Part shown: positions 1 to 64,000 of the stretch, in pieces
Position numbering within the stretch: the stretch's first letter is position 1
Layout: every line of letters begins with the position of its first letter
Source of the DNA: Henricia sp. BOLD:AAB3569
Lineage: Eukaryota; Echinodermata; Asteroidea; Spinulosida; Echinasteridae
Reading direction: 5' to 3'
NCBI GenBank assembly: GCA_037783545.1
Contig: JBBELK010000481.1
Coordinates: 1 to 64,000, forward strand
DNA length: 64,000 bases
Program-made: the position numbers and the translations under genes
The notes under the pieces: model-generated
Seen by the model: the letters and a program-made list of their open reading frames with translations, nothing else
Database searches by the model: none
Told to the model about the DNA's origin: nothing

Positions 1-283
1 CCGGGAAATGGCAGAGAAATTTCAGAGTTTAGGAAAAAAGGGGTTGGCGCTTCCTGGATGCTCCCGCAACCTGTGGCTGTCTGTACACACCTCTTTGGTG
101 TACTCCTGACTCGTGCGCATGCTCAGTCCTTCGGACTGTCGTTGACACGGCCCAGTTTGGGACGGGATTTTGGTCAAAGTGTGGTCCAAACGTCGGCAAA
201 TTTGGAGGTCGAAAAATTTTCCGACGAACTTCAAATTTTGCATGCTCCAAAGACTCTATATTGCGCACTTGTCCTAAAAAATT

Positions 284-578
284 GACAGACTTTCGCCGGG
301 AAATGACAGAGAAATTTTAGAGTTTAGGAAAAAAAGGGGTTGGCGCTTCCTGGATGCTCCCGCAACCTGTGGCTGTCTGTACACACCTCTTTGGTGTACT
401 CCTGACTCGTGCGCATGCTCAGTCCTTCGGACTGTCGTTGACACGGCCCAGTTTGGGACGGGATTTTGGTCAAAGTGTGGTCCAAACGTCGGCAAATTTG
501 GAGGTCGAAAAATTTTCCGACGAACTTCAAATTTTGCATGCTCCAAAGACTCTATATTGCGCACTTGTCCTAAAAATT
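284..578 (+). repeat. Representative satellite monomer
   Basis: This is one complete 295-bp unit, taken from GACAGACTTTCGCC to the base before the next such motif. Landmarks in order are: GACAGACTTTCGCCGGGAAA at the start; an A7G4 tract at 329-339; GGATGCTCCCGCAACC; a dyad GTACACACC (379-387) with GGTGTAC (393-399); a 6-bp-stem hairpin CAGTCCTTCGGACTG (420-434); GGGATTTTGGTCAAAGTG, the segment hit by the transposon in another monomer; a near-palindrome GTCGAAAAATTTTCCGAC (504-521); and GCATGCTCCAAAGACTC followed by TATATTGCGCACTTG. The octamer GCATGCTC occurs twice per unit. The unit length is close to two nucleosome repeats, a common property of satellites. No CENP-B box was found. Confidence 0.9.
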
Positions 579-850
579 GACAGACTTTCGCCGGGAAATG
601 ACAGAGAAATTTCAGAGTTTAGAAAAAAAGGGGTTGGCGCTTCCTGGATGCTCCCGCATCCTGTGGCTGTCTGTACACACCTCTTTGGTGTACTCCTGAC
701 TCGTGCGCATGCTCAGTCCTTCGGACTGTCGTTGACACGGCCCAGTTTGGGACGGGATTTTGGTCAAAGTGTGGTCCAAACGTCGGCAAATTTGGAGGTC
801 GAAAAATTTTCCGACGAACTTCAAATTTTGCATGCTCCAAAGACTCTATA

Positions 851-2628
851 TTGCGCACTTGTCCTAAAAAATTGACAGACTTTCGCCGGGAAATGGCAGA
901 GAAATTTCAGAGTTTAGGAAAAAAAGGGGTTGGCGCTTCCTGGATGCTCCCGCAACCTGTGGCTGTCTGTACACACCTCTTTGGTGTACTCCTGACTCGT
1001 GCGCATGCTCAGTCCTTCGGACTGTCGTTGACACGGCCCAGTTTGGGACGGGATTTTGGTCAAAGTGTGGTCCAAACGTCGGCAAATTTGGAGGTCAAAA
1101 AATTTTCCGACGAACTTCAAATTTTGCATGCTCCAAAGACTCTATATTGCGCACTTGTCCTAAAAAATTGACAGACTTTCGCCGGGAAATGGCAGAGAAA
1201 TTTCAGAGTTTAGGAAAAAAAGGGGTTGGCGCTTCCTGGATGCTCCCGCAACCTGTGGCTGTCTGTACACACCTCTTTGGTGTACTCCTGACTCGTGCGC
1301 ATGCTCAGTCCTTCGGACTGCCGTTGACACGGCCCAGTTTGGGACGGGATTTTGGTCAAAGTGTGGTCCAAACGTCGGCAAATTTGGAGGTCGAACAATT
1401 TTCAGACGAACTTCAAATTTTGCATGCTCCAAAGACTCTATATTGCGCACTTGTCCTAAAAAATTGACAGACTTTCGCCAGGAAATGGCAGAGAAATTTC
1501 AGAGTTGAGGAAAAAAAAGGGGTTGGCGCTTCCTGGATGCTCCCGCAACCTGTGGCTGTCTGTACACACCTCTTTGGTGTACTCCTGACAAGTGCGCATG
1601 CTCAGTCCTTCGGACTGTCGTTGACACGGCCCAGTTTGGGACGGGATTTTGGTCAAAGTGTGGTCCAAACGTCGGCAAATTTGGAGGTCGAAAAATTTTC
1701 CGACGAACTTCAAATTTTGCATGCTCCAAAGACTCTATATTGCGCACTTGTCCTAAAAAATTGACAGACTTTCGCCGGGAAATGGCAGAGAAATTTCAGA
1801 GTTTAGGAAAAAAAGGGGTTGGCGCTTCCTGGATGCTCCCGCAACCTGTGGCTGTCTGTACACACCTCTTTGGTGTACTCCTGACTCGTGCGCATGCTCA
1901 GTCCTTCGGACTGTCGTTGACACGGCCCAGTTTGGGACGGGATTTTGGTCAAAGTGTGGTCCAAACGTCGGCAAATTTGGAGGTCAAAAAATTTTCCGAC
2001 GAACTTCAAATTTTGCATGCTCCAAAGACTCTATATTGCGCACTTGTCCTAAAAAATTGACAGACTTTCGCCGGGAAATGGCAGAGAAATTTCAGAGTTT
2101 AGGAAAAAAAGGGGTTGGCGCTTCCTGGATGCTCCCGCAACCTGTGGCTGTCTGTACACACCTCTTTGGTGTACTCCTGACTCGTGCGCATGCTCAGTCC
2201 TTCGGACTGCCGTTGACACGGCCCAGTTTGGGACGGGATTTTGGTCAAAGTGTGGTCCAAACGTCGGCAAATTTGGAGGTCGAACAATTTTCAGACGAAC
2301 TTCAAATTTTGCATGCTCCAAAGACTCTATATTGCGCACTTGTCCTAAAAAATTGACAGACTTTCGCCAGGAAATGGCAGAGAAATTTCAGAGTTGAGGA
2401 AAAAAAAGGGGTTGGCGCTTCCTGGATGCTCCCGCAACCTGTGGCTGTCTGTACACACCTCTTTGGTGTACTCCTGACAAGTGCGCATGCTCAGTCCTTC
2501 GGACTGTCGTTGACACGGCCCAGTTTGGGACGGGATTTTGGTCAAAGTGTGGTCCAAACGTCGGCAAATTTGGAGGTCGAAAAATTTTCCGACGAACTTC
2601 AAATTTTGCATGCTCCAAAGACTCTATA
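851..2628 (+). repeat. Higher-order repeat: two 889-bp trimers
   Basis: Three consecutive monomers (851-1739) are repeated immediately as 1740-2628. The same private variants recur at an 889-bp offset: GGTCAAAAAATT, then CTGCCGTTGACACGG with GTCGAACAATTTTCAGACG, then GAGTTGAGG with a longer A-run and CCTGACAAGTGCG. Sharing of private variants shows block duplication rather than independent mutation. Confidence 0.9.
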
Positions 2629-5600
2629 TTGCGCACTTGTCCTAAAAAATTGACAGACTTTCACCGGGAAATGACAGAGAAATTTCAGAGTTTAGAAAAA
2701 AGGGGTTGGCGCTTCCTGGATGCTCCCGCAACCTGTGGCTGTCTGTACACACCTCTTTGGTGTACTCCTGACTCGTGCGCATGCTCAGTCCTTCGGACTG
2801 TCGTTGACACGGCCCAGTTTGGGACGGGATTTTGGTCAAAGTGTGGTCCAAACGTCGGCAAATTTGGAGGTCGAAAAATTTTCCAACAAACTTCAAATTT
2901 TGCATGCTCCAAAGACTCTATATTGCGCACTTGTCCTAAAAATTTGACAGACTTTCGCCGGGAAATGGCAGAGAAATTTCAGAGTTTAGGAAAAAAAGGG
3001 GTTGGCGCTTCCTAGATGCTCCCGCAACCTGTGGCTGTCTGTACACACCTCTTTGGTGTACTCCTGACTCGTGCGCATGCTCAGTCCTTCGGACTGTCGT
3101 TGACACGGCCCAGTTTGGGACGGGATTTTGGTCAAAGTGTGGTCCAAACGTCGGCAAATTTGGAGGTCGAACAATTTTCCGACGAACTTCAAATTTTGCA
3201 TGCTCCAAAGACTCTATATTGCGCACTTGTTTTAAAAAATTGACAGACTTTCGCCGGGAAATGGCAGAGAAATTTCAGAGTTTAGGAAAAAAGGGGTTGG
3301 CGCTTCCTGGATGCTCCCGCAACCTTTCGCTGTCTGTACACACCTCTTTGGTGTACTCCTGACTCGTGCGCATGCTCAGTCCTTCGGACTGTCGTTGACA
3401 CGGCCCAGTTTGGGACGGGATTTTGGTCAAAGTGTGGTCCAAACGTCGGCAAATTTGGAGGTCGAAAAATTTTCCGACGAACTTCAAATTTTGCATGCTC
3501 CAAAGACTCTATATTGCGCACTTGTCCTAAAAAATTGACAGACTTTCGCCGGGAAATGGCAGAGAAATTTCAGAGTTTAGGAAAAAAAGGGGTTGGCTCT
3601 TCCTGGATGCTCCCGCAACCTGTGGCTGTCTGTACACACCTCTTTGGTGTACTCCTGACTCGTGCGCATGCTCAGTCCTTCGGACTGTCGTTGACACGGC
3701 CCAGTTTGGGACGGGATTTTGGTCAAAGTGTGATCCAAACGTCGGCAAATTTGGAGGTCGAAAAATTTTCCGACAAACTTCAAATTTTGCATGCTCCAAA
3801 GACTCTATATTGCGCACTTGTCCTAAAAATTTGACAGACTTTCGCCGGGAAATGACAGAGAAATTTCAGAGTTTAGAAAAAAGGGGTTGGCGCTTCCTGG
3901 ATGCTCCCGCAACCTGTGGCTGTCTGTACACACCTCTTTGGTGTACTCCTGACTCGTGCGGATGCTCAGTCCTTCGGACTGTCGTTGAAACGGCCCAGTT
4001 TGGGACGGGATTTTGGTCAAAGTGTGGTCCAAACGTCGGCAAATTTGGAGGTCGAAAAATTTTCCGACGAACTTCAAATTTTGCATGCTCCAAAGACTCT
4101 ATATTGCGCACTTGTTTTAAAAAATTGACAGACTTTCCCCGGGAAATGGCAGAGAAATTTCAGAGTTTAGGAAAAAAGGGGTTGGCGCTTCCTGGATGCT
4201 CCCGCAACCTGTGGCTGTCTGTACACACCTCTTTGGTGTACTCCTGACTCGTGCGCATGCTCAGTCCTTCGGACTGTCGTTGACACGGCCCAGTTTGGGA
4301 CGGGATTTTGGTCAAAGTGTGGTCCAAACGTCGGCAAATTTGGAGGTCGAAAAATTTTCCGACGAACTTCAAATTTTGCATGCTCCAAAGACTCTATATT
4401 GCGCACTTGTCCTAAAAAATTGACAGACTTTCGCCGGGAAATGACAGAGAAATTTCAGAGTTTAGAAAAAAAGGGGTTGGCGCTTCCTGGATGCTCCCGC
4501 ATCCTGTGGCTGTCTGTACACACCTCTTTGGTGTACTCCTGACTCGTGCGCATGCTCAGTCCTTCGGACTGTCGTTGACACGGGACGGGATTTTGGTCAA
4601 AGTGTGGTCCAAACGTCGGCAAATTTGGAGGTCGAAAAATTTTCCGACGAACTTCAAATTTTGCATGCTCCAAAGACTCTATATTGCGCACTTGTCCTAA
4701 AAAATTGACAGACTTTCGCCGGGACATGGCAGAGAAATTTCAGAGTTTAGGAAAAAAAGGGGTTGGCGCTTCCTGGATGCTCCCGCAACCTGTGGCTGTC
4801 TGTACACACCTCTTTGGTGTACTCCTGACTCGTGCGCATGCTCAGTCCTTCGGACTGTCGTTGACACGGCCCAGTTTGGGACGGGATTTTGGTCAAAGTG
4901 TGGTCCAAACGTCGGCAAATTTGGAGGTCAAAAAATTTTTCGACGAACTTCAAATTTTGCATGCTCCAAAGACTCTATATTGCGCACTTGTCCTAAAAAA
5001 TTGACAGACTTTCGCCGGGAAATGGCAGAGAAATGTCAGAGTTTAGGAAAAAAAGGGGTTGGCGCTTCCTGGATGCTCCCGCAACCTGTGGCTGTCTGTA
5101 CACACCTCTTTGGTGTACTCCTGACTCGTGCGCATGCTCAGTCTTTCGGACTGTCGTTGACACGGCCCAGTTTGGGACGGGATTTTGGTCAAAGTGTGGT
5201 CCAAACGTCGGCAAATTTGGAGGTCGAAAAATTTTCCGACGAACTTCAAATTTTGCATGCTCCAAAGACTCTATATTGCGCACTTGTCCTAAAAAATTGG
5301 CAGACTTTCGCCGGGAAATGACAGAGAAATTTCAGAGTTTAGAAAAAAAAGGGGTTGGCGCTTCCTGGATGCTCCCGCAACCTGTGGCTGTCTGTACACA
5401 CCTCTTTGGTGTACTCCTGACTCGTGCGCATGCTCAGTCCTTCGGACTGTCGTTGACACGGCCCAGTTTGGGACGGGATTTTGGTCAAAGTGTGGTCCAA
5501 ACGTCGGCAAATTTGGAGGTCAAAAAATTTTCCGACGAACTTCAAATGTTGCATGCTCCAAAGACTCTATATTGCGCACTTGTCCTAAAAAATTGACAGA

Positions 5601-5892
5601 CTTTCGCCGGGAAATGGAAGAGAAATTTCAGAGTTTAGGAAAAAAAGGGGTTGGCGCTTCCTGGATGCTCCCGCAACCTGTGGCTGTCTGTACACACCTC
5701 TTTGGTGTACTCCTGACTCGTGCGCATGCTCAGTCCTTCGGACTGTCGTTGACACGGCCCAGTTTGGGACGGGATTTTGGTCAAAGTGTGGTCCAAACGT
5801 CGGCAAATTTGGAGGTCGAAAAATTTTCCGACGAACTTCAAATTTTGCATGCTCCAAAGACTCTATATTGCGCACTTGTCCTAAAAAATTGA

Positions 5893-8800
5893 CAGACTTT
5901 CGCCGGGAAATGGCAGAGAAATTTCAGAGTTTAGGAAAAAAGGGGTTGGCGCTTCCTGGATGCTCCCGCAACCTGTGGCTGTCTGTACACACCTCTTTGG
6001 TGTACTCCTGACTCGTGCGCATGTTCAGTCCTTCGGACTGTCGTTGACACGGCCCAGTTTGGGACGGGATTTTGGTCAAAGTGTGGTCCAAACGTCGGCA
6101 AATTTGGAGGTCGAAAAATTTTCGGACGAACTTCAAATTTTGCATGCTCCAAAGACTCTATATTGCGCACTTGTCCTAAAGATTTGACAGACTTTCGCCG
6201 GGAAATGGCAGAGAAATTTCAGAGTTTAGGAAAAAAAGGGGTTGGCGCTTCCTGGATGCTCCCGCAACCTGTGGCTGTCTGTACACACCTCTTTGGTGTA
6301 CTCGTGACTCGTGCGCATGCTCAGTCCTTCGGACTGTCGTTGACACGGCCTAGTTTGGGACGGGATTTTGGTCAAAGTGTGGTCCAAACGTCGGCAAATT
6401 TGGAGGTCGAAAAATTTTCCGACGAACTTCAAATTTTGCATGCTCCAAAGACTCTATATTGCGCACTTGTCCTAAAAAATTGACAGACTTTCGCCGGGAA
6501 ATGGCAGAGAAATTTCAGAGTTTAGGAAAAAAGGGGTTGGCGCTTCCTGGATGCTCCCGCAACCTGTGGCTGTCTGTACACACCTCTTTGGTGTACTCCT
6601 GACAAGTGCGCATGCTCAGTCCTTCGGACTGTCGTTGACACGGCCCAGTTTGGGACGGGATTTTGGTCAAAGTGTGGTCCAAACGTCGGCAAATTTGGAG
6701 GTCGAAAAATTTTCGGACGAACTTCAAATTTTGCATGCTCCAAAGACTCTATATTGCGCACTTGTCCTAAAAATTTGACAGACTTTCGCCGGGAAATGGC
6801 AGAGAAATTTCAGAGTTTAGGAAAAAAAGGGGTTGGCGCTTCCTGGATGCTCCCGCAACCTGTGGCTGTCTGTACACACCTCTTTGGTGTACTCCTGACT
6901 CGTGCGCATGCTCAGTCCTTCGGACTGTCGTTGACACGGCCCAGTTTGGGACGGGATTTTGGTCAAAGTGTGGTCCAAACGTCGGCAAATTTAGAGGTCG
7001 AAAAATTTTCCGACGAACTTCAAAATTTGCATGCTCCAAAGACTCTATATTGCGCACTTGTCCTAAAAAATTGACAGACTTTCGCCGGGAAATGGCAGAG
7101 AAATTTCAGAGTTTAGGAAAAAAAGGGGTTGGCGCTTCCTGGATGCTCCCGCAACCTGTGGCTGTCTGTACACACCTCTTTGGTGTACTCGTGACTCGTG
7201 CGCATGCTCAGTCCTTCGGACTGTCGTTGACACGGCCTAGTTTGGGACGGGATTTTGGTCAAAGTGTGGTCCAAACGTCGGCAAATTTGGAGGTCGAAAA
7301 ATTTTCCGACGAACTTCAAATTTTGCATGCTCCAAAGACTCTATATTGCGCACTTGTCCTAAAAAAATTGACAGACTTTCGCCGGGAAATGGCAGAGAAA
7401 TTTCAGAGTTTAGGAAAAAAGGGGTTGGCGCTTCCTGGATGCTCCCGCAACCTGTGGCTGTCTGTACACACCTCTTTGGTGTACTCCTGACTCGTGCGCA
7501 TGCTCATTGACACGGCCCAGTTTGGGACGGGATTTTGGTCAAAGTGTGGTCCAAACGTCGGCAAATTTGGAGGTCGAAAAATTTTCGGACGAACTTCAAA
7601 TTTTGCATGCTCCAAAGACTCTATATTGCGCACTTGTCCTAAAAAAATTGACAGACTTTCGCCGGGAAATGGCAGAGAAATTTCAGAGTTTAGGAAACAA
7701 AGGGGTTGGCGCTTCCTGGATGCTCCCGCAACCTGTGGCTGTCTGTACACACCTCTTTGGTGTACTCCTGACTCGTGCGCATGCTCATTGACACGGCCCA
7801 GTTTGGGACGGGATTTTGGTCAAAGTGTGGTCCAAACGTCGGCAAATTTGGAGGTCGAAAAATTTTCCGACGAACTTCAAATTTTGCATGCTCCAAAGAC
7901 TCTATATTGCGCACTTGTCCTAAAAAATTGACAGACTTTCGCCGGGAAATGACAGAGAAATTTCAGAGTTTAGGAAAAAAAGGGGTTGGCGCTTCCTGGA
8001 TGCTCCCGCAACCTGTGGCTATCTCTACACACCTCTTTGGTGTACTCCTGACTCGTGCGCATGCTCAGTCCTTCGGACTGTCGTTGACACGGCCCAGTTT
8101 GGGACGGGATTTTGGTCAAAATGTGGTCCAAACGTCGGCAAATTTGGAAGTCGAAGAATTTTCCGACGAACTTCAAATTTTGCATGCTCCAAAGACTCTA
8201 TATTGCGCACTTGTCCTAAAAAATTGACAGACTTTCGCCGGGAAATGACAGAGAAATTTCAGAGTTTAGGAAAAAAAGGGGTTGGCGCTTCCTGGATGCT
8301 CCCGCAACCTGTGGCTGTCTGTACACACCTCTTTGGTGTACTCCTGACTCGTGCGCATGCTCAGTCCTTCGGACTGTCGTTGACACGGCCCAGTTTGGGA
8401 CGGGATTTTGGTCAAAGTGTGGTCCAAACGTCGGCAAATTTGGAGGTCGAAAAATTTTCCGACGAACTTCAAATTTTGCATGCTCCAAAGACTCTATATT
8501 GCGCACTTGTCCTAAAAAAATTGACAGACTTTCGCCGGGAAATGGCAGAGAAATTTCAGAGTTTAGGAAAAAAGGGGTTGGCGCTTCCTGGATGCTCCCG
8601 CAACCTGTGGCTGTCTGTACACACCTCTTTGGTGTACTCCTGACTCGTGCGCATGTTCAGTCCTTCGGACTGTCGTTGACACGGCCCAGTTTGGGACGGG
8701 ATTTTGGTCAAAGTGTGGTCCAAACGTCGGCAAATTTGGAGGTCGAAAAATTTTCGGACGAACTTCAAATTTTGCATGCTCCAAAGACTCTATATTGCGC

Positions 8801-11135
8801 ACTTGTCCTAAAGATTTGACAGACTTTCGCCGGGAAATGGCAGAGAAATTTCAGAGTTTAGGAAAAAAAGGGGTTGGCGCTTCCTGGATGCTCCCGCAAC
8901 CTGTGGCTGTCTGTACACACCTCTTTGGTGTACTCGTGACTCGTGCGCATGCTCAGTCCTTCGGACTGTCGTTGACACGGCCTAGTTTGGGACGGGATTT
9001 TGGTCAAAGTGTGGTCCAAACGTCGGCAAATTTGGAGGTCGAAAAATTTTCCGACGAACTTCAAATTTTGCATGCTCCAAAGACTCTATATTGCGCACTT
9101 GTCCTAAAAAATTGACAGACTTTCGCCGGGAAATGGCAGAGAAATTTCAGAGTTTAGGAAAAAAGGGGTTGGCGCTTCCTGGATGCTCCCGCAACCTGTG
9201 GCTGTCTGTACACACCTCTTTGGTGTACTCCTGACAAGTGCGCATGCTCAGTCCTTCGGACTGTCGTTGACACGGCCCAGTTTGGGACGGGATTTTGGTC
9301 AAAGTGTGGTCCAAACGTCGGCAAATTTGGAGGTCGAAAAATTTTCGGACGAACTTCAAATTTTGCATGCTCCAAAGACTCTATATTGCGCACTTGTCCT
9401 AAAAATTTGACAGACTTTCGCCGGGAAATGGCAGAGAAATTTCAGAGTTTAGGAAAAAAGGGGTTGGCGCTTCCTGGATGCTCCCGCAACCTGTGGCTGT
9501 CTGTACACACCTCTTTGGTGTACTCCTGACTCGTGCGCATGCTCAGTCCTTCGGACTGTCGTTGACACGGCCCAGTTTGGGACGGGATTTTGGTCAAAGT
9601 GTGGTCCAAACGTCGGCAAATTTAGAGGTCGAAAAATTTTCCGACGAACTTCAAAATTTGCATGCTCCAAAGACTCTATATTGCGCACTTGTCCTAAAAA
9701 ATTGACAGACTTTCGCCGGGAAATGGCAGAGAAATTTCAGAGTTTAGGAAAAAAAGGGGTTGGCGCTTCCTGGATGCTCCCGCAACCTGTGGCTGTCTGT
9801 ACACACCTCTTTGGTGTACTCGTGACTTGTGCGCATGCTCAGTCCTTCGGACTGTCGTTGACACGGCCTAGTTTGGGACGGGATTTTGGTCAAAGTGTGG
9901 TCCAAACGTCGGCAAATTTGGAGGTCGAAAAATTTTCCGACGAACTTCAAATTTTGCATGCTCCAAAGACTCTATATTGCGCACTTGTCCTAAAAAAATT
10001 GACAGACTTTCGCCGGGAAATGGCAGAGAAATTTCAGAGTTTAGGAAAAAAAGGGGTTGGCGCTTCCTGGATGCTCCCGCAACCTGTGGCTGTCTGTACA
10101 CACCTCTTTGGTGTACTCCTGACTCGTGCGCATGCTCATTGACACGGCCCAGTTTGGGACGGGATTTTGGTCAAAGTGTGGTCCAAACGTCGGCAAATTT
10201 GGAGGTCGAAAAATTTTCGGACGAACTTCAAATTTTGCATGCTCCAAAGACTCTATATTGCGCACTTGTCCTAAAAAAATTGACAGACTTTCGCCGGGAA
10301 ATGGCAGAGAAATTTCAGAGTTTAGGAAACAAAGGGGTTGGCGCTTCCTGGATGCTCCCGCAACCTGTGGCTGTCTGTACACACCTCTTTGGTGTACTCC
10401 TGACTCGTGCGCATGCTCATTGACACGGCCCAGTTTGGGACGGGATTTTGGTCAAAGTGTGGTCCAAACGTCGGCAAATTTGGAGGTCGAAAAATTTTCC
10501 GACGAACTTCAAATTTTGCATGCTCCAAAGACTCTATATTGCGCACTTGTCCTAAAAAATTGACAGACTTTCGCCGGGAAATGACAGAGAAATTTCAGAG
10601 TTTAGGAAAAAAAGGGGTTGGCGCTTCCTGGATGCTCCCGCAACCTGTGGCTATCTCTACACACCTCTTTGGTGTACTCCTGACTCGTGCGCATGCTCAG
10701 TCCTTCGGACTGTCGTTGACACGGCCCAGTTTGGGACGGGATTTTGGTCAAAATGTGGTCCAAACGTCGGCAAATTTGGAAGTCGAAGAATTTTCCGACG
10801 AACTTCAAATTTTGCATGCTCCAAAGACTCTATATTGCGCACTTGTCCTAAAAAATTGACAGACTTTCGCCGGGAAATGACAGAGAAATTTCAGAGTTTA
10901 GGAAAAAAAGGGGTTGGCGCTTCCTGGATGCTCCCGCAACCTGTGGCTGTCTGTACACACCTCTTTGGTGTACTCCTGACTCGTGCGCATGCTCAGTCCT
11001 TCGGACTGTCGTTGACACGGCCCAGTTTGGGACGGGATTTTGGTCAAAGTGTGGTCCAAACGTCGGCAAATTTGGAGGTCGAAAAATTTTCCGACGAACT
11101 TCAAATTGTGCATGCTCCAAAGACTCTATATTGCG
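5893..11135 (+). repeat. Higher-order repeat: two ~2632-bp nonamers
   Basis: About nine monomers between roughly 5.9 and 8.5 kb recur at an offset of 2632 bp (8.53-11.13 kb). Shared private markers include ATGTTCAGTCC, CTAAAGATTTGAC, CTCGTGACTCG with CGGCCTAG, ATTTAGAGGTC with CAAAATTTGC, GTTTAGGAAACAAAGG, and GGCTATCTCTAC with CAAAATGTGG and GAAGTCGAAGAATT. The copies differ by A-tract length (for example near 6827 and 7418) and by a few base changes such as CTTGTGCGC at about 9836, so the duplication is young. Confidence 0.88.
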
Positions 11136-11439
11136 CACTTGTCCTAAAAAATTGACAGACTTTCGCCGGGAAATGACAGAGAAATTTCAGAGTTTAGGAA
11201 AAAAAGGGGTTGGCGCTTCCTAGATGCTCCCGCAACCTGTGGCTGTCTGTACACACCTATTTGGTGTACTCCTGACTCGTGCGCATGCTCAGTCCTTCGG
11301 ACTGTCGTTGACACGGCCCAGTTTGGGACGGGATTTTGGTCAAAGTGTGGTCCAAACGTCGGCAAATTTGGAGGTCGAAAAATTTTCCGACGAACTTCAA
11401 ATTTTGCATGCTCCAAAGACTCTATATTGCGCACTTGTC

Positions 11440-14400
11440 CTAAAAAATTGACAGACTTTCGCCGGGAAATGGCAGAGAAATTTCAGAGTTTAGGAAAAAA
11501 GGGGTTGGCGCTTCCTGGATACTCCCGCAACCTGTGGCTGTCTGTACACACCTCTTTGGTGTACTCCTGACAAGCGGCATGCTCATTGACACGGCCCAGT
11601 TTGGGACGGGATTTTGGTCAAAGTGTGGTCCAAACGTCGGCAAGTTTGGAGGTCGAAAAATTTTCCGACGAACTTCAAATTTTGCATGCTCCAAAGACTC
11701 TATATTGCGCACTTGTCCTAAAAAATTGACAGACTTTCGCCGGGAAATGACAGAGAAATTTCAGAGTTTAGGAAAAAAAGGGGTTGGCGCTTCCTGGATG
11801 CTCCCGCAACCTGTGGCTATCTCTACACACCTCTTTGGTGTACTCCTGACTCGTGCGCATGCTCAGTCCTTCGGACTGTCGTTGACACGGCCCAGTTTGG
11901 GACGGGATTTTGGTCAAAGTGTGGTCCAAACGTCGGCAAATTTGGAGGTCGAAAAATTTTCCGACGAACTTCAAATTTTGCATGCTCCAAAGACTCTATA
12001 TTGCGCACTTGTCCTAAAAAATTGACAGACTTTCGCCGGGAAATGGCAGAGAAATTTCAGAGTTTAGGAAAAAAAGGGGTTGGCGCTTCCTGGATGCTCC
12101 CGCAACCTGTGGCTGTCTGTACACACCTCTTTGGTGTACTCGTGACTCGTGCGCATGCTCAGTCCTTCGGACTGTCGTTGACACGGCCTAGTTTGGGACG
12201 GGATTTTGGTCAAAGTGTGGTCCAAACGTCGGCAAATTTGGAGGTCGAAAAATTTTCCGACGAACTTCAAATTTTGCATGCTCCAAAGACTCTATATTGC
12301 GCACTTGTCCTAAAAAAATTGACAGACTTTCGCCGGGAAATGGCAGAGAAATTTCAGAGTTTAGGAAAAAAAGGGGTTGGCGCTTCCTGGATGCTCCCGC
12401 AACCTGTGGCTGTCTGTACACACCTCTTTGGTGTACTCCTGACTCGTGCGCATGCTCATTGACACGGCCCAGTTTGGGACGGGATTTTGGTCAAAGTGTG
12501 GTCCAAACGTCGGCAAATTTGGAGGTCGAAAAATTTTCCGACGAACTTCAAATTTTGCATGCTCCAAAGACTCTATATTGCGCACTTGTCCTAAAAAATT
12601 GACAGACTTTCGCCGGGAAATGACAGAGAAATTTCAGAGTTTAGGAAAAAAAGGGGTTGGCGCTTCCTGGATGCTCCCGCAACCTGTGGCTATCTCTACA
12701 CACCTCTTTGGTGTACTCCTGACTCGTGCGCATGCTCAGTCCTTCGGACTGTCGTTGACACGGCCCAGTTTGGGACGGGATTTTGGTCAAAATGTGGTCC
12801 AAACGTCGGCAAATTTGGAAGTCGAAGAATTTTCCGACGAACTTCAAATTTTGCATGCTCCAAAGACTCTATATTGCGCACTTGTCCTAAAAAATTGACA
12901 GACTTTCGCCGGGAAATGACAGAGAAATTTCAGAGTTTAGGAAAAAAAGGGGTTGGCGCTTCCTGGATGCTCCCGCAACCTGTGGCTGTCTGTACACACC
13001 TCTTTGGTGTACTCCTGACTCGTGCGCATGCTCAGTCCTTCGGACTGTCGTTGACACGGCCCAGTTTGGGACGGGATTTTGGTCAAAGTGTGGTCCAAAC
13101 GTCGGCAAATTTGGAGGTCGAAAAATTTTCCGACGAACTTCAAATTGTGCATGCTCCAAAGACTCTATATTGCGCACTTGTCCTAAAAAATTGACAGACT
13201 TTCGCCGGGAAATGACAGAGAAATTTCAGAGTTTAGGAAAAAAAGGGGTTGGCGCTTCCTAGATGCTCCCGCAACCTGTGGCTGTCTGTACACACCTATT
13301 TGATGTACTCCTGACTCGTGCGCATGCTCAGTCCTTCGGACTGTCGTTGACACGGCCCAGTTTGGGACGGGATTTTGGTCAAAGTGTGGTCCAAACGTCG
13401 GCAAATTTGGAGGTCGAAAAATTTTCCGACGAACTTCAAATTTTGCATGCTCCAAAGACTCTATATTGCGCACTTGTCCTAAAAAATTGACAGACTTTCG
13501 CCGGGAAATGGCAGAGAAATTTCAGAGTTTAGGAAAAAAGGGGTTGGCGCTTCCTGGATGCTCCCGCAACCTGTGGCTGTCTGTACACACCTCTTTGGTG
13601 TACTCCTGACAAGTGCGCATGCTCATTGACACGGCCCAGTTTGGGACGGGATTTTGGTCAAAGTGTGGTCCAAACGTCGGCAAATTTGGAGGTCGAAAAA
13701 TTTTCCGACGAACTTCAAATTTTGCATGCTCCAAAGACTCTATATTGCGCACTTGTCCTAAAAAATTGACAGACTTTCGCCGGGAAATGACAGAGAAATT
13801 TCAGAGTTTAGGAAAAAAAGGGGTTGGCGCTTCCTGGATGCTCCCGCAACCTGTGGCTATCTCTACACACCTCTTTGGTGTACTCCTGACTCGTGCGCAT
13901 GCTCAGTCCTTCGGACTGTCGTTGACACGGCCCAGTTTGGGACGGGATTTTGGTCAAAGTGTGGTCCAAACGTCGGCAAATTTGGAGGTCGAAAAATTTT
14001 CCGACGAACTTCAAATTTTGCATGCTCCAAAGACTCTATATTGCGCACTTGTCCTAAAAAATTGACAGACTTTCGCCGGGAAATGGCAGAGAAATTTCAG
14101 AGTTTAGGAAAAAAAGGGGTTGGCGCTTCCTGGATGCTCCCGCAACCTGTGGCTGTCTGTACACACCTCTTTGGGGTACTCCTGACTCGTGCGCATGCTC
14201 AGTCCTTCGGACTGTCGTTGACACGGCCCAGTTTGGGACGGGATTTTGGTCAAAGTGTGGTCCAAACGTCGGCAAATTTGGAGGTCGAAAAATTTTCCGA
14301 CGAACTTCAAATTGTGCATGCTCCAAAGACTCTATATTGCGCACTTGTCCTAAAAAATTGACAGACTTTCGCCGGGAAATGACAGAGAAATTTCAGAGTT

Positions 14401-17260
14401 TAGGAAAAAAAGGGGTTGGCGCTTCCTAGATGCTCCCGCAACCTGTGGCTGTCTGTACACACCTATTTGGTGTACTCCTGACTCGTGCGCATGCTCTGTC
14501 CTTCGGACTGTCGTTGACACGGCCCAGTTTGGGACGGGATTTTGGTCAAAGTGTGGTCCAAACGTCGGAAAATTTGGAGGTCGAAAAATTTTCCGACGAA
14601 CTTCAAATTTTGCATGCTCCAAAGACTCTATATTGCGCACTTGTCCTAAAAAATTGACAGACTTTCGCCGGGAAATGGCAGAGAAATTTCAGAGTTTAGG
14701 AAAAAAGGGGTTGGCGCTTCCTGGATGCTCCCGCAACCTGTGGCTGTCTGTACACACCTCTTTGGTGTACTCCTGACAAGTGCGCATGCTCATTGACACG
14801 GCCCAGTTTGGGACGGGATTTTGGTCAAAGTGTGGTCCAAACGTCGGCAAATTTGGAGGTCGAAAAATTTTCCGACGAACTTCAAATTTTGCATGCTCCA
14901 AAGACTCTATATTGCGCACTTGTCCTAAAAAATTGACAGACTTTCGCCGGGAAATGACAGAGAAATTTCAGAGTTTAGGAAAAAAAGGGGTTGGCGCTTC
15001 CTGGATGCTCCCGCAACCTGTGGCTATCTCTACACACCTCTTTGGTGTACTCCTGACTCGTGCGCATGCTCAGTCCTTCGGACTGTCGTTGACACGGCCC
15101 AGTTTGGGACGGGATTTTGGTCAAAGTGTGGTCCAAACGTCGGCAAATTTGGAGGTCGAAAAATTTTCCGACGAACTTCAAATTTTGCATGCTCCAAAGA
15201 CTCTATATTGCGCACTTGTCCTAAAAAATTGACAGACTTTCGCCGGGAAATGGCAGAGAAATTTCAGAGTTTAGGAAAAAAAGGGGTTGGCGCTTCCTGG
15301 ATGCTCCCGCAACCTGTGGCTGTCTGTACACACCTCTTTGGTGTACTCGTGACTCGTGCGCATGCTCAGTCCTTCGGACTGTCGTTGACACGGCCTAGTT
15401 TGGGACGGGATTTTGGTCAAAGTGTGGTCCAAACGTCGGCAAATTTGGAGGTCGAAAAATTTTCCGACGAACTTCAAATTTTGCATGCATCAAAGACTCT
15501 ATATTGCGCACTTGTCCTAAAAAAATTGACAGACTTTCGCCGGGAAATGGCAGAGAAATTTCAGAGTTTAGGAAAAAAAGGGGTTGGCGCTTCCTGGATG
15601 CTCCCGCAACCTGTGGCTGTCTGTACACACCTCTTTGGTGTACTCCTGACTCGTGCGCATGCTCATTGACACGGCCCAGTTTGGGACGGGATTTTGGTCA
15701 AAGTGTGGTCCAAACGTCGGCAAATTTGGAGGTCGAAAAATTTTCCGACGAACTTCAAATTTTGCATGCTCCAAAGACTCTATATTGCGCACTTGTCCTA
15801 AAAAATTGACAGACTTTCGCCGGGAAATGACAGAGAAATTTCAGAGTTTAGGAAAAAAAGGGGTTGGCGCTTCCTGGATGCTCCCGCAACCTGTGGCTAT
15901 CTCTACACACCTCTTTGGTGTACTCCTGACTCGTGCGCATGCTCAGTCCTTCGGACTGTCGTTGACACGGCCCAGTTTGGGACGGGATTTTGGTCAAAAT
16001 GTGGTCCAAACGTCGGCAAATTTGGAAGTCGAAGAATTTTCCGACGAACTTCAAATTTTGCATGCTCCAAAGACTCTATATTGCGCACTTGTCCTAAAAA
16101 ATTGACAGACTTTCGCCGGGAAATGACAGAGAAATTTCAGAGTTTAGGAAAAAAAGGGGTTGGCGCTTCCTGGATGCTCCCGCAACCTGTGGCTGTCTGT
16201 ACACACCTCTTTGGTGTACTCCTGACTCGTGCGCATGCTCAGTCCTTCGGACTGTCGTTGACACGGCCCAGTTTGGGACGGGATTTTGGTCAAAGTGTGG
16301 TCCAAACGTCGGCAAATTTGGAGGTCGAAAAATTTTCCGACGAACTTCAAATTGTGCATGCTCCAAAGACTCTATATTGCGCACTTGTCCTAAAAAATTG
16401 ACAGACTTTCGCCGGGAAATGACAGAGAAATTTCAGAGTTTAGGAAAAAAAGGGGTTGGCGCTTCCTAGATGCTCCCGCAACCTGTGGCTGTCTGTACAC
16501 ACCTATTTGGTGTACTCCTGACTCGTGCGCATGCTCAGTCCTTCGGACTGTCGTTGACACGGCCCAGTTTGGGACGGGATTTTGGTCAAAGTGTGGTCCA
16601 AACGTCGGCAAATTTGGAGGTCGAAAAATTTTCCGACGAACTTCAAATTTTGCATGCTCCAAAGACTCTATATTGCGCACTTGTCCTAAAAAATTGACAG
16701 ACTTTCGCCGGGAAATGGCAGAGAAATTTCAGAGTTTAGGAAAAAAGGGGTTGGCGCTTCCTGGATGCTCCCGCAACCTGTGGCTGTCTGTACACACCTC
16801 TTTGGTGTACTCCTGACAAGTGCGCATGCTCATTGACACGGCCCAGTTTGGGACGGGATTTTGGTCAAAGTGTGGTCCAAACGTCGGCAAATTTGGAGGT
16901 CGAAAAATTTTCCGACGAACTTCAAATTTTGCATGCTCCAAAGACTCTATATTGCGCACTTGTCCTAAAAAATTGACAGACTTTCGCCGGGAAATGACAG
17001 AGAAATTTAAGAGTTTAGGAAAAAAAGGGGTTGGCGCTTCCTGGATGCTCCCGCAACCTGTGGCTATCTCTACACACCTCTTTGGTGTACTCCTGACTCG
17101 TGCGCATGCTCAGTCCTTCGAACTGTCGTTGACACGGCCCAGTTTGGGACGGGATTTTGGTCAAAGTGTGGTCCAAACGTCGGCAAATTTGGAGGTCGAA
17201 AAATTTTCCGACGAACTTCAAATTTTGCATGCTCCAAAGACTCTATATTGCGCACTTGTC
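11440..17260 (+). repeat. Higher-order repeat: 2040, 1167 and 3207-bp periods
   Basis: Blocks recur at 2040 bp (12001 to 14041), 1167 bp (14041 to 15208) and their sum, 3207 bp (12001 to 15208, 12446 to 15653, 12874 to 16081, 13613 to 16820). Markers are GGCTATCTCTAC, CAAATTGTGCATG, CCTAGATGC with CCTATTTGG, and the 16-bp-deleted monomers. The additive periods imply successive unequal exchanges between copies a whole number of monomers apart. Confidence 0.85.
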
Positions 17261-20200
17261 CTAAAAAATTGACAGACTTTCGCCGAGAAATGACAGAGAA
17301 ATTTCAGAGTTTAGGAAAAAAAGGGGTTGGCGCTTCCTGGATGCTCCCGCAACCTGTGGCTGTCTGTACACACCTCTTTGGTGTACTCCTGACTCGTGCG
17401 CATGCTCAGTCCTTCGGACTGTCGTTGACACGGCCCAGTTTGGGACGGGATTTTGGTCAAAGTGTGGTCCAAACGTCGGCAAATTTGGAGGTCGAAAATT
17501 TTTCCGACGAACTTCAAATTTTGCATGCTCCAAAGACTCTATATTGCGCACTTGTCCTAAAAAATTGACAGACTTTCGCCGGGAAATGGCAGAGAAATTT
17601 CAGAGTTTAGGAAAAAAGGGGTTGGCGCTTCCTGGATGCTCCCGCAACCTGTGGCTGTCTGTACACACCTCTTTGGTGTACTCCTGACTCGTGCGCATGC
17701 TCAGTCCTTCGGACTGTCGTTGACACGGCCCAGTTTGGGACGGGATTTTGGTCAAAGTGTGGTCCAAACGTCGGCAAATTTGGAGGTCGAAAAATTTTCC
17801 GACGAACTTCAAATTGTGCATGCTCCAAAGACTCTATATTGCGCACTTGTCCTAAAAAATTGACAGACTTTCGCCCAGAAATGACAGAGAAATTTCAGAG
17901 TTTAGGAAAAAAAGGGGTTGGCGCTTCCTAGATGCTCCCGCAACCTGTGGCTGTCTGTACACACCTATTTGGTGTACTCCTGACTCGTGCGCATGCTCAG
18001 TCCTTCGGACTGTCGTTGACACGGCCCAGTTTGGGACGGGATTTTGGTCAAAGTGTGGTCCAAACGTCGGCAAATTTGGAGGTCGAAAAATTTTCCGACG
18101 AACTTCAAATTTTGCATGCTCCAAAGACTCTATATTGCGCACTTGTCCTAAAAAATTGACAGACTTTCGCCGGGAAATGGCAGAGAAATTTCAGAGTTTA
18201 GGAAAAAAGGGGTTGGCGCTTCCTGGATGCTCCCGCAACCTGTGGCTGTCTGTACACACCTCTTTGGTGTACTCCTGACAAGTGCGCATGCTCAGTCCTT
18301 CGGACTGTCGTTGACACGGCCCAGTTTGGGACGGGATTTTGGTCAAAGTGTGGTCCAAACGTCGGCAAATTTGGAGGTCGCAAAATTTTCCGACGAACTT
18401 CAAATTTTGCATGCTCCAAAGACTCTATATTGCGCACTTGTCCTAAAAAATTGACAGACTTTCGCCGGGAAATGACAGAGAAATTTCAGAGTTTAGGAAA
18501 AAAGGGGTTGGCGCTTCCTGGATGCTCCCGCAACCTGTGGCTGTCTGTACACACCTCTTTGGTGTACTCCTGACTCGTGCGCATGCTCAGTCCTTCGGAC
18601 TGTCGTTGACACGGCCCAGTTTGGGACGGGATTTTGGTCAAAGTGTGGTCCAAACGTCGGCAAATTTGGAGGTCGAAAAATTTTCCGACGAACTTCAAAT
18701 TTTGCATGCTCCAAAGACTCTATATTGCGCACTTGTCCTAAAAAATTGACAGACTTTCGCCGAGAAATGACAGAGAAATTTCAGAGTTTAGGAAAAAAAG
18801 GGGTTGGCGCTTCCTGGATGCTCCCGCAACCTGTGGCTGTCTGTACACACCTCTTTGGTGTACTCCTGACTCGTGCGCATGCTCAGTCCTTCGGACTGTC
18901 GTTGACACGGCCCAGTTTGGGACGGGATTTTGGTCAAAGTGTGGTCCAAACGTCGGCAAATTTGGAGGTCGAAAATTTTTCCGACGAACTTCAAATTTTG
19001 CATGCTCCAAAGACTCTATATTGCGCACTTGTCCTAAAAAATTGACAGACTTTCGCCGGGAAATGGCAGAGAAATTTCAGAGTTTAGGAAAAAAGGGGTT
19101 GGCGCTTCCTGGATGCTCCCGCAACCTGTGGCTGTCTGTACACACCTCTTTGGTGTACTCCTGACTCGTGCGCATGCTCAGTCCTTCGGACTGTCGTTGA
19201 CACGGCCCAGTTTGGGACGGGATTTTGGTCAAAGTGTGGTCCAAACGTCGGCAAATTTGGAGGTCGAAAAATTTTCCGACGAACTTCAAATTGTGCATGC
19301 TCCAAAGACTCTATATTGCGCACTTGTCCTAAAAAATTGACAGACTTTCGCCCACAAATGACAGAGAAATTTCAGAGTTTAGGAAAAAAAGGGGTTGGCG
19401 CTTCCTAGATGCTCCCGCAACCTGTGGCTGTCTGTACACACCTATTTGGTGTACTCCTGACTCGTGCGCATGCTCAGTCCTTCGGACTGTCGTTGACACG
19501 GCCCAGTTTGGGACGGGATTTTGGTCAAAGTGTGGTCCAAACGTCGGCAAATTTGGAGGTCGAAAAATTTTCCGACGAACTTCAAATTTTGCATGCTCCA
19601 AAGACTCTATATTGCGCACTTGTCCTAAAAAATTGACAGACTTTCGCCGGGAAATGGCAGAGAAATTTCAGAGTTTAGGAAAAAAGGGGTTGGCGCTTCC
19701 TGGATGCTCCCGCAACCTGTGGCTGTCTGTACACACCTCTTTGGTGTACTCCTGACAAGTGCGCATGCTCAGTCCTTCGGACTGTCGTTGACACGGCCCA
19801 GTTTGGGACGGGATTTTGGTCAAAGTGTGGTCCAAACGTCGGCAAATTTGGAGGTCGCAAAATTTTCCGACGAACTTCAAATTTTGCATGCTCCAAAGAC
19901 TCTATATTGCGCACTTGTCCTAAAAAATTGACAGACTTTCGCCGGGAAATGACAGAGAAATTTCAGAGTTTAGGAAAAAAGGGGTTGGCGCTTCCTGGAT
20001 GCTCCCGCAACCTGTGGCTGTCTGTACACACCTCTTTGGTGTACTCCTGACTCGTGCGCATGCTCAGTCCTTCGGACTGTCGTTGACACGGCCCAGTTTG
20101 GGACGGGATTTTGGTCAAAGTGTGGTCCAAACGTCGGCAAATTTGGAGGTCGAAAAATTTTCCGACGAACTTCAAATTTTGCATGCTCCAAAGACTCTAT

Positions 20201-22885
20201 ATTGCGCACTTGTCCTAAAAAATTGACAGACTTTCGCCGGGAAATGACAGAGAAATGTCAGAGTTTAGGAAAAAAACGGGTTGGCGCTTTCTGGATGCTC
20301 CCGCAACCTGTGGCTGTCTGTACACACCTCTTTGGTGTACTCCTGACTCGTGCGCATGCTCAGTCCTTCGGACTGTCGTTGACACGGCCCAGTTTGGGAC
20401 GGGATTTTGGTCAAAGTGTGGTCCAAACGTCGGCAAATTTGGAGGTCGAAAAATTTTCCGACGAACTTCAAATTTTGCATGCTCCAAAGACTCTATATTG
20501 CGCACTTGTCCTAAAAAATTGACAGACTTTCGCCGGGAAATGGCAGAGAAATTTCAGAGTTTAGGAAAAAAGGGGTTGGCGCTTCCTGGATGCTCCCGCA
20601 ACCTGTGGCTGTCTGTACACACCTCTTTGGTGTACTCCTGACAAGTGCGCATGCTCAGTCCTTCGGACTGTCGTTGACACGGCCCAGTTTGGGACGGGAT
20701 TTTGGTCAAAGTGTGGTCCAAACGTCGGCAAATTTGGAGGTCGCAAAATTTTCCGACGAACTTCAAATTTTGCATGCTCCAAAGACTCTATATTGCGCAC
20801 TTGTCCTAAAAAATTGACAGACTTTCGCCGGGAAATGACAGAGAAATTTCAGAGTTTAGGAAAAAAGGGGTTGGCGCTTCCTGGATGCTCCCGCAACCTG
20901 TGGCTGTCTGTACACACCTCTTTGGTGTACTCCTGACTCGTGCGCATGCTCAGTCCTTCGGACTGTCGTTGACACGGCCCAGTTTGGGACGGGATTTTGG
21001 TCAAAGTGTGGTCCAAACGTCGGCAAATTTGGAGGTCGAAAAATTTTCCGACGAACTTCAAATTTTGCATGCTCCAAAGACTCTATATTGCGCACTTGTC
21101 CTAAAAAATTGACAGACTTTCGCCGAGAAATGACAGAGAAATTTCAGAGTTTAGGAAAAAAAGGGGTTGGCGCTTCCTGGATGCTCCCGCAACCTGTGGC
21201 TGTCTGTACACACCTCTTTGGTGTACTCCTGACTCGTGCGCATGCTCAGTCCTTCGGACTGTCGTTGACACGGCCCAGTTTGGGACGGGATTTTGGTCAA
21301 AGTGTGGTCCAAACGTCGGCAAATTTGGAGGTCGAAAATTTTTCCGACGAACTTCAAATTTTGCATGCTCCAAAGACTCTATATTGCGCACTTGTCCTAA
21401 AAAATTGACAGACTTTCGCCGGGAAATGGCAGAGAAATTTCAGAGTTTAGGAAAAAAGGGGTTGGCGCTTCCTGGATGCTCCCGCAACCTGTGGCTGTCT
21501 GTACACACCTCTTTGGTGTACTCCTGACTCGTGCGCATGCTCAGTCCTTCGGACTGTCGTTGACACGGCCCAGTTTGGGACGGGATTTTGGTCAAAGTGT
21601 GGTCCAAACGTCGGCAAATTTGGAGGTCGAAAAATTTTCCGACGAACTTCAAATTGTGCATGCTCCAAAGACTCTATATTGCGCACTTGTCCTAAAAAAT
21701 TGACAGACTTTCGCCCAGAAATGACAGAGAAATTTCAGAGTTTAGGAAAAAAAGGGGTTGGCGCTTCCTAGATGCTCCCGCAACCTGTGGCTGTCTGTAC
21801 ACACCTATTTGGTGTACTCCTGACTCGTGCGCATGCTCAGTCCTTCGGACTGTCGTTGACACGGCCCAGTTTGGGACGGGATTTTGGTCAAAGTGTGGTC
21901 CAAACGTCGGCAAATTTGGAGGTCGAAAAATTTTCCGACGAACTTCAAATTTTGCATGCTCCAAAGACTCTATATTGCGCACTTGTCCTAAAAAATTGAC
22001 AGACTTTCGCCGGGAAATGGCAGAGAAATTTCAGAGTTTAGGAAAAAAGGGGTTGGCGCTTCCTGGATGCTCCCGCAACCTGTGGCTGTCTGTACACACC
22101 TCTTTGGTGTACTCCTGACAAGTGCGCATGCTCAGTCCTTCGGACTGTCGTTGACACGGCCCAGTTTGGGACGGGATTTTGGTCAAAGTGTGGTCCAAAC
22201 GTCGGCAAATTTGGAGGTCGCAAAATTTTCCGACGAACTTCAAATTTTGCATGCTCCAAAGACTCTATATTGCGCACTTGTCCTAACAAATTGACAGACT
22301 TTCGCCGGGAAATGACAGAGAAATTTCAGAGTTTAGGAAAAAAGGGGTTGGCGCTTCCTGGATGCTCCCGCAACCTGTGGCTGTCTGTACACACCTCTTT
22401 GGTGTACTCCTGACTCGTGCGCATGCTCAGTCCTTCGGACTGTCGTTGACACGGCCCAGTTTGGGACGGGATTTTGGTCAAAGTGTGGTCCAAACGTCGG
22501 CAAATTTGGAGGTCGAAAAATTTTCCGACGAACTTCAAATTTTGCATGCTCCAAAGACTCTATATTGCGCACTTGTCCTAAAAAATTGACAGACTTTCGC
22601 CGGGAAATGACAGAGAAATTTCAGAGTTTAGGAAAAAAACGGGTTGGCGCTTTCTGGATGCTCCCGCAACCTGTGGCTGTCTGTACACACCTCTTTGGTG
22701 TACTCCTGACTCGTGCGCATGCTCAGTCCTTCGGACTGTCGTTGACACGGCCCAGTTTGGGACGGGATTTTGGTCAAAGTGTGGTCCAAACGTCGGCAAA
22801 TTTGGAGGTGGAAAAATTTTCCGACGAACTTCAAATTTTGCATGCTCCAAAGACTCTATATTGCGCACTTGTCCTAAAAAATTGA
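17248..22885 (+). repeat. Higher-order repeat: 1477-bp pentamer and 2363-bp octamer
   Basis: Five monomers starting at 17248 recur at 18725 (offset 1477). Eight starting at 18725 recur at 21088 (offset 2363), and an internal 886-bp shift links 19668 with 20554. Shared markers are CGCCGAGAAATGAC, GTCGAAAATTTTTCC, CAAATTGTGCATG, CGCCCAGAAATGAC (CGCCCACAAATG in one copy), CCTATTTGG, GGTCGCAAAATT, and AAAAAACGGG with GCGCTTTCTGG. Confidence 0.85.
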
Positions 22886-25800
22886 CAGACTTTCGCCGGG
22901 AAATGGCTGAGAAATTTTAGAGTTTAGGAAAAAAAGGGGTTGGCGCTTCCTGGATGCTCCCGCAACCTGTGGCTGTCTGTACACACCTCTTTGGTGTACT
23001 CCTGACTCGTGCGCATGCTCAGTCCTTCGGACTGTCGTTGACACGGCCCAGTTTGGGACGGGATTTTGGTCAAAGTGTGGTCCAAACGTCGGCAAATTTG
23101 GAGGTCGAAAAATTTTCCGACGAACTTCAAATTGTGCATGCTCCAAAGACTCTATATTGCGCACTTGTCCTAAAAAATTGACAGACTTTCGCCCGGAAAT
23201 GACAGAGAAATTTCAGAGTTTAGGAAAAAAGGGGTTGGCGCTTCCTGGATGCTCCCGCAACCTGTGCCTGTCTGTACACACCTCTTTGGTGTACTCCTGA
23301 CAAGTGCGCATGCTCAGTCCTTCGGACTGTCGTTGACACGGCCCAGTTTGGGACGGGATTTTGGTCAAAGTGTGGTCCAAACGTCGGCAAATTTGGAGGT
23401 CGAAAAATTTTCCGACGAACTTCAAATTTTGCATGCTCCAAAGACTCTATATTGCGCACTTGTCCTAAAAAATTGACAGACTTTCGCCGGGAAATGACAG
23501 AGAAATTTCAGAGTTTAGGAAAAAAGGGGTTGGCGCTTCCTGGATGCTCCCGCAACCTGTGGCTGTCTGTACACACCTCTTTGGTGTACTCCTGACTCGT
23601 GCGCATGCTCAGTCCTTCGGACTGTCGTTGACACGGCCCAGTTTGGGACGGGATTTTGGTCAAAGTGTGGTCCAAACGTCGGCAAATTTGGAGGTGGAAA
23701 AATTTTCCGACGAACTTCAAATTTTGCATGCTCCAAAGACTCTATATTGCGCACTTGTCCTAAAAAATTGACAGACTTTCGCCGGGAAATGGCAGAGAAA
23801 TTTTAGAGTTTAGGAAAAAAAGGGGTTGGCGCTTCCTGGATGCTCCCGCAACCTGTGGCTGTCTGTACACACCTCTTTGGTGTACTCCTGACTCGTGCGC
23901 ATGCTCAGTCCTTCGGACTGTCGTTGACACGGCCCAGTTTGGGACGGGATTTTGGTCAAAGTGTGGTCCAAACGTCGGCAAATTTGGAGGTCGAAAAATT
24001 TTCCGACGAACTTCAAATTGTGCATGCTCCAAAGACTCTATATTGCGCACTTGTCCTAAAAAATTGACAGACTTTCGCCCGGAAATGACAGAGAAATTTC
24101 AGAGTTTAGGAAAAAAAGGGGTTGGCGCTTCCTAGATGCTCCCGCAACCTGTGGCTGTCTGTACACACCTATTTGGTGTACTCCTGACTCGTGCGCATGC
24201 TCAGTCCTTCGGACTGTCGTTGACACGGCCCAGTTTGGGACGGGATTTTGGTCAAAGTGTGGTCCAAACGTCGGCAAATTTGGAGGTCGAAAAATTGTCC
24301 GACGAACTTCAAATTTTGCATGCTCCAAAGACTCTATATTGCGCACTTGTCCTAAAAAATTGACAGACTTTCGCCGGGAAATGGCAGAGAAATTTCAGAG
24401 TTTAGGAAAAAAGGGGTTGGCGCTTCCTGGATGCTCCCGCAACCTGTGGCTGTCTGTACACACCTCTTTGGTGTACTCCTGACAAGTGCGCATGCTCAGT
24501 CCTTCGGACTGTCGTTGACACGGCCCAGTTTGGGACGGGATTTTGGTCAAAGTGTGGTCCAAACGTCGGCAAATTTGGAGGTCGAACAATTTTCCGACGA
24601 ACTTCAAATTTTGCATGCTCCAAAGACTCTATATTGCGCACTTGTCCTAAAAAATTGACAGACTTTCGCCGGGAAATGACAGAGAAATTTCAGAGTTTAG
24701 GAAAAAAGGGGTTGGCGCTTCCTGGATGCTCCCGCAACCTGTGGCTGTCTGTACACACCTCTTTGGTGTACTCCTGACTCGTGCGCATACTCAGTCCTTC
24801 GGACTGTCGTTGACACGGCCCAGTTTGGGACGGGATTTGGGTCAAAGTGTGGTCCAAACGTCGGCAAATTTGGAGGTGGAAAAATTTTCCGACGAACTTC
24901 AAATTTTGCATGCTCCAAAGACTCTATATTGCGCACTTGTCCTAAAAAATTGACAGACTTTCGCCGGGAAATGGCAGAGAAATTTCAGAGTTTAGGAAAA
25001 AAAGGGGTTGGCGCTTCCTGGATGCTCCCGCAACCTGTGGCTGTCTGTACACACCTCTTTGGTGTACTCCTGACAAGTGCGCATGCTCAGTCCTTCGGAC
25101 TGTCGTTGACACGGCCCAGTTTGGGACGGGATTTTGGTCAAAGTGTGGTCCAAACGTCGGCAAATTTGGAGGTCGAAAAAATTTCCGACGAACTTCAAAT
25201 TTTGCATGCTCCAAAGACTCTATATTGCGCACTTGTCTTAAAAATTGACAGACTTTCGCCGGGAAATGACAGAGAAATTTCAGAGTTTAGGAAAAAAAGG
25301 GGTTGGCGCTTCCTGGATGCTCCCGCAACCTGTGGCTGTCTGTACACACCTCTTTGGTGTACTCCTGACTCGTGCGCATGCTCAGTCCTTCGGACTGTCG
25401 TTGACACGGCCCAGTTTGGGACGGGATTTTGGTCAAAGTGTGGTCCAAACGTCGGCAAATTTGGAGGTGGAAAAATTTTCCGACGAACTTCAAATTTTGC
25501 ATGCTCCAAAGACTCTATATTGCGCACTTGTCCTGAAAAAAATTGACAGACTTTCGCCGGGAAATGACAGAGAAATTTCAAAGTTTAGGAAAAAAAGGGT
25601 TTGGCGCTTCCTGGATGCTCCCGCAACCTGTGGCTGTCTGTACACACGTCTTTGGTGTACTCCTTACTCGTGCGCATGCTCAGTCCTTCGGACTGTCGTT
25701 GACACGGCCCAGTTTGGGACGGGATTTTGGTCAAAGTGTGGTCCAAACGTCGGCAAATTTGGAGGTCGAAAAATTTTCCGACGAACTTCAAATTTTGCAT

Positions 25801-28800
25801 GCTCCAAAGACTCTATATTGCGCACTTGTGCTAAAAAAATGACAGACTTTGGCCTGGAAATGGCAGAGAAATTTCAGAGTTTAGGAAAAAAAGGGGTTGT
25901 CGCTTCCAGGATGCTCGCCGGGAAATGGCAGAGAAATTTCAGAGTTTAGGAAAAAAAGGGGTTGGCGCTTCCTGGATGCTCCCGCAACCTGTGGCTGTCT
26001 GTACACACCTCTTTGGTGTACTCCTGACTCGTGCGCATGCTCAGTCCTTCGGACTGTCGTTGACAAGGCCCTGTTTGGGACGGGATTTTGGTCAAAGTGT
26101 GGTCCAAACGTCGGCAAATTTGGAGGTCGAAAAATGTTCCGACGAACTTCAAATTTTGCATGCTCCAAAGACTCTATATTGCGCACTTGTCCTAAAAAAT
26201 TTACAGACTTTCGCCAGGAAATGACAGAGAAATTTCAGAGTTTAGGAAAAAAGGGGTTGGCGCTTCCTGGATGCTCCCGCAACCTGTGGCTGTTTGTACA
26301 CACCTCTTTGGTGTACTCCTGACTCGTGCGCATGCTCAGTCCTTCGGACTGTCGTTGACACGGCCCAGTTTGGGACGCGATTTTGGTCAAAGTGTGGTCC
26401 AAACGTCGGCAAATTTGGAGGTCGAAATATTTTCCGACGAACTTCAAATTTTGCATGATCCAAAGACTCTATATTGCGCACTTGTCCTAAAAAATTGACA
26501 GACTTTCGCCGGGAAATGACAGACAAATTTCAGAGTTTAGGAAAAAAAGGGGTTGGCGCTTCCGGATGCTCCCGCAACCTGTGGCTGTCTGTACACACCT
26601 CTTTGGTGTACTCCTGACTCGTGCGCATGCTCAGTCCTTCGGACTGTCGTTGACACGGCCCAGTTTGGGACGGGATTTTGGTCAAAGTGTGGTCCAAACG
26701 TCGGCAAATTTGGAGGTCGAAAAATTTTCCGACGAACTTCAAATTTTGCATGCTCCAAAGACTCTATATTGCGCACTTGTCCTAAAAAATTGACAGACTT
26801 TCGCCGGGAAATGGCAGAGAAATTTCAGAGTTTAGGGAAAAAAGGGGTTGGCGCTTCCTGGATGCTCCCGCAACCTGTGGCTGTCTGTACACACCTCTTT
26901 GGTGTACTCCTGACTCGTGCGCATGCTCAGTCCTTCGGACTGTCGTTGACACGGCCCAGTTTGGGACGGGATTTTGGTCAAAGTGTGGTCCAAACGTCGG
27001 CAAATTTGGAGGTCGAAAAATTTTCCGACGAACTTCAAATTTTGCATGCTTCAAAGACTCTATATTGCGCACTTGTCCTAAAAAATTGACAGACTTTCGC
27101 CGGGAAATGGCAGAGAAATTTCAGAGTTTAGGGAAAAAAAGGGGTTGGCGCTTCCTGGATGCTCCCGCAACCTGTGGCTGTCTGTACACACCTCTTGGGT
27201 GTACTCCTGACTCGTGCGCATGCTCAGTCCTTCGGACTGTCGTTGACACGGCCCAGTTTGGGACGGGATTTTGGTCAAAGTGTGGTCCAAACGTCGGCAA
27301 ATTTGGAGGTCGAAAAATTTTCCGACGAACTTCAAATTTTGCATGCTCCAAAGACTCTATATTGCGCACTTGTCCTAAAAAATTGACAGACTTTCGCCGG
27401 GAAATGACAGAGACATTTCAGAGTTTAGGTAAAAAGGGGTTGGCGCTTCCTGGATGCTCCCGCAACCTGTGGCTGTCTGTACACACCTCTTTGGTGTACT
27501 CCTGACTCGTGCGCATGCTCAGTCCTTCGGACTGTCGTTGACACGGCCCAGTTTGGGACGGGATTTTGGTCAAAGTGTGGTCCAAACGTCGGCAAATTTG
27601 GAGGTCGAAAAATGTTCCGACGAACTTCAAATTTTGCATGCTCCAAAGACTCTATATTGCGCACTTGTCCTAAAAAATTTACAGACTTTCGCCAGGAAAT
27701 GACAGAGAAATTTCAGAGTTTAGGAAAAAAAGGGGTTGGCGCTTCCTGGATGCTCCCGCAACCTGTGGCTGTTTGTACACACCTCTTTGGTGTACTCCTG
27801 ACTCGTGCGCATGCTCAGTCCTTCGGACTGTCGTTGACACGGCCCAGTTTGGGACGCGATTTTGGTCAAAGTGTGGTCCAAACGTCGGCAAATTTGGAGG
27901 TCGAAAAATTTTCCGACGAACTTCATATTTTGCATGCTCCAAAGACTCTATATTGCGCACTTGTCCTAAAAAATTGACAGACTTTCGCCGGGAAATGGCA
28001 GAGAAATTTCAGAGTTTAGGAAAAAAAGGGGTTGGCGCTTCCTGGATGCTCCCGCAACCTGTGGCTGTCTGTACACACCTCTTTGGTGTACTCCTGACTC
28101 GTGCGCATGCTCAGTCCTTCGGACTGTCGTTGACACGGCCCAGTTTGGGACGGGATTTTGGTCAAAGTGTGGTCCAAACGTCGGCAAATTTGGAGGTCGA
28201 AAAATTTTCCGACGAACTTCAAATTTTGCATGCTCCAAAGACTCTATATTGCGCACTTGTCCTAAAAAATTGACATACTTTCGCCGGGAAATGACAGAGA
28301 AATTTCAGAGTTTAGGAAAAAAAGGGGTTGGCGCTTCCTGGATGCTCCCGCAACCTGTGGCTGTCTGTACACACCTCTTTGGTGTACTCCTGACTCGTGC
28401 GCATGCTCAGTCCTTCGGACTGTCGTTGACACGGCCCAGTTTGGGACGGGATTTTGGTCAAAGTGTGGTCCAAACGTCGGCAAATTTGGAGGTCGAAAAA
28501 TTTTCCGACGAACTTCAAATTTTGCATGCTCCAAAGACTCTATATTGCGCACTTGTCCTGAAAAAAATTGACAGACTTTCGCCGGGAAATGACAGAGAAA
28601 TTTCAGAGTTTAGGAAAAAAAGGGGTTGGCGCTTCCTGGATGCTCCCGCAACCTGTGGCTGTCTGTACACACGTCTTTGGTGTACTCCTTACTCGTGCGC
28701 ATGCTCAGTCCTTCGGACTGTCGTTGACACGGCCCAGTTTGGGACGGGATTTTGGTCAAAGTGTGGTCCAAACGTCGGCAAATTTGGAGGTCGAAAAATT

Positions 28801-28875
28801 TTCCGACGAACTTCAAATTTTGCATGCTCCAAAGACTCTATATTGCGCACTTGTGCTAAAAAAATGACAGACTTT

Positions 28876-28940
28876 CGCCGGGAAATGGCAGAGAAATTTC
28901 AGAGTTTAGGAAAAAAAGGGGTTGGCGCTTCCAGGATGCT
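28876..28940 (+). repeat. 65-bp partial monomer duplication (marker)
   Basis: A segment from CGCCGGGAAATGG to CCAGGATGCT is followed directly by a second CGCCGGG start at 28941, so the monomer restarts early. The same junction, GATGCTCGCCGGG, also occurs at about 25911-25923 (second copy starting 25916) and at about 43000-43012 (second copy starting 43005). All three descend from one slippage or unequal-exchange event and trace block copying across the transposon. Confidence 0.88.
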
Positions 28941-31186
28941 CGCCGGGAAATGGCAGAGAAATTTCAGAGTTTAGGAAAAAAAGGGGTTGGCGCTTCCTGG
29001 ATGCTCCCGCAACCTGTGGCTGTCTGTACACACCTCTTTGGTGTACTCCTGACTCGTGCGCATGCTCAGTCCTTCGGACTGTCGTTGACAAGGCCCTGTT
29101 TGGGACGGGATTTTGGTCAAAGTGTGGTCCAAACGTCGGCAAATTTGGAGGTCGAAAAATGTTCCGACGAACTTCAAATTTTGCATGCTCCAAAGACTCT
29201 ATATTGCGCACTTGTCCTAAAAAAATTGACAGACTTTCGCCGGGAAATGACAGACAAATTTCAGAGTTTAGGAAAAAAAGGGGTTGGCGCTTCCGGATGC
29301 TCCCGCAACCTGTGGCTGTCTGTACACACCTCTTTGGTGTACTCCTGACTCGTGCGCATGCTCAGTCCTTCGGACTGTCGTTGACACGGCCCAGTTTGGG
29401 ACGGGATTTTGGTCAAAGTGTGGTCCAAACGTCGGCAAATTTGGAGGTCGAAAAAATTTTCGACGAACTTCAAATTTTGCATGCTCCAAAGACTCTATAT
29501 TGCGCACTTGTCCTAAAAAATTGACAGACTTTCCCTGGGAAATGGCAGAGAAATTTCAGAGTTTAGGGAAAAAAGGGGTTGGCGCTTCCTAGATGCTCCC
29601 GCAACCTGTGGCTGTCTGTACACACCTATTTGGTGTACTCCTGACTCGTGCGCATGCTCAGTCCTTCGGACTGTCGTTGACAAGGCCCTGTTTGGGACGG
29701 GATTTTGGTCAAAGTGTGGTCCAAACGTCGGCAAATTTGGAGGTCGAAAAATGTTCCGACGAACTTCAAATTTTGCATGCTCCAAAGACTCTATATTGCG
29801 CACTTGTCCTAAAAAATTTACAGACTTTCGCCAGGAAATGACAGAGAAATTTCAGAGTTTAGGAAAAAAAGGGGTTGGCGCTTCCTGGATGCTCCCGCAA
29901 CCTGTGGCTGTTTGTACACACCTCTTTGGTGTACTCCTGACTCGTGCGCATGCTCAGTCCTTCGGACTGTCGTTGACACGGCCCAGTTTGGGACGCGATT
30001 TTGGTCAAAGTGTGGTCCAAACGTCGGCAAATTTGGAGGTCGAAATATTTTCCGACGAACTTCAAATTTTGCATGATCCAAAGACTCTATATTGCGCACT
30101 TGTCCTAAAAAATTGACAGACTTTCGCCGGGAAATGACAGACAAATTTCAGAGTTTAGGAAAAAAAGGGGTTGGCGCTTCCGGATGCTCCCGCAACCTGT
30201 GGCTGTCTGTACACACCTCTTTGGTGTACTCCTGACTCGTGCGCATGCTCAGTCCTTCGGACTGTCGTTGACACGGCCCAGTTTGGGACGGGATTTTGGT
30301 CAAAGTGTGGTCCAAACGTCGGCAAATTTGGAGGTCGAAAAATTTTCCGACGAACTTCAAATTTTGCATGCTCCAAAGACTCTATATTGCGCACTTGTCC
30401 TAAAAAATTGACAGACTTTCGCCGGGAAATGGCAGAGAAATTTCAGAGTTTAGGGAAAAAAGGGGTTGGCGCTTCCTGGATGCTCCCGCAACCTGTGGCT
30501 GTCTGTACACACCTCTTTGGTGTACTCCTGACTCGTGCGCATGCTCAGTCCTTCGGACTGTCGTTGACACGGCCCAGTTTGGGACGGGATTTTGGTCAAA
30601 GTGTGGTCCAAACGTCGGCAAATTTGGAGGTCGAAAAATTTTCCGACGAACTTCAAATTTTGCATGCTTCAAAGACTCTATATTGCGCACTTGTCCTAAA
30701 AAATTGACAGACTTTCGCCGGGAAATGGCAGAGAAATTTCAGAGTTTAGGGAAAAAAAGGGGTTGGCGCTTCCGGGATGCTCCCGCAACCTGTGGCTGTC
30801 TGTACACACCTCTTGGGTGTACTCCTGACTCGTGCGCATGCTCAGTCCTTCGGACTGTCGTTGACACGGCCCAGTTTGGGACGGGATTTTGGTCAAAGTG
30901 TGGTCCAAACGTCGGCAAATTTGGAGGTCGAAAAATTTTCCGACGAACTTCAAATTTTGCATGCTCCAAAGACTCTATATTGCGCACTTGTCCTAAAAAA
31001 TTGACAGACTTTCGCCGGGAAATGACAGAGACATTTCAGAGTTTAGGAAAAAAGGGGTTGGCGCTTCCTGGATGCTCCCGCAACCTGTGGCTGTCTGTAC
31101 ACACCTCTTTGGTGTACTCCTGACTCGTGCGCATGCTCAGTCCTTCGGACTGTCGTTGACACGGCCCAGTTTGGGACGGGATTTTG

Positions 31187-31195
31187 GTCAAAGTG
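31187..31195 (+). repeat. Target site duplication, left copy
   Basis: GTCAAAGTG belongs to the satellite monomer (normal context GGTCAAAGTGTGGTCC) and occurs again directly after the right end of the element. A 9-bp duplication fits Mutator-like elements (8-11 bp) and is atypical of TTAA-, TA- or 4-bp-type superfamilies. Confidence 0.9.
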
Positions 31196-31310
31196 TAGTC
31201 TTGGTGCAAGACGATACTGACCGCCGCGAGAGGGCGCCATACACTTTACTATGAGGACAGGAAACCAGTCTACGTCCGTGCCTGCAGTATCGTCTTGGGA
31301 CAAATCCTGA
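31196..31310 (+). repeat. Left terminal inverted repeat (115 bp)
   Basis: This is identical along its whole length to the reverse complement of 37673-37787. It contains its own dyad: CAAGACGATACTG at 31207-31219 and CAGTATCGTCTTG at 31285-31297, 65 bp apart. The element therefore has four copies of the same 13-mer near its ends, a plausible set of transposase-binding sites (inference). The middle has a GC-rich stretch, CCGCCGCGAGAGGGCGCC. Confidence 0.95.
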
Positions 31311-32110
31311 CTGTTGGTATGTGACACCATGTGACCTTTGACCTAAGCTTATACATATGCATTAAGAGGTCAATTTCACCTGGCATAATGAGACTGCCAG
31401 TCTGGCAACTTGCAAAAAAAGGTGGGAGGGTAAAGTTCTGACGACATGGTGTGACATGTAGTCTGTCTAGTGTCATCATGTGTACAATGTATGCGATCGA
31501 TCGATCGATCGTTGTTGTGTCTTATCACGGAGGTAGGAAAAGATGTCTAGTGCAGTCTGTTGTGAACTGTGTAAACAAATAAACTGCCAAGTTATAATTA
31601 AAGTTTAAACAACCATGCCGCCAAGGTGCACTCCAGTTTACTCCATGTGGCCGTGAACACACGTGGACGGACGGACCTGCCCTGGATGGGAAAAAGCATT
31701 AAAATGTTGCCAAAAGATTTGCAGAACAACAATGCATTTTGGTTTATGCCAGGGGCTCTACTCCTGCCCCTGTTGTGAAGCACGTTTTTTTTAGCAATAA
31801 TTTATACTCAAACATCATTGTTTTTTCCTTACAATGACTTACATGTATTAGGCATCAATAAGTGCAAATCCAATGGAAAACCAAAGGATTTTAGTGCAGC
31901 AGGGCTTATGTGATGTCCGACTTGTAAATTCTTTCGGTCAGCGAGACCGAGAATCAACAGAGAGTAGGAAACATGGGTTGGTGCGAAAGAGCAGTTTAAG
32001 AGATGATGTTTATTAGGTTTAAACGCAAGAACGTTTTCCCAGATGCACTCACAAATTTGGATAAGAATGAAGTTGACCATAAATATTTTCGCCCATAAAA
32101 TGACTGATTT
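31311..32110. other. Transposon interior, no gene seen
   Basis: This AT-rich stretch just inside the left TIR has no frame longer than about 83 codons and no recognisable protein similarity. It holds a perfect AGGTCA-type direct repeat on the minus strand at 31332-31344 (TGACCTTTGACCT on plus) and a 17-bp GATC microsatellite at 31495-31511. It may be a decayed coding half of the element, but nothing in the sequence shows that. Confidence 0.6.
31495..31511. repeat. (GATC)n microsatellite
   Basis: A perfect 17-bp GATC tetranucleotide run. Confidence 0.85.
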
Positions 32111-32478
32111 TTAAAGGAGCGTGACCAGAGTTTCTGGAAAATAGTTTTCGATGTAACTTACCAATATTATCAAGTAACTCCCATACACACCTCCCATGTC
32201 CCAAAAACCCGAAAACATTCGCAATTTCCAGTAAAAAATTTAACAAAACTATTGAGTATGCTTTTAGCGGATAAACGTTGATACTGGAAAATTAGTTTAC
32301 AAATAATCGGTGGATTTTCGACGATATCCTCGGAAATATGCGGCCTAGAAGCGCGGGAGTTTCAGTTTCGTAATCAAAAAAAATATAACGGATGTTATGA
32401 TATAAAAATCTCATGACCCATAAGGTAAGTCCCGGGGAGTTATGGGTAAAAAAAAATGATCTGGTCACACTCCTTTAA
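32111..32478. mobile_element. TTAA-flanked MITE nested in the transposon
   Basis: TTAA at 32111-32114 and 32475-32478 flank a 360-bp segment with short inverted ends: AGGAGCGTGACCAGA on the left, and TCTGGTCACACTCCT on the right, whose complement is AGGAGTGTGACCAGA. The ends match with one difference, and the TTAA duplication is characteristic of piggyBac and Kolobok superfamilies. There is no coding capacity. I infer a non-autonomous element that inserted into an ancestor of the larger transposon. Confidence 0.75.
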
Positions 32479-32566
32479 GCATTAGATTTGATAGAAAAAC
32501 GCAAATATTTTCTGGTCAACTCTTCTTTCCCTAGAGAGTTCCGGTGTTTTTAAGGTTTGTCTTCAT

Positions 32567-32679
32567 TGGCGGATCCAGCCTCATTAAAATACAGAAATAC
32601 AGGAATACAAAGAAAACGCAGGGCTATAGCCCACTGAAATCCATTCTATTCCTGTATTTGAATGAGGCTGGATCCACCA
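32567..32679. mobile_element. Short inverted-repeat (MITE-like) hairpin
   Basis: TGGCGGATCCAGCCTCATT at 32567-32585 pairs with AATGAGGCTGGATCCACCA at 32661-32679, with one mismatch. Inner parts (AAATACAGGAAT and ATTCCTGTATTT) also pair, around a central GGGCTATAGCCC. The ends resemble hAT-type termini, but the flanking GTCTTCAT and CTAGTCTTGAT give only an imperfect, displaced duplication, so the superfamily is uncertain. Confidence 0.6.
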
Positions 32680-33190
32680 CTAGTCTTGATGGTCTTTGTC
32701 ATTAAACGCTGGAGTGTAAAGTCCTGAATAATTTGAAATTACCACTGGTATTTCATGACGTGACCGGGTCGGCAACACTTGGAGTCAACCGCTCCCGTGA
32801 CTAACATTGCCAGAACGTGTTTACCGGTACACATCCTCTGCCTGGATGTGTGGTCGTAAATCCATTTTTTTTGTTCACTAAACACTAGGAGGTTTGCATG
32901 TAAAACGTGAATGTGAAATGGCTTGAACCCAGGTTCGAATTTTGGTCACGGCAAAAGAGTTATCTTGCCACGAAAGTCACATTTGTGGATTTTTGTTTTC
33001 GTCTGTTGTAAGGTTTCCTCAAAGTAACGACCAAGTGCTCACAGCATTCCATGTTCGCATTTTACGTGCATCTAATCATTCATATTATGTCCTTGCATCA
33101 CAACCCTACTTCATTTACATGGTGCTACATGTAGAACCATGGACAAAGGAAATCCACAGGCTCAACTGAGGGTGACAGTTGCAATAGGAG
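32680..33190. other. Transposon interior, no gene seen
   Basis: A plus-strand frame of 75 codons at 32942-33169 resembles no protein I know and has no coding features. A GGTTCGAAT motif at 32932-32940 resembles part of a tRNA-type B box, but no A box or tRNA fold is visible upstream. Confidence 0.5.
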
Positions 33191-33328
33191 ATTTTTGAGA
33201 CGCATGTGGCAGTAAACAAACCAGTCCTTCATTATTTACGTCACATTGGAGCTATAAAGTGTGCATGCTCAATGTGACAAACAATAGAAAAGGACCGGTT
33301 TGTTTGATGCCAACATGTTTCTCAAAAG
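33191..33328. mobile_element. Imperfect inverted repeat, MITE-like
   Basis: The left arm (TTTTTGAGACGCATGTGGCA, AACAAACCAGTCCTT, GTCACATTG) pairs in order with the right arm (CAATGTGAC, AAGGACCGGTTTGTT, TGCCAACATGTTTCTCAAAA). About 20 bp of loop (GAGCTATAAAGTGTGCATGC) lies between the arms. A GGGTGAC motif outside the left arm and GTCACCC outside the right suggest that the repeat extends further. No coding capacity. Confidence 0.55.
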
Positions 33329-33624
33329 TCACCCATTCCCGAAACAACAGATATTGTGCTGAACTTGGCCCGCTGAAAATCAGATACAAGCTTCATAAAG
33401 TACATGTACATAGCAATTGCAGCTACATGTACTTTGTGTAGCATGAGCGCCACCATTTTGTTTAGAAAATTTGTAGACAGCTCCGTCGTGTACTCCTTTT
33501 GCAGAAATACGTAGTTATTGAGATTCTGAAATAATTTATCGCAGGATGACACATATTCAGTGTCTAAAGTTCAAAGTATGTTTTTTCGTTTAAAGGCACA
33601 GGCTCGTCACCAATGCATGAGCAC
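33329..33624. other. Non-coding stretch with small palindromes
   Basis: It contains an inverted pair ATAAAGTACATGTA (about 33395) and TACATGTACTTTGT (about 33424) around GCAATTGC, and no open frame of note. Confidence 0.5.
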
Positions 33625-33689
33625 CAAATTCGTGCCACGAAATATGCAGCTCCATGCCATGGAGCTGCGTATTTTATGGCACGAATTTG
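33625..33689. repeat. Near-perfect 65-bp palindrome
   Basis: CAAATTCGTGCCACGAAATA and ATGCAGCTCCATG on the left pair with CATGGAGCTGCGT and TATTTTATGGCACGAATTTG on the right across a single central base (33657), with only a few mismatches. It could form a long hairpin or cruciform. It may be a foldback element or a chance remnant; a pre-miRNA is unlikely without a normal terminal loop. Confidence 0.7.
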
Positions 33690-34664
33690 TTGAGAACCAC
33701 AGACTGTATATCTTTAAACAAACAAAACTTCATACAAAACTACATAGTTTATTTTTATACAACCAGAACAGACTTTACAGTTTTAAGTGAATAATTATAC
33801 CATGTGTTGGGGCATGGAGGTACGAAAAGTTATGGTTGGGGTTAGCACACTCGAGAAATAATGAGTTTGTTTGCATTTTTAACTGTACAGTATACTGGTA
33901 CTTTAAGATTGGAATTAACAAGAAACTAATGGGGCCTACATTAAATACAATGTATTTATAAGTAAGTAAATATTGCATGTGAAAAACTTCTGGTCTTTAT
34001 CATCCTTCGCTAAGAATGAGTAAACGGGCTCAGGTGTTTCACAAAAATTCACATGTACATGTACATGGAAATACGTATTGTGCTTATGTGCTATTTACAT
34101 GTAGTTGTAAATTTCATTGTATAATACAAGCCCATGACACTACTTGATTTCCAAAGTAAACGTTTACATTCACTGACTCATACATGTAGGTGACATTTAT
34201 GCAAATTGCAACAGGGAAAAAACATTGGCTGTCACACATGTTTAAATTTGACATTGGCAGATTGTAAATACATAGTTAAATGGTTAAAATTGTGTACAAC
34301 AAACTGGCGTACATGTAGCATGGGTAACATCATTTCAAAACGAACACTGGCTACTTGCAAGGCAGTCATGTTTTCCGTAAAAAAGTCACAATTGTTAAAA
34401 TTTCTATTTAAATTACTATTAACTATCTAAAAGTGTACATGGCATTACCTAAGTTGTATAAATCAATCACAGCAGCTATAGAGCATTGTCAATGATCGTG
34501 TACGGCATGCCTCAATACATGTATTTATATGCTTCATAAAAGATTTCCCACATCTACTAAATTCACTATTAGTAAGAAACATAAATCAAATATCGCAAAC
34601 TTTATACACCTGTGAAACTTGGATCAACTACAGTACAGTACTGTAACTGTCCAATCACTCCACA
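33690..34664. other. Transposon interior, AT-rich, no gene seen
   Basis: About 1 kb without convincing coding frames. It contains ACATGTACATGTACATGG-type repeats near 34051-34069, a motif common in several marine invertebrate genomes. Confidence 0.5.
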
Positions 34665-34825
34665 TAGACCTTATTGCAAATAACGCTTGGGTGAGTTTTT
34701 ACAAAAGCAGCAATGTATTGTGGGAAGGTTTTCGGGGCAGACTTTGCCCCGTTTTCCTTCCCACAATACAGTTGTGCTTTTGTGCAGACTTGCCCAAGGG
34801 GTATTACTATTAGCGATAAGGTCTA
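34665..34825. mobile_element. MITE-like inverted repeat, TA-flanked
   Basis: The outer arms TAGACCTTATTGCAAATAA and TTAGCGATAAGGTCTA and the inner arms TGTATTGTGGGAAGG and CCTTCCCACAATACA (plus CGGGGCA with TGCCCCG) make a 161-bp imperfect hairpin. The outer TA on both sides fits a TA duplication (Tc1/mariner-like), but two bases are weak evidence. It lies downstream of the predicted poly(A) signal of the helicase gene. Confidence 0.65.
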
Positions 34826-34927
34826 TTACTCCCCATTACTCACCACCACCCCCCGCCCCCCACTACACACAGACACCATTTGTTTAAAAGTAGCATTTGT
34901 ACGCTAAGAAAAAACATGCATCAAGGA

Positions 34928-34933
34928 TTTAAT
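34928..34933 (-). terminator. Possible poly(A) signal ATTAAA
   Basis: ATTAAA on the minus strand, about 83 bp past the helicase stop codon. It is the common variant of AATAAA. No canonical AATAAA is nearer, and the assignment is tentative. Confidence 0.35.
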
Positions 34934-35015
34934 AAAAATGGAAACACTTCAACCCGTTTCATGTGTTTTGTATTATGTACACAAGGTCTGAAGCAGTGGT
35001 CAGCTACTTAATAAT

Positions 35016-37480
35016 TTAATCACTACCAGTACTGCTAGATCCAAATTGTGGTTCAGCATACTCGCCACCCAAGGGGTCCTCGAAAGAATCTGATGCAGTG
35101 CTGTTGTCGCTTTCCAACTCTGACAATGGTCCCTTGTCTGGTGACTGGACACTCGAGTCATATATTTCAGTTTTCATGACTTGCCATACTTGTGATGCAA
35201 TCTCTTTGCGTGCAAAAGCATATCGATCACAGAAGTCATCAAAAGGAAACACGATGTGACATTCATTGACTACTTCTGTTATTGTGGAGTCTGACAAGCC
35301 ACAGGCAATACCCTCGCTTGTGTACATGTGGCTGCTGCTGTCTGCCAGTAACGTTTGTTTGTACTCCTGTAGATGTTCCTTTAATTGTGTTACCAGACTT
35401 TGTGGCACCGTCACAATTAGATATTCAGCCGATGTTGACTGTCCATGAAGCAGAGCATCTCGCATTTGCTTTTCAGCATAGGAGTGTTTACCAGAGCATT
35501 CGCTTCCATCACAAGCACATGTCTGGGCACAAACGTCGCAACAATCATGTTTTATCATTGAGGCATCAGTGTCAGTGTCGCTTCTTGCTGGTGAAGGGAA
35601 GTTTTTCTTGATAACAAGCCGTCTGCACTTGCTTCCCTCTACAAAAGCTTTCATAGCATCGCTTGTTTTCCCACCAAGCCCACCACCACGATACTTAACA
35701 AGGAGTGCCAAACTCTGGGCTCCATCACGGCCTGCCCTCCCGCTCAACTGCATCAAGTCATCTAGATGTGATGGGTGACCTACCAATATTACTGTGTGAA
35801 GACCACACACATCAATCCCTAGACCGAATGCAATCGTAGCAAACAAAATGCGCACCTCTCCATCTTCTCGTGAAAAACTGTCAATGATTTTTCGTTGTAC
35901 GTCAGCTTCCGTATTTGTGTGGTACATTTCAAAGTAACGATGCAGCTCCTTCGGAAGAAGAAAACGGAAGAGAGAATGAAGTTCACTGACAACTCTGCGA
36001 GATTGACAGTATAGAATGATTCTCTCCATGGAACCGCCTCTCTCATTGATCCCCTGTGCCATCCATTTAAACATGGCTTCAAAGTTCTTGTCGTCAGACT
36101 TCAGAACAACATACTTGATGTTCAAGCGTTCAGGGCTCTCCTCTATCATGCCATAATTCCGGAGTGCCAAGCTCTCAACAATCGTTTGTCTCACTTTCAC
36201 AGTTGCAGTGGCTGTCAAAGCTACAACGCGGGTAGTGGGTTTCACCAAAGATCGCAAATCTCCAAGTCGACCATAGCACTTGCGGAATACTGTGCTCTCT
36301 TTTGATGAATGACCCCTGTAAATAAAAGAAAACAAAAATTAAATGTTATCGTACAAGTAAATTAAGCTCAAACTGAATTCACACGAAGACATTCATATTC
36401 ACGCTAAGACATTCATTCTTGAGTACATTGTACAATGTAACTTCAACTTGCAAGAAAAAGTGGATATATGGGAACCAGTCTATTAGTATTGGTACACCCG
36501 ACCTTTGACGTGCATTGTGCGCAGAAAACTCCGAAAAGATTCATTGATGAATGTTTTCCTCTCAAAATGATTAATATACAACTAATGAATTGTTATGAAT
36601 GCAATGGGAGGAATATTTTCATGAGGTGAAAGATGGAATGTTACATTCAACGAGGAGAAGCCGAGTTAAATGGAACATATTCCATCTTTCACCGAAAGAA
36701 AATGATAATCATTTTTGTGTGCTAAAACAAACAAAGTGCTTTTTTTTTACACTGAAATTTTGCACAAACATAGACAACAATCTCCCCAAACTGTCGCTGG
36801 TTTCACAACTGGACCAGAAATCTCACCGTCAAACTAACATCTTGCTGTGTTCCATTTTTAATATTAAAAAATAACGTTTTAAAAATAAATATCGTCAGAA
36901 AGCATGGAAAGTTTATCATTTATTTTCAGTATCTATTACAAAAGTTGGAATTGAACAAAGCTGTTCCCAGTGGTTTAGACCTAACCTACCATTTTGATAC
37001 GCAGTGACTTTCGTCAACAAAGATTCCGCAGCATCTACTTTTCACCGACTGAAGTAGCTCCTTCCCCTTAGGTCCGCAAAGGGTCTCTGGGCTGGCAAAT
37101 AATATGGAATACTTGTCTGCTTGCTCAATGACACAATCCGGAATGACCGAGGTGATGTCGGCTGCCGCTACACCGAGCCGACTTACTCGTTCTAACTGGT
37201 TCACCGCCAGAGCCTTCAGCGGGAGAACCACAATGACAAGAGCATGGTCGCCGTCGTTCGTACTAGTTTTTCCCTCAGTCTCAGGCCCGTCTTGCAAAAA
37301 ATCCACAACAAATGGAGCAGCTTGAAATATCACGCTTTTCCCGAAACCGGTAGGTAGATTAATAAACAAATCACTGCCCTGTGCGAATTGCCGGAGAGCA
37401 TTTATTTGGTGGCTTTTCAGTTTCTCAAATCCTAATTTCCTGGCAGCAAAGTCAATAGCGTCGTCCACGCTAGCCGACAT
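35016..37480 (-). CDS. RecQ-family DNA helicase, two exons, transposon-borne
   Basis: The predicted protein has 596 residues: exon 1 at 37480-36990 (163 codons plus two bases), intron 36989-36316, exon 2 at 36315-35016 ending in TAA. The splice joins TG to G within Trp164 and restores the RecQ motif SKWGH. SF2/RecQ signatures in order are: motif 0 around Phe18-Gln25; Walker A PTGFGKS at 43-49; motif Ia near 83-96; DESH at 156-159 instead of the usual DEAH; ALTATAT at 196-202; LYCQSRR near 265-271; ATIAFGLGID at 323-332; QLSGRAGRDG at 353-362. A zinc-binding subdomain follows, with CRR at 394-396 and CCDVC at 422-426. No winged-helix RQC or HRDC domain is visible, and the last ~35 residues are acidic and serine-rich. 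The family unwinds DNA 3' to 5' using ATP. The start at 37480 fits the usual family N-terminus and has A at -3; an in-frame ATG at 37549 is an alternative. No frameshift or premature stop was found. Confidence 0.88.
36316..36989 (-). other. Intron of the RecQ-like gene (674 bp)
   Basis: The donor is ATG|GTAGGT at 36989 and the acceptor is TTTATTTACAG|GGG at 36316, preceded by a T-rich tract. Splicing keeps the frame through the conserved tryptophan. The intron holds a MITE-like inverted repeat (36614-36704), a perfect 16-bp palindrome TACATTGTACAATGTA (36424-36439) and a short direct repeat AAGACATTCAT (36386 and 36406). An intron means the gene was not acquired by retroposition. Confidence 0.85.
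36614..36704. mobile_element. MITE-like inverted repeat in the intron
   Basis: TATTTTC, then GGTGAAAGATGGAAT, on the left pair with ATTCCATCTTTCACC, then GAAAGAAAAT, on the right. The central CGAGGAGAAGCCGAG is part of the fold. No clear target duplication was seen. Confidence 0.55.
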
Positions 37481-37672
37481 TTTTTCTGAAGCAAGTGCAG
37501 TTAGTACATGTACATTATAGCTTTCCCTGTTTGTACCGTAGATGTGCATATTAGACGTACAGGTACCAGACTGCACAGCGCTGGGCTTAACTTATGTTAA
37601 TAAGCTCCACGTCATAGGTATGCATGGCATAATGAGCAATGCGTGGAATGCGCTCGGAATTTCCCGAGCGAT
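37481..37672 (-). promoter_or_regulatory. Probable 5' region and promoter of the RecQ-like gene
   Basis: Only about 190 bp separate the predicted start codon from the right TIR, so the promoter must lie here or in the TIR if the gene has its own. There is no TATA box at a convincing place. On the minus strand there is a CRE-like TGACGTGG at 37614-37607. A 7-bp-stem hairpin, CGCTCGG and CCGAGCG, lies at 37651-37670 just inside the TIR. Confidence 0.35.
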
Positions 37673-37787
37673 TCAGGATTTGTCCCAAGACGATACTGCA
37701 GGCACGGACGTAGACTGGTTTCCTGTCCTCATAGTAAAGTGTATGGCGCCCTCTCGCGGCGGTCAGTATCGTCTTGCACCAAGACTA
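37673..37787 (-). repeat. Right terminal inverted repeat (115 bp)
   Basis: This is the exact reverse complement of 31196-31310, with the internal 13-mers at 37686-37698 and 37764-37776. It lies upstream of the helicase gene, so it may also provide part of its promoter (inference). Confidence 0.95.
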
Positions 37788-37796
37788 GTCAAAGTG
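37788..37796 (+). repeat. Target site duplication, right copy
   Basis: The second GTCAAAGTG follows the terminal GACTA of the element and continues into TGGTCCAAACG, the normal satellite sequence. Joining the left flank to this point restores a standard monomer. Confidence 0.9.
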
Positions 37797-39090
37797 TGGT
37801 CCAAACGTCGGCAAATTTGGAGGTCGAAAAATGTTCCGACGAACTTCAAATTTTGCATGCTCCAAAGACTCTATATTGCGCACTTGTCCTAAAAAATTTA
37901 CAGACTTTCGCCAGGAAATGACAGAGAAATTTCAGAGTTTAGGAAAAAAAGGGGTTGGCGCTTCCTGGATGCTCCCGCAACCTGTGGCTGTTTGTACACA
38001 CCTCTTTGGTGTACTCCTGACTCGTGCGCATGCTCAGTCCTTCGGACTGTCGTTGACACGGCCCAGTTTGGGACGCGATTTTGGTCAAAGTGTGGTCCAA
38101 ACGTCGGCAAATTTGGAGGTCGAAAAATTTTCCGACGAACTTCATATTTTGCATGCTCCAAAGACTCTATATTGCGCACTTGTCCTAAAAAATTGACAGA
38201 CTTTCGCCGGGAAATGGCAGAGAAATTTCAGAGTTTAGGAAAAAAAGGGGTTGGCGCTTCCTGGATGCTCCCGCAACCTGTGGCTGTCTGTACACACCTC
38301 TTTGGTGTACTCCTGACTCGTGCGCATGCTCAGTCCTTCGGACTGTCGTTGACACGGCCCAGTTTGGGACGGGATTTTGGTCAAAGTGTGGTCCAAACGT
38401 CGGCAAATTTGGAGGTCGAAAAATTTTCCGACGAACTTCAAATTTTGCATGCTCCAAAGACTCTATATTGCGCACTTGTCCTAAAAAATTGACAGACTTT
38501 CGCCGGGAAATGACAGAGAAATTTCAGAGTTTAGGAAAAAAAGGGGTTGGCGCTTCCTGGATGCTCCCGCAACCTGTGGCTGTCTGTACACACCTCTTTG
38601 GTGTACTCCTGACTCGTGCGCATGCTCAGTCCTTCGGACTGTCGTTGACACGGCCCAGTTTGGGACGGGATTTTGGTCAAAGTGTGGTCCAAACGTCGGC
38701 AAATTTGGAGGTCGAAAAATTTTCCGACGAACTTCAAATTTTGCATGCTCCAAAGACTCTATATTGCGCACTTGTCCTAAAAAATTGACAGACTTTCGCC
38801 GGGAAATGACAGAGACATTTCAGAGTTTAGGAAAAAAGGGGTTGGCGCTTCCTGGATGCTCCCGCAACCTGTGGCTGTCTGTACACACCTCTTTGGTGTA
38901 CTCCTGACTCGTGCGCATGCTCAGTCCTTCGGACTGTCGTTGACACGGCCCAGTTTGGGACGGGATTTTGGTCAAAGTGTGGTCCAAACGTCGGCAAATT
39001 TGGAGGTCGAAAAATTTTCCGACGAACTTCAAATTTTGCATGCTCCAAAGACTCTATATTGCGCACTTGTCCTAAAAAATTGACAGACTT

Positions 39091-41275
39091 TTGCCGGGAA
39101 ATTACAGAGAAATTTCAGAGTTTAGGAAAAAAAGGGGTTGGCGCTTCCTGGATGCTCCCGCAACCTGTGGCTGTCTGTACACACCTCTTTGGTGTACTCC
39201 TGACTCGTGCGCATGCTCAGTCCTTCGGACTGTCGTTGACACGGCCCAGTTTGGGACGGGATTTTGGTCAAAGTGTGGTCCAAACGTCGGCAAATTTGGA
39301 GGTCGAACAATTTTCCGACGAACTTCAAATTTTGCATGCTCCAAAGACTCTATATTGCGCAATTGTCCTAAAAAATTGACAGACTTTCGCCGGGAAATGG
39401 CAGAGAAATTTCAGAGTTTAGGAAAAAAAGGGGTTGGCGCTTCCTGGATGCTCCCGCAACCTGTGGCTGTCTGTACACACCTCTTTGGTGTACTCCTGAC
39501 TCGTGCGCATGCTCAGTCCTTCGGACTGTCGTTGACACGGCCCAGTTTGGGACGGGATTTTGGTCAAAGTGTGGTCCAAACGTCGGCAAATTTGGAGGTC
39601 GAAAAATGTTCCGACGAACTTCAAATTTTGCATGCTCCAAAGACTCTATATTGCGCACTTGTCCTAAAAAATTTACAGACTTTCGCCAGGAAATGACAGA
39701 GAAATTTCAGAGTTTAGGAAAAAAAAGGGGTTGGCGCTTCCTGGATGCTCCCGCAACCTGTGGCTGTTTGTACACACCTCTTTGGTGTACTCCTGACTCG
39801 TGCGCATGCTCAGTCCTTCGGACTGTCGTTGACACGGCCCAGTTTGAGACGCGATTTTGGTCAAAGTGTGGTCCAAACGTCGGCAAATTTGGAGGTCGAA
39901 AAATTTTCCGACGAACTTCATATTTTGCATGCTCCAAAGACTCTATATTGCGCACTTGTCCTAAAAAATTGACAGACTTTCGCCGGGAAATGGCAGATAA
40001 ATTTCAGAGTTTAGGAAAAAAAGGGGTTGGCGCTTCCTGGATGCTCCCGCAACCTGTGGCTGTCTGTACACACCTCTTTGGTGTACTCCTGACTCGTGCG
40101 CATGCTCAGTCCTTCGGACTGTCGTTGACACGGCCCAGTTTGGGACGGGATTTTGGTCAAAGTGTGGTCCAAACGTCGGCAAATTTGGAGGTCGAAAAAT
40201 TTTCCGACGAACTTCAAATTTTGCATGCTCCAAAGACTCTATATTGCGCACTTGTCCTAAAAAATTGACAGACTTTTGCCGGGAAATTACAGAGAAATTT
40301 CAGAGTTTAGGAAAAAAAGGGGTTGGCGCTTCCTGGATGCTCCCGCAACCTGTGGCTGTCTGTACACACCTCTTTGGTGTACTCCTGACTCGTGCGCATG
40401 CTCAGTCCTTCGGACTGTCGTTGACACGGCCCAGTTTGGGACGGGATTTTGGTCAAAGTGTGGTCCAAACGTCGGCAAATTTGGAGGTCGAACAATTTTC
40501 CGACGAACTTCAAATTTTGCATGCTCCAAAGACTCTATATTGCGCAATTGTCCTAAAAAATTGACAGACTTTCGCCGGGAAATGGCAGAGAAATTTCAGA
40601 GTTTAGGAAAAAAAGGGGTTGGCGCTTCCTGGATGCTCCCGCAACCTGTGGCTGTCTGTACACACCTCTTTGGTGTACTCCTGACTCGTGCGCATGCTCA
40701 GTCCTTCGGACTGTCGTTGACACGGCCCAGTTTGGGACGGGATTTTGGTCAAAGTGTGGTCCAAACGTCGGCAAATTTGGAGGTCGAAAAATGTTCCGAC
40801 GAACTTCAAATTTTGCATGCTCCAAAGACTCTATATTGCGCACTTGTCCTAAAAAATTTACAGACTTTCGCCAGGAAATGACAGAGAAATTTCAGAGTTT
40901 AGGAAAAAAAAGGGGTTGGCGCTTCCTGGATGCTCCCGCAACCTGTGGCTGTTTGTACACACCTCTTTGGTGTACTCCTGACTCGTGCGCATGCTCAGTC
41001 CTTCGGACTGTCGTTGACACGGCCCAGTTTGAGACGCGATTTTGGTCAAAGTGTGGTCCAAACGTCGGCAAATTTGGAGGTCGAAAAATTTTCCGACGAA
41101 CTTCATATTTTGCATGCTCCAAAGACTCTATATTGCGCACTTGTCCTAAAAAATTGACAGACTTTCGCCGGGAAATGGCAGATAAATTTCAGAGTTTAGG
41201 AAAAAAGGGGTTGGCGCTTCCTGGATGCTCCCGCAACCTGTGGCTGTCTGTACACACCTCTTTGGTGTACTCCTG
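39091..41275 (+). repeat. Higher-order repeat: two 1185-bp tetramers
   Basis: Four monomers starting at 39091 recur at 40276. Shared private markers are TTTTGCCGGGAAATTACAG, GTCGAACAATT, GCGCAATTGTCC, GTTTGAGACGCG and GGCAGATAAATTTC. Confidence 0.88.
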
Positions 41276-41440
41276 ACTCGTGCGCATGCTCAGTCCTTCG
41301 GACTGTCGTTGACACGGCCCAGTTTGGGACGGGATTTTGGTCAAAGTGTGGTCCAAACGTCGGCAAATTTGGAGGTCGAAAAATTTTCCGACGAACTTCA
41401 AATTTTGCATGCTCCAAAGACTCTATATTGCGCACTTGTC

Positions 41441-44400
41441 CTAAAAAATTGACAGACTTTCGCCGGGAAATGACAGAGAAATTTCAGAGTTTAGGAAAAA
41501 AAGGGGTTGGCGCTTCCTAGATGCTCCCGCAACCTGTGGCTGTCTGTACACACCTATTTGGTGTACTCCTGACTCGTGCGCATGCTCAGTCCTTCGGACT
41601 GTCGTTGACAAGGCCCTGTTTGGGACGGGATTTTGGTCAAAGTGTGGTCCAAACGTCGGCAAATTTGGAGGTCGAAAAATGTTCCGACGAACTTCAAATT
41701 TTGCATGCTCCAAAGACTCTATATTGCGCACTTGTCCTAAAAAATTTACAGACTTTCGCCAGGAAATGACAGAGAAATTTCAGAGTTTAGGAAAAAAAGG
41801 GGTTGGCGCTTCCTGGATGCTCCCGCAACCTGTGGCTGTTTGTACACACCTCTTTGGTGTACTCCTGACTCGTGCGCATGCTCAGTCCTTCGGACTGTCG
41901 TTGACACGGCCCAGTTTGGGACGCGATTTTGGTCAAAGTGTGGTCCAAACGTCGGCAAATTTGGAGGTCGAAATATTTTCCGACGAACTTCAAATTTTGC
42001 ATGATCCAAAGACTCTATATTGCGCACTTGTCCTAAAAAATTGACAGACTTTCGCCGGGAAATGACAGACAAATTTCAGAGTTTAGGAAAAAAAGGGGTT
42101 GGCGCTTCCGGATGCTCCCGCAACCTGTGGCTGTCTGTACACACCTCTTTGGTGTACTCCTGACTCGTGCGCATGCTCAGTCCTTCGGACTGTCGTTGAC
42201 ACGGCCCAGTTTGGGACGGGATTTTGGTCAAAGTGTGGTCCAAACGTCGGCAAATTTGGAGGTCGAAAAATTTTTCGACGAACTTCAAATTTTGCATGCT
42301 CCAAAGACTCTATATTGCGCACTTGTCCTAAAAAATTGACAGACTTTCGCCGGGAAATGGCAGAGAAATTTCAGAGTTTAGGGAAAAAAGGGGTTGGCGC
42401 TTCCTGGATGCTCCCGCAACCTGTGGCTGTCTGTACACACCTCTTTGGTGTACTCCTGACTCGTGCGCATGCTCAGTCCTTCGGACTGTCGTTGACACGG
42501 CCCAGTTTGGGACGGGATTTTGGTCAAAGTGTGGTCCAAACGTCGGCAAATTTGGAGGTCGAAAAATTTTCCGACGAACTTCAAATTTTGCATGCTTCAA
42601 AGACTCTATATTGCGCACTTGTCCTAAAAAATTGACAGACTTTCGCCGGGAAATGGCAGAGAAATTTCAGAGTTTAGGGAAAAAAGGGGTTGGCGCTTCC
42701 TGGATGCTCCCGCAACCTGTGGCTGTCTGTACACACCTCTTGGGTGTACTCCTGACTCGTGCGCATGCTCAGTCCTTCGGACTGTCGTTGACACGGCCCA
42801 GTTTGGGACGGGATTTTGGTCAAAGTGTGGTCCAAACGTCGGCAAATTTGGAGGTCGAAAAATTTTCCGACGAACTTCAAATTTTGCATGCTCCAAAGAC
42901 TCTATATTGCGCACTTGTGCTAAAAAAATGACAGACTTTCGCCGGGAAATGGCAGAGAAATTTCAGAGTTTAGGAAAAAAAGGGGTTGGCGCTTCCAGGA
43001 TGCTCGCCGGGAAATGGCAGAGAAATTTCAGAGTTTAGGAAAAAAAGGGGTTGGCGCTTCCTGGATGCTCCCGCAACCTGTGGCTGTCTGTACACACCTC
43101 TTTGGTGTACTCCTGACTCGTGCGCATGCTCAGTCCTTCGGACTGTCGTTGACAAGGCCCTGTTTGGGACGGGATTTTGGTCAAAGTGTGGTCCAAACGT
43201 CGGCAAATTTGGAGGTCGAAAAATGTTCCGACGAACTTCAAATTTTGCATGCTCCAAAGACTCTATATTGCGCACTTGTCCTAAAAAATTTACAGACTTT
43301 CGCCAGGAAATAACAGAGAAATTTCAGAGTTTAGGAAAAAAAGGGGTTGGCGCTTCCTGGATGCTCCCGCAACCTGTGGCTGTTTGTACACACCTCTTTG
43401 GTGTACTCCTGACTCGTGCGCATGCTCAGTCCTTCGGACTGTCGTTGACACGGCCCAGTTTGGGACGCGATTTTGGTCAAAGTGTGGTCCAAACGTCGGC
43501 AAATTTGGAGGTCGAAATATTTTCCGACGAACTTCAAATTTTGCATGATCCAAAGACTCTATATTGCGCACTTGTCCTAAAAAATTGACAGACTTTCGCC
43601 GGGAAATGACAGACAAATTTCAGAGTTTAGGAAAAAAAGGGGTTGGCGCTTCCGGATGCTCCCGCAACCTGTGGCTGTCTGTACACACCTCTTTGGTGTA
43701 CTCCTGACTCGTGCGCATGCTCAGTCCTTCGGACTGTCGTTGACACGGCCCAGTTTGGGACGGGATTTTGGTCAAAGTGTGGTCCAAACGTCGGCAAATT
43801 TGGAGGTCGAAAAATTTTCCGACGAACTTCAAATTTTGCATGCTCCAAAGACTCTATATTGCGCACTTGTCCTAAAAAATTGACAGACTTTCGCCGGGAA
43901 ATGACAGAGAAATTTCAGAGTTTAGGAAAAAAAGGGGTTGGCGCTTCCTAGATGCTCCCGCAACCTGTGGCTGTCTGTACACACCTATTTGGTGTACTCC
44001 TGACTCGTGCGCATGCTCAGTCCTTCGGACTGTCGTTGACAAGGCCCTGTTTGGGACGGGATTTTGGTCAAAGTGTGGTCCAAACGTCGGCAAATTTGGA
44101 GGTCGAAAAATGTTCCGACGAACTTCAAATTTTGCATGCTCCAAAGACTCTATATTGCGCACTTGTCCTAAAAAAATTACAGACTTTCGCCAGGAAATGA
44201 CAGAGAAATTTCAGAGTTTAGGAAAAAAAGGGGTTGGCGCTTCCTGGATGCTCCCGCAACCTGTGGCTGTTCGTACACACCTCTTTGGTGTACTCCTGAC
44301 TCGTGCGCATGCTCAGTCCTTCGGACTGTCGTTGACACGGCCCAGTTTGGGACGCGATTTTGGTCAAAGTGTGGTCCAAACGTCGGCAAATTTGGAGGTC

Positions 44401-45482
44401 GAAATATTTTCCGACGAACTTCAAATTTTGCATGATCCAAAGACTCTATATTGCGCACTTGTCCTAAAAAATTGACAGACTTTCGCCGGGAAATGACAGA
44501 CAAATTTCAGAGTTTAGGAAAAAAAGGGGTTGGCGCTTCCGGATGCTCCCGCAACCTGTGGCTGTCTGTACACACCTCTTTGGTGTACTCCTGACTCGTG
44601 CGCATGCTCAGTCCTTCGGACTGTCGTTGACACGGCCCAGTTTGGGACGGGATTTTGGTCAAAGTGTGGTCCAAACGTCGGCAAATTTGGAGGTCGAAAA
44701 ATTTTCCGACGAACTTCAAATTTTGCATGCTCCAAAGACTCTATATTGCGCACTTGTCCTAAAAAATTGACAGACTTTCGCCGGGAAATGGCAGAGAAAT
44801 TTCAGAGTTTAGGGAAAAAAGGGGTTGGCGCTTCCTGGATGCTCCCGCAACCTGTGGCTGTCTGTACACACCTCTTTGGTGTACTCCTGACTCGTGCGCA
44901 TGCTCAGTCCTTCGGACTGTCGTTGACACGGCCCAGTTTGGGACGGGATTTTGGTCAAAGTGTGGTCCAAACGTCGGCAAATTTGGAGGTCGAAAAATTT
45001 TCCGACGAACTTCAAATTTTGCATGCTTCAAAGACTCTATATTGCGCACTTGTCCTAAAAAATTGACAGACTTTCGCCGGGAAATGGCAGAGAAATTTCA
45101 GAGTTTAGGGAAAAAAAGGGGTTGGCGCTTCCGGGATGCTCCCGCAACCTGTGGCTGTCTGTACACACCTCTTGGGTGTACTCCTGACTCGTGCGCATGC
45201 TCAGTCCTTCGGACTGTCGTTGACACGGCCCAGTTTGGGACGGGATTTTGGTCAAAGTGTGGTCCAAACGTCGGCAAATTTGGAGGTCAAAAATTTTTCC
45301 GACGAACTTCAAATTTTGCATGCTCCAAAGACTCTATATTGCGCACTTGTCCTAAAAAATTGACAGACTTTCGCCGGGAAATGACAGAGACATTTCAGAG
45401 TTTAGGAAAAAAGGGGTTGGCGCTTCCTGGATGCTCCCGCAACCTGTGGCTGTCTGTACACACCTCTTTGGTGTACTCCTGA
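41441..45482 (+). repeat. Higher-order repeat: 2431-bp period
   Basis: Monomers from 41441 recur from 43872 at an offset of 2431 bp. Markers are CCTAGATGC with CCTATTTGG and GACAAGGCCCTG, then GTTTGTACAC with GACGCGATT and CATGATCCAAAG, then GCTTCCGGATGC, CATGCTTCAAAG and CCTCTTGGGTG. The block holds one 65-bp partial unit (second copy starting at 43005) and is also related to 28906-31195 left of the transposon (offset 14064 around the partial unit). Confidence 0.85.
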
Positions 45483-46550
45483 CTCGTGCGCATGCTCAGT
45501 CCTTCGGACTGTCGTTGACACGGCCCAGTTTGGGACGGGATTTTGGTCAAAGTGTGGTCCAAACGTCGGCAAATTTGGAGGTCGAAAAATGTTCCGACGA
45601 ACTTCAAATTTTGCATGCTCCAAAGACTCTATATTGCGCACTTGTCCTAAAAAATTTACAGACTTTCGCCAGGAAATGACAGAGAAATTTCAGAGTTTAG
45701 GAAAAAAAGGGGTTGGCGCTTCCTGGATGCTCCCGCAACCTGTGGCTGTTTGTACACACCTCTTTGGTGTACTCCTGACTCGTGCGCATGCTCAGTCCTT
45801 CGGACTGTCGTTGACACGGCCCAGTTTGGGACGCGATTTTGGTCAAAGTGTGGTCCAAACGTCGGCAAATTTGGAGGTCGAAAAATTTTCCGACGAACTT
45901 CATATTTTGCATGCTCCAAAGACTCTATATTGCGCACTTGTCCTAAAAAATTGACAGACTTTCGCCGGGAAATGGCAGAGAAATTTCAGAGTTTAGGAAA
46001 AAAAGGGGTTGGCGCTTCCTGGATGCTCCCGCAACCTGTGGCTGTCTGTACACACCTCTTTGGTGTACTCCTGACTCGTGCGCATGCTCAGTCCTTCGGA
46101 CTGTCGTTGACACGGCCCAGTTTGGGACGGGATTTTGGTCAAAGTGTGGTCCAAACGTCGGCAAATTTGGAGGTCGAAAAATTTTCCGACGAACTTCAAA
46201 TTTTGCATGCTCCAAAGACTCTATATTGCGCACTTGTCCTAAAAAATTGACAGACTTTCGCCGGGAAATGACAGAGAAATTTCAGAGTTTAGGAAAAAAA
46301 GGGGTTGGCGCTTCCTGGATGCTCCCGCAACCTGTGGCTGTCTGTACACACCTCTTTGGTGTACTCCTGACTCGTGCGCATGCTCAGTCCTTCGGACTGT
46401 CGTTGACACGGCCCAGTTTGGGACGGGATTTTGGTCAAAGTGTGGTCCAAACGTCGGCAAATTTGGAGGTCGAAAAATTTTCCGACGAACTTCAAATTTT
46501 GCATGCTCCAAAGACTCTATATTGCGCACTTGTCCTAAAAAATTGACAGA
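45395..46550 (+). repeat. Uninterrupted paralogue of the transposon target block
   Basis: This segment matches 27418-28550 (offset 17977) and the block split by the transposon (37831 onward, offset 7758). It keeps the target monomer intact, reading GGTCAAAGTGTGGTCC, so it serves as an internal empty-site comparison. The 7758-bp offset continues to about 47000 against 37831-39300. Confidence 0.85.
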
Positions 46551-47125
46551 CTTTCGCCGGGAAATGACAGAGACATTTCAGAGTTTAGGAAAAAAGGGGT
46601 TGGCGCTTCCTGGATGCTCCCGCAACCTGTGGCTGTCTGTACACACCTCTTTGGTGTACTCCTGACTCGTGCGCATGCTCAGTCCTTCGGACTGTCGTTG
46701 ACACGGCCCAGTTTGGGACGGGATTTTGGTCAAAGTGTGGTCCAAACGTCGGCAAATTTGGAGGTCGAAAAATTTTCCGACGAACTTCAAATTTTGCATG
46801 CTCCAAAGACTCTATATTGCGCACTTGTCCTAAAAAATTGACAGACTTTTGCCGGGAAATTACAGAGAAATTTCAGAGTTTAGGAAAAAAAGGGGTTGGC
46901 GCTTCCTGGATGCTCCCGCAACCTGTGGCTGTCTGTACACACCTCTTTGGTGTACTCCTGACTCGTGCGCATGCTCAGTCCTTCGGACTGTCGTTGACAC
47001 GGCCCAGTTTGGGACGGGATTTTGGTCAAAGTGTGGTCCAAACGTCGGCAAATTTGGAGGTCGACAAATTTTCCGACGAACTTCAAATTTTGCATGCTCC
47101 AAAGACTCTATATTGCGCACTTGTC

Positions 47126-48905
47126 CTAAAAAATTGACAGACTTTCGCCGGGAAATGGCAGAGAAATTTCAGAGTTTAGGAAAAAAAGGGGTTGGCGCTT
47201 CCTGGATGCTCCCGCAACCTGTGGCTGTCTGTACACACCTCTTTGGTGTACTCCTGACTCGTGCGCATGCTCAGTCCTTCGGACTGTCGTTGACACGGCC
47301 CAGTTTGGGACGGGATTTTGGTCAAAGTGTGGTCCAAACGTCGGCAAATTTGGAGGTCGAAAAATTTTCCGACGAACTTCATATTTTGCATGCTCCAAAG
47401 ACTCTATATTGCGCACTTGTCCTAAAAAATTGACAGACTTTCGCCGGGAAATGGCAGAGAAATTTCAGAGTTTAGGAAAAAAAGGGGTTGGCGCTTCCTG
47501 GATGCTCCCGCAACCTGTGGCTGTCTGTACACACCTCTTTGGTGTACTCCTGACTCGTGCGCATGCTCAGTCCTTCGGACTGTCGTTGACACGGCCCAGT
47601 TTGGGACGGGATTTTGGTCAAAGTGTGGTCCAAACGTCGGCAAATTTGGAGGTCGAAAAATTTTCCGACGAACTTCAAATTTTGCATGCTCCAAAGACTC
47701 TATATTGCGCACTTGTCCTAAAAAATTGACAGACTTTCGCCGGGAAATGACAGAGAAATTTCAGAGTTTAGGAAAAAAAGGGGTTGGCGCTTCCTGGATG
47801 CTCCCGCAACCTGTGGCTGTCTGTACACACCTCTTTGGTGTACTCCTGACTCGTGCGCATGCTCAGTCCTTCGGACTGTCGTTGACACGGCCCAGTTTGG
47901 GACGGGATTTTGGTCAAAGTGTGGTCCAAACGTCGGCAAATTTGGAGGTCGAAAAATTTTCCGACGAACTTCAAATTTTGCATGCTCCAAAGACTCTATA
48001 TTGCGCACTTGTCCTAAAAAATTGACAGACTTTCGCCGGGAAATGGCAGAGAAATTTCAGAGTTTAGGAAAAAAAGGGGTTGGCGCTTCCTGGATGCTCC
48101 CGCAACCTGTGGCTGTCTGTACACACCTCTTTGGTGTACTCCTGACTCGTGCGCATGCTCAGTCCTTCGGACTGTCGTTGACACGGCCCAGTTTGGGACG
48201 GGATTTTGGTCAAAGTGTGGTCCAAACGTCGGCAAATTTGGAGGTCGAAAAATTTTCCGACGAACTTCATATTTTGCATGCTCCAAAGACTCTATATTGC
48301 GCACTTGTCCTAAAAAATTGACAGACTTTCGCCGGGAAATGGCAGAGAAATTTCAGAGTTTAGGAAAAAAAGGGGTTGGCGCTTCCTGGATGCTCCCGCA
48401 ACCTGTGGCTGTCTGTACACACCTCTTTGGTGTACTCCTGACTCGTGCGCATGCTCAGTCCTTCGGACTGTCGTTGACACGGCCCAGTTTGGGACGGGAT
48501 TTTGGTCAAAGTGTGGTCCAAACGTCGGCAAATTTGGAGGTCGAAAAATTTTCCGACGAACTTCAAATTTTGCATGCTCCAAAGACTCTATATTGCGCAC
48601 TTGTCCTAAAAAATTGACAGACTTTCGCCGGGAAATGACAGAGAAATTTCAGAGTTTAGGAAAAAAAGGGGTTGGCGCTTCCTGGATGCTCCCGCAACCT
48701 GTGGCTGTCTGTACACACCTCTTTGGTGTACTCCTGACTCGTGCGCATGCTCAGTCCTTCGGACTGTCGTTGACACGGCCCAGTTTGGGACGGGATTTTG
48801 GTCAAAGTGTGGTCCAAACGTCGGCAAATTTGGAGGTCGAAAAATTTTCCGACGAACTTCAAATTTTGCATGCTCCAAAGACTCTATATTGCGCACTTGT
48901 CCTAA
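47126..48905 (+). repeat. Higher-order repeat: two 888-bp trimers
   Basis: Three monomers at 47126-48013 are repeated at 48014-48901. The marker CTTCATATTTTGC occurs in the first monomer of each trimer, and the GGCAGAG/GACAGAG alternation is in the same order. Confidence 0.85.
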
Positions 48906-50676
48906 AAAATTGACAGACTTTCGCCGGGAAATGACAGAGACATTTCAGAGTTTAGGAAAAAAGGGGTTGGCGCTTCCTGGATGCTCCCGCAACCTGTGGC
49001 TGTCTGTACACACCTCTTTGGTGTACTCCTGACTCGTGCGCATGCTCAGTCCTTCGGACTGTCGTTGACACGGCCCAGTTTGGGACGGGATTTTGGTCAA
49101 AGTGTGGTCCAAACGTCGGCAAATTTGGAGGTCGAAAAATTTTCCGACGAACTTCAAATTTTGCATGCTCCAAAGACTCTATATTGCGCACTTGTCCTAA
49201 AAAATTGACAGACTTTCGCCGGGAAATTACAGAGAAATTTCAGAGTTTAGGAAAAAAAGGGGTTGGCGCTTCCTGGATGCTCCCGCAACCTGTGGCTGTC
49301 TGTACACACCTCTTTGGTGTACTCCTGACTCGTGCGCATGCTCAGTCCTTCGGACTGTCGTTGACACGGCCCAGTTTGGGACGGGATTTTGGTCAAAGTG
49401 TGGTCCAAACGTCGGCAAATTTGGAGGTCGAAAAATTTTCCGACGAACTTCAAATTTTGCATGCTCCAAAGACTCTATATTGCGCACTTGTCCTAAAAAA
49501 TTGACAGACTTTCGCCGGGAAATGGCAGAGAAATTTCAGAGTTTAGGAAAAAAAGGGGTTGGCGCTTCCTGGATGCTCCCGCAACCTGTGGCTGTCTGTA
49601 CACACCTCTTTGGTGTACTCCTGACTCGTGCGCATGCTCAGTCCTTCGGACTGTCGTTGACACGGCCCAGTTTGGGACGGGATTTTGGTCAAAGTGTGGT
49701 CCAAACGTCGGCAAATTTGGAGGTCGAAAAATGTTTCGACGAACTTCAAATTTTGCATGCTCCAAAGACTCTATATTGCGCACTTGTCCTAAAAAATTTA
49801 CAGACTTTCGCCAGGAAATGACAGAGAAATTTCAGAGTTTAGGAAAAAAAGGGGTTGGCGCTTCCGGATGCTCCCGCAACCTGTGGCTGTCTGTACACAC
49901 CTCTTTGGTGTACTCCTGACTCGTGCGCATGCTCAGTCCTTCGGACTGTCGTTGACACGGCCCAGTTTGGGACGGGATTTTGGTCAAAGTGTGGTCCAAA
50001 CGTCGGCAAATTTGGAGGTCGAAAAATTTTCCGACGAACTTCAAATTTTGCATGCTCCAAAGACTCTATATTGCGCACTTGTCCTAAAAAATTGACAGAC
50101 TTTCGCCGGGAAATGGCAGAGAAATTTCAGAGTTTAGGAAAAAAAGGGGTTGGCGCTTCCTGGATGCTCCCGCAACCTGTGGCTGTCTGTACACACCTCT
50201 TTGGTGTACTGCTGACTCGTGCGCATGCTCAGTCCTTCGGACTGTCGTTGACACGGCCCAGTTTGGGACGGGAATTTGGTCAAAGTGTGTTCCAAACGTC
50301 GGCAAATTTGGAGGTCGAAAAATTTTCCGACGAACTTCAAATTTTGCATGCTCCAAAGACTCTATATTGCGCACTTGTCGTAAAAAAATTGACAGACTTT
50401 CGCCGGGAAATGACAGAGAAATTTCAGAGTTTAGGAAAAAAAGGGGTTGGCGCTTCCTGGATGCTCCCGCAACCTGTGGCTGTCTGTACACACCTCTTTG
50501 GTGTACTCCTGACTCGTGCGCATGCTCAGTCCTTCGGACTGTCGTTGACACGGCCCAGTTTGGGACGGGATTTGGGTCAAAGTGTGGTCCAAACGTCGGC
50601 AAATTTGGAGGTCGAAAAAATTTCCGACGAACTTCAAATTTTGCATGCTCCAAAGACTCTATATTGCGCACTTGTC

Positions 50677-51850
50677 CTAAAAAATTGACAGACTTTCGCC
50701 GGGAAATGGCAGAGAAATTTCAGAGTTTTGGAAAAAAAGGGGTTGGCGCTTCCTGGATGATCCCGCAACCTGTGGCTGTCTGTACACACCTCTTTGGTGT
50801 ACTCCTGACTCGTGCGCATGCTCAGTCCTTCGGACTGTCGTTGACACGGCCCAGTTTGGGACGGGATTTTGGTCAAAGTGTGGTCCAAACGTCGGCAAAT
50901 TTGGAGGTCGAAAAATTTTCCGACGAACTTCAAATTTTGCATGCTCCAAAGACTCTATATTGCGCACTTGTCCTAAAAAATTGACAGACTTTCGCCGGGA
51001 AATGGCAGAGAAATTTCGGAGTTTAGGAAAAAAAGGGGTTGGCGCTTCCTGGATGCTCCCGCAACCTGTGGCTATCTGTACACACCTCTTTGGTGTACTC
51101 CTGACTCGTGCGCATGCTCAGTCCTTCGGACTGTCGTTGACACGGCCCAGTTTGGGACGGGATTTGGGTCAAAGTGTGGTCCAAACGTCGGCAAATTTGG
51201 AGGTCGAAAAAATTTCCGACGAACTTCAAATTTTGCATGCTCCAAAGACTCTATATTGCGCACTTGTCCTAAAAAATTGACAGACTTTCGCCGGGAAATG
51301 GCAGAGAAATTTCAGAGTTTTGGAAAAAAAGGGGTTGGCGCTTCCTGGATGATCCCGCAACCTGTGGCTGTCTGTACACACCTCTTTGGTGTACTCCTGA
51401 CTCGTGCGCATGCTCAGTCCTTCGGACTGTCGTTGACACGGCCCAGTTTGGGACGGGATTTTGGTCAAAGTGTGGTCCAAACGTCGGCAAATTTGGAGGT
51501 CGAAAAATTTTCCGACGAACTTCAAATTTTGCATGCTCCAAAGACTCTATATTGCGCACTTGTCCTAAAAAATTGACAGACTTTCGCCGGGAAATGGCAG
51601 AGAAATTTCGGAGTTTAGGAAAAAAAGGGGTTGGCGCTTCCTGGATGCTCCCGCAACCTGTGGCTATCTGTACACACCTCTTTGGTGTACTCCTGACTCG
51701 TGCGCATGCTCAGTCCTTCGGACTGTCGTTGACACGGCCCAGTTTGGGACGGGATTTTGTTCAAAGTGTGGTCCAAACGTCGGCAAATTTGGAGGTCGAA
51801 AAATTTTCCGACGAACTTCAAATTTTGCATGCTCCAAAGACTCTATATTG
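50677..51850 (+). repeat. Higher-order repeat: two 592-bp dimers
   Basis: Two monomers recur at an offset of 592 bp (50677 to 51269, 50960 to 51552). Markers are GAGTTTTGGAAA with TGGATGATCCCGC, and TTTCGGAGTTT with GGCTATCTGTAC. Confidence 0.85.
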
Positions 51851-52156
51851 CGCACTTGGCCTAAAAAATTGCCAGACTTTCGCCGGAAAATGACAGAGAA
51901 ATTTCAGAGTTTAGGAAAAAAAGGGGTTGGCGCTTCCTGGATGCTCCCGCAACCTGTGGCTATCTGTACACACCTCTTTGGTGTACTCCTGACTCGTGCG
52001 CATGCTCAGTCCTTCGGACTGTCGTTGACACGGCCCAGTTTGGGACGGGATTTTGGTCAAAGTGTGGTCCAAACGTCGGCAAATTTGGAGGTCGAAAAAT
52101 TTTCCGACGAACTTCAAATTTTGCATGCTCCAAAGACTCTATATTGCGCACTTGTC

Positions 52157-52750
52157 CTAAAAAATTGACAGACTTTCGCCGGGAAATGGCAGAGAAATTT
52201 CAGAGTTTAGGAAAAAAAAGGGGTTGGCGCTTCCTGGATGCTCCCGCAACCTGTGGCTGTCTGTACACACCTCTTTGGTGTACTCCTGACTCGTGCGCAT
52301 GCTCAGTCCTTCGGACTGTCGTTGACACGGCCCAGTTTGGGACGGGATTTTGGTCAAAGTGTGGTCCAAACGTCGGCAAATTTGGAGGTCGAAAAATTTT
52401 CCGACGAACTTCAAATTTTGCATGCTCCAAAGACTCTATATTGCGCACTTGTCCTAAAAAATTGACAGACTTTCGCCGGGAAATGGCAGAGAAATTTCAG
52501 AGTTTAGGAAAAAAAAGGGGTTGGCGCTTCCTGGATGCTCCCGCAACCTGTGGCTGTCTGTACACACCTCTTTGGTGTACTCCTGACTCGTGCGCATGCT
52601 CAGTCCTTCGGACTGTCGTTGACACGGCCCAGTTTGGGACGGGATTTTGGTCAAAGTGTGGTCCAAACGTCGGCAAATTTGGAGGTCGAAAAATTTTCCG
52701 ACGAACTTCAAATTTTGCATGCTCCAAAGACTCTATATTGCGCACTTGGC
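52157..52750 (+). repeat. Adjacent near-identical 297-bp monomers
   Basis: Two neighbouring copies with A8G4 tracts are 297 bp long, a multiple of three, so one plus-strand frame stays open across both. This gives the longest open frame in the array (52144-53058), which is a length coincidence and not evidence of a gene. Confidence 0.8.
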
Positions 52751-53689
52751 CTAAAAAAATTGCCAGACTTTCGCCGGGAAATGACAGAGAAATTTCAGAG
52801 TTTAGGAAAAAAAGGGGTTGGCGCTTCCGGATGCTCCCGCAACCTGTGGCTGTCTGTACACACCTCTTTGGTGTACTCCTGACTCGTGCGCATGCTCAGT
52901 CATTCGGACTGTCGTTGACACGGCCCAGTTTGGGACGGGATTTGGGTCAAAGTGTGGTCCAAACGTCGGCAAATTTGGAGGTCGAAAAATTTTCCGACGA
53001 ACTTCAAATTTTGCATGCTCCAAAGACTCTATATTGCGCACTTGTCCTAAAAAATTGACAGACTTTCGCCGGGAAATGGCAGAGAAATTTCAGAGTTTAG
53101 GAAAAAAAGGGGTTGGCGCTTCCTGGATGCTGCCGCAACCTGTGGCTGTCTGTACACACCTCTTTGGTGTAGTCCTGACTCGTGCGCATGCTCAGTCCTT
53201 CGGACTGTCGTTGACACGGCCCAGTTTGGGACCGGATTTTGGTCAAAGTGTGGTCCAAACGTCGGCAAATTTGGAGGTCGAAAAATTTTCCGACGATCTT
53301 CAAATTTTGCATGCTCCAAAGACTCTATATTGCCCACTTGTCCTAAAAAATTGACAGACTTTCGCCGGGAAATGGAAGAGAAATTTCAGAGTTTAGGAAA
53401 AAAAAGGGGTTGGCGTTTCCTGGATGCTCCCGCAACCTGTGGCTGTCTGTACACACCTCTTTGGTGTACTCCTGACTCGTGCGCATGCTCAGTCCTTCGG
53501 ACTGTCGTTGACACGGCCCAGTTTGGGACGGGATTTTGGTCAAAGTGTGGTCCAAACGTCGGCAAATTTGGAGGTAGAAAAATTTTTCGGCGAACTTCAA
53601 ATTTTGCATGCTCCAAAGACTCTATATTGCGCACTTGTCCTAAAAAATTGACAGACTTTCGCCGGGAAATGACAGAGAAATTTCAGAGT

Positions 53690-56010
53690 TTAGGAAAAAA
53701 AGGGGTTGGCGCTTCCGGATGCTCCCGCAACCTGTGGCTGTCTGTACACACCTCTTTGGTGTACTCCTGACTCGTGCGCATGCTCAGTCCTTCGGACTGT
53801 CGCTGACACGGCCCAGTTTGGGACGGGATTTTGGTCAAAGTGTGGTCCAAACGTCGGCAAATTTGGAGGTCGAAAAATTTTCCGACGAACTTCAAATTTT
53901 GCATGCTCCAAAGACTCTATATTGCGCACTTGTCCTAAAAAAATGACAGACTTTCGCCGGGAAATGACAGAGAAATTTCAGAGTTTAGGGAAAAAAGGGG
54001 TTGGCGCTTCCTGGATGCTCCCGCAACCTGTGGCTGTCTGTACACACCTCTTTGGTGTACTCCTGACTCGTGCGCATGCTCAGTCCTTCGGACTGTCGTT
54101 GACACGGCCCAGTTTGGGACGGGATTTTGGTCAAAGTGTGGTCCAAACGTCGGCAAATTTGGAGGTCGAAAAATTTTCCGACGAACTTCAAATTTGGCAT
54201 GATCCAAAGACTCTATATTGCGCACTTGTCCTAAAAAATTGACAGACTTTCGCCGGGAAATGACAGAGAAATTTCAGAGTTTAGGAAAAAAAGGGGTTGG
54301 CGCTTCCGGATGCTCCCGCAACCTGTGGCTGTCTGTACACACCTCTTTGGTGTACTCCTGACTCGTGCGCATGCTCAGTCCTTCGGACTGTCGTTGACAC
54401 GGCCCAGTTTGGGACGGGATTTTTGTCAAAGTGTGGTCCAAACGTCGGCAAATTTGGAGGTCGAAAAATTTTCCGACGAACTTCAAATTTTGCATGCTCC
54501 AAAGACTCTATATTGCGCACTTGTCCTAAAAAATTGACAGACTTTCGCCGGGAAATGGCAGAGAAATTTCAGAGTTTAGGGAAAAAAGGGGTTGGCACTT
54601 CCTGGATGCTCCCGCAACCTGTGGCTGTCTGTACACACCTCTTTGGTGTACTCCTGACTCGTGCGCATGCTCAGTCCTTCGGACTGTCGTTGACACGGCC
54701 CAGTTTGGGACCGGATTTTGGTCAAAGTGTGGTCCAAACGTCGGCAAATTTGGAGGTCGAAAAATTTTCCGACGAACTTCAAATTTTGCATGCTCCAAAG
54801 ACTCTATATTGCCCACTTGTCCTAAAAAAATGACAGACTTTCGCCGGGAAATGGAAGAGAAATTTCAGAGTTTAGGAAAAAAAGGGGTTGGCGTTTCCTG
54901 GATGCTCCCGCAACCTGTGGCTGTCTGTACACACCTCTTTGGTGTACTCCTGACTCGTGCGCATGCTCAGTCCTTCGGACTGTCGTTGACACGGCCCAGT
55001 TTGGGACGGGATTTTGGTCAAAGTGTGGTCCAAACGTCGGCAAATTTGGAGGTACAAAAATTTTCCGGCGAACTTCAAATTTTGCATGCTCCAAAGACTC
55101 TATATTGCGCACTTCTCCTAAAAAATTGACAGACTTTCGCCGGGAAATGACAGAGAAATTTCAGAGTTTAGGAAAAAAAGGGGTTGGCGCTTCCGGATGC
55201 TCCCGCAACCTGTGGCTGTCTGTACACACCTCTTTGGTGTACTCCTGACTCGTGCGCATGCTCAGTCCTTCGGACTGTCGCTGACACGGCCCAGTTTGGG
55301 ACGGGATTTTGGTCAAAGTGTGGTCCAAACGTCGGCAAATTTGGAGGTCGAAAAATTTTCCGACGAACTTCAAATTTTGCATGCTCCAAAGACTCTATAT
55401 TGCGCACTTGTCCTAAAAAATTGACAGACTTTCGCCGGGAAATGACAGAGAAATTTCAGAGTTTAGGGAAAAAAGGGGTTGGCGCTTCCTGGATGCTCCC
55501 GCAACCTGTGGCTGTCTGTACACACCTCTTTGGTGTACTCCTGACTCGTGCGCATGCTCAGTCCTTCGGACTGTCGTTGACACGGCCCAGTTTGGGACGG
55601 GATTTTGGTCAAAGTGTGGTCCAAACGTCGGCAAATTTGGAGGTCGAAAAATTTTCCGACGAACTTCAAATTTTGCATGATCCAAAGACTCTATATTGCG
55701 CACTTGTCCTAAAAAATTGACAGACTTTCGCCGGGAAATGACAGAGAAATTTCAGAGTTTAGGAAAAAAAGGGGTTGGCGCTTCCGGATGCTCCCGCAAC
55801 CTGTGGCTGTCTGTACACACCTCTTTGGTGTACTCCTGACTCGTGCGCATGCTCAGTCCTTCGGACTGTCGTTGACACGGCCCAGTTTGGGACGGGATTT
55901 TGGTCAAAGTGTGGTCCAAACGTCGGCAAATTTGGAGGTCGAAAAATTTTCCGACGAACTTCATATTCTGCATGCTCCAAAGACTCTATATTGCGCACTT
56001 GTCCTAAAAA
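53690..56010 (+). repeat. Higher-order repeat: 1478-bp period
   Basis: Monomers from 53690 recur at 55168, and those from 54274 recur at 55752. Markers are GTCGCTGACACGG, GCTTCCGGATGC, GTTTAGGGAAA and CATGATCCAAAG. Confidence 0.82.
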
Positions 56011-57467
56011 ATTGACAGACTTTCGCCGGGAAATGGCAGAGAAATTTCAGAGTTTAGGAAAAAAAGGGGTTGGCGCTTCCTGGATGCTCCCGCAACCTGT
56101 GGCTGTCTGTACACACCTCTTTGGTGTACTCCTGACTCGTGCGCATGCTCAGTCCTTCGGACTGTCGTTGACACGGCCCAGTTTGGGACGGGATTTTGGT
56201 CAAAGTGTGGTCCAAACGTCGGCAAATTTGGAGGTCGAAAAATTTTCCGACGAACTTCAAATTTTGCATGCTCCAAAGACTCTATATTGCGCACTTGTCC
56301 TAAAAAATTGACAGACTTTCGCTGGGAAATGACAGAGACATTTCAGAGTTTAGGAAAAAAGGGGTTGGCGCTTCCTGGATGCTCCCGCAACCTGTGGCTG
56401 TCTGTACACACCTCTTTGGTGTACTCCTGACTCGTGCGCATGCTCAGTCCTTCGGACTGTCGTTGACACGGCCCAGTTTGGGACGGGATTTTGGTCAAAG
56501 TGTGGTCCAAACGTCGGCAAATTTGGAGGTCGAAAAATTTTCCGACGAACTTCAAATTTTGCATGCTCCAAAGACTCTATATTGCGCACTTGTCCTAAAA
56601 AATTGACAGACTTTCGCCGGGAAATGACAGAGACATTTCAGAGTTTAGGAAAAAAGGGGTTGGCGCTTCCTGGATGCTCCCGCAACCTGTGGCTGTCTGT
56701 ACACACCTCTTTGGTGTACTCCTGACTCGTGCGCATGCTCAGTCCTTCGGACTGTCGTTGACACGGCCCAGTTTGGGACGGGATTTTGGTCAAAGTGTGG
56801 TCCAAACGTCGGCAAATGTGGAGGTCGAAAAAATTTCCGACGAACTTCAAATTTTGCATGCTCCAAAGACTCTATATTGCGCACTTGTCCTAAAAATTTG
56901 ACAGACTTTCGCCGGGAAATGACAGAGAAATTTCAGAGTTTAGGAAAAAAACGGGTTGGCGCTTCCTAGATACTCCCGCAACCTGTGGCTGTCTGTACAC
57001 ACCTCTTCGGTGTACTCCTGACTCGTGCGCATGCTCAGTCCTTCGGACTGTCGTTGACACGGCCCAGTTTGGGACGGGATTTTGGTCAAAGTGTGGTCCA
57101 AACGTCGGCAAATTTGGAGGTCGAAAAATTTTCCGACGAACTTCAAATTTTGCATGCTCCAAAGACTCTATATTGCGCACTTGTCCTAAGAAATTGACAG
57201 ACTTTCGCCGGGAAATGGCAGAGAAATTTCAGAGTTTAGGAAATAAGGGGTTGGCGCTTCCTGGATGCTCCCGCAACCTGTGGCTGTCTGTACACACCTC
57301 TTTGGTGTACTCCTGACTCGTGCGCATGCTCAGTCCTTCGGACTGTCGTTGACACGGCCCAGTTTGGGACGGGATTTTGGTCAAAGTGTGGTCCAAACGT
57401 CGGCAAATTTGGAGGTCGAAAAATTTTTCGACGAACTTCAAATTTTGCATGCTCCAAAGACTCTATA

Positions 57468-60010
57468 TTGCGCACTTGTCCTAAAAAATTGACAGACTTT
57501 CGCCGGGAAATGACAGAGAAATTTCAGAGTTTAGGAAAAAAAAGGGGTTGGCGCTTCCTGGATGCTCCCGCAACCTGTGGCTGTCTGTACACACCTCTTT
57601 GGTGTACTCCTGACTCGTGGATGCTCCCGCAACCTGTAGCTGTCTGTACACACCTATTTGGTGTACTCCTGACTCGTGCGCATGCTCAGTCCTTCGGACT
57701 GTCGTTGACACGGCCCAGTTTGGGACGGGATTTTGGTCAAAGTGTGGTCCAAACGTCGGCAAATTTGGAGGTCGAATAATTTTCCAACGAACTTCAAATT
57801 TTGCATGCTCCAAAGACTCTATATTGCGCACTTGTCCTAAAAAAATTACAGACTTTCGCCGGGAAATGACAGAGAAATTTCAGAGTTTAGGAAAAAAAGG
57901 GGTTGGCGCTTCCTGGATGCTCCCGCAACCTGTGGCTGTTTGTACACACCTCTTTGGTGTACTCCTGACTCGTGCGCATGCTCAGTCCTTCGGACTGTCG
58001 TTGACACGGCCCAGTTTGGGACGCGATTTTGGTCAAAGTGTGGTCCAAACGTCGGCAAATTTGGAGGTCGAAAAATTTTCCGACGAACTTCATATTTTGC
58101 ATGCTCCAAAGACTCTATATTGCGCACTTGTCCTAAAAAATTGACAGACTTTCGCCGGGAAATGGCAGAGAAATTTCAGAGTTTAGGGAAAAAAAGGGGT
58201 TGGCGCTTCCTGGATGCTCCTGCAACCTGTGGCTGTCTGTACACACCTCTTTGGTGTACTCCTGACTCGTGCGCATGCTCAGTTCTTCGGACTGTCGTTG
58301 ACACGGCCCAGTTTGGGACGGGATTTTGGTCAAAGTGTGGTCCAAACGTCGGCAAATTTGGAGGTCGAAAAATTTTCCGACGAACTTCAAATTTTGCATG
58401 CTCCAAAGACTCTATATTGCGCACTTGTCCTAAAAAATTGACAGACTTTCGCCGGGAAATGACAGAGACATTTCAGAGTTTAGGAAAAAAGGGGTTGGCG
58501 CTTCCTGGATGCTCCCGCAACCTGTGGCTGTCTGTACACACCTCTTTGGTGTACTCCTGACTCGTGCGCATGCTCAGTCCTTCGGACTGTCGTTGACACG
58601 GCCCAGTTTGGGACGGGATTTTGGTCAAAGTGTGGTCCAAACGTCGGCAAATTTGGAGGTCGAAAAATTTTCCGACGAACTTCAAATTTTGCATGCTCCA
58701 AAGACTCTATATTGCGCACTTGTCCTAAGAAATTGACAGACTTTCGCCGGGAAATGGCAGAGAAATTTCAGAGTTTAGGAAAAAAAGGGGTTGGCGCTTC
58801 CTGGATGCTCCCGCAACCTGTGGCTGTCTGTACACACCTCTTTGGTGTACTCCTGACTCGTGCGCATGCTCAGTCCTTCGGACTGTCGTTGAAACGGCCC
58901 AGTTTGGGACGGGATTTTGGTCAAAGTGTGGTCCAAACGTCGGCAAATTTGGAGGTCGAAAAATTTTTCGACGAACTTCAAATTTTGCATGCTCCAAAGA
59001 CTCTATATTGCGCACTTGTCCTAAAAAATTGACAGACTTTCGCCGGGAAATGACAGAGAAATTTCAGAGTTTAGGAAAAAAAAGGGGTTGGCGCTTCCTG
59101 GATGCTCCCGCAACCTGTGGCTGTCTGTACACACCTCTTTGGTGTACTCCTGACTCGTGGATGCTCCCGCAACCTGTAGCTGTCTGTACACACCTATTTG
59201 GTGTACTCCTGACTCGTGCGCATGCTCAGTCCTTCGGACTGTCGTTGACACGGCCCAGTTTGGGACGGGATTTTGGTCAAAGTGTGGTCCAAACGTCGGC
59301 AAATTTGGAGGTCGAATAATTTTCCAACGAACTTCAAATTTTGCATGCTCCAAAGACTCTATATTGCGCACTTGTCCTAAAAAAATTACAGACTTTCGCC
59401 GGGAAATGACAGAGAAATTTCAGAGTTTAGGAAAAAAAGGGGTTGGCGCTTCCTGGATGCTCCCGCAACCTGTGGCTGTTTGTACACACCTCTTTGGTGT
59501 ACTCCTGACTCGTGCGCATGCTCAGTCCTTCGGACTGTCGTTGACACGGCCCAGTTTGGGACGCGATTTTGGTCAAAGTGTGGTCCAAACGTCGGCAAAT
59601 TTGGAGGTCGAAAAATTTTCCGACGAACTTCATATTTTGCATGCTCCAAAGACTCTATATTGCGCACTTGTCCTAAAAAATTGACAGACTTTCGCCGGGA
59701 AATGGCAGAGAAATTTCAGAGTTTAGGGGAAAAAAGCGGTTGGCGCTTCCTGGATGCTCCTGCAACCTGTGGCTGTCTGTACACACCTCTTTGGTGTACT
59801 CCTGACTCATGCGCATGCTCAGTTCTTCGGACTGTCGTTGACACGGCCCAGTTTGGGACGGGATTTTGGTCAAAGTGTGGTCCAAACGTCGGCAAATTTG
59901 GAGGTCGAAAAATTTTCCGACGAACTTCAAATTTTGCATGCTCCAAAGACTCTATATTGCGCACTTGTCCTAAAAAATTGACAGACTTTCGCCGGGAAAT
60001 GACAGAGACA
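57468..60010 (+). repeat. Higher-order repeat: two 1540-bp units with a 59-bp partial duplication
   Basis: The block from 57468 recurs at 59008 (offset 1540). Each copy carries the same 59-bp internal duplication (the second GGATGCTCCCGC lies directly after GACTCGTG, at 57619 and 59159), plus TGTAGCTG, CCTATTTGG, GTCGAATAATTTTCCAACG and TCCTGCAACC. Confidence 0.87.
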
Positions 60011-60012
60011 TT

Positions 60013-62972
60013 TCAGAGTTTAGGAAAAAAGGGGTTGGCGCTTCCTGGATGCTCCCGCAACCTGTGGCTGTCTGTACACACCTCTTTGGTGTACTCCTGA
60101 CTCGTGCGCATGCTCAGTCCTTCGGACTGTCGTTGACACGGCCCAGTTTGGGACGGGATTTTGGTCAAAGTGTGGTCCAAACGTCGGCAAATGTGGAGGT
60201 CGAAAAAATTTCCAACGAACTTCAAATTTTGCATGCTCCAAAGACTCTATATTGCGCACTTGTCCTAAAAAATTGACAGACTTTCGCCGGGAAATGACAG
60301 AGAAATTTCAGAGTTTAGGAAAAAAACGGGTTGGCGCTTCCTAGATACTCCCGCAACCTGTGGCTGTCTGTACACACCTCTTTGGTGTACTCCTGACTCG
60401 TGCGCATGCTCAGTCCTTCGGACTGTCGTTGACACGGCCCAGTTTGGGACGGGATTTTGGTCAAAGTGTGGTCCAAACGTCGGCAAATTTGGAGGTCGAA
60501 AAATTTTCCGACGAACTTTAAATTTTGCATGCTCCAAAGACTCTATATTGCGCACTTGTCCTAAGAAATTGACAGACTTTCGCCGGGAAATGGCAGAGAA
60601 ATTTCAGAGTTTAGGAAAAAAAGGGGTTGGCGCTTCCTGGATGCTCCCGCAACCTGTGGCTGTCTGTACACACCTCTTTGGTGTACTCCTGACTCGTGCG
60701 CATGCTCAGTCCTTCGGACTGTCGTTGACACGGCCCAGTTTGGGACGGGATTTTGGTCAAAGTGTGGTCCAAACGTCGGCAAATTTGGAGGTCGAAAAAT
60801 TTTTCGACGAACTTCAAATTTTGCATGCTCCAAAGACTCTATATTGCGCACTTGTCCTAAAAAATTGACAGACTTTCGCCGGGAAATGACAGAGAAATTT
60901 CAGAGTTTAGGAAAAAAAGGGGTTGGCGCTTCCTGGATGCTCCCGCAACCTGTGGCTGTCTGTACACACCTCTTTGGTGTACTCCTGACTCGTGCGCATG
61001 CTCAGTCCTTCGGACTGTCGTTGACACGGCCCAGTTTGGGACGGGATTTTGGTCAAAGTGTGGTCCAAACGTCGGCAAATTTGGAGGTCGAAACATTTTC
61101 CGACGAACTTCAAATTTTGCATGCTCCAAAGACTCTATATTGCGCACTTGTCCTAAAAAAATTACAGACTTTCGGCGGGAAATGGCAGAGAAATTTCAGA
61201 GTTTAGGGAAAAAAAGGGGTTGGCGCTTCCTGGATGCTCCCGCAACCTGTGGCTGTCTGTACACACCTCTTTGGTGTACTCCTGACTCGTGCGCATGCTC
61301 AGTCCTTCGGACTGTCGTTGACACGGCCCAGTTTGGGACGGGATTTTGGTCAAAGTGTGGTCCAAACGTCGGCAAATTTGGAGGTCGAAAAATTTTCCGA
61401 CGAACTTCAAATTTTGCATGCTCCAAAGACTCTATATTGCGCACTTGTCCTAAAAAATTGACAGACTTTCGCCGGGAAATGACAGAGACATTTCAGAGTT
61501 TAGGAAAAAAGGGGTTGGCGCTTCCTGGATGCTCCCGCAACCTGTGGCTGTCTGTACACACCTCTTTGGTGTACTCCTGACTCGTGCGCATGCTCAGTCC
61601 TTCGGACTGTCGTTGACACGGCCCAGTTTGGGACGGGATTTTGGTCAAAGTGTGGTCCAAACGTCGGCAAATTTGGAGGTCGAAAAAATTTCCAACGAAC
61701 TTCAAATTTTGCATGCTCCAAAGACTCTATATTGCGCACTTGTCCTAAAAAATTGACAGACTTTCGCCGGGAAATGACAGAGAAATTTCAGAGTTTAGGA
61801 AAAAAACGGGTTGGCGCTTCCTAGATACTCCCGCAACCTGTGGCTGTCTGTACACACCTCTTTGGTGTACTCCTGACTCGTGCGCATGCTCAGTCCTTCG
61901 GACTGTCGTTGACACGGCCCAGTTTGGGACGGGATTTTGGTCAAAGTGTGGTCCAAACGTCGGCAAATTTGGAGGTCGAAAAATTTTCCGACGAACTTTA
62001 AATTTTGCATGCTCCAAAGACTCTATATTGCGCACTTGTCCTAAGAAATTGACAGACTTTCGCCGGGAAATGGCAGAGAAATTTCAGAGTTTAGGAAAAA
62101 AAGGGGTTGGCGCTTCCTGGATGCTCCCGCAACCTGTGGCTGTCTGTACACACCTCTTTGGTGTACTCCTGACTCGTGCGCATGCTCAGTCCTTCGGACT
62201 GTCGTTGACACGGCCCAGTTTGGGACGGGATTTTGGTCAAAGTGTGGTCCAAACGTCGGCAAATTTGGAGGTCGAAAAATTTTTCGACGAACTTCAAATT
62301 TTGCATGCTCCAAAGACTCTATATTGCGCACTTGTCCTAAAAAATTGACAGACTTTCGCCGGGAAATGACAGAGAAATTTCAGAGTTTAGGAAAAAAAGG
62401 GGTTGGCGCTTCCTGGATGCTCCCGCAACCTGTGGCTGTCTGTACACACCTCTTTGGTGTACTCCTGACTCGTGCGCATGCTCAGTCCTTCGGACTGTCG
62501 TTGACACGGCCCAGTTTGGGACGGGATTTTGGTCAAAGTGTGGTCCAAACGTCGGCAAATTTGGAGGTCGAAACATTTTCCGACGAACTTCAAATTTTGC
62601 ATGCTCCAAAGACTCTATATTGCGCACTTGTCCTAAAAAAATTACAGACTTTCGGCGGGAAATGGCAGAGAAATTTCAGAGTTTAGGGAAAAAAAGGGGT
62701 TGGCGCTTCCTGGATGCTCCCGCAACCTGTGGCTGTCTGTACACACCTCTTTGGTGTACTCCTGACTCGTGCGCATGCTCAGTCCTTCGGACTGTCGTTG
62801 ACACGGCCCAGTTTGGGACGGGATTTTGGTCAAAGTGTGGTCCAAACGTCGGCAAATTTGGAGGTCGAAAAATTTTCCGACGAACTTCAAATTTTGCATG
62901 CTCCAAAGACTCTATATTGCGCACTTGTCCTAAAAAATTGACAGACTTTCGCCGGGAAATGACAGAGACATT
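60013..62972 (+). repeat. Higher-order repeat: two 1480-bp pentamers
   Basis: Five monomers starting at 60013 recur at 61493. Markers are GAGACATTTC, CGAAAAAATTTCCAACG, AAAAAACGGG with CCTAGATACTCCC, CTTTAAATTTTGC, CCTAAGAAATTG, GTCGAAACATTTTCC and TTTCGGCGGG. Confidence 0.87.
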
Positions 62973-64000
62973 TCAGAGTTTAGGAAAAAAGGGGTTGGCG
63001 CTTCCTGGATGCTCCCGCAACCTGTGGCTGTCTGTACACACCTCTTTGGTGTACTCCTGACTCGTGCGCATGCTCAGTCCTTCGGACTGTCGTTGACACG
63101 GCCCAGTTTGGGACGGGATTTTGGTCAAAGTGTGGTCCAAACGTCGGCAAATTTGGAGGTCGAAAAATTTTCCGACGAACTTCAAATTTTGCATGCTCCA
63201 AAGACTCTATATTGCGCACTTGTCCTAAAAAATTGACAGACTTTCGCCGGGAAATGGCAGAGAAATTTCAGAGTTTAGGAAAAAAAGGGGTTGGCGCTTC
63301 CTGGATGCTCCCGCAACCTGTGGCTGTCTGTACACACCTCTTTGGTGTACTCCTGACTCGTGCGCATGCTCAGTCCTTCGGACTGTCGTTGACACGGCCC
63401 AGTTTGGGACGGGATTTTGGTCAAAGTGTGGTCCAAACGTCGGCAAATTTGGAGGTCGAAAAATGTTCCGACGAACTTCAAATTGTGCATGCTCCAAAGA
63501 CTCTATATTGCGCACTTGTCCTAAAAAATTTGCAGACTTTCGCCGGGAAATGACAGAGAAATTTCAGAGTTTAGGAAAAAAAGGGGTTGGCGCTTCCTGG
63601 ATGCTCCCGCAACCTGTGGCTGTTTGTACACACCTCTTTGGTGTACTCCTGACTCGTGCGCATGCTCAGTCCTTCGGACTGTCGTTGACACGGCCCAGTT
63701 TGGGACGCGATTTTGGTCAAAGTGTGGTCCAAACGTCGGCAAATTTGGAGGTCGAAAAATTTTCCGACGAACTTCATATTTTGCATGCTCCAAAGACTCT
63801 ATATTGCGCACTTGTCCTAAAAAATTGACAGACTTTCGCCGGGAAATGGCAGAGAAATTTCAGAGTTTAGGAAAAAAAGGGGTTGGCGCTTCCTGGATGC
63901 TCCCGCAACCTGTGGCTGTCTGTACACACCTCTTTGGTGTACTCCTGACTCGTGCGCATGCTCAGTCCTTCGGACTGTCGTTGACACGGCCCAGTTTGGG

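Follow-up and report, generated by a model that had tools for sequence, protein, structure and literature searches.

The window, by which we mean the whole 64,000-nucleotide stretch of Henricia sp. DNA analysed here, contains a 6.6-kb element inserted within an array of a 296-bp satellite that is found on both of its flanks (Table 1). The arms of its terminal inverted repeats (TIRs), of 115 nt each, are 100% complementary, and the same 9-bp target duplication, GTCAAAGTG, stands on both sides. Allowing up to 3 mismatches, the window has two occurrences of the 24-bp terminus, whereas 100 shuffled sequences have none. The left TIR contains a terminal hairpin together with an inverted copy of the 13-mer at its positions 12-24.

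Between the TIRs lies a helicase gene of two predicted exons encoding 596 aa. Pfam identifies DEAD (9.8e-17), Helicase_C (8.6e-16) and ResIII (1.9e-06) domains, the NCBIfam model recQ_fam (TIGR00614) matches with 1.8e-57, at 195 bits and so below its cut-off of 219.8, and the top match among solved structures is the Bloom syndrome protein BLM (3.5e-29, residues 13-369). Judged by the TIGR00614 match and the BLM alignment, the predicted protein is a RecQ-core helicase. RQC and HRDC domains occur in many RecQ helicases, not all. Cellular RecQ helicases (BLM, WRN, RecQ) have the same core, in BLM over the aligned residues, while the window protein differs from them in that a Pfam scan up to E 1 matches neither RQC nor HRDC, and in being encoded on a transposon. 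Besides the helicase, the element has no stop-to-stop frame longer than 113 aa. An earlier note on this DNA had described perfect TIRs with a 9-bp duplication, a spliced RecQ-like helicase and no recognisable transposase, all of which we confirm; its further statement that the helicase is the only visible gene holds for the window element but not for the complete element, which has DUF6589 as a second gene (see below).

Table 1. Coordinates of the element, its gene and its surroundings in the window
Feature	Position	Strand	Remarks
296-bp satellite, left	25000..31195	.	25000 is the scan start, not the array start
Left target-site duplication copy, 9 bp	31187..31195	+	GTCAAAGTG
Left TIR, 115 bp	31196..31310	+	end distal to helicase start; begins TAGTCTTG
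Left terminal segment without counterpart in 16 kb of C62	31196..31734	.	reverse-complement element positions 6055-6592
Helicase exon 2	36315-35016	-	motifs III-VI and CRR..CCDVC cysteines by eye; stop codon
Helicase intron (predicted from sequence alone)	36316..36989	-	GT..AG
Helicase exon 1	37480-36990	-	start codon, Walker A GFGKS, DESH box
Right TIR, 115 bp	37673..37787	-	helicase-side end
Right target-site duplication copy, 9 bp	37788..37796	+	GTCAAAGTG
296-bp satellite, right	37788..45000	.	45000 is the scan end, not the array end

Copies in the genome

A search of the whole genome (740 Mb) identified 14 helicase-bearing copies of the window family, the window copy included. All 13 with both ends readable, again counting the window, are flanked by duplications of exactly 9 bp, which comprise 10 distinct sequences. 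When the flanks of L019 are joined, uninterrupted repeat copies run across the junction (16 rows, 80-92%); the joined flanks of L011 are likewise crossed uninterrupted in 40 of 40 rows among the matches listed (93-97%). The family consists of multiple insertions, with related empty sites for these two copies. Amplification of the satellite, instead of transposition, is conceivable as the source of the copies, as the window copy sits in a satellite and four other copies (L009, L010, L012, L018) have one common duplication, TCATTCGGA, in apparently the same satellite; these four may indeed have been multiplied in this way. For the family as a whole we consider it highly improbable, since it is ruled out by the nine different duplications of the nine two-ended copies outside this group of four and by the two related empty sites.

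In the genome, 485 termini of the window type were found. Helicase-free elements with such termini, mostly of 2.24 kb but also of 0.13-0.25 kb, have transposed as well, with 9-bp duplications found by script in 12 of 13 and by eye in the thirteenth. No helicase gene was present in 13 of the 27 TIR-bearing elements fetched, and 31 of 34 TIR pairs among those listed differ from the 6.6-kb size. The earlier note had proposed a genome search with the TIR: a multicopy family with matching TIRs and 9-bp duplications was obtained, and its proviso that unrelated genes behind the same TIR would speak against a helicase-bearing family applies in part, because most of the measured elements with the window TIR are without the helicase.

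Helicase relatives and the DUF6589 gene

Outside the window family, 26 helicase loci with long stop-free exons were found (31-58% identical), and at 24 of these (23 by script, with C1852 added as the 24th) a convergent DUF6589 gene follows a few kb downstream. Most RecQ-like relatives of this genome thus have the candidate transposase gene as a partner. Two loci, C1387 and C752, were read to both ends and are two-gene elements of 16.3 and 17.5 kb, both with the termini TAGTCTT..AAGACTA and with 9-bp duplications, AGCCACAGG and GCTTCGAAG. The two ends of C1387 have in common only the TAGTCTT start, a hairpin and a AGAGGGCG box. At the remaining two of the 26 loci (C154, helicase 51%), DUF6589 is not matched within 30 kb; neither TIR nor DUF6589 was seen at the one that was fetched, which may be a decayed, larger or domesticated copy. 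In C38 the DUF6589 match has the same strand as the helicase and lies upstream of it. Of 38 DUF6589 loci entered, 10 show no helicase match in convergent orientation.

The pairing at 24 of 26 loci, twice within elements bounded by 9-bp duplications, supports the earlier suggestion that transposons multiply RecQ-like genes, at least in this genome. It is a possible reason why such genes without RQC and HRDC are numerous here, as both fully read loci are transposons. RecQ-like genes of this origin are easily mistaken for host genes in annotation, a problem raised for fungal Academ in a passage of PMC6416283.

DUF6589 (PF20231) is matched in C1387 with 7.6e-21, including profile positions 70-159. 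A PDB search with the DUF6589 frame of C62, a further locus, gave just two zinc-finger matches, both weak. Of two DUF6589 exons compared with PHROGs, one had four weak matches and the other none; a single exon was compared with viral contigs, in which eight stretches fitted the pattern and none encoded a relative. The Pfam family was found in none of 14 control genomes, and DUF6589 is named in none of the papers searched.

MuDR (Mutator-like) elements typically have long TIRs and duplications of 9 bp. As both are present here, and MuDR-like elements with 9-bp duplications are mentioned in PMC3627910, one might think of a host RecQ gene captured by a MuDR element. We regard this as very unlikely, because the partner of the helicase at nearly all long relatives is DUF6589, and the partner-gene exons of the two-gene relatives have no Pfam match to a MULE family up to E 1.

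The locus C62, with a helicase 91-96% identical, is related to the window family but older, and possesses a damaged DUF6589 gene. Within the 16 kb of this locus that were compared, its outer ends lying outside that stretch, C62 aligns to the window element piecewise (91-98%) until about 31734 and then runs into DUF6589, so that an internal-deletion junction probably lies at about this position. Its DUF6589 frame is interrupted by a stop; PF20231 matches it only from profile position 193, with 27.5 bits against a cut-off of 27, a score that rises to 78.6 bits if the stop is read through. An intact transposase closely similar to that of C62 was not found in the genome: the nearest sequence is a 93% fragment at C229, the other part of which has decayed, and all other relatives are at most 64% identical, barring short fragments at 68-70%. 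The enzyme mobilising the window family was therefore not seen. As C62, the older relative, retains a damaged DUF6589 gene, an internal deletion is the best explanation for the window element, and we infer that the direction of change was loss of DUF6589, not gain. An autonomous helicase transposon is not supported.

Constraint on the helicase

The helicase frame is open from start to stop in eight of the 14 copies and broken in six. BLAST gives about 98% identity between subgroups, with most of the difference due to insertions and deletions; substitutions relative to the window copy amount to only 0.06-0.45% for coding sequence and 0.07-0.62% for non-coding sequence. Coding and non-coding positions are indistinguishable in their shared variable sites (5/1786 and 21/4543, p 0.39), and the coding changes among copies comprise 21 non-synonymous and 12 synonymous ones (p 0.10). 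With divergence this low, and coding not distinguishable from non-coding change, we make no claim of selection on the helicase of the helicase-only copies, and the comparison of dN/dS type proposed earlier gave no clear evidence of it. Just five changes, those common to at least two copies, lean towards constraint, as only one is non-synonymous and four are silent (p 0.016 versus neutral).

These data bear on the idea that the helicase is kept because transposition needs it, in cis or in trans, as a working part that opens the ends with their conserved terminal hairpin and internal inverted copy of the terminus, with the helicase-only family supplying DUF6589 elements in trans. If true, this would be a transposon system divided between two elements, with DUF6589 an unrecognised transposase family. 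The eight open frames, the five shared changes and the comparison of the window helicase with that of C62 (dN 0.016, dS 0.041 over 529 codons) are in favour. However, the indistinguishable coding and non-coding divergence, the overall changes and the six broken copies argue against it, as do the helicase-free elements of 2.2 kb and 0.13-0.25 kb with the same ends, and a 15-bp deletion right after Walker A that recurs in five copies, which have two different target sequences between them. On balance we consider it rather unlikely. Between the two two-gene elements compared, the helicase is conserved. This provides a natural comparison, of a helicase conserved beside the transposase gene and without clear constraint after its loss, which could be used to ask what role a RecQ helicase has in DNA transposition.

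Proposed origin and likeness to known transposons

In the origin that we favour and consider likely, an AcademH-like DNA transposon with two genes gave rise to the window element by internal deletion, and this non-autonomous derivative spread with transposase from elsewhere. In the complete element, the RecQ-core helicase gene would have lain towards one end, and a convergent DUF6589 gene, presumably for a DDE-type transposase, towards the other. The deletion would have removed the transposase gene while retaining both ends and the helicase gene, and the derivative would have spread recently by cut-and-paste with 9-bp staggered insertion. The DUF6589 protein would then be the transposase, acting in trans on the window family, which gives this Pfam family a candidate function. 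The helicase may open the hairpin-bearing ends or help with gap processing during transposition.

A report by Kojima in 2020 (Mob DNA 11:15) is said to describe AcademH as a lineage of the Academ superfamily; its title names animals and fungi. AcademH elements encode a helicase and produce target duplications of 9 or 10 bp, as stated in PMC10045372, and passages of PMC6416283 and PMC3627910 attribute recQ_fam and a RecQ helicase, respectively, to Academ. The element-encoded RecQ-type helicase and the TIRs of the window element, and the duplication length in helicase copies, short copies and two-gene elements, agree with this description, and the helicase with 9-bp duplication matches AcademH, a likeness by description in which the transposases have no part. 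The window family differs in being without a transposase gene, and in its two-gene relatives the helicase and DUF6589 are encoded separately, by genes that converge.

KolobokH, in which a RecQ helicase likewise lies next to the transposase, would be another candidate, as it and one red-alga Kolobok family encode such a helicase (PMC9587614). The same paper gives 4-bp TTAA duplications for Kolobok and places KolobokH in fungi only, and with duplications here of 9 bp and other than TTAA it is ruled out by duplication length; a Kolobok-like origin is thus extremely unlikely. The transposase-less fungal MuDR-like elements with Fanzor1, as outlined in PMC3627910, are a parallel in construction, combining an accessory gene, no transposase, TIRs common with transposase-bearing relatives and 9-bp duplications; they differ in that the accessory gene is here a helicase, and that an older two-gene relative is seen.

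The window element and its copies

The element lies exactly where the earlier note had placed it, and its finding, an intact spliced helicase gene within a transposon, is real and was well described. By sequence, the helicase intron reads as GT..AG. In a Pfam scan the protein matches DEAD and Helicase_C, with no match to RQC or HRDC; recQ_fam matches at 1.8e-57, yet below its curated cut-off, and Bloom syndrome protein aligns with residues 13–369.

Coordinates of the window element and of two-gene relatives
Feature	Position	Strand	Description
TIR arms	31196-31310 and 37673-37787		115 nt each, perfectly complementary
Target-site duplication	both flanks		9 bp, identical, GTCAAAGTG
Helicase gene	exon 1 37480-36990, exon 2 36315-35016	minus	two exons, 596 aa
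Box in both TIRs	31224-31238 and 37745-37759		CCGCGAGAGGGCGCC
Two-gene element, contig C1387	69033-85342		ends TAGTCTTTCGG to CATCAAGACTA, duplication AGCCACAGG
Second copy, different site, contig C752	429051-446596		duplication GCTTCGAAG

The insertion site is a 296-bp satellite array (window 25000–45000 was scanned for the satellite around the element). Same-looking satellite flanks are found at four other family copies, those with the duplication TCATTCGGA, and at the two-gene element on C1387, a recurrence that suggests either a preferred landing place or amplification.

That the element belongs to a multiplied family was borne out when the 740.7-Mb assembly, of which the window is contig C481, was searched with the 115-bp TIR. 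The search gave 259 candidates, and the 40 of these that were scored, all 99–100% identical, represent 14 helicase-bearing and 13 helicase-free elements. Both ends are readable in 13 of the 14 helicase-bearing elements, which are 5.8–9.2 kb long and have a 9-bp duplication in every case (13/13); L031, with one rearranged end, is outside this count. Four of the 13 have the duplication TCATTCGGA in common and may be products of satellite amplification. For two copies, L019 and L011, uninterrupted repeat copies match the joined flanks (16 rows at 80–92%, and 40 of 40 listed rows at 93–97%, respectively); these are related empty sites.

The helicase-free elements are mostly 2.24 kb long (2236–2257 bp in 9 of 13), others measuring 3.0 (L029), 2.7 (L030) and 4.0 kb (L032). 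Duplications of 9 bp were identified by script in 12 of them; the thirteenth (L034), which has no script-measured size, has one base changed in its terminus and CCTATTCCA at both flanks (by eye). L022, the sole helicase-free element with frames listed, has no frame above 109 aa. A whole-genome pattern search with the 24-bp terminus (up to 2 mismatches) gave 485 matches, and the reversed terminus, as control, none. Among the first 100 matches listed there are at least 34 head-to-head pairs: 10 of 130–251 bp, 18 of 1.2–3.7 kb, one of 5.3 kb, three of 6.6–6.7 kb and two above 11 kb. A C1387-type terminus (TAGTCTTGATGCAAGACC...) occurs within 210 bp of the copy on contig C2 (L017), in its right flank, so a related element has inserted nearby.

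Two-gene relatives

Helicase exon 2 gave 77 matches in the genome. Outside the window family, 26 loci have long matches (390 or more of 440 residues) with 31–58% identity and no internal stops. A number of these have the same or almost the same sequence, as haplotypes or duplications, and about twelve families are represented. The 58% relative, on C1387, combines the helicase with a second, convergent gene. Pfam DUF6589, the presumed transposase, is recognised in the C-terminal exon of that gene (7.6e-21); the gene also has C2H2-finger matches, each under its cut-off.

Another DUF6589 exon, used as genome query, gave 52 matches. The pairing script considered 50 loci from the 77 helicase rows, excluding the 14 family copies and 13 repeat rows of loci already entered. 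A convergent downstream DUF6589 match within 30 kb was found by script at 28 of these and by eye at three more (C1852, C226, C1317), a total of 31/50. At C38, an exception, DUF6589 lies upstream of the helicase on the same strand, and 18 loci, mostly short fragments, lack DUF6589 over 30 kb in every one of these searches, to the extent that they were checked by eye. Long loci are paired in 24 of 26 cases, which in this genome supports the earlier proposal that transposons of this type multiply RecQ-like genes. In the other direction, a convergent helicase match is missing from 10 of the 38 DUF6589 loci entered. Scanning with the Pfam DUF6589 model turned up 62 matches in this genome; the 14 control genomes had none.

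Both unpaired long loci are on C154, 1.1 Mb apart; their helicase exon is free of stops and shares 51% identity with that of the window. Neither has a DUF6589 match within 30 kb, and no TIR was seen in the one fetched, L040 (C154:1185000-1193000); this helicase is a candidate for a decayed, larger or domesticated copy. On C226, the DUF6589 match (413357-414922) is part of a 1072-aa open frame that contains no stops and converges on a helicase fragment (411166-411621).

Origin and maintenance of the helicase-only family

An older relative on contig C62 still possesses a DUF6589 gene. Its helicase is 91–96% identical to that of the window across its two larger pieces, and the locus matches the window element piecewise (91–98%) up to about window 31734, followed by the opposite-strand DUF6589 gene. 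The simplest reading of this comparison is that the window family arose by loss of this gene, an internal deletion that would have removed it and retained both ends. Where the deletion ended on the other side cannot be seen, because C62 is interrupted by other repeats and the compared part is the fetched stretch without outer ends; an exact, correctly oriented terminus at C62:790233, found about 8 kb outside the helicase by the terminus pattern search, may be the end of the C62 element. Beside the DUF6589 gene are reverse transcriptase-like and tyrosine recombinase-like frames (L039:4567-7675) in a DIRS-type retroelement pattern (by eye).

The C62 DUF6589 gene is probably defective, as its frame has one stop and its alignment to the profile starts no earlier than position 193, unlike that of C1387, which also covers positions 70–159. 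The nearest relative, at C229, is a fragment with 93% identity, the other part having decayed, and the remaining relatives are at most 64% identical, except short fragments at 68–70%. For these reasons no intact form of the enzyme that mobilised the young copies was seen in this assembly: it could be missing, have escaped assembly, or be a more distant DUF6589 protein that works across families.

Comparison of the C1387 and C752 elements revealed one change over 1803 helicase coding bases, against 28 over 3676 bases of non-coding sequence (p 0.0002), which indicates that the helicase is maintained in these two. Between the window and C62 helicases, dN is 0.016 and dS 0.041. Helicase-only copies diverge from the window copy by 0.06–0.45% (coding) and 0.07–0.62% (non-coding), with shared variable sites at 5/1786 coding versus 21/4543 non-coding positions (p 0.39). 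The comparison among copies that the earlier note proposed gives no clear sign of selection, and only the five shared coding changes, one of them non-synonymous (p 0.016), lean to constraint. The frame is open from start to stop in 8 of 14 copies; of these, L012 and L015 carry in-frame deletions, and in L031 the Walker A glycine is altered. It is broken in six: L009, L010, L016 and L018 have frameshifts or stops, L011 lacks the C-terminal half of exon 2, and L017 lacks the start codon. A 15-bp deletion just past Walker A is common to L009, L010, L012, L016 and L018, which have two different duplication sequences. Youth alone is enough to explain the intact window helicase.

Element ends and classification

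Four ends (the window TIR, the other end of the 2.24-kb element L022, and both C1387 ends) have a common plan: TAGTCTT, a terminal 15–17-nt hairpin, a AGAGGGCG box and, about 80–110 nt inward, an inverted copy of 8–13 nt from near the terminus. Hairpin stems vary in sequence between ends while pairing is kept (by eye). Predicted energies are below most dinucleotide shuffles (6, 16, 3 and 1 of 300 as low), but two of 20 internal control 115-mers are more stable than any of the four, so the ends do not stand out by stability alone. We read the plan as two putative binding sites in inverted orientation or as an extruded hairpin; opening of such ends by a helicase would fit it. The window TIR box has a counterpart in both C1387 ends (CCGCCAGAGGGCG), and presumably resembles the CTCF core motif, a candidate likeness.

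The window element is best read as a transposase-less derivative of an apparently known kind of transposon. No paper on DUF6589 was found in the literature searched, and a published role beyond it is possible. A RecQ helicase has been reported in Academ (PMC3627910), fungal Academ elements carry recQ_fam and are frequently annotated as host genes (PMC6416283), and the AcademH lineage encodes a helicase and produces duplications of 9 or 10 bp (PMC10045372). The present group agrees with that description of AcademH in duplication length and helicase type, and on these two features we would name it AcademH-like.
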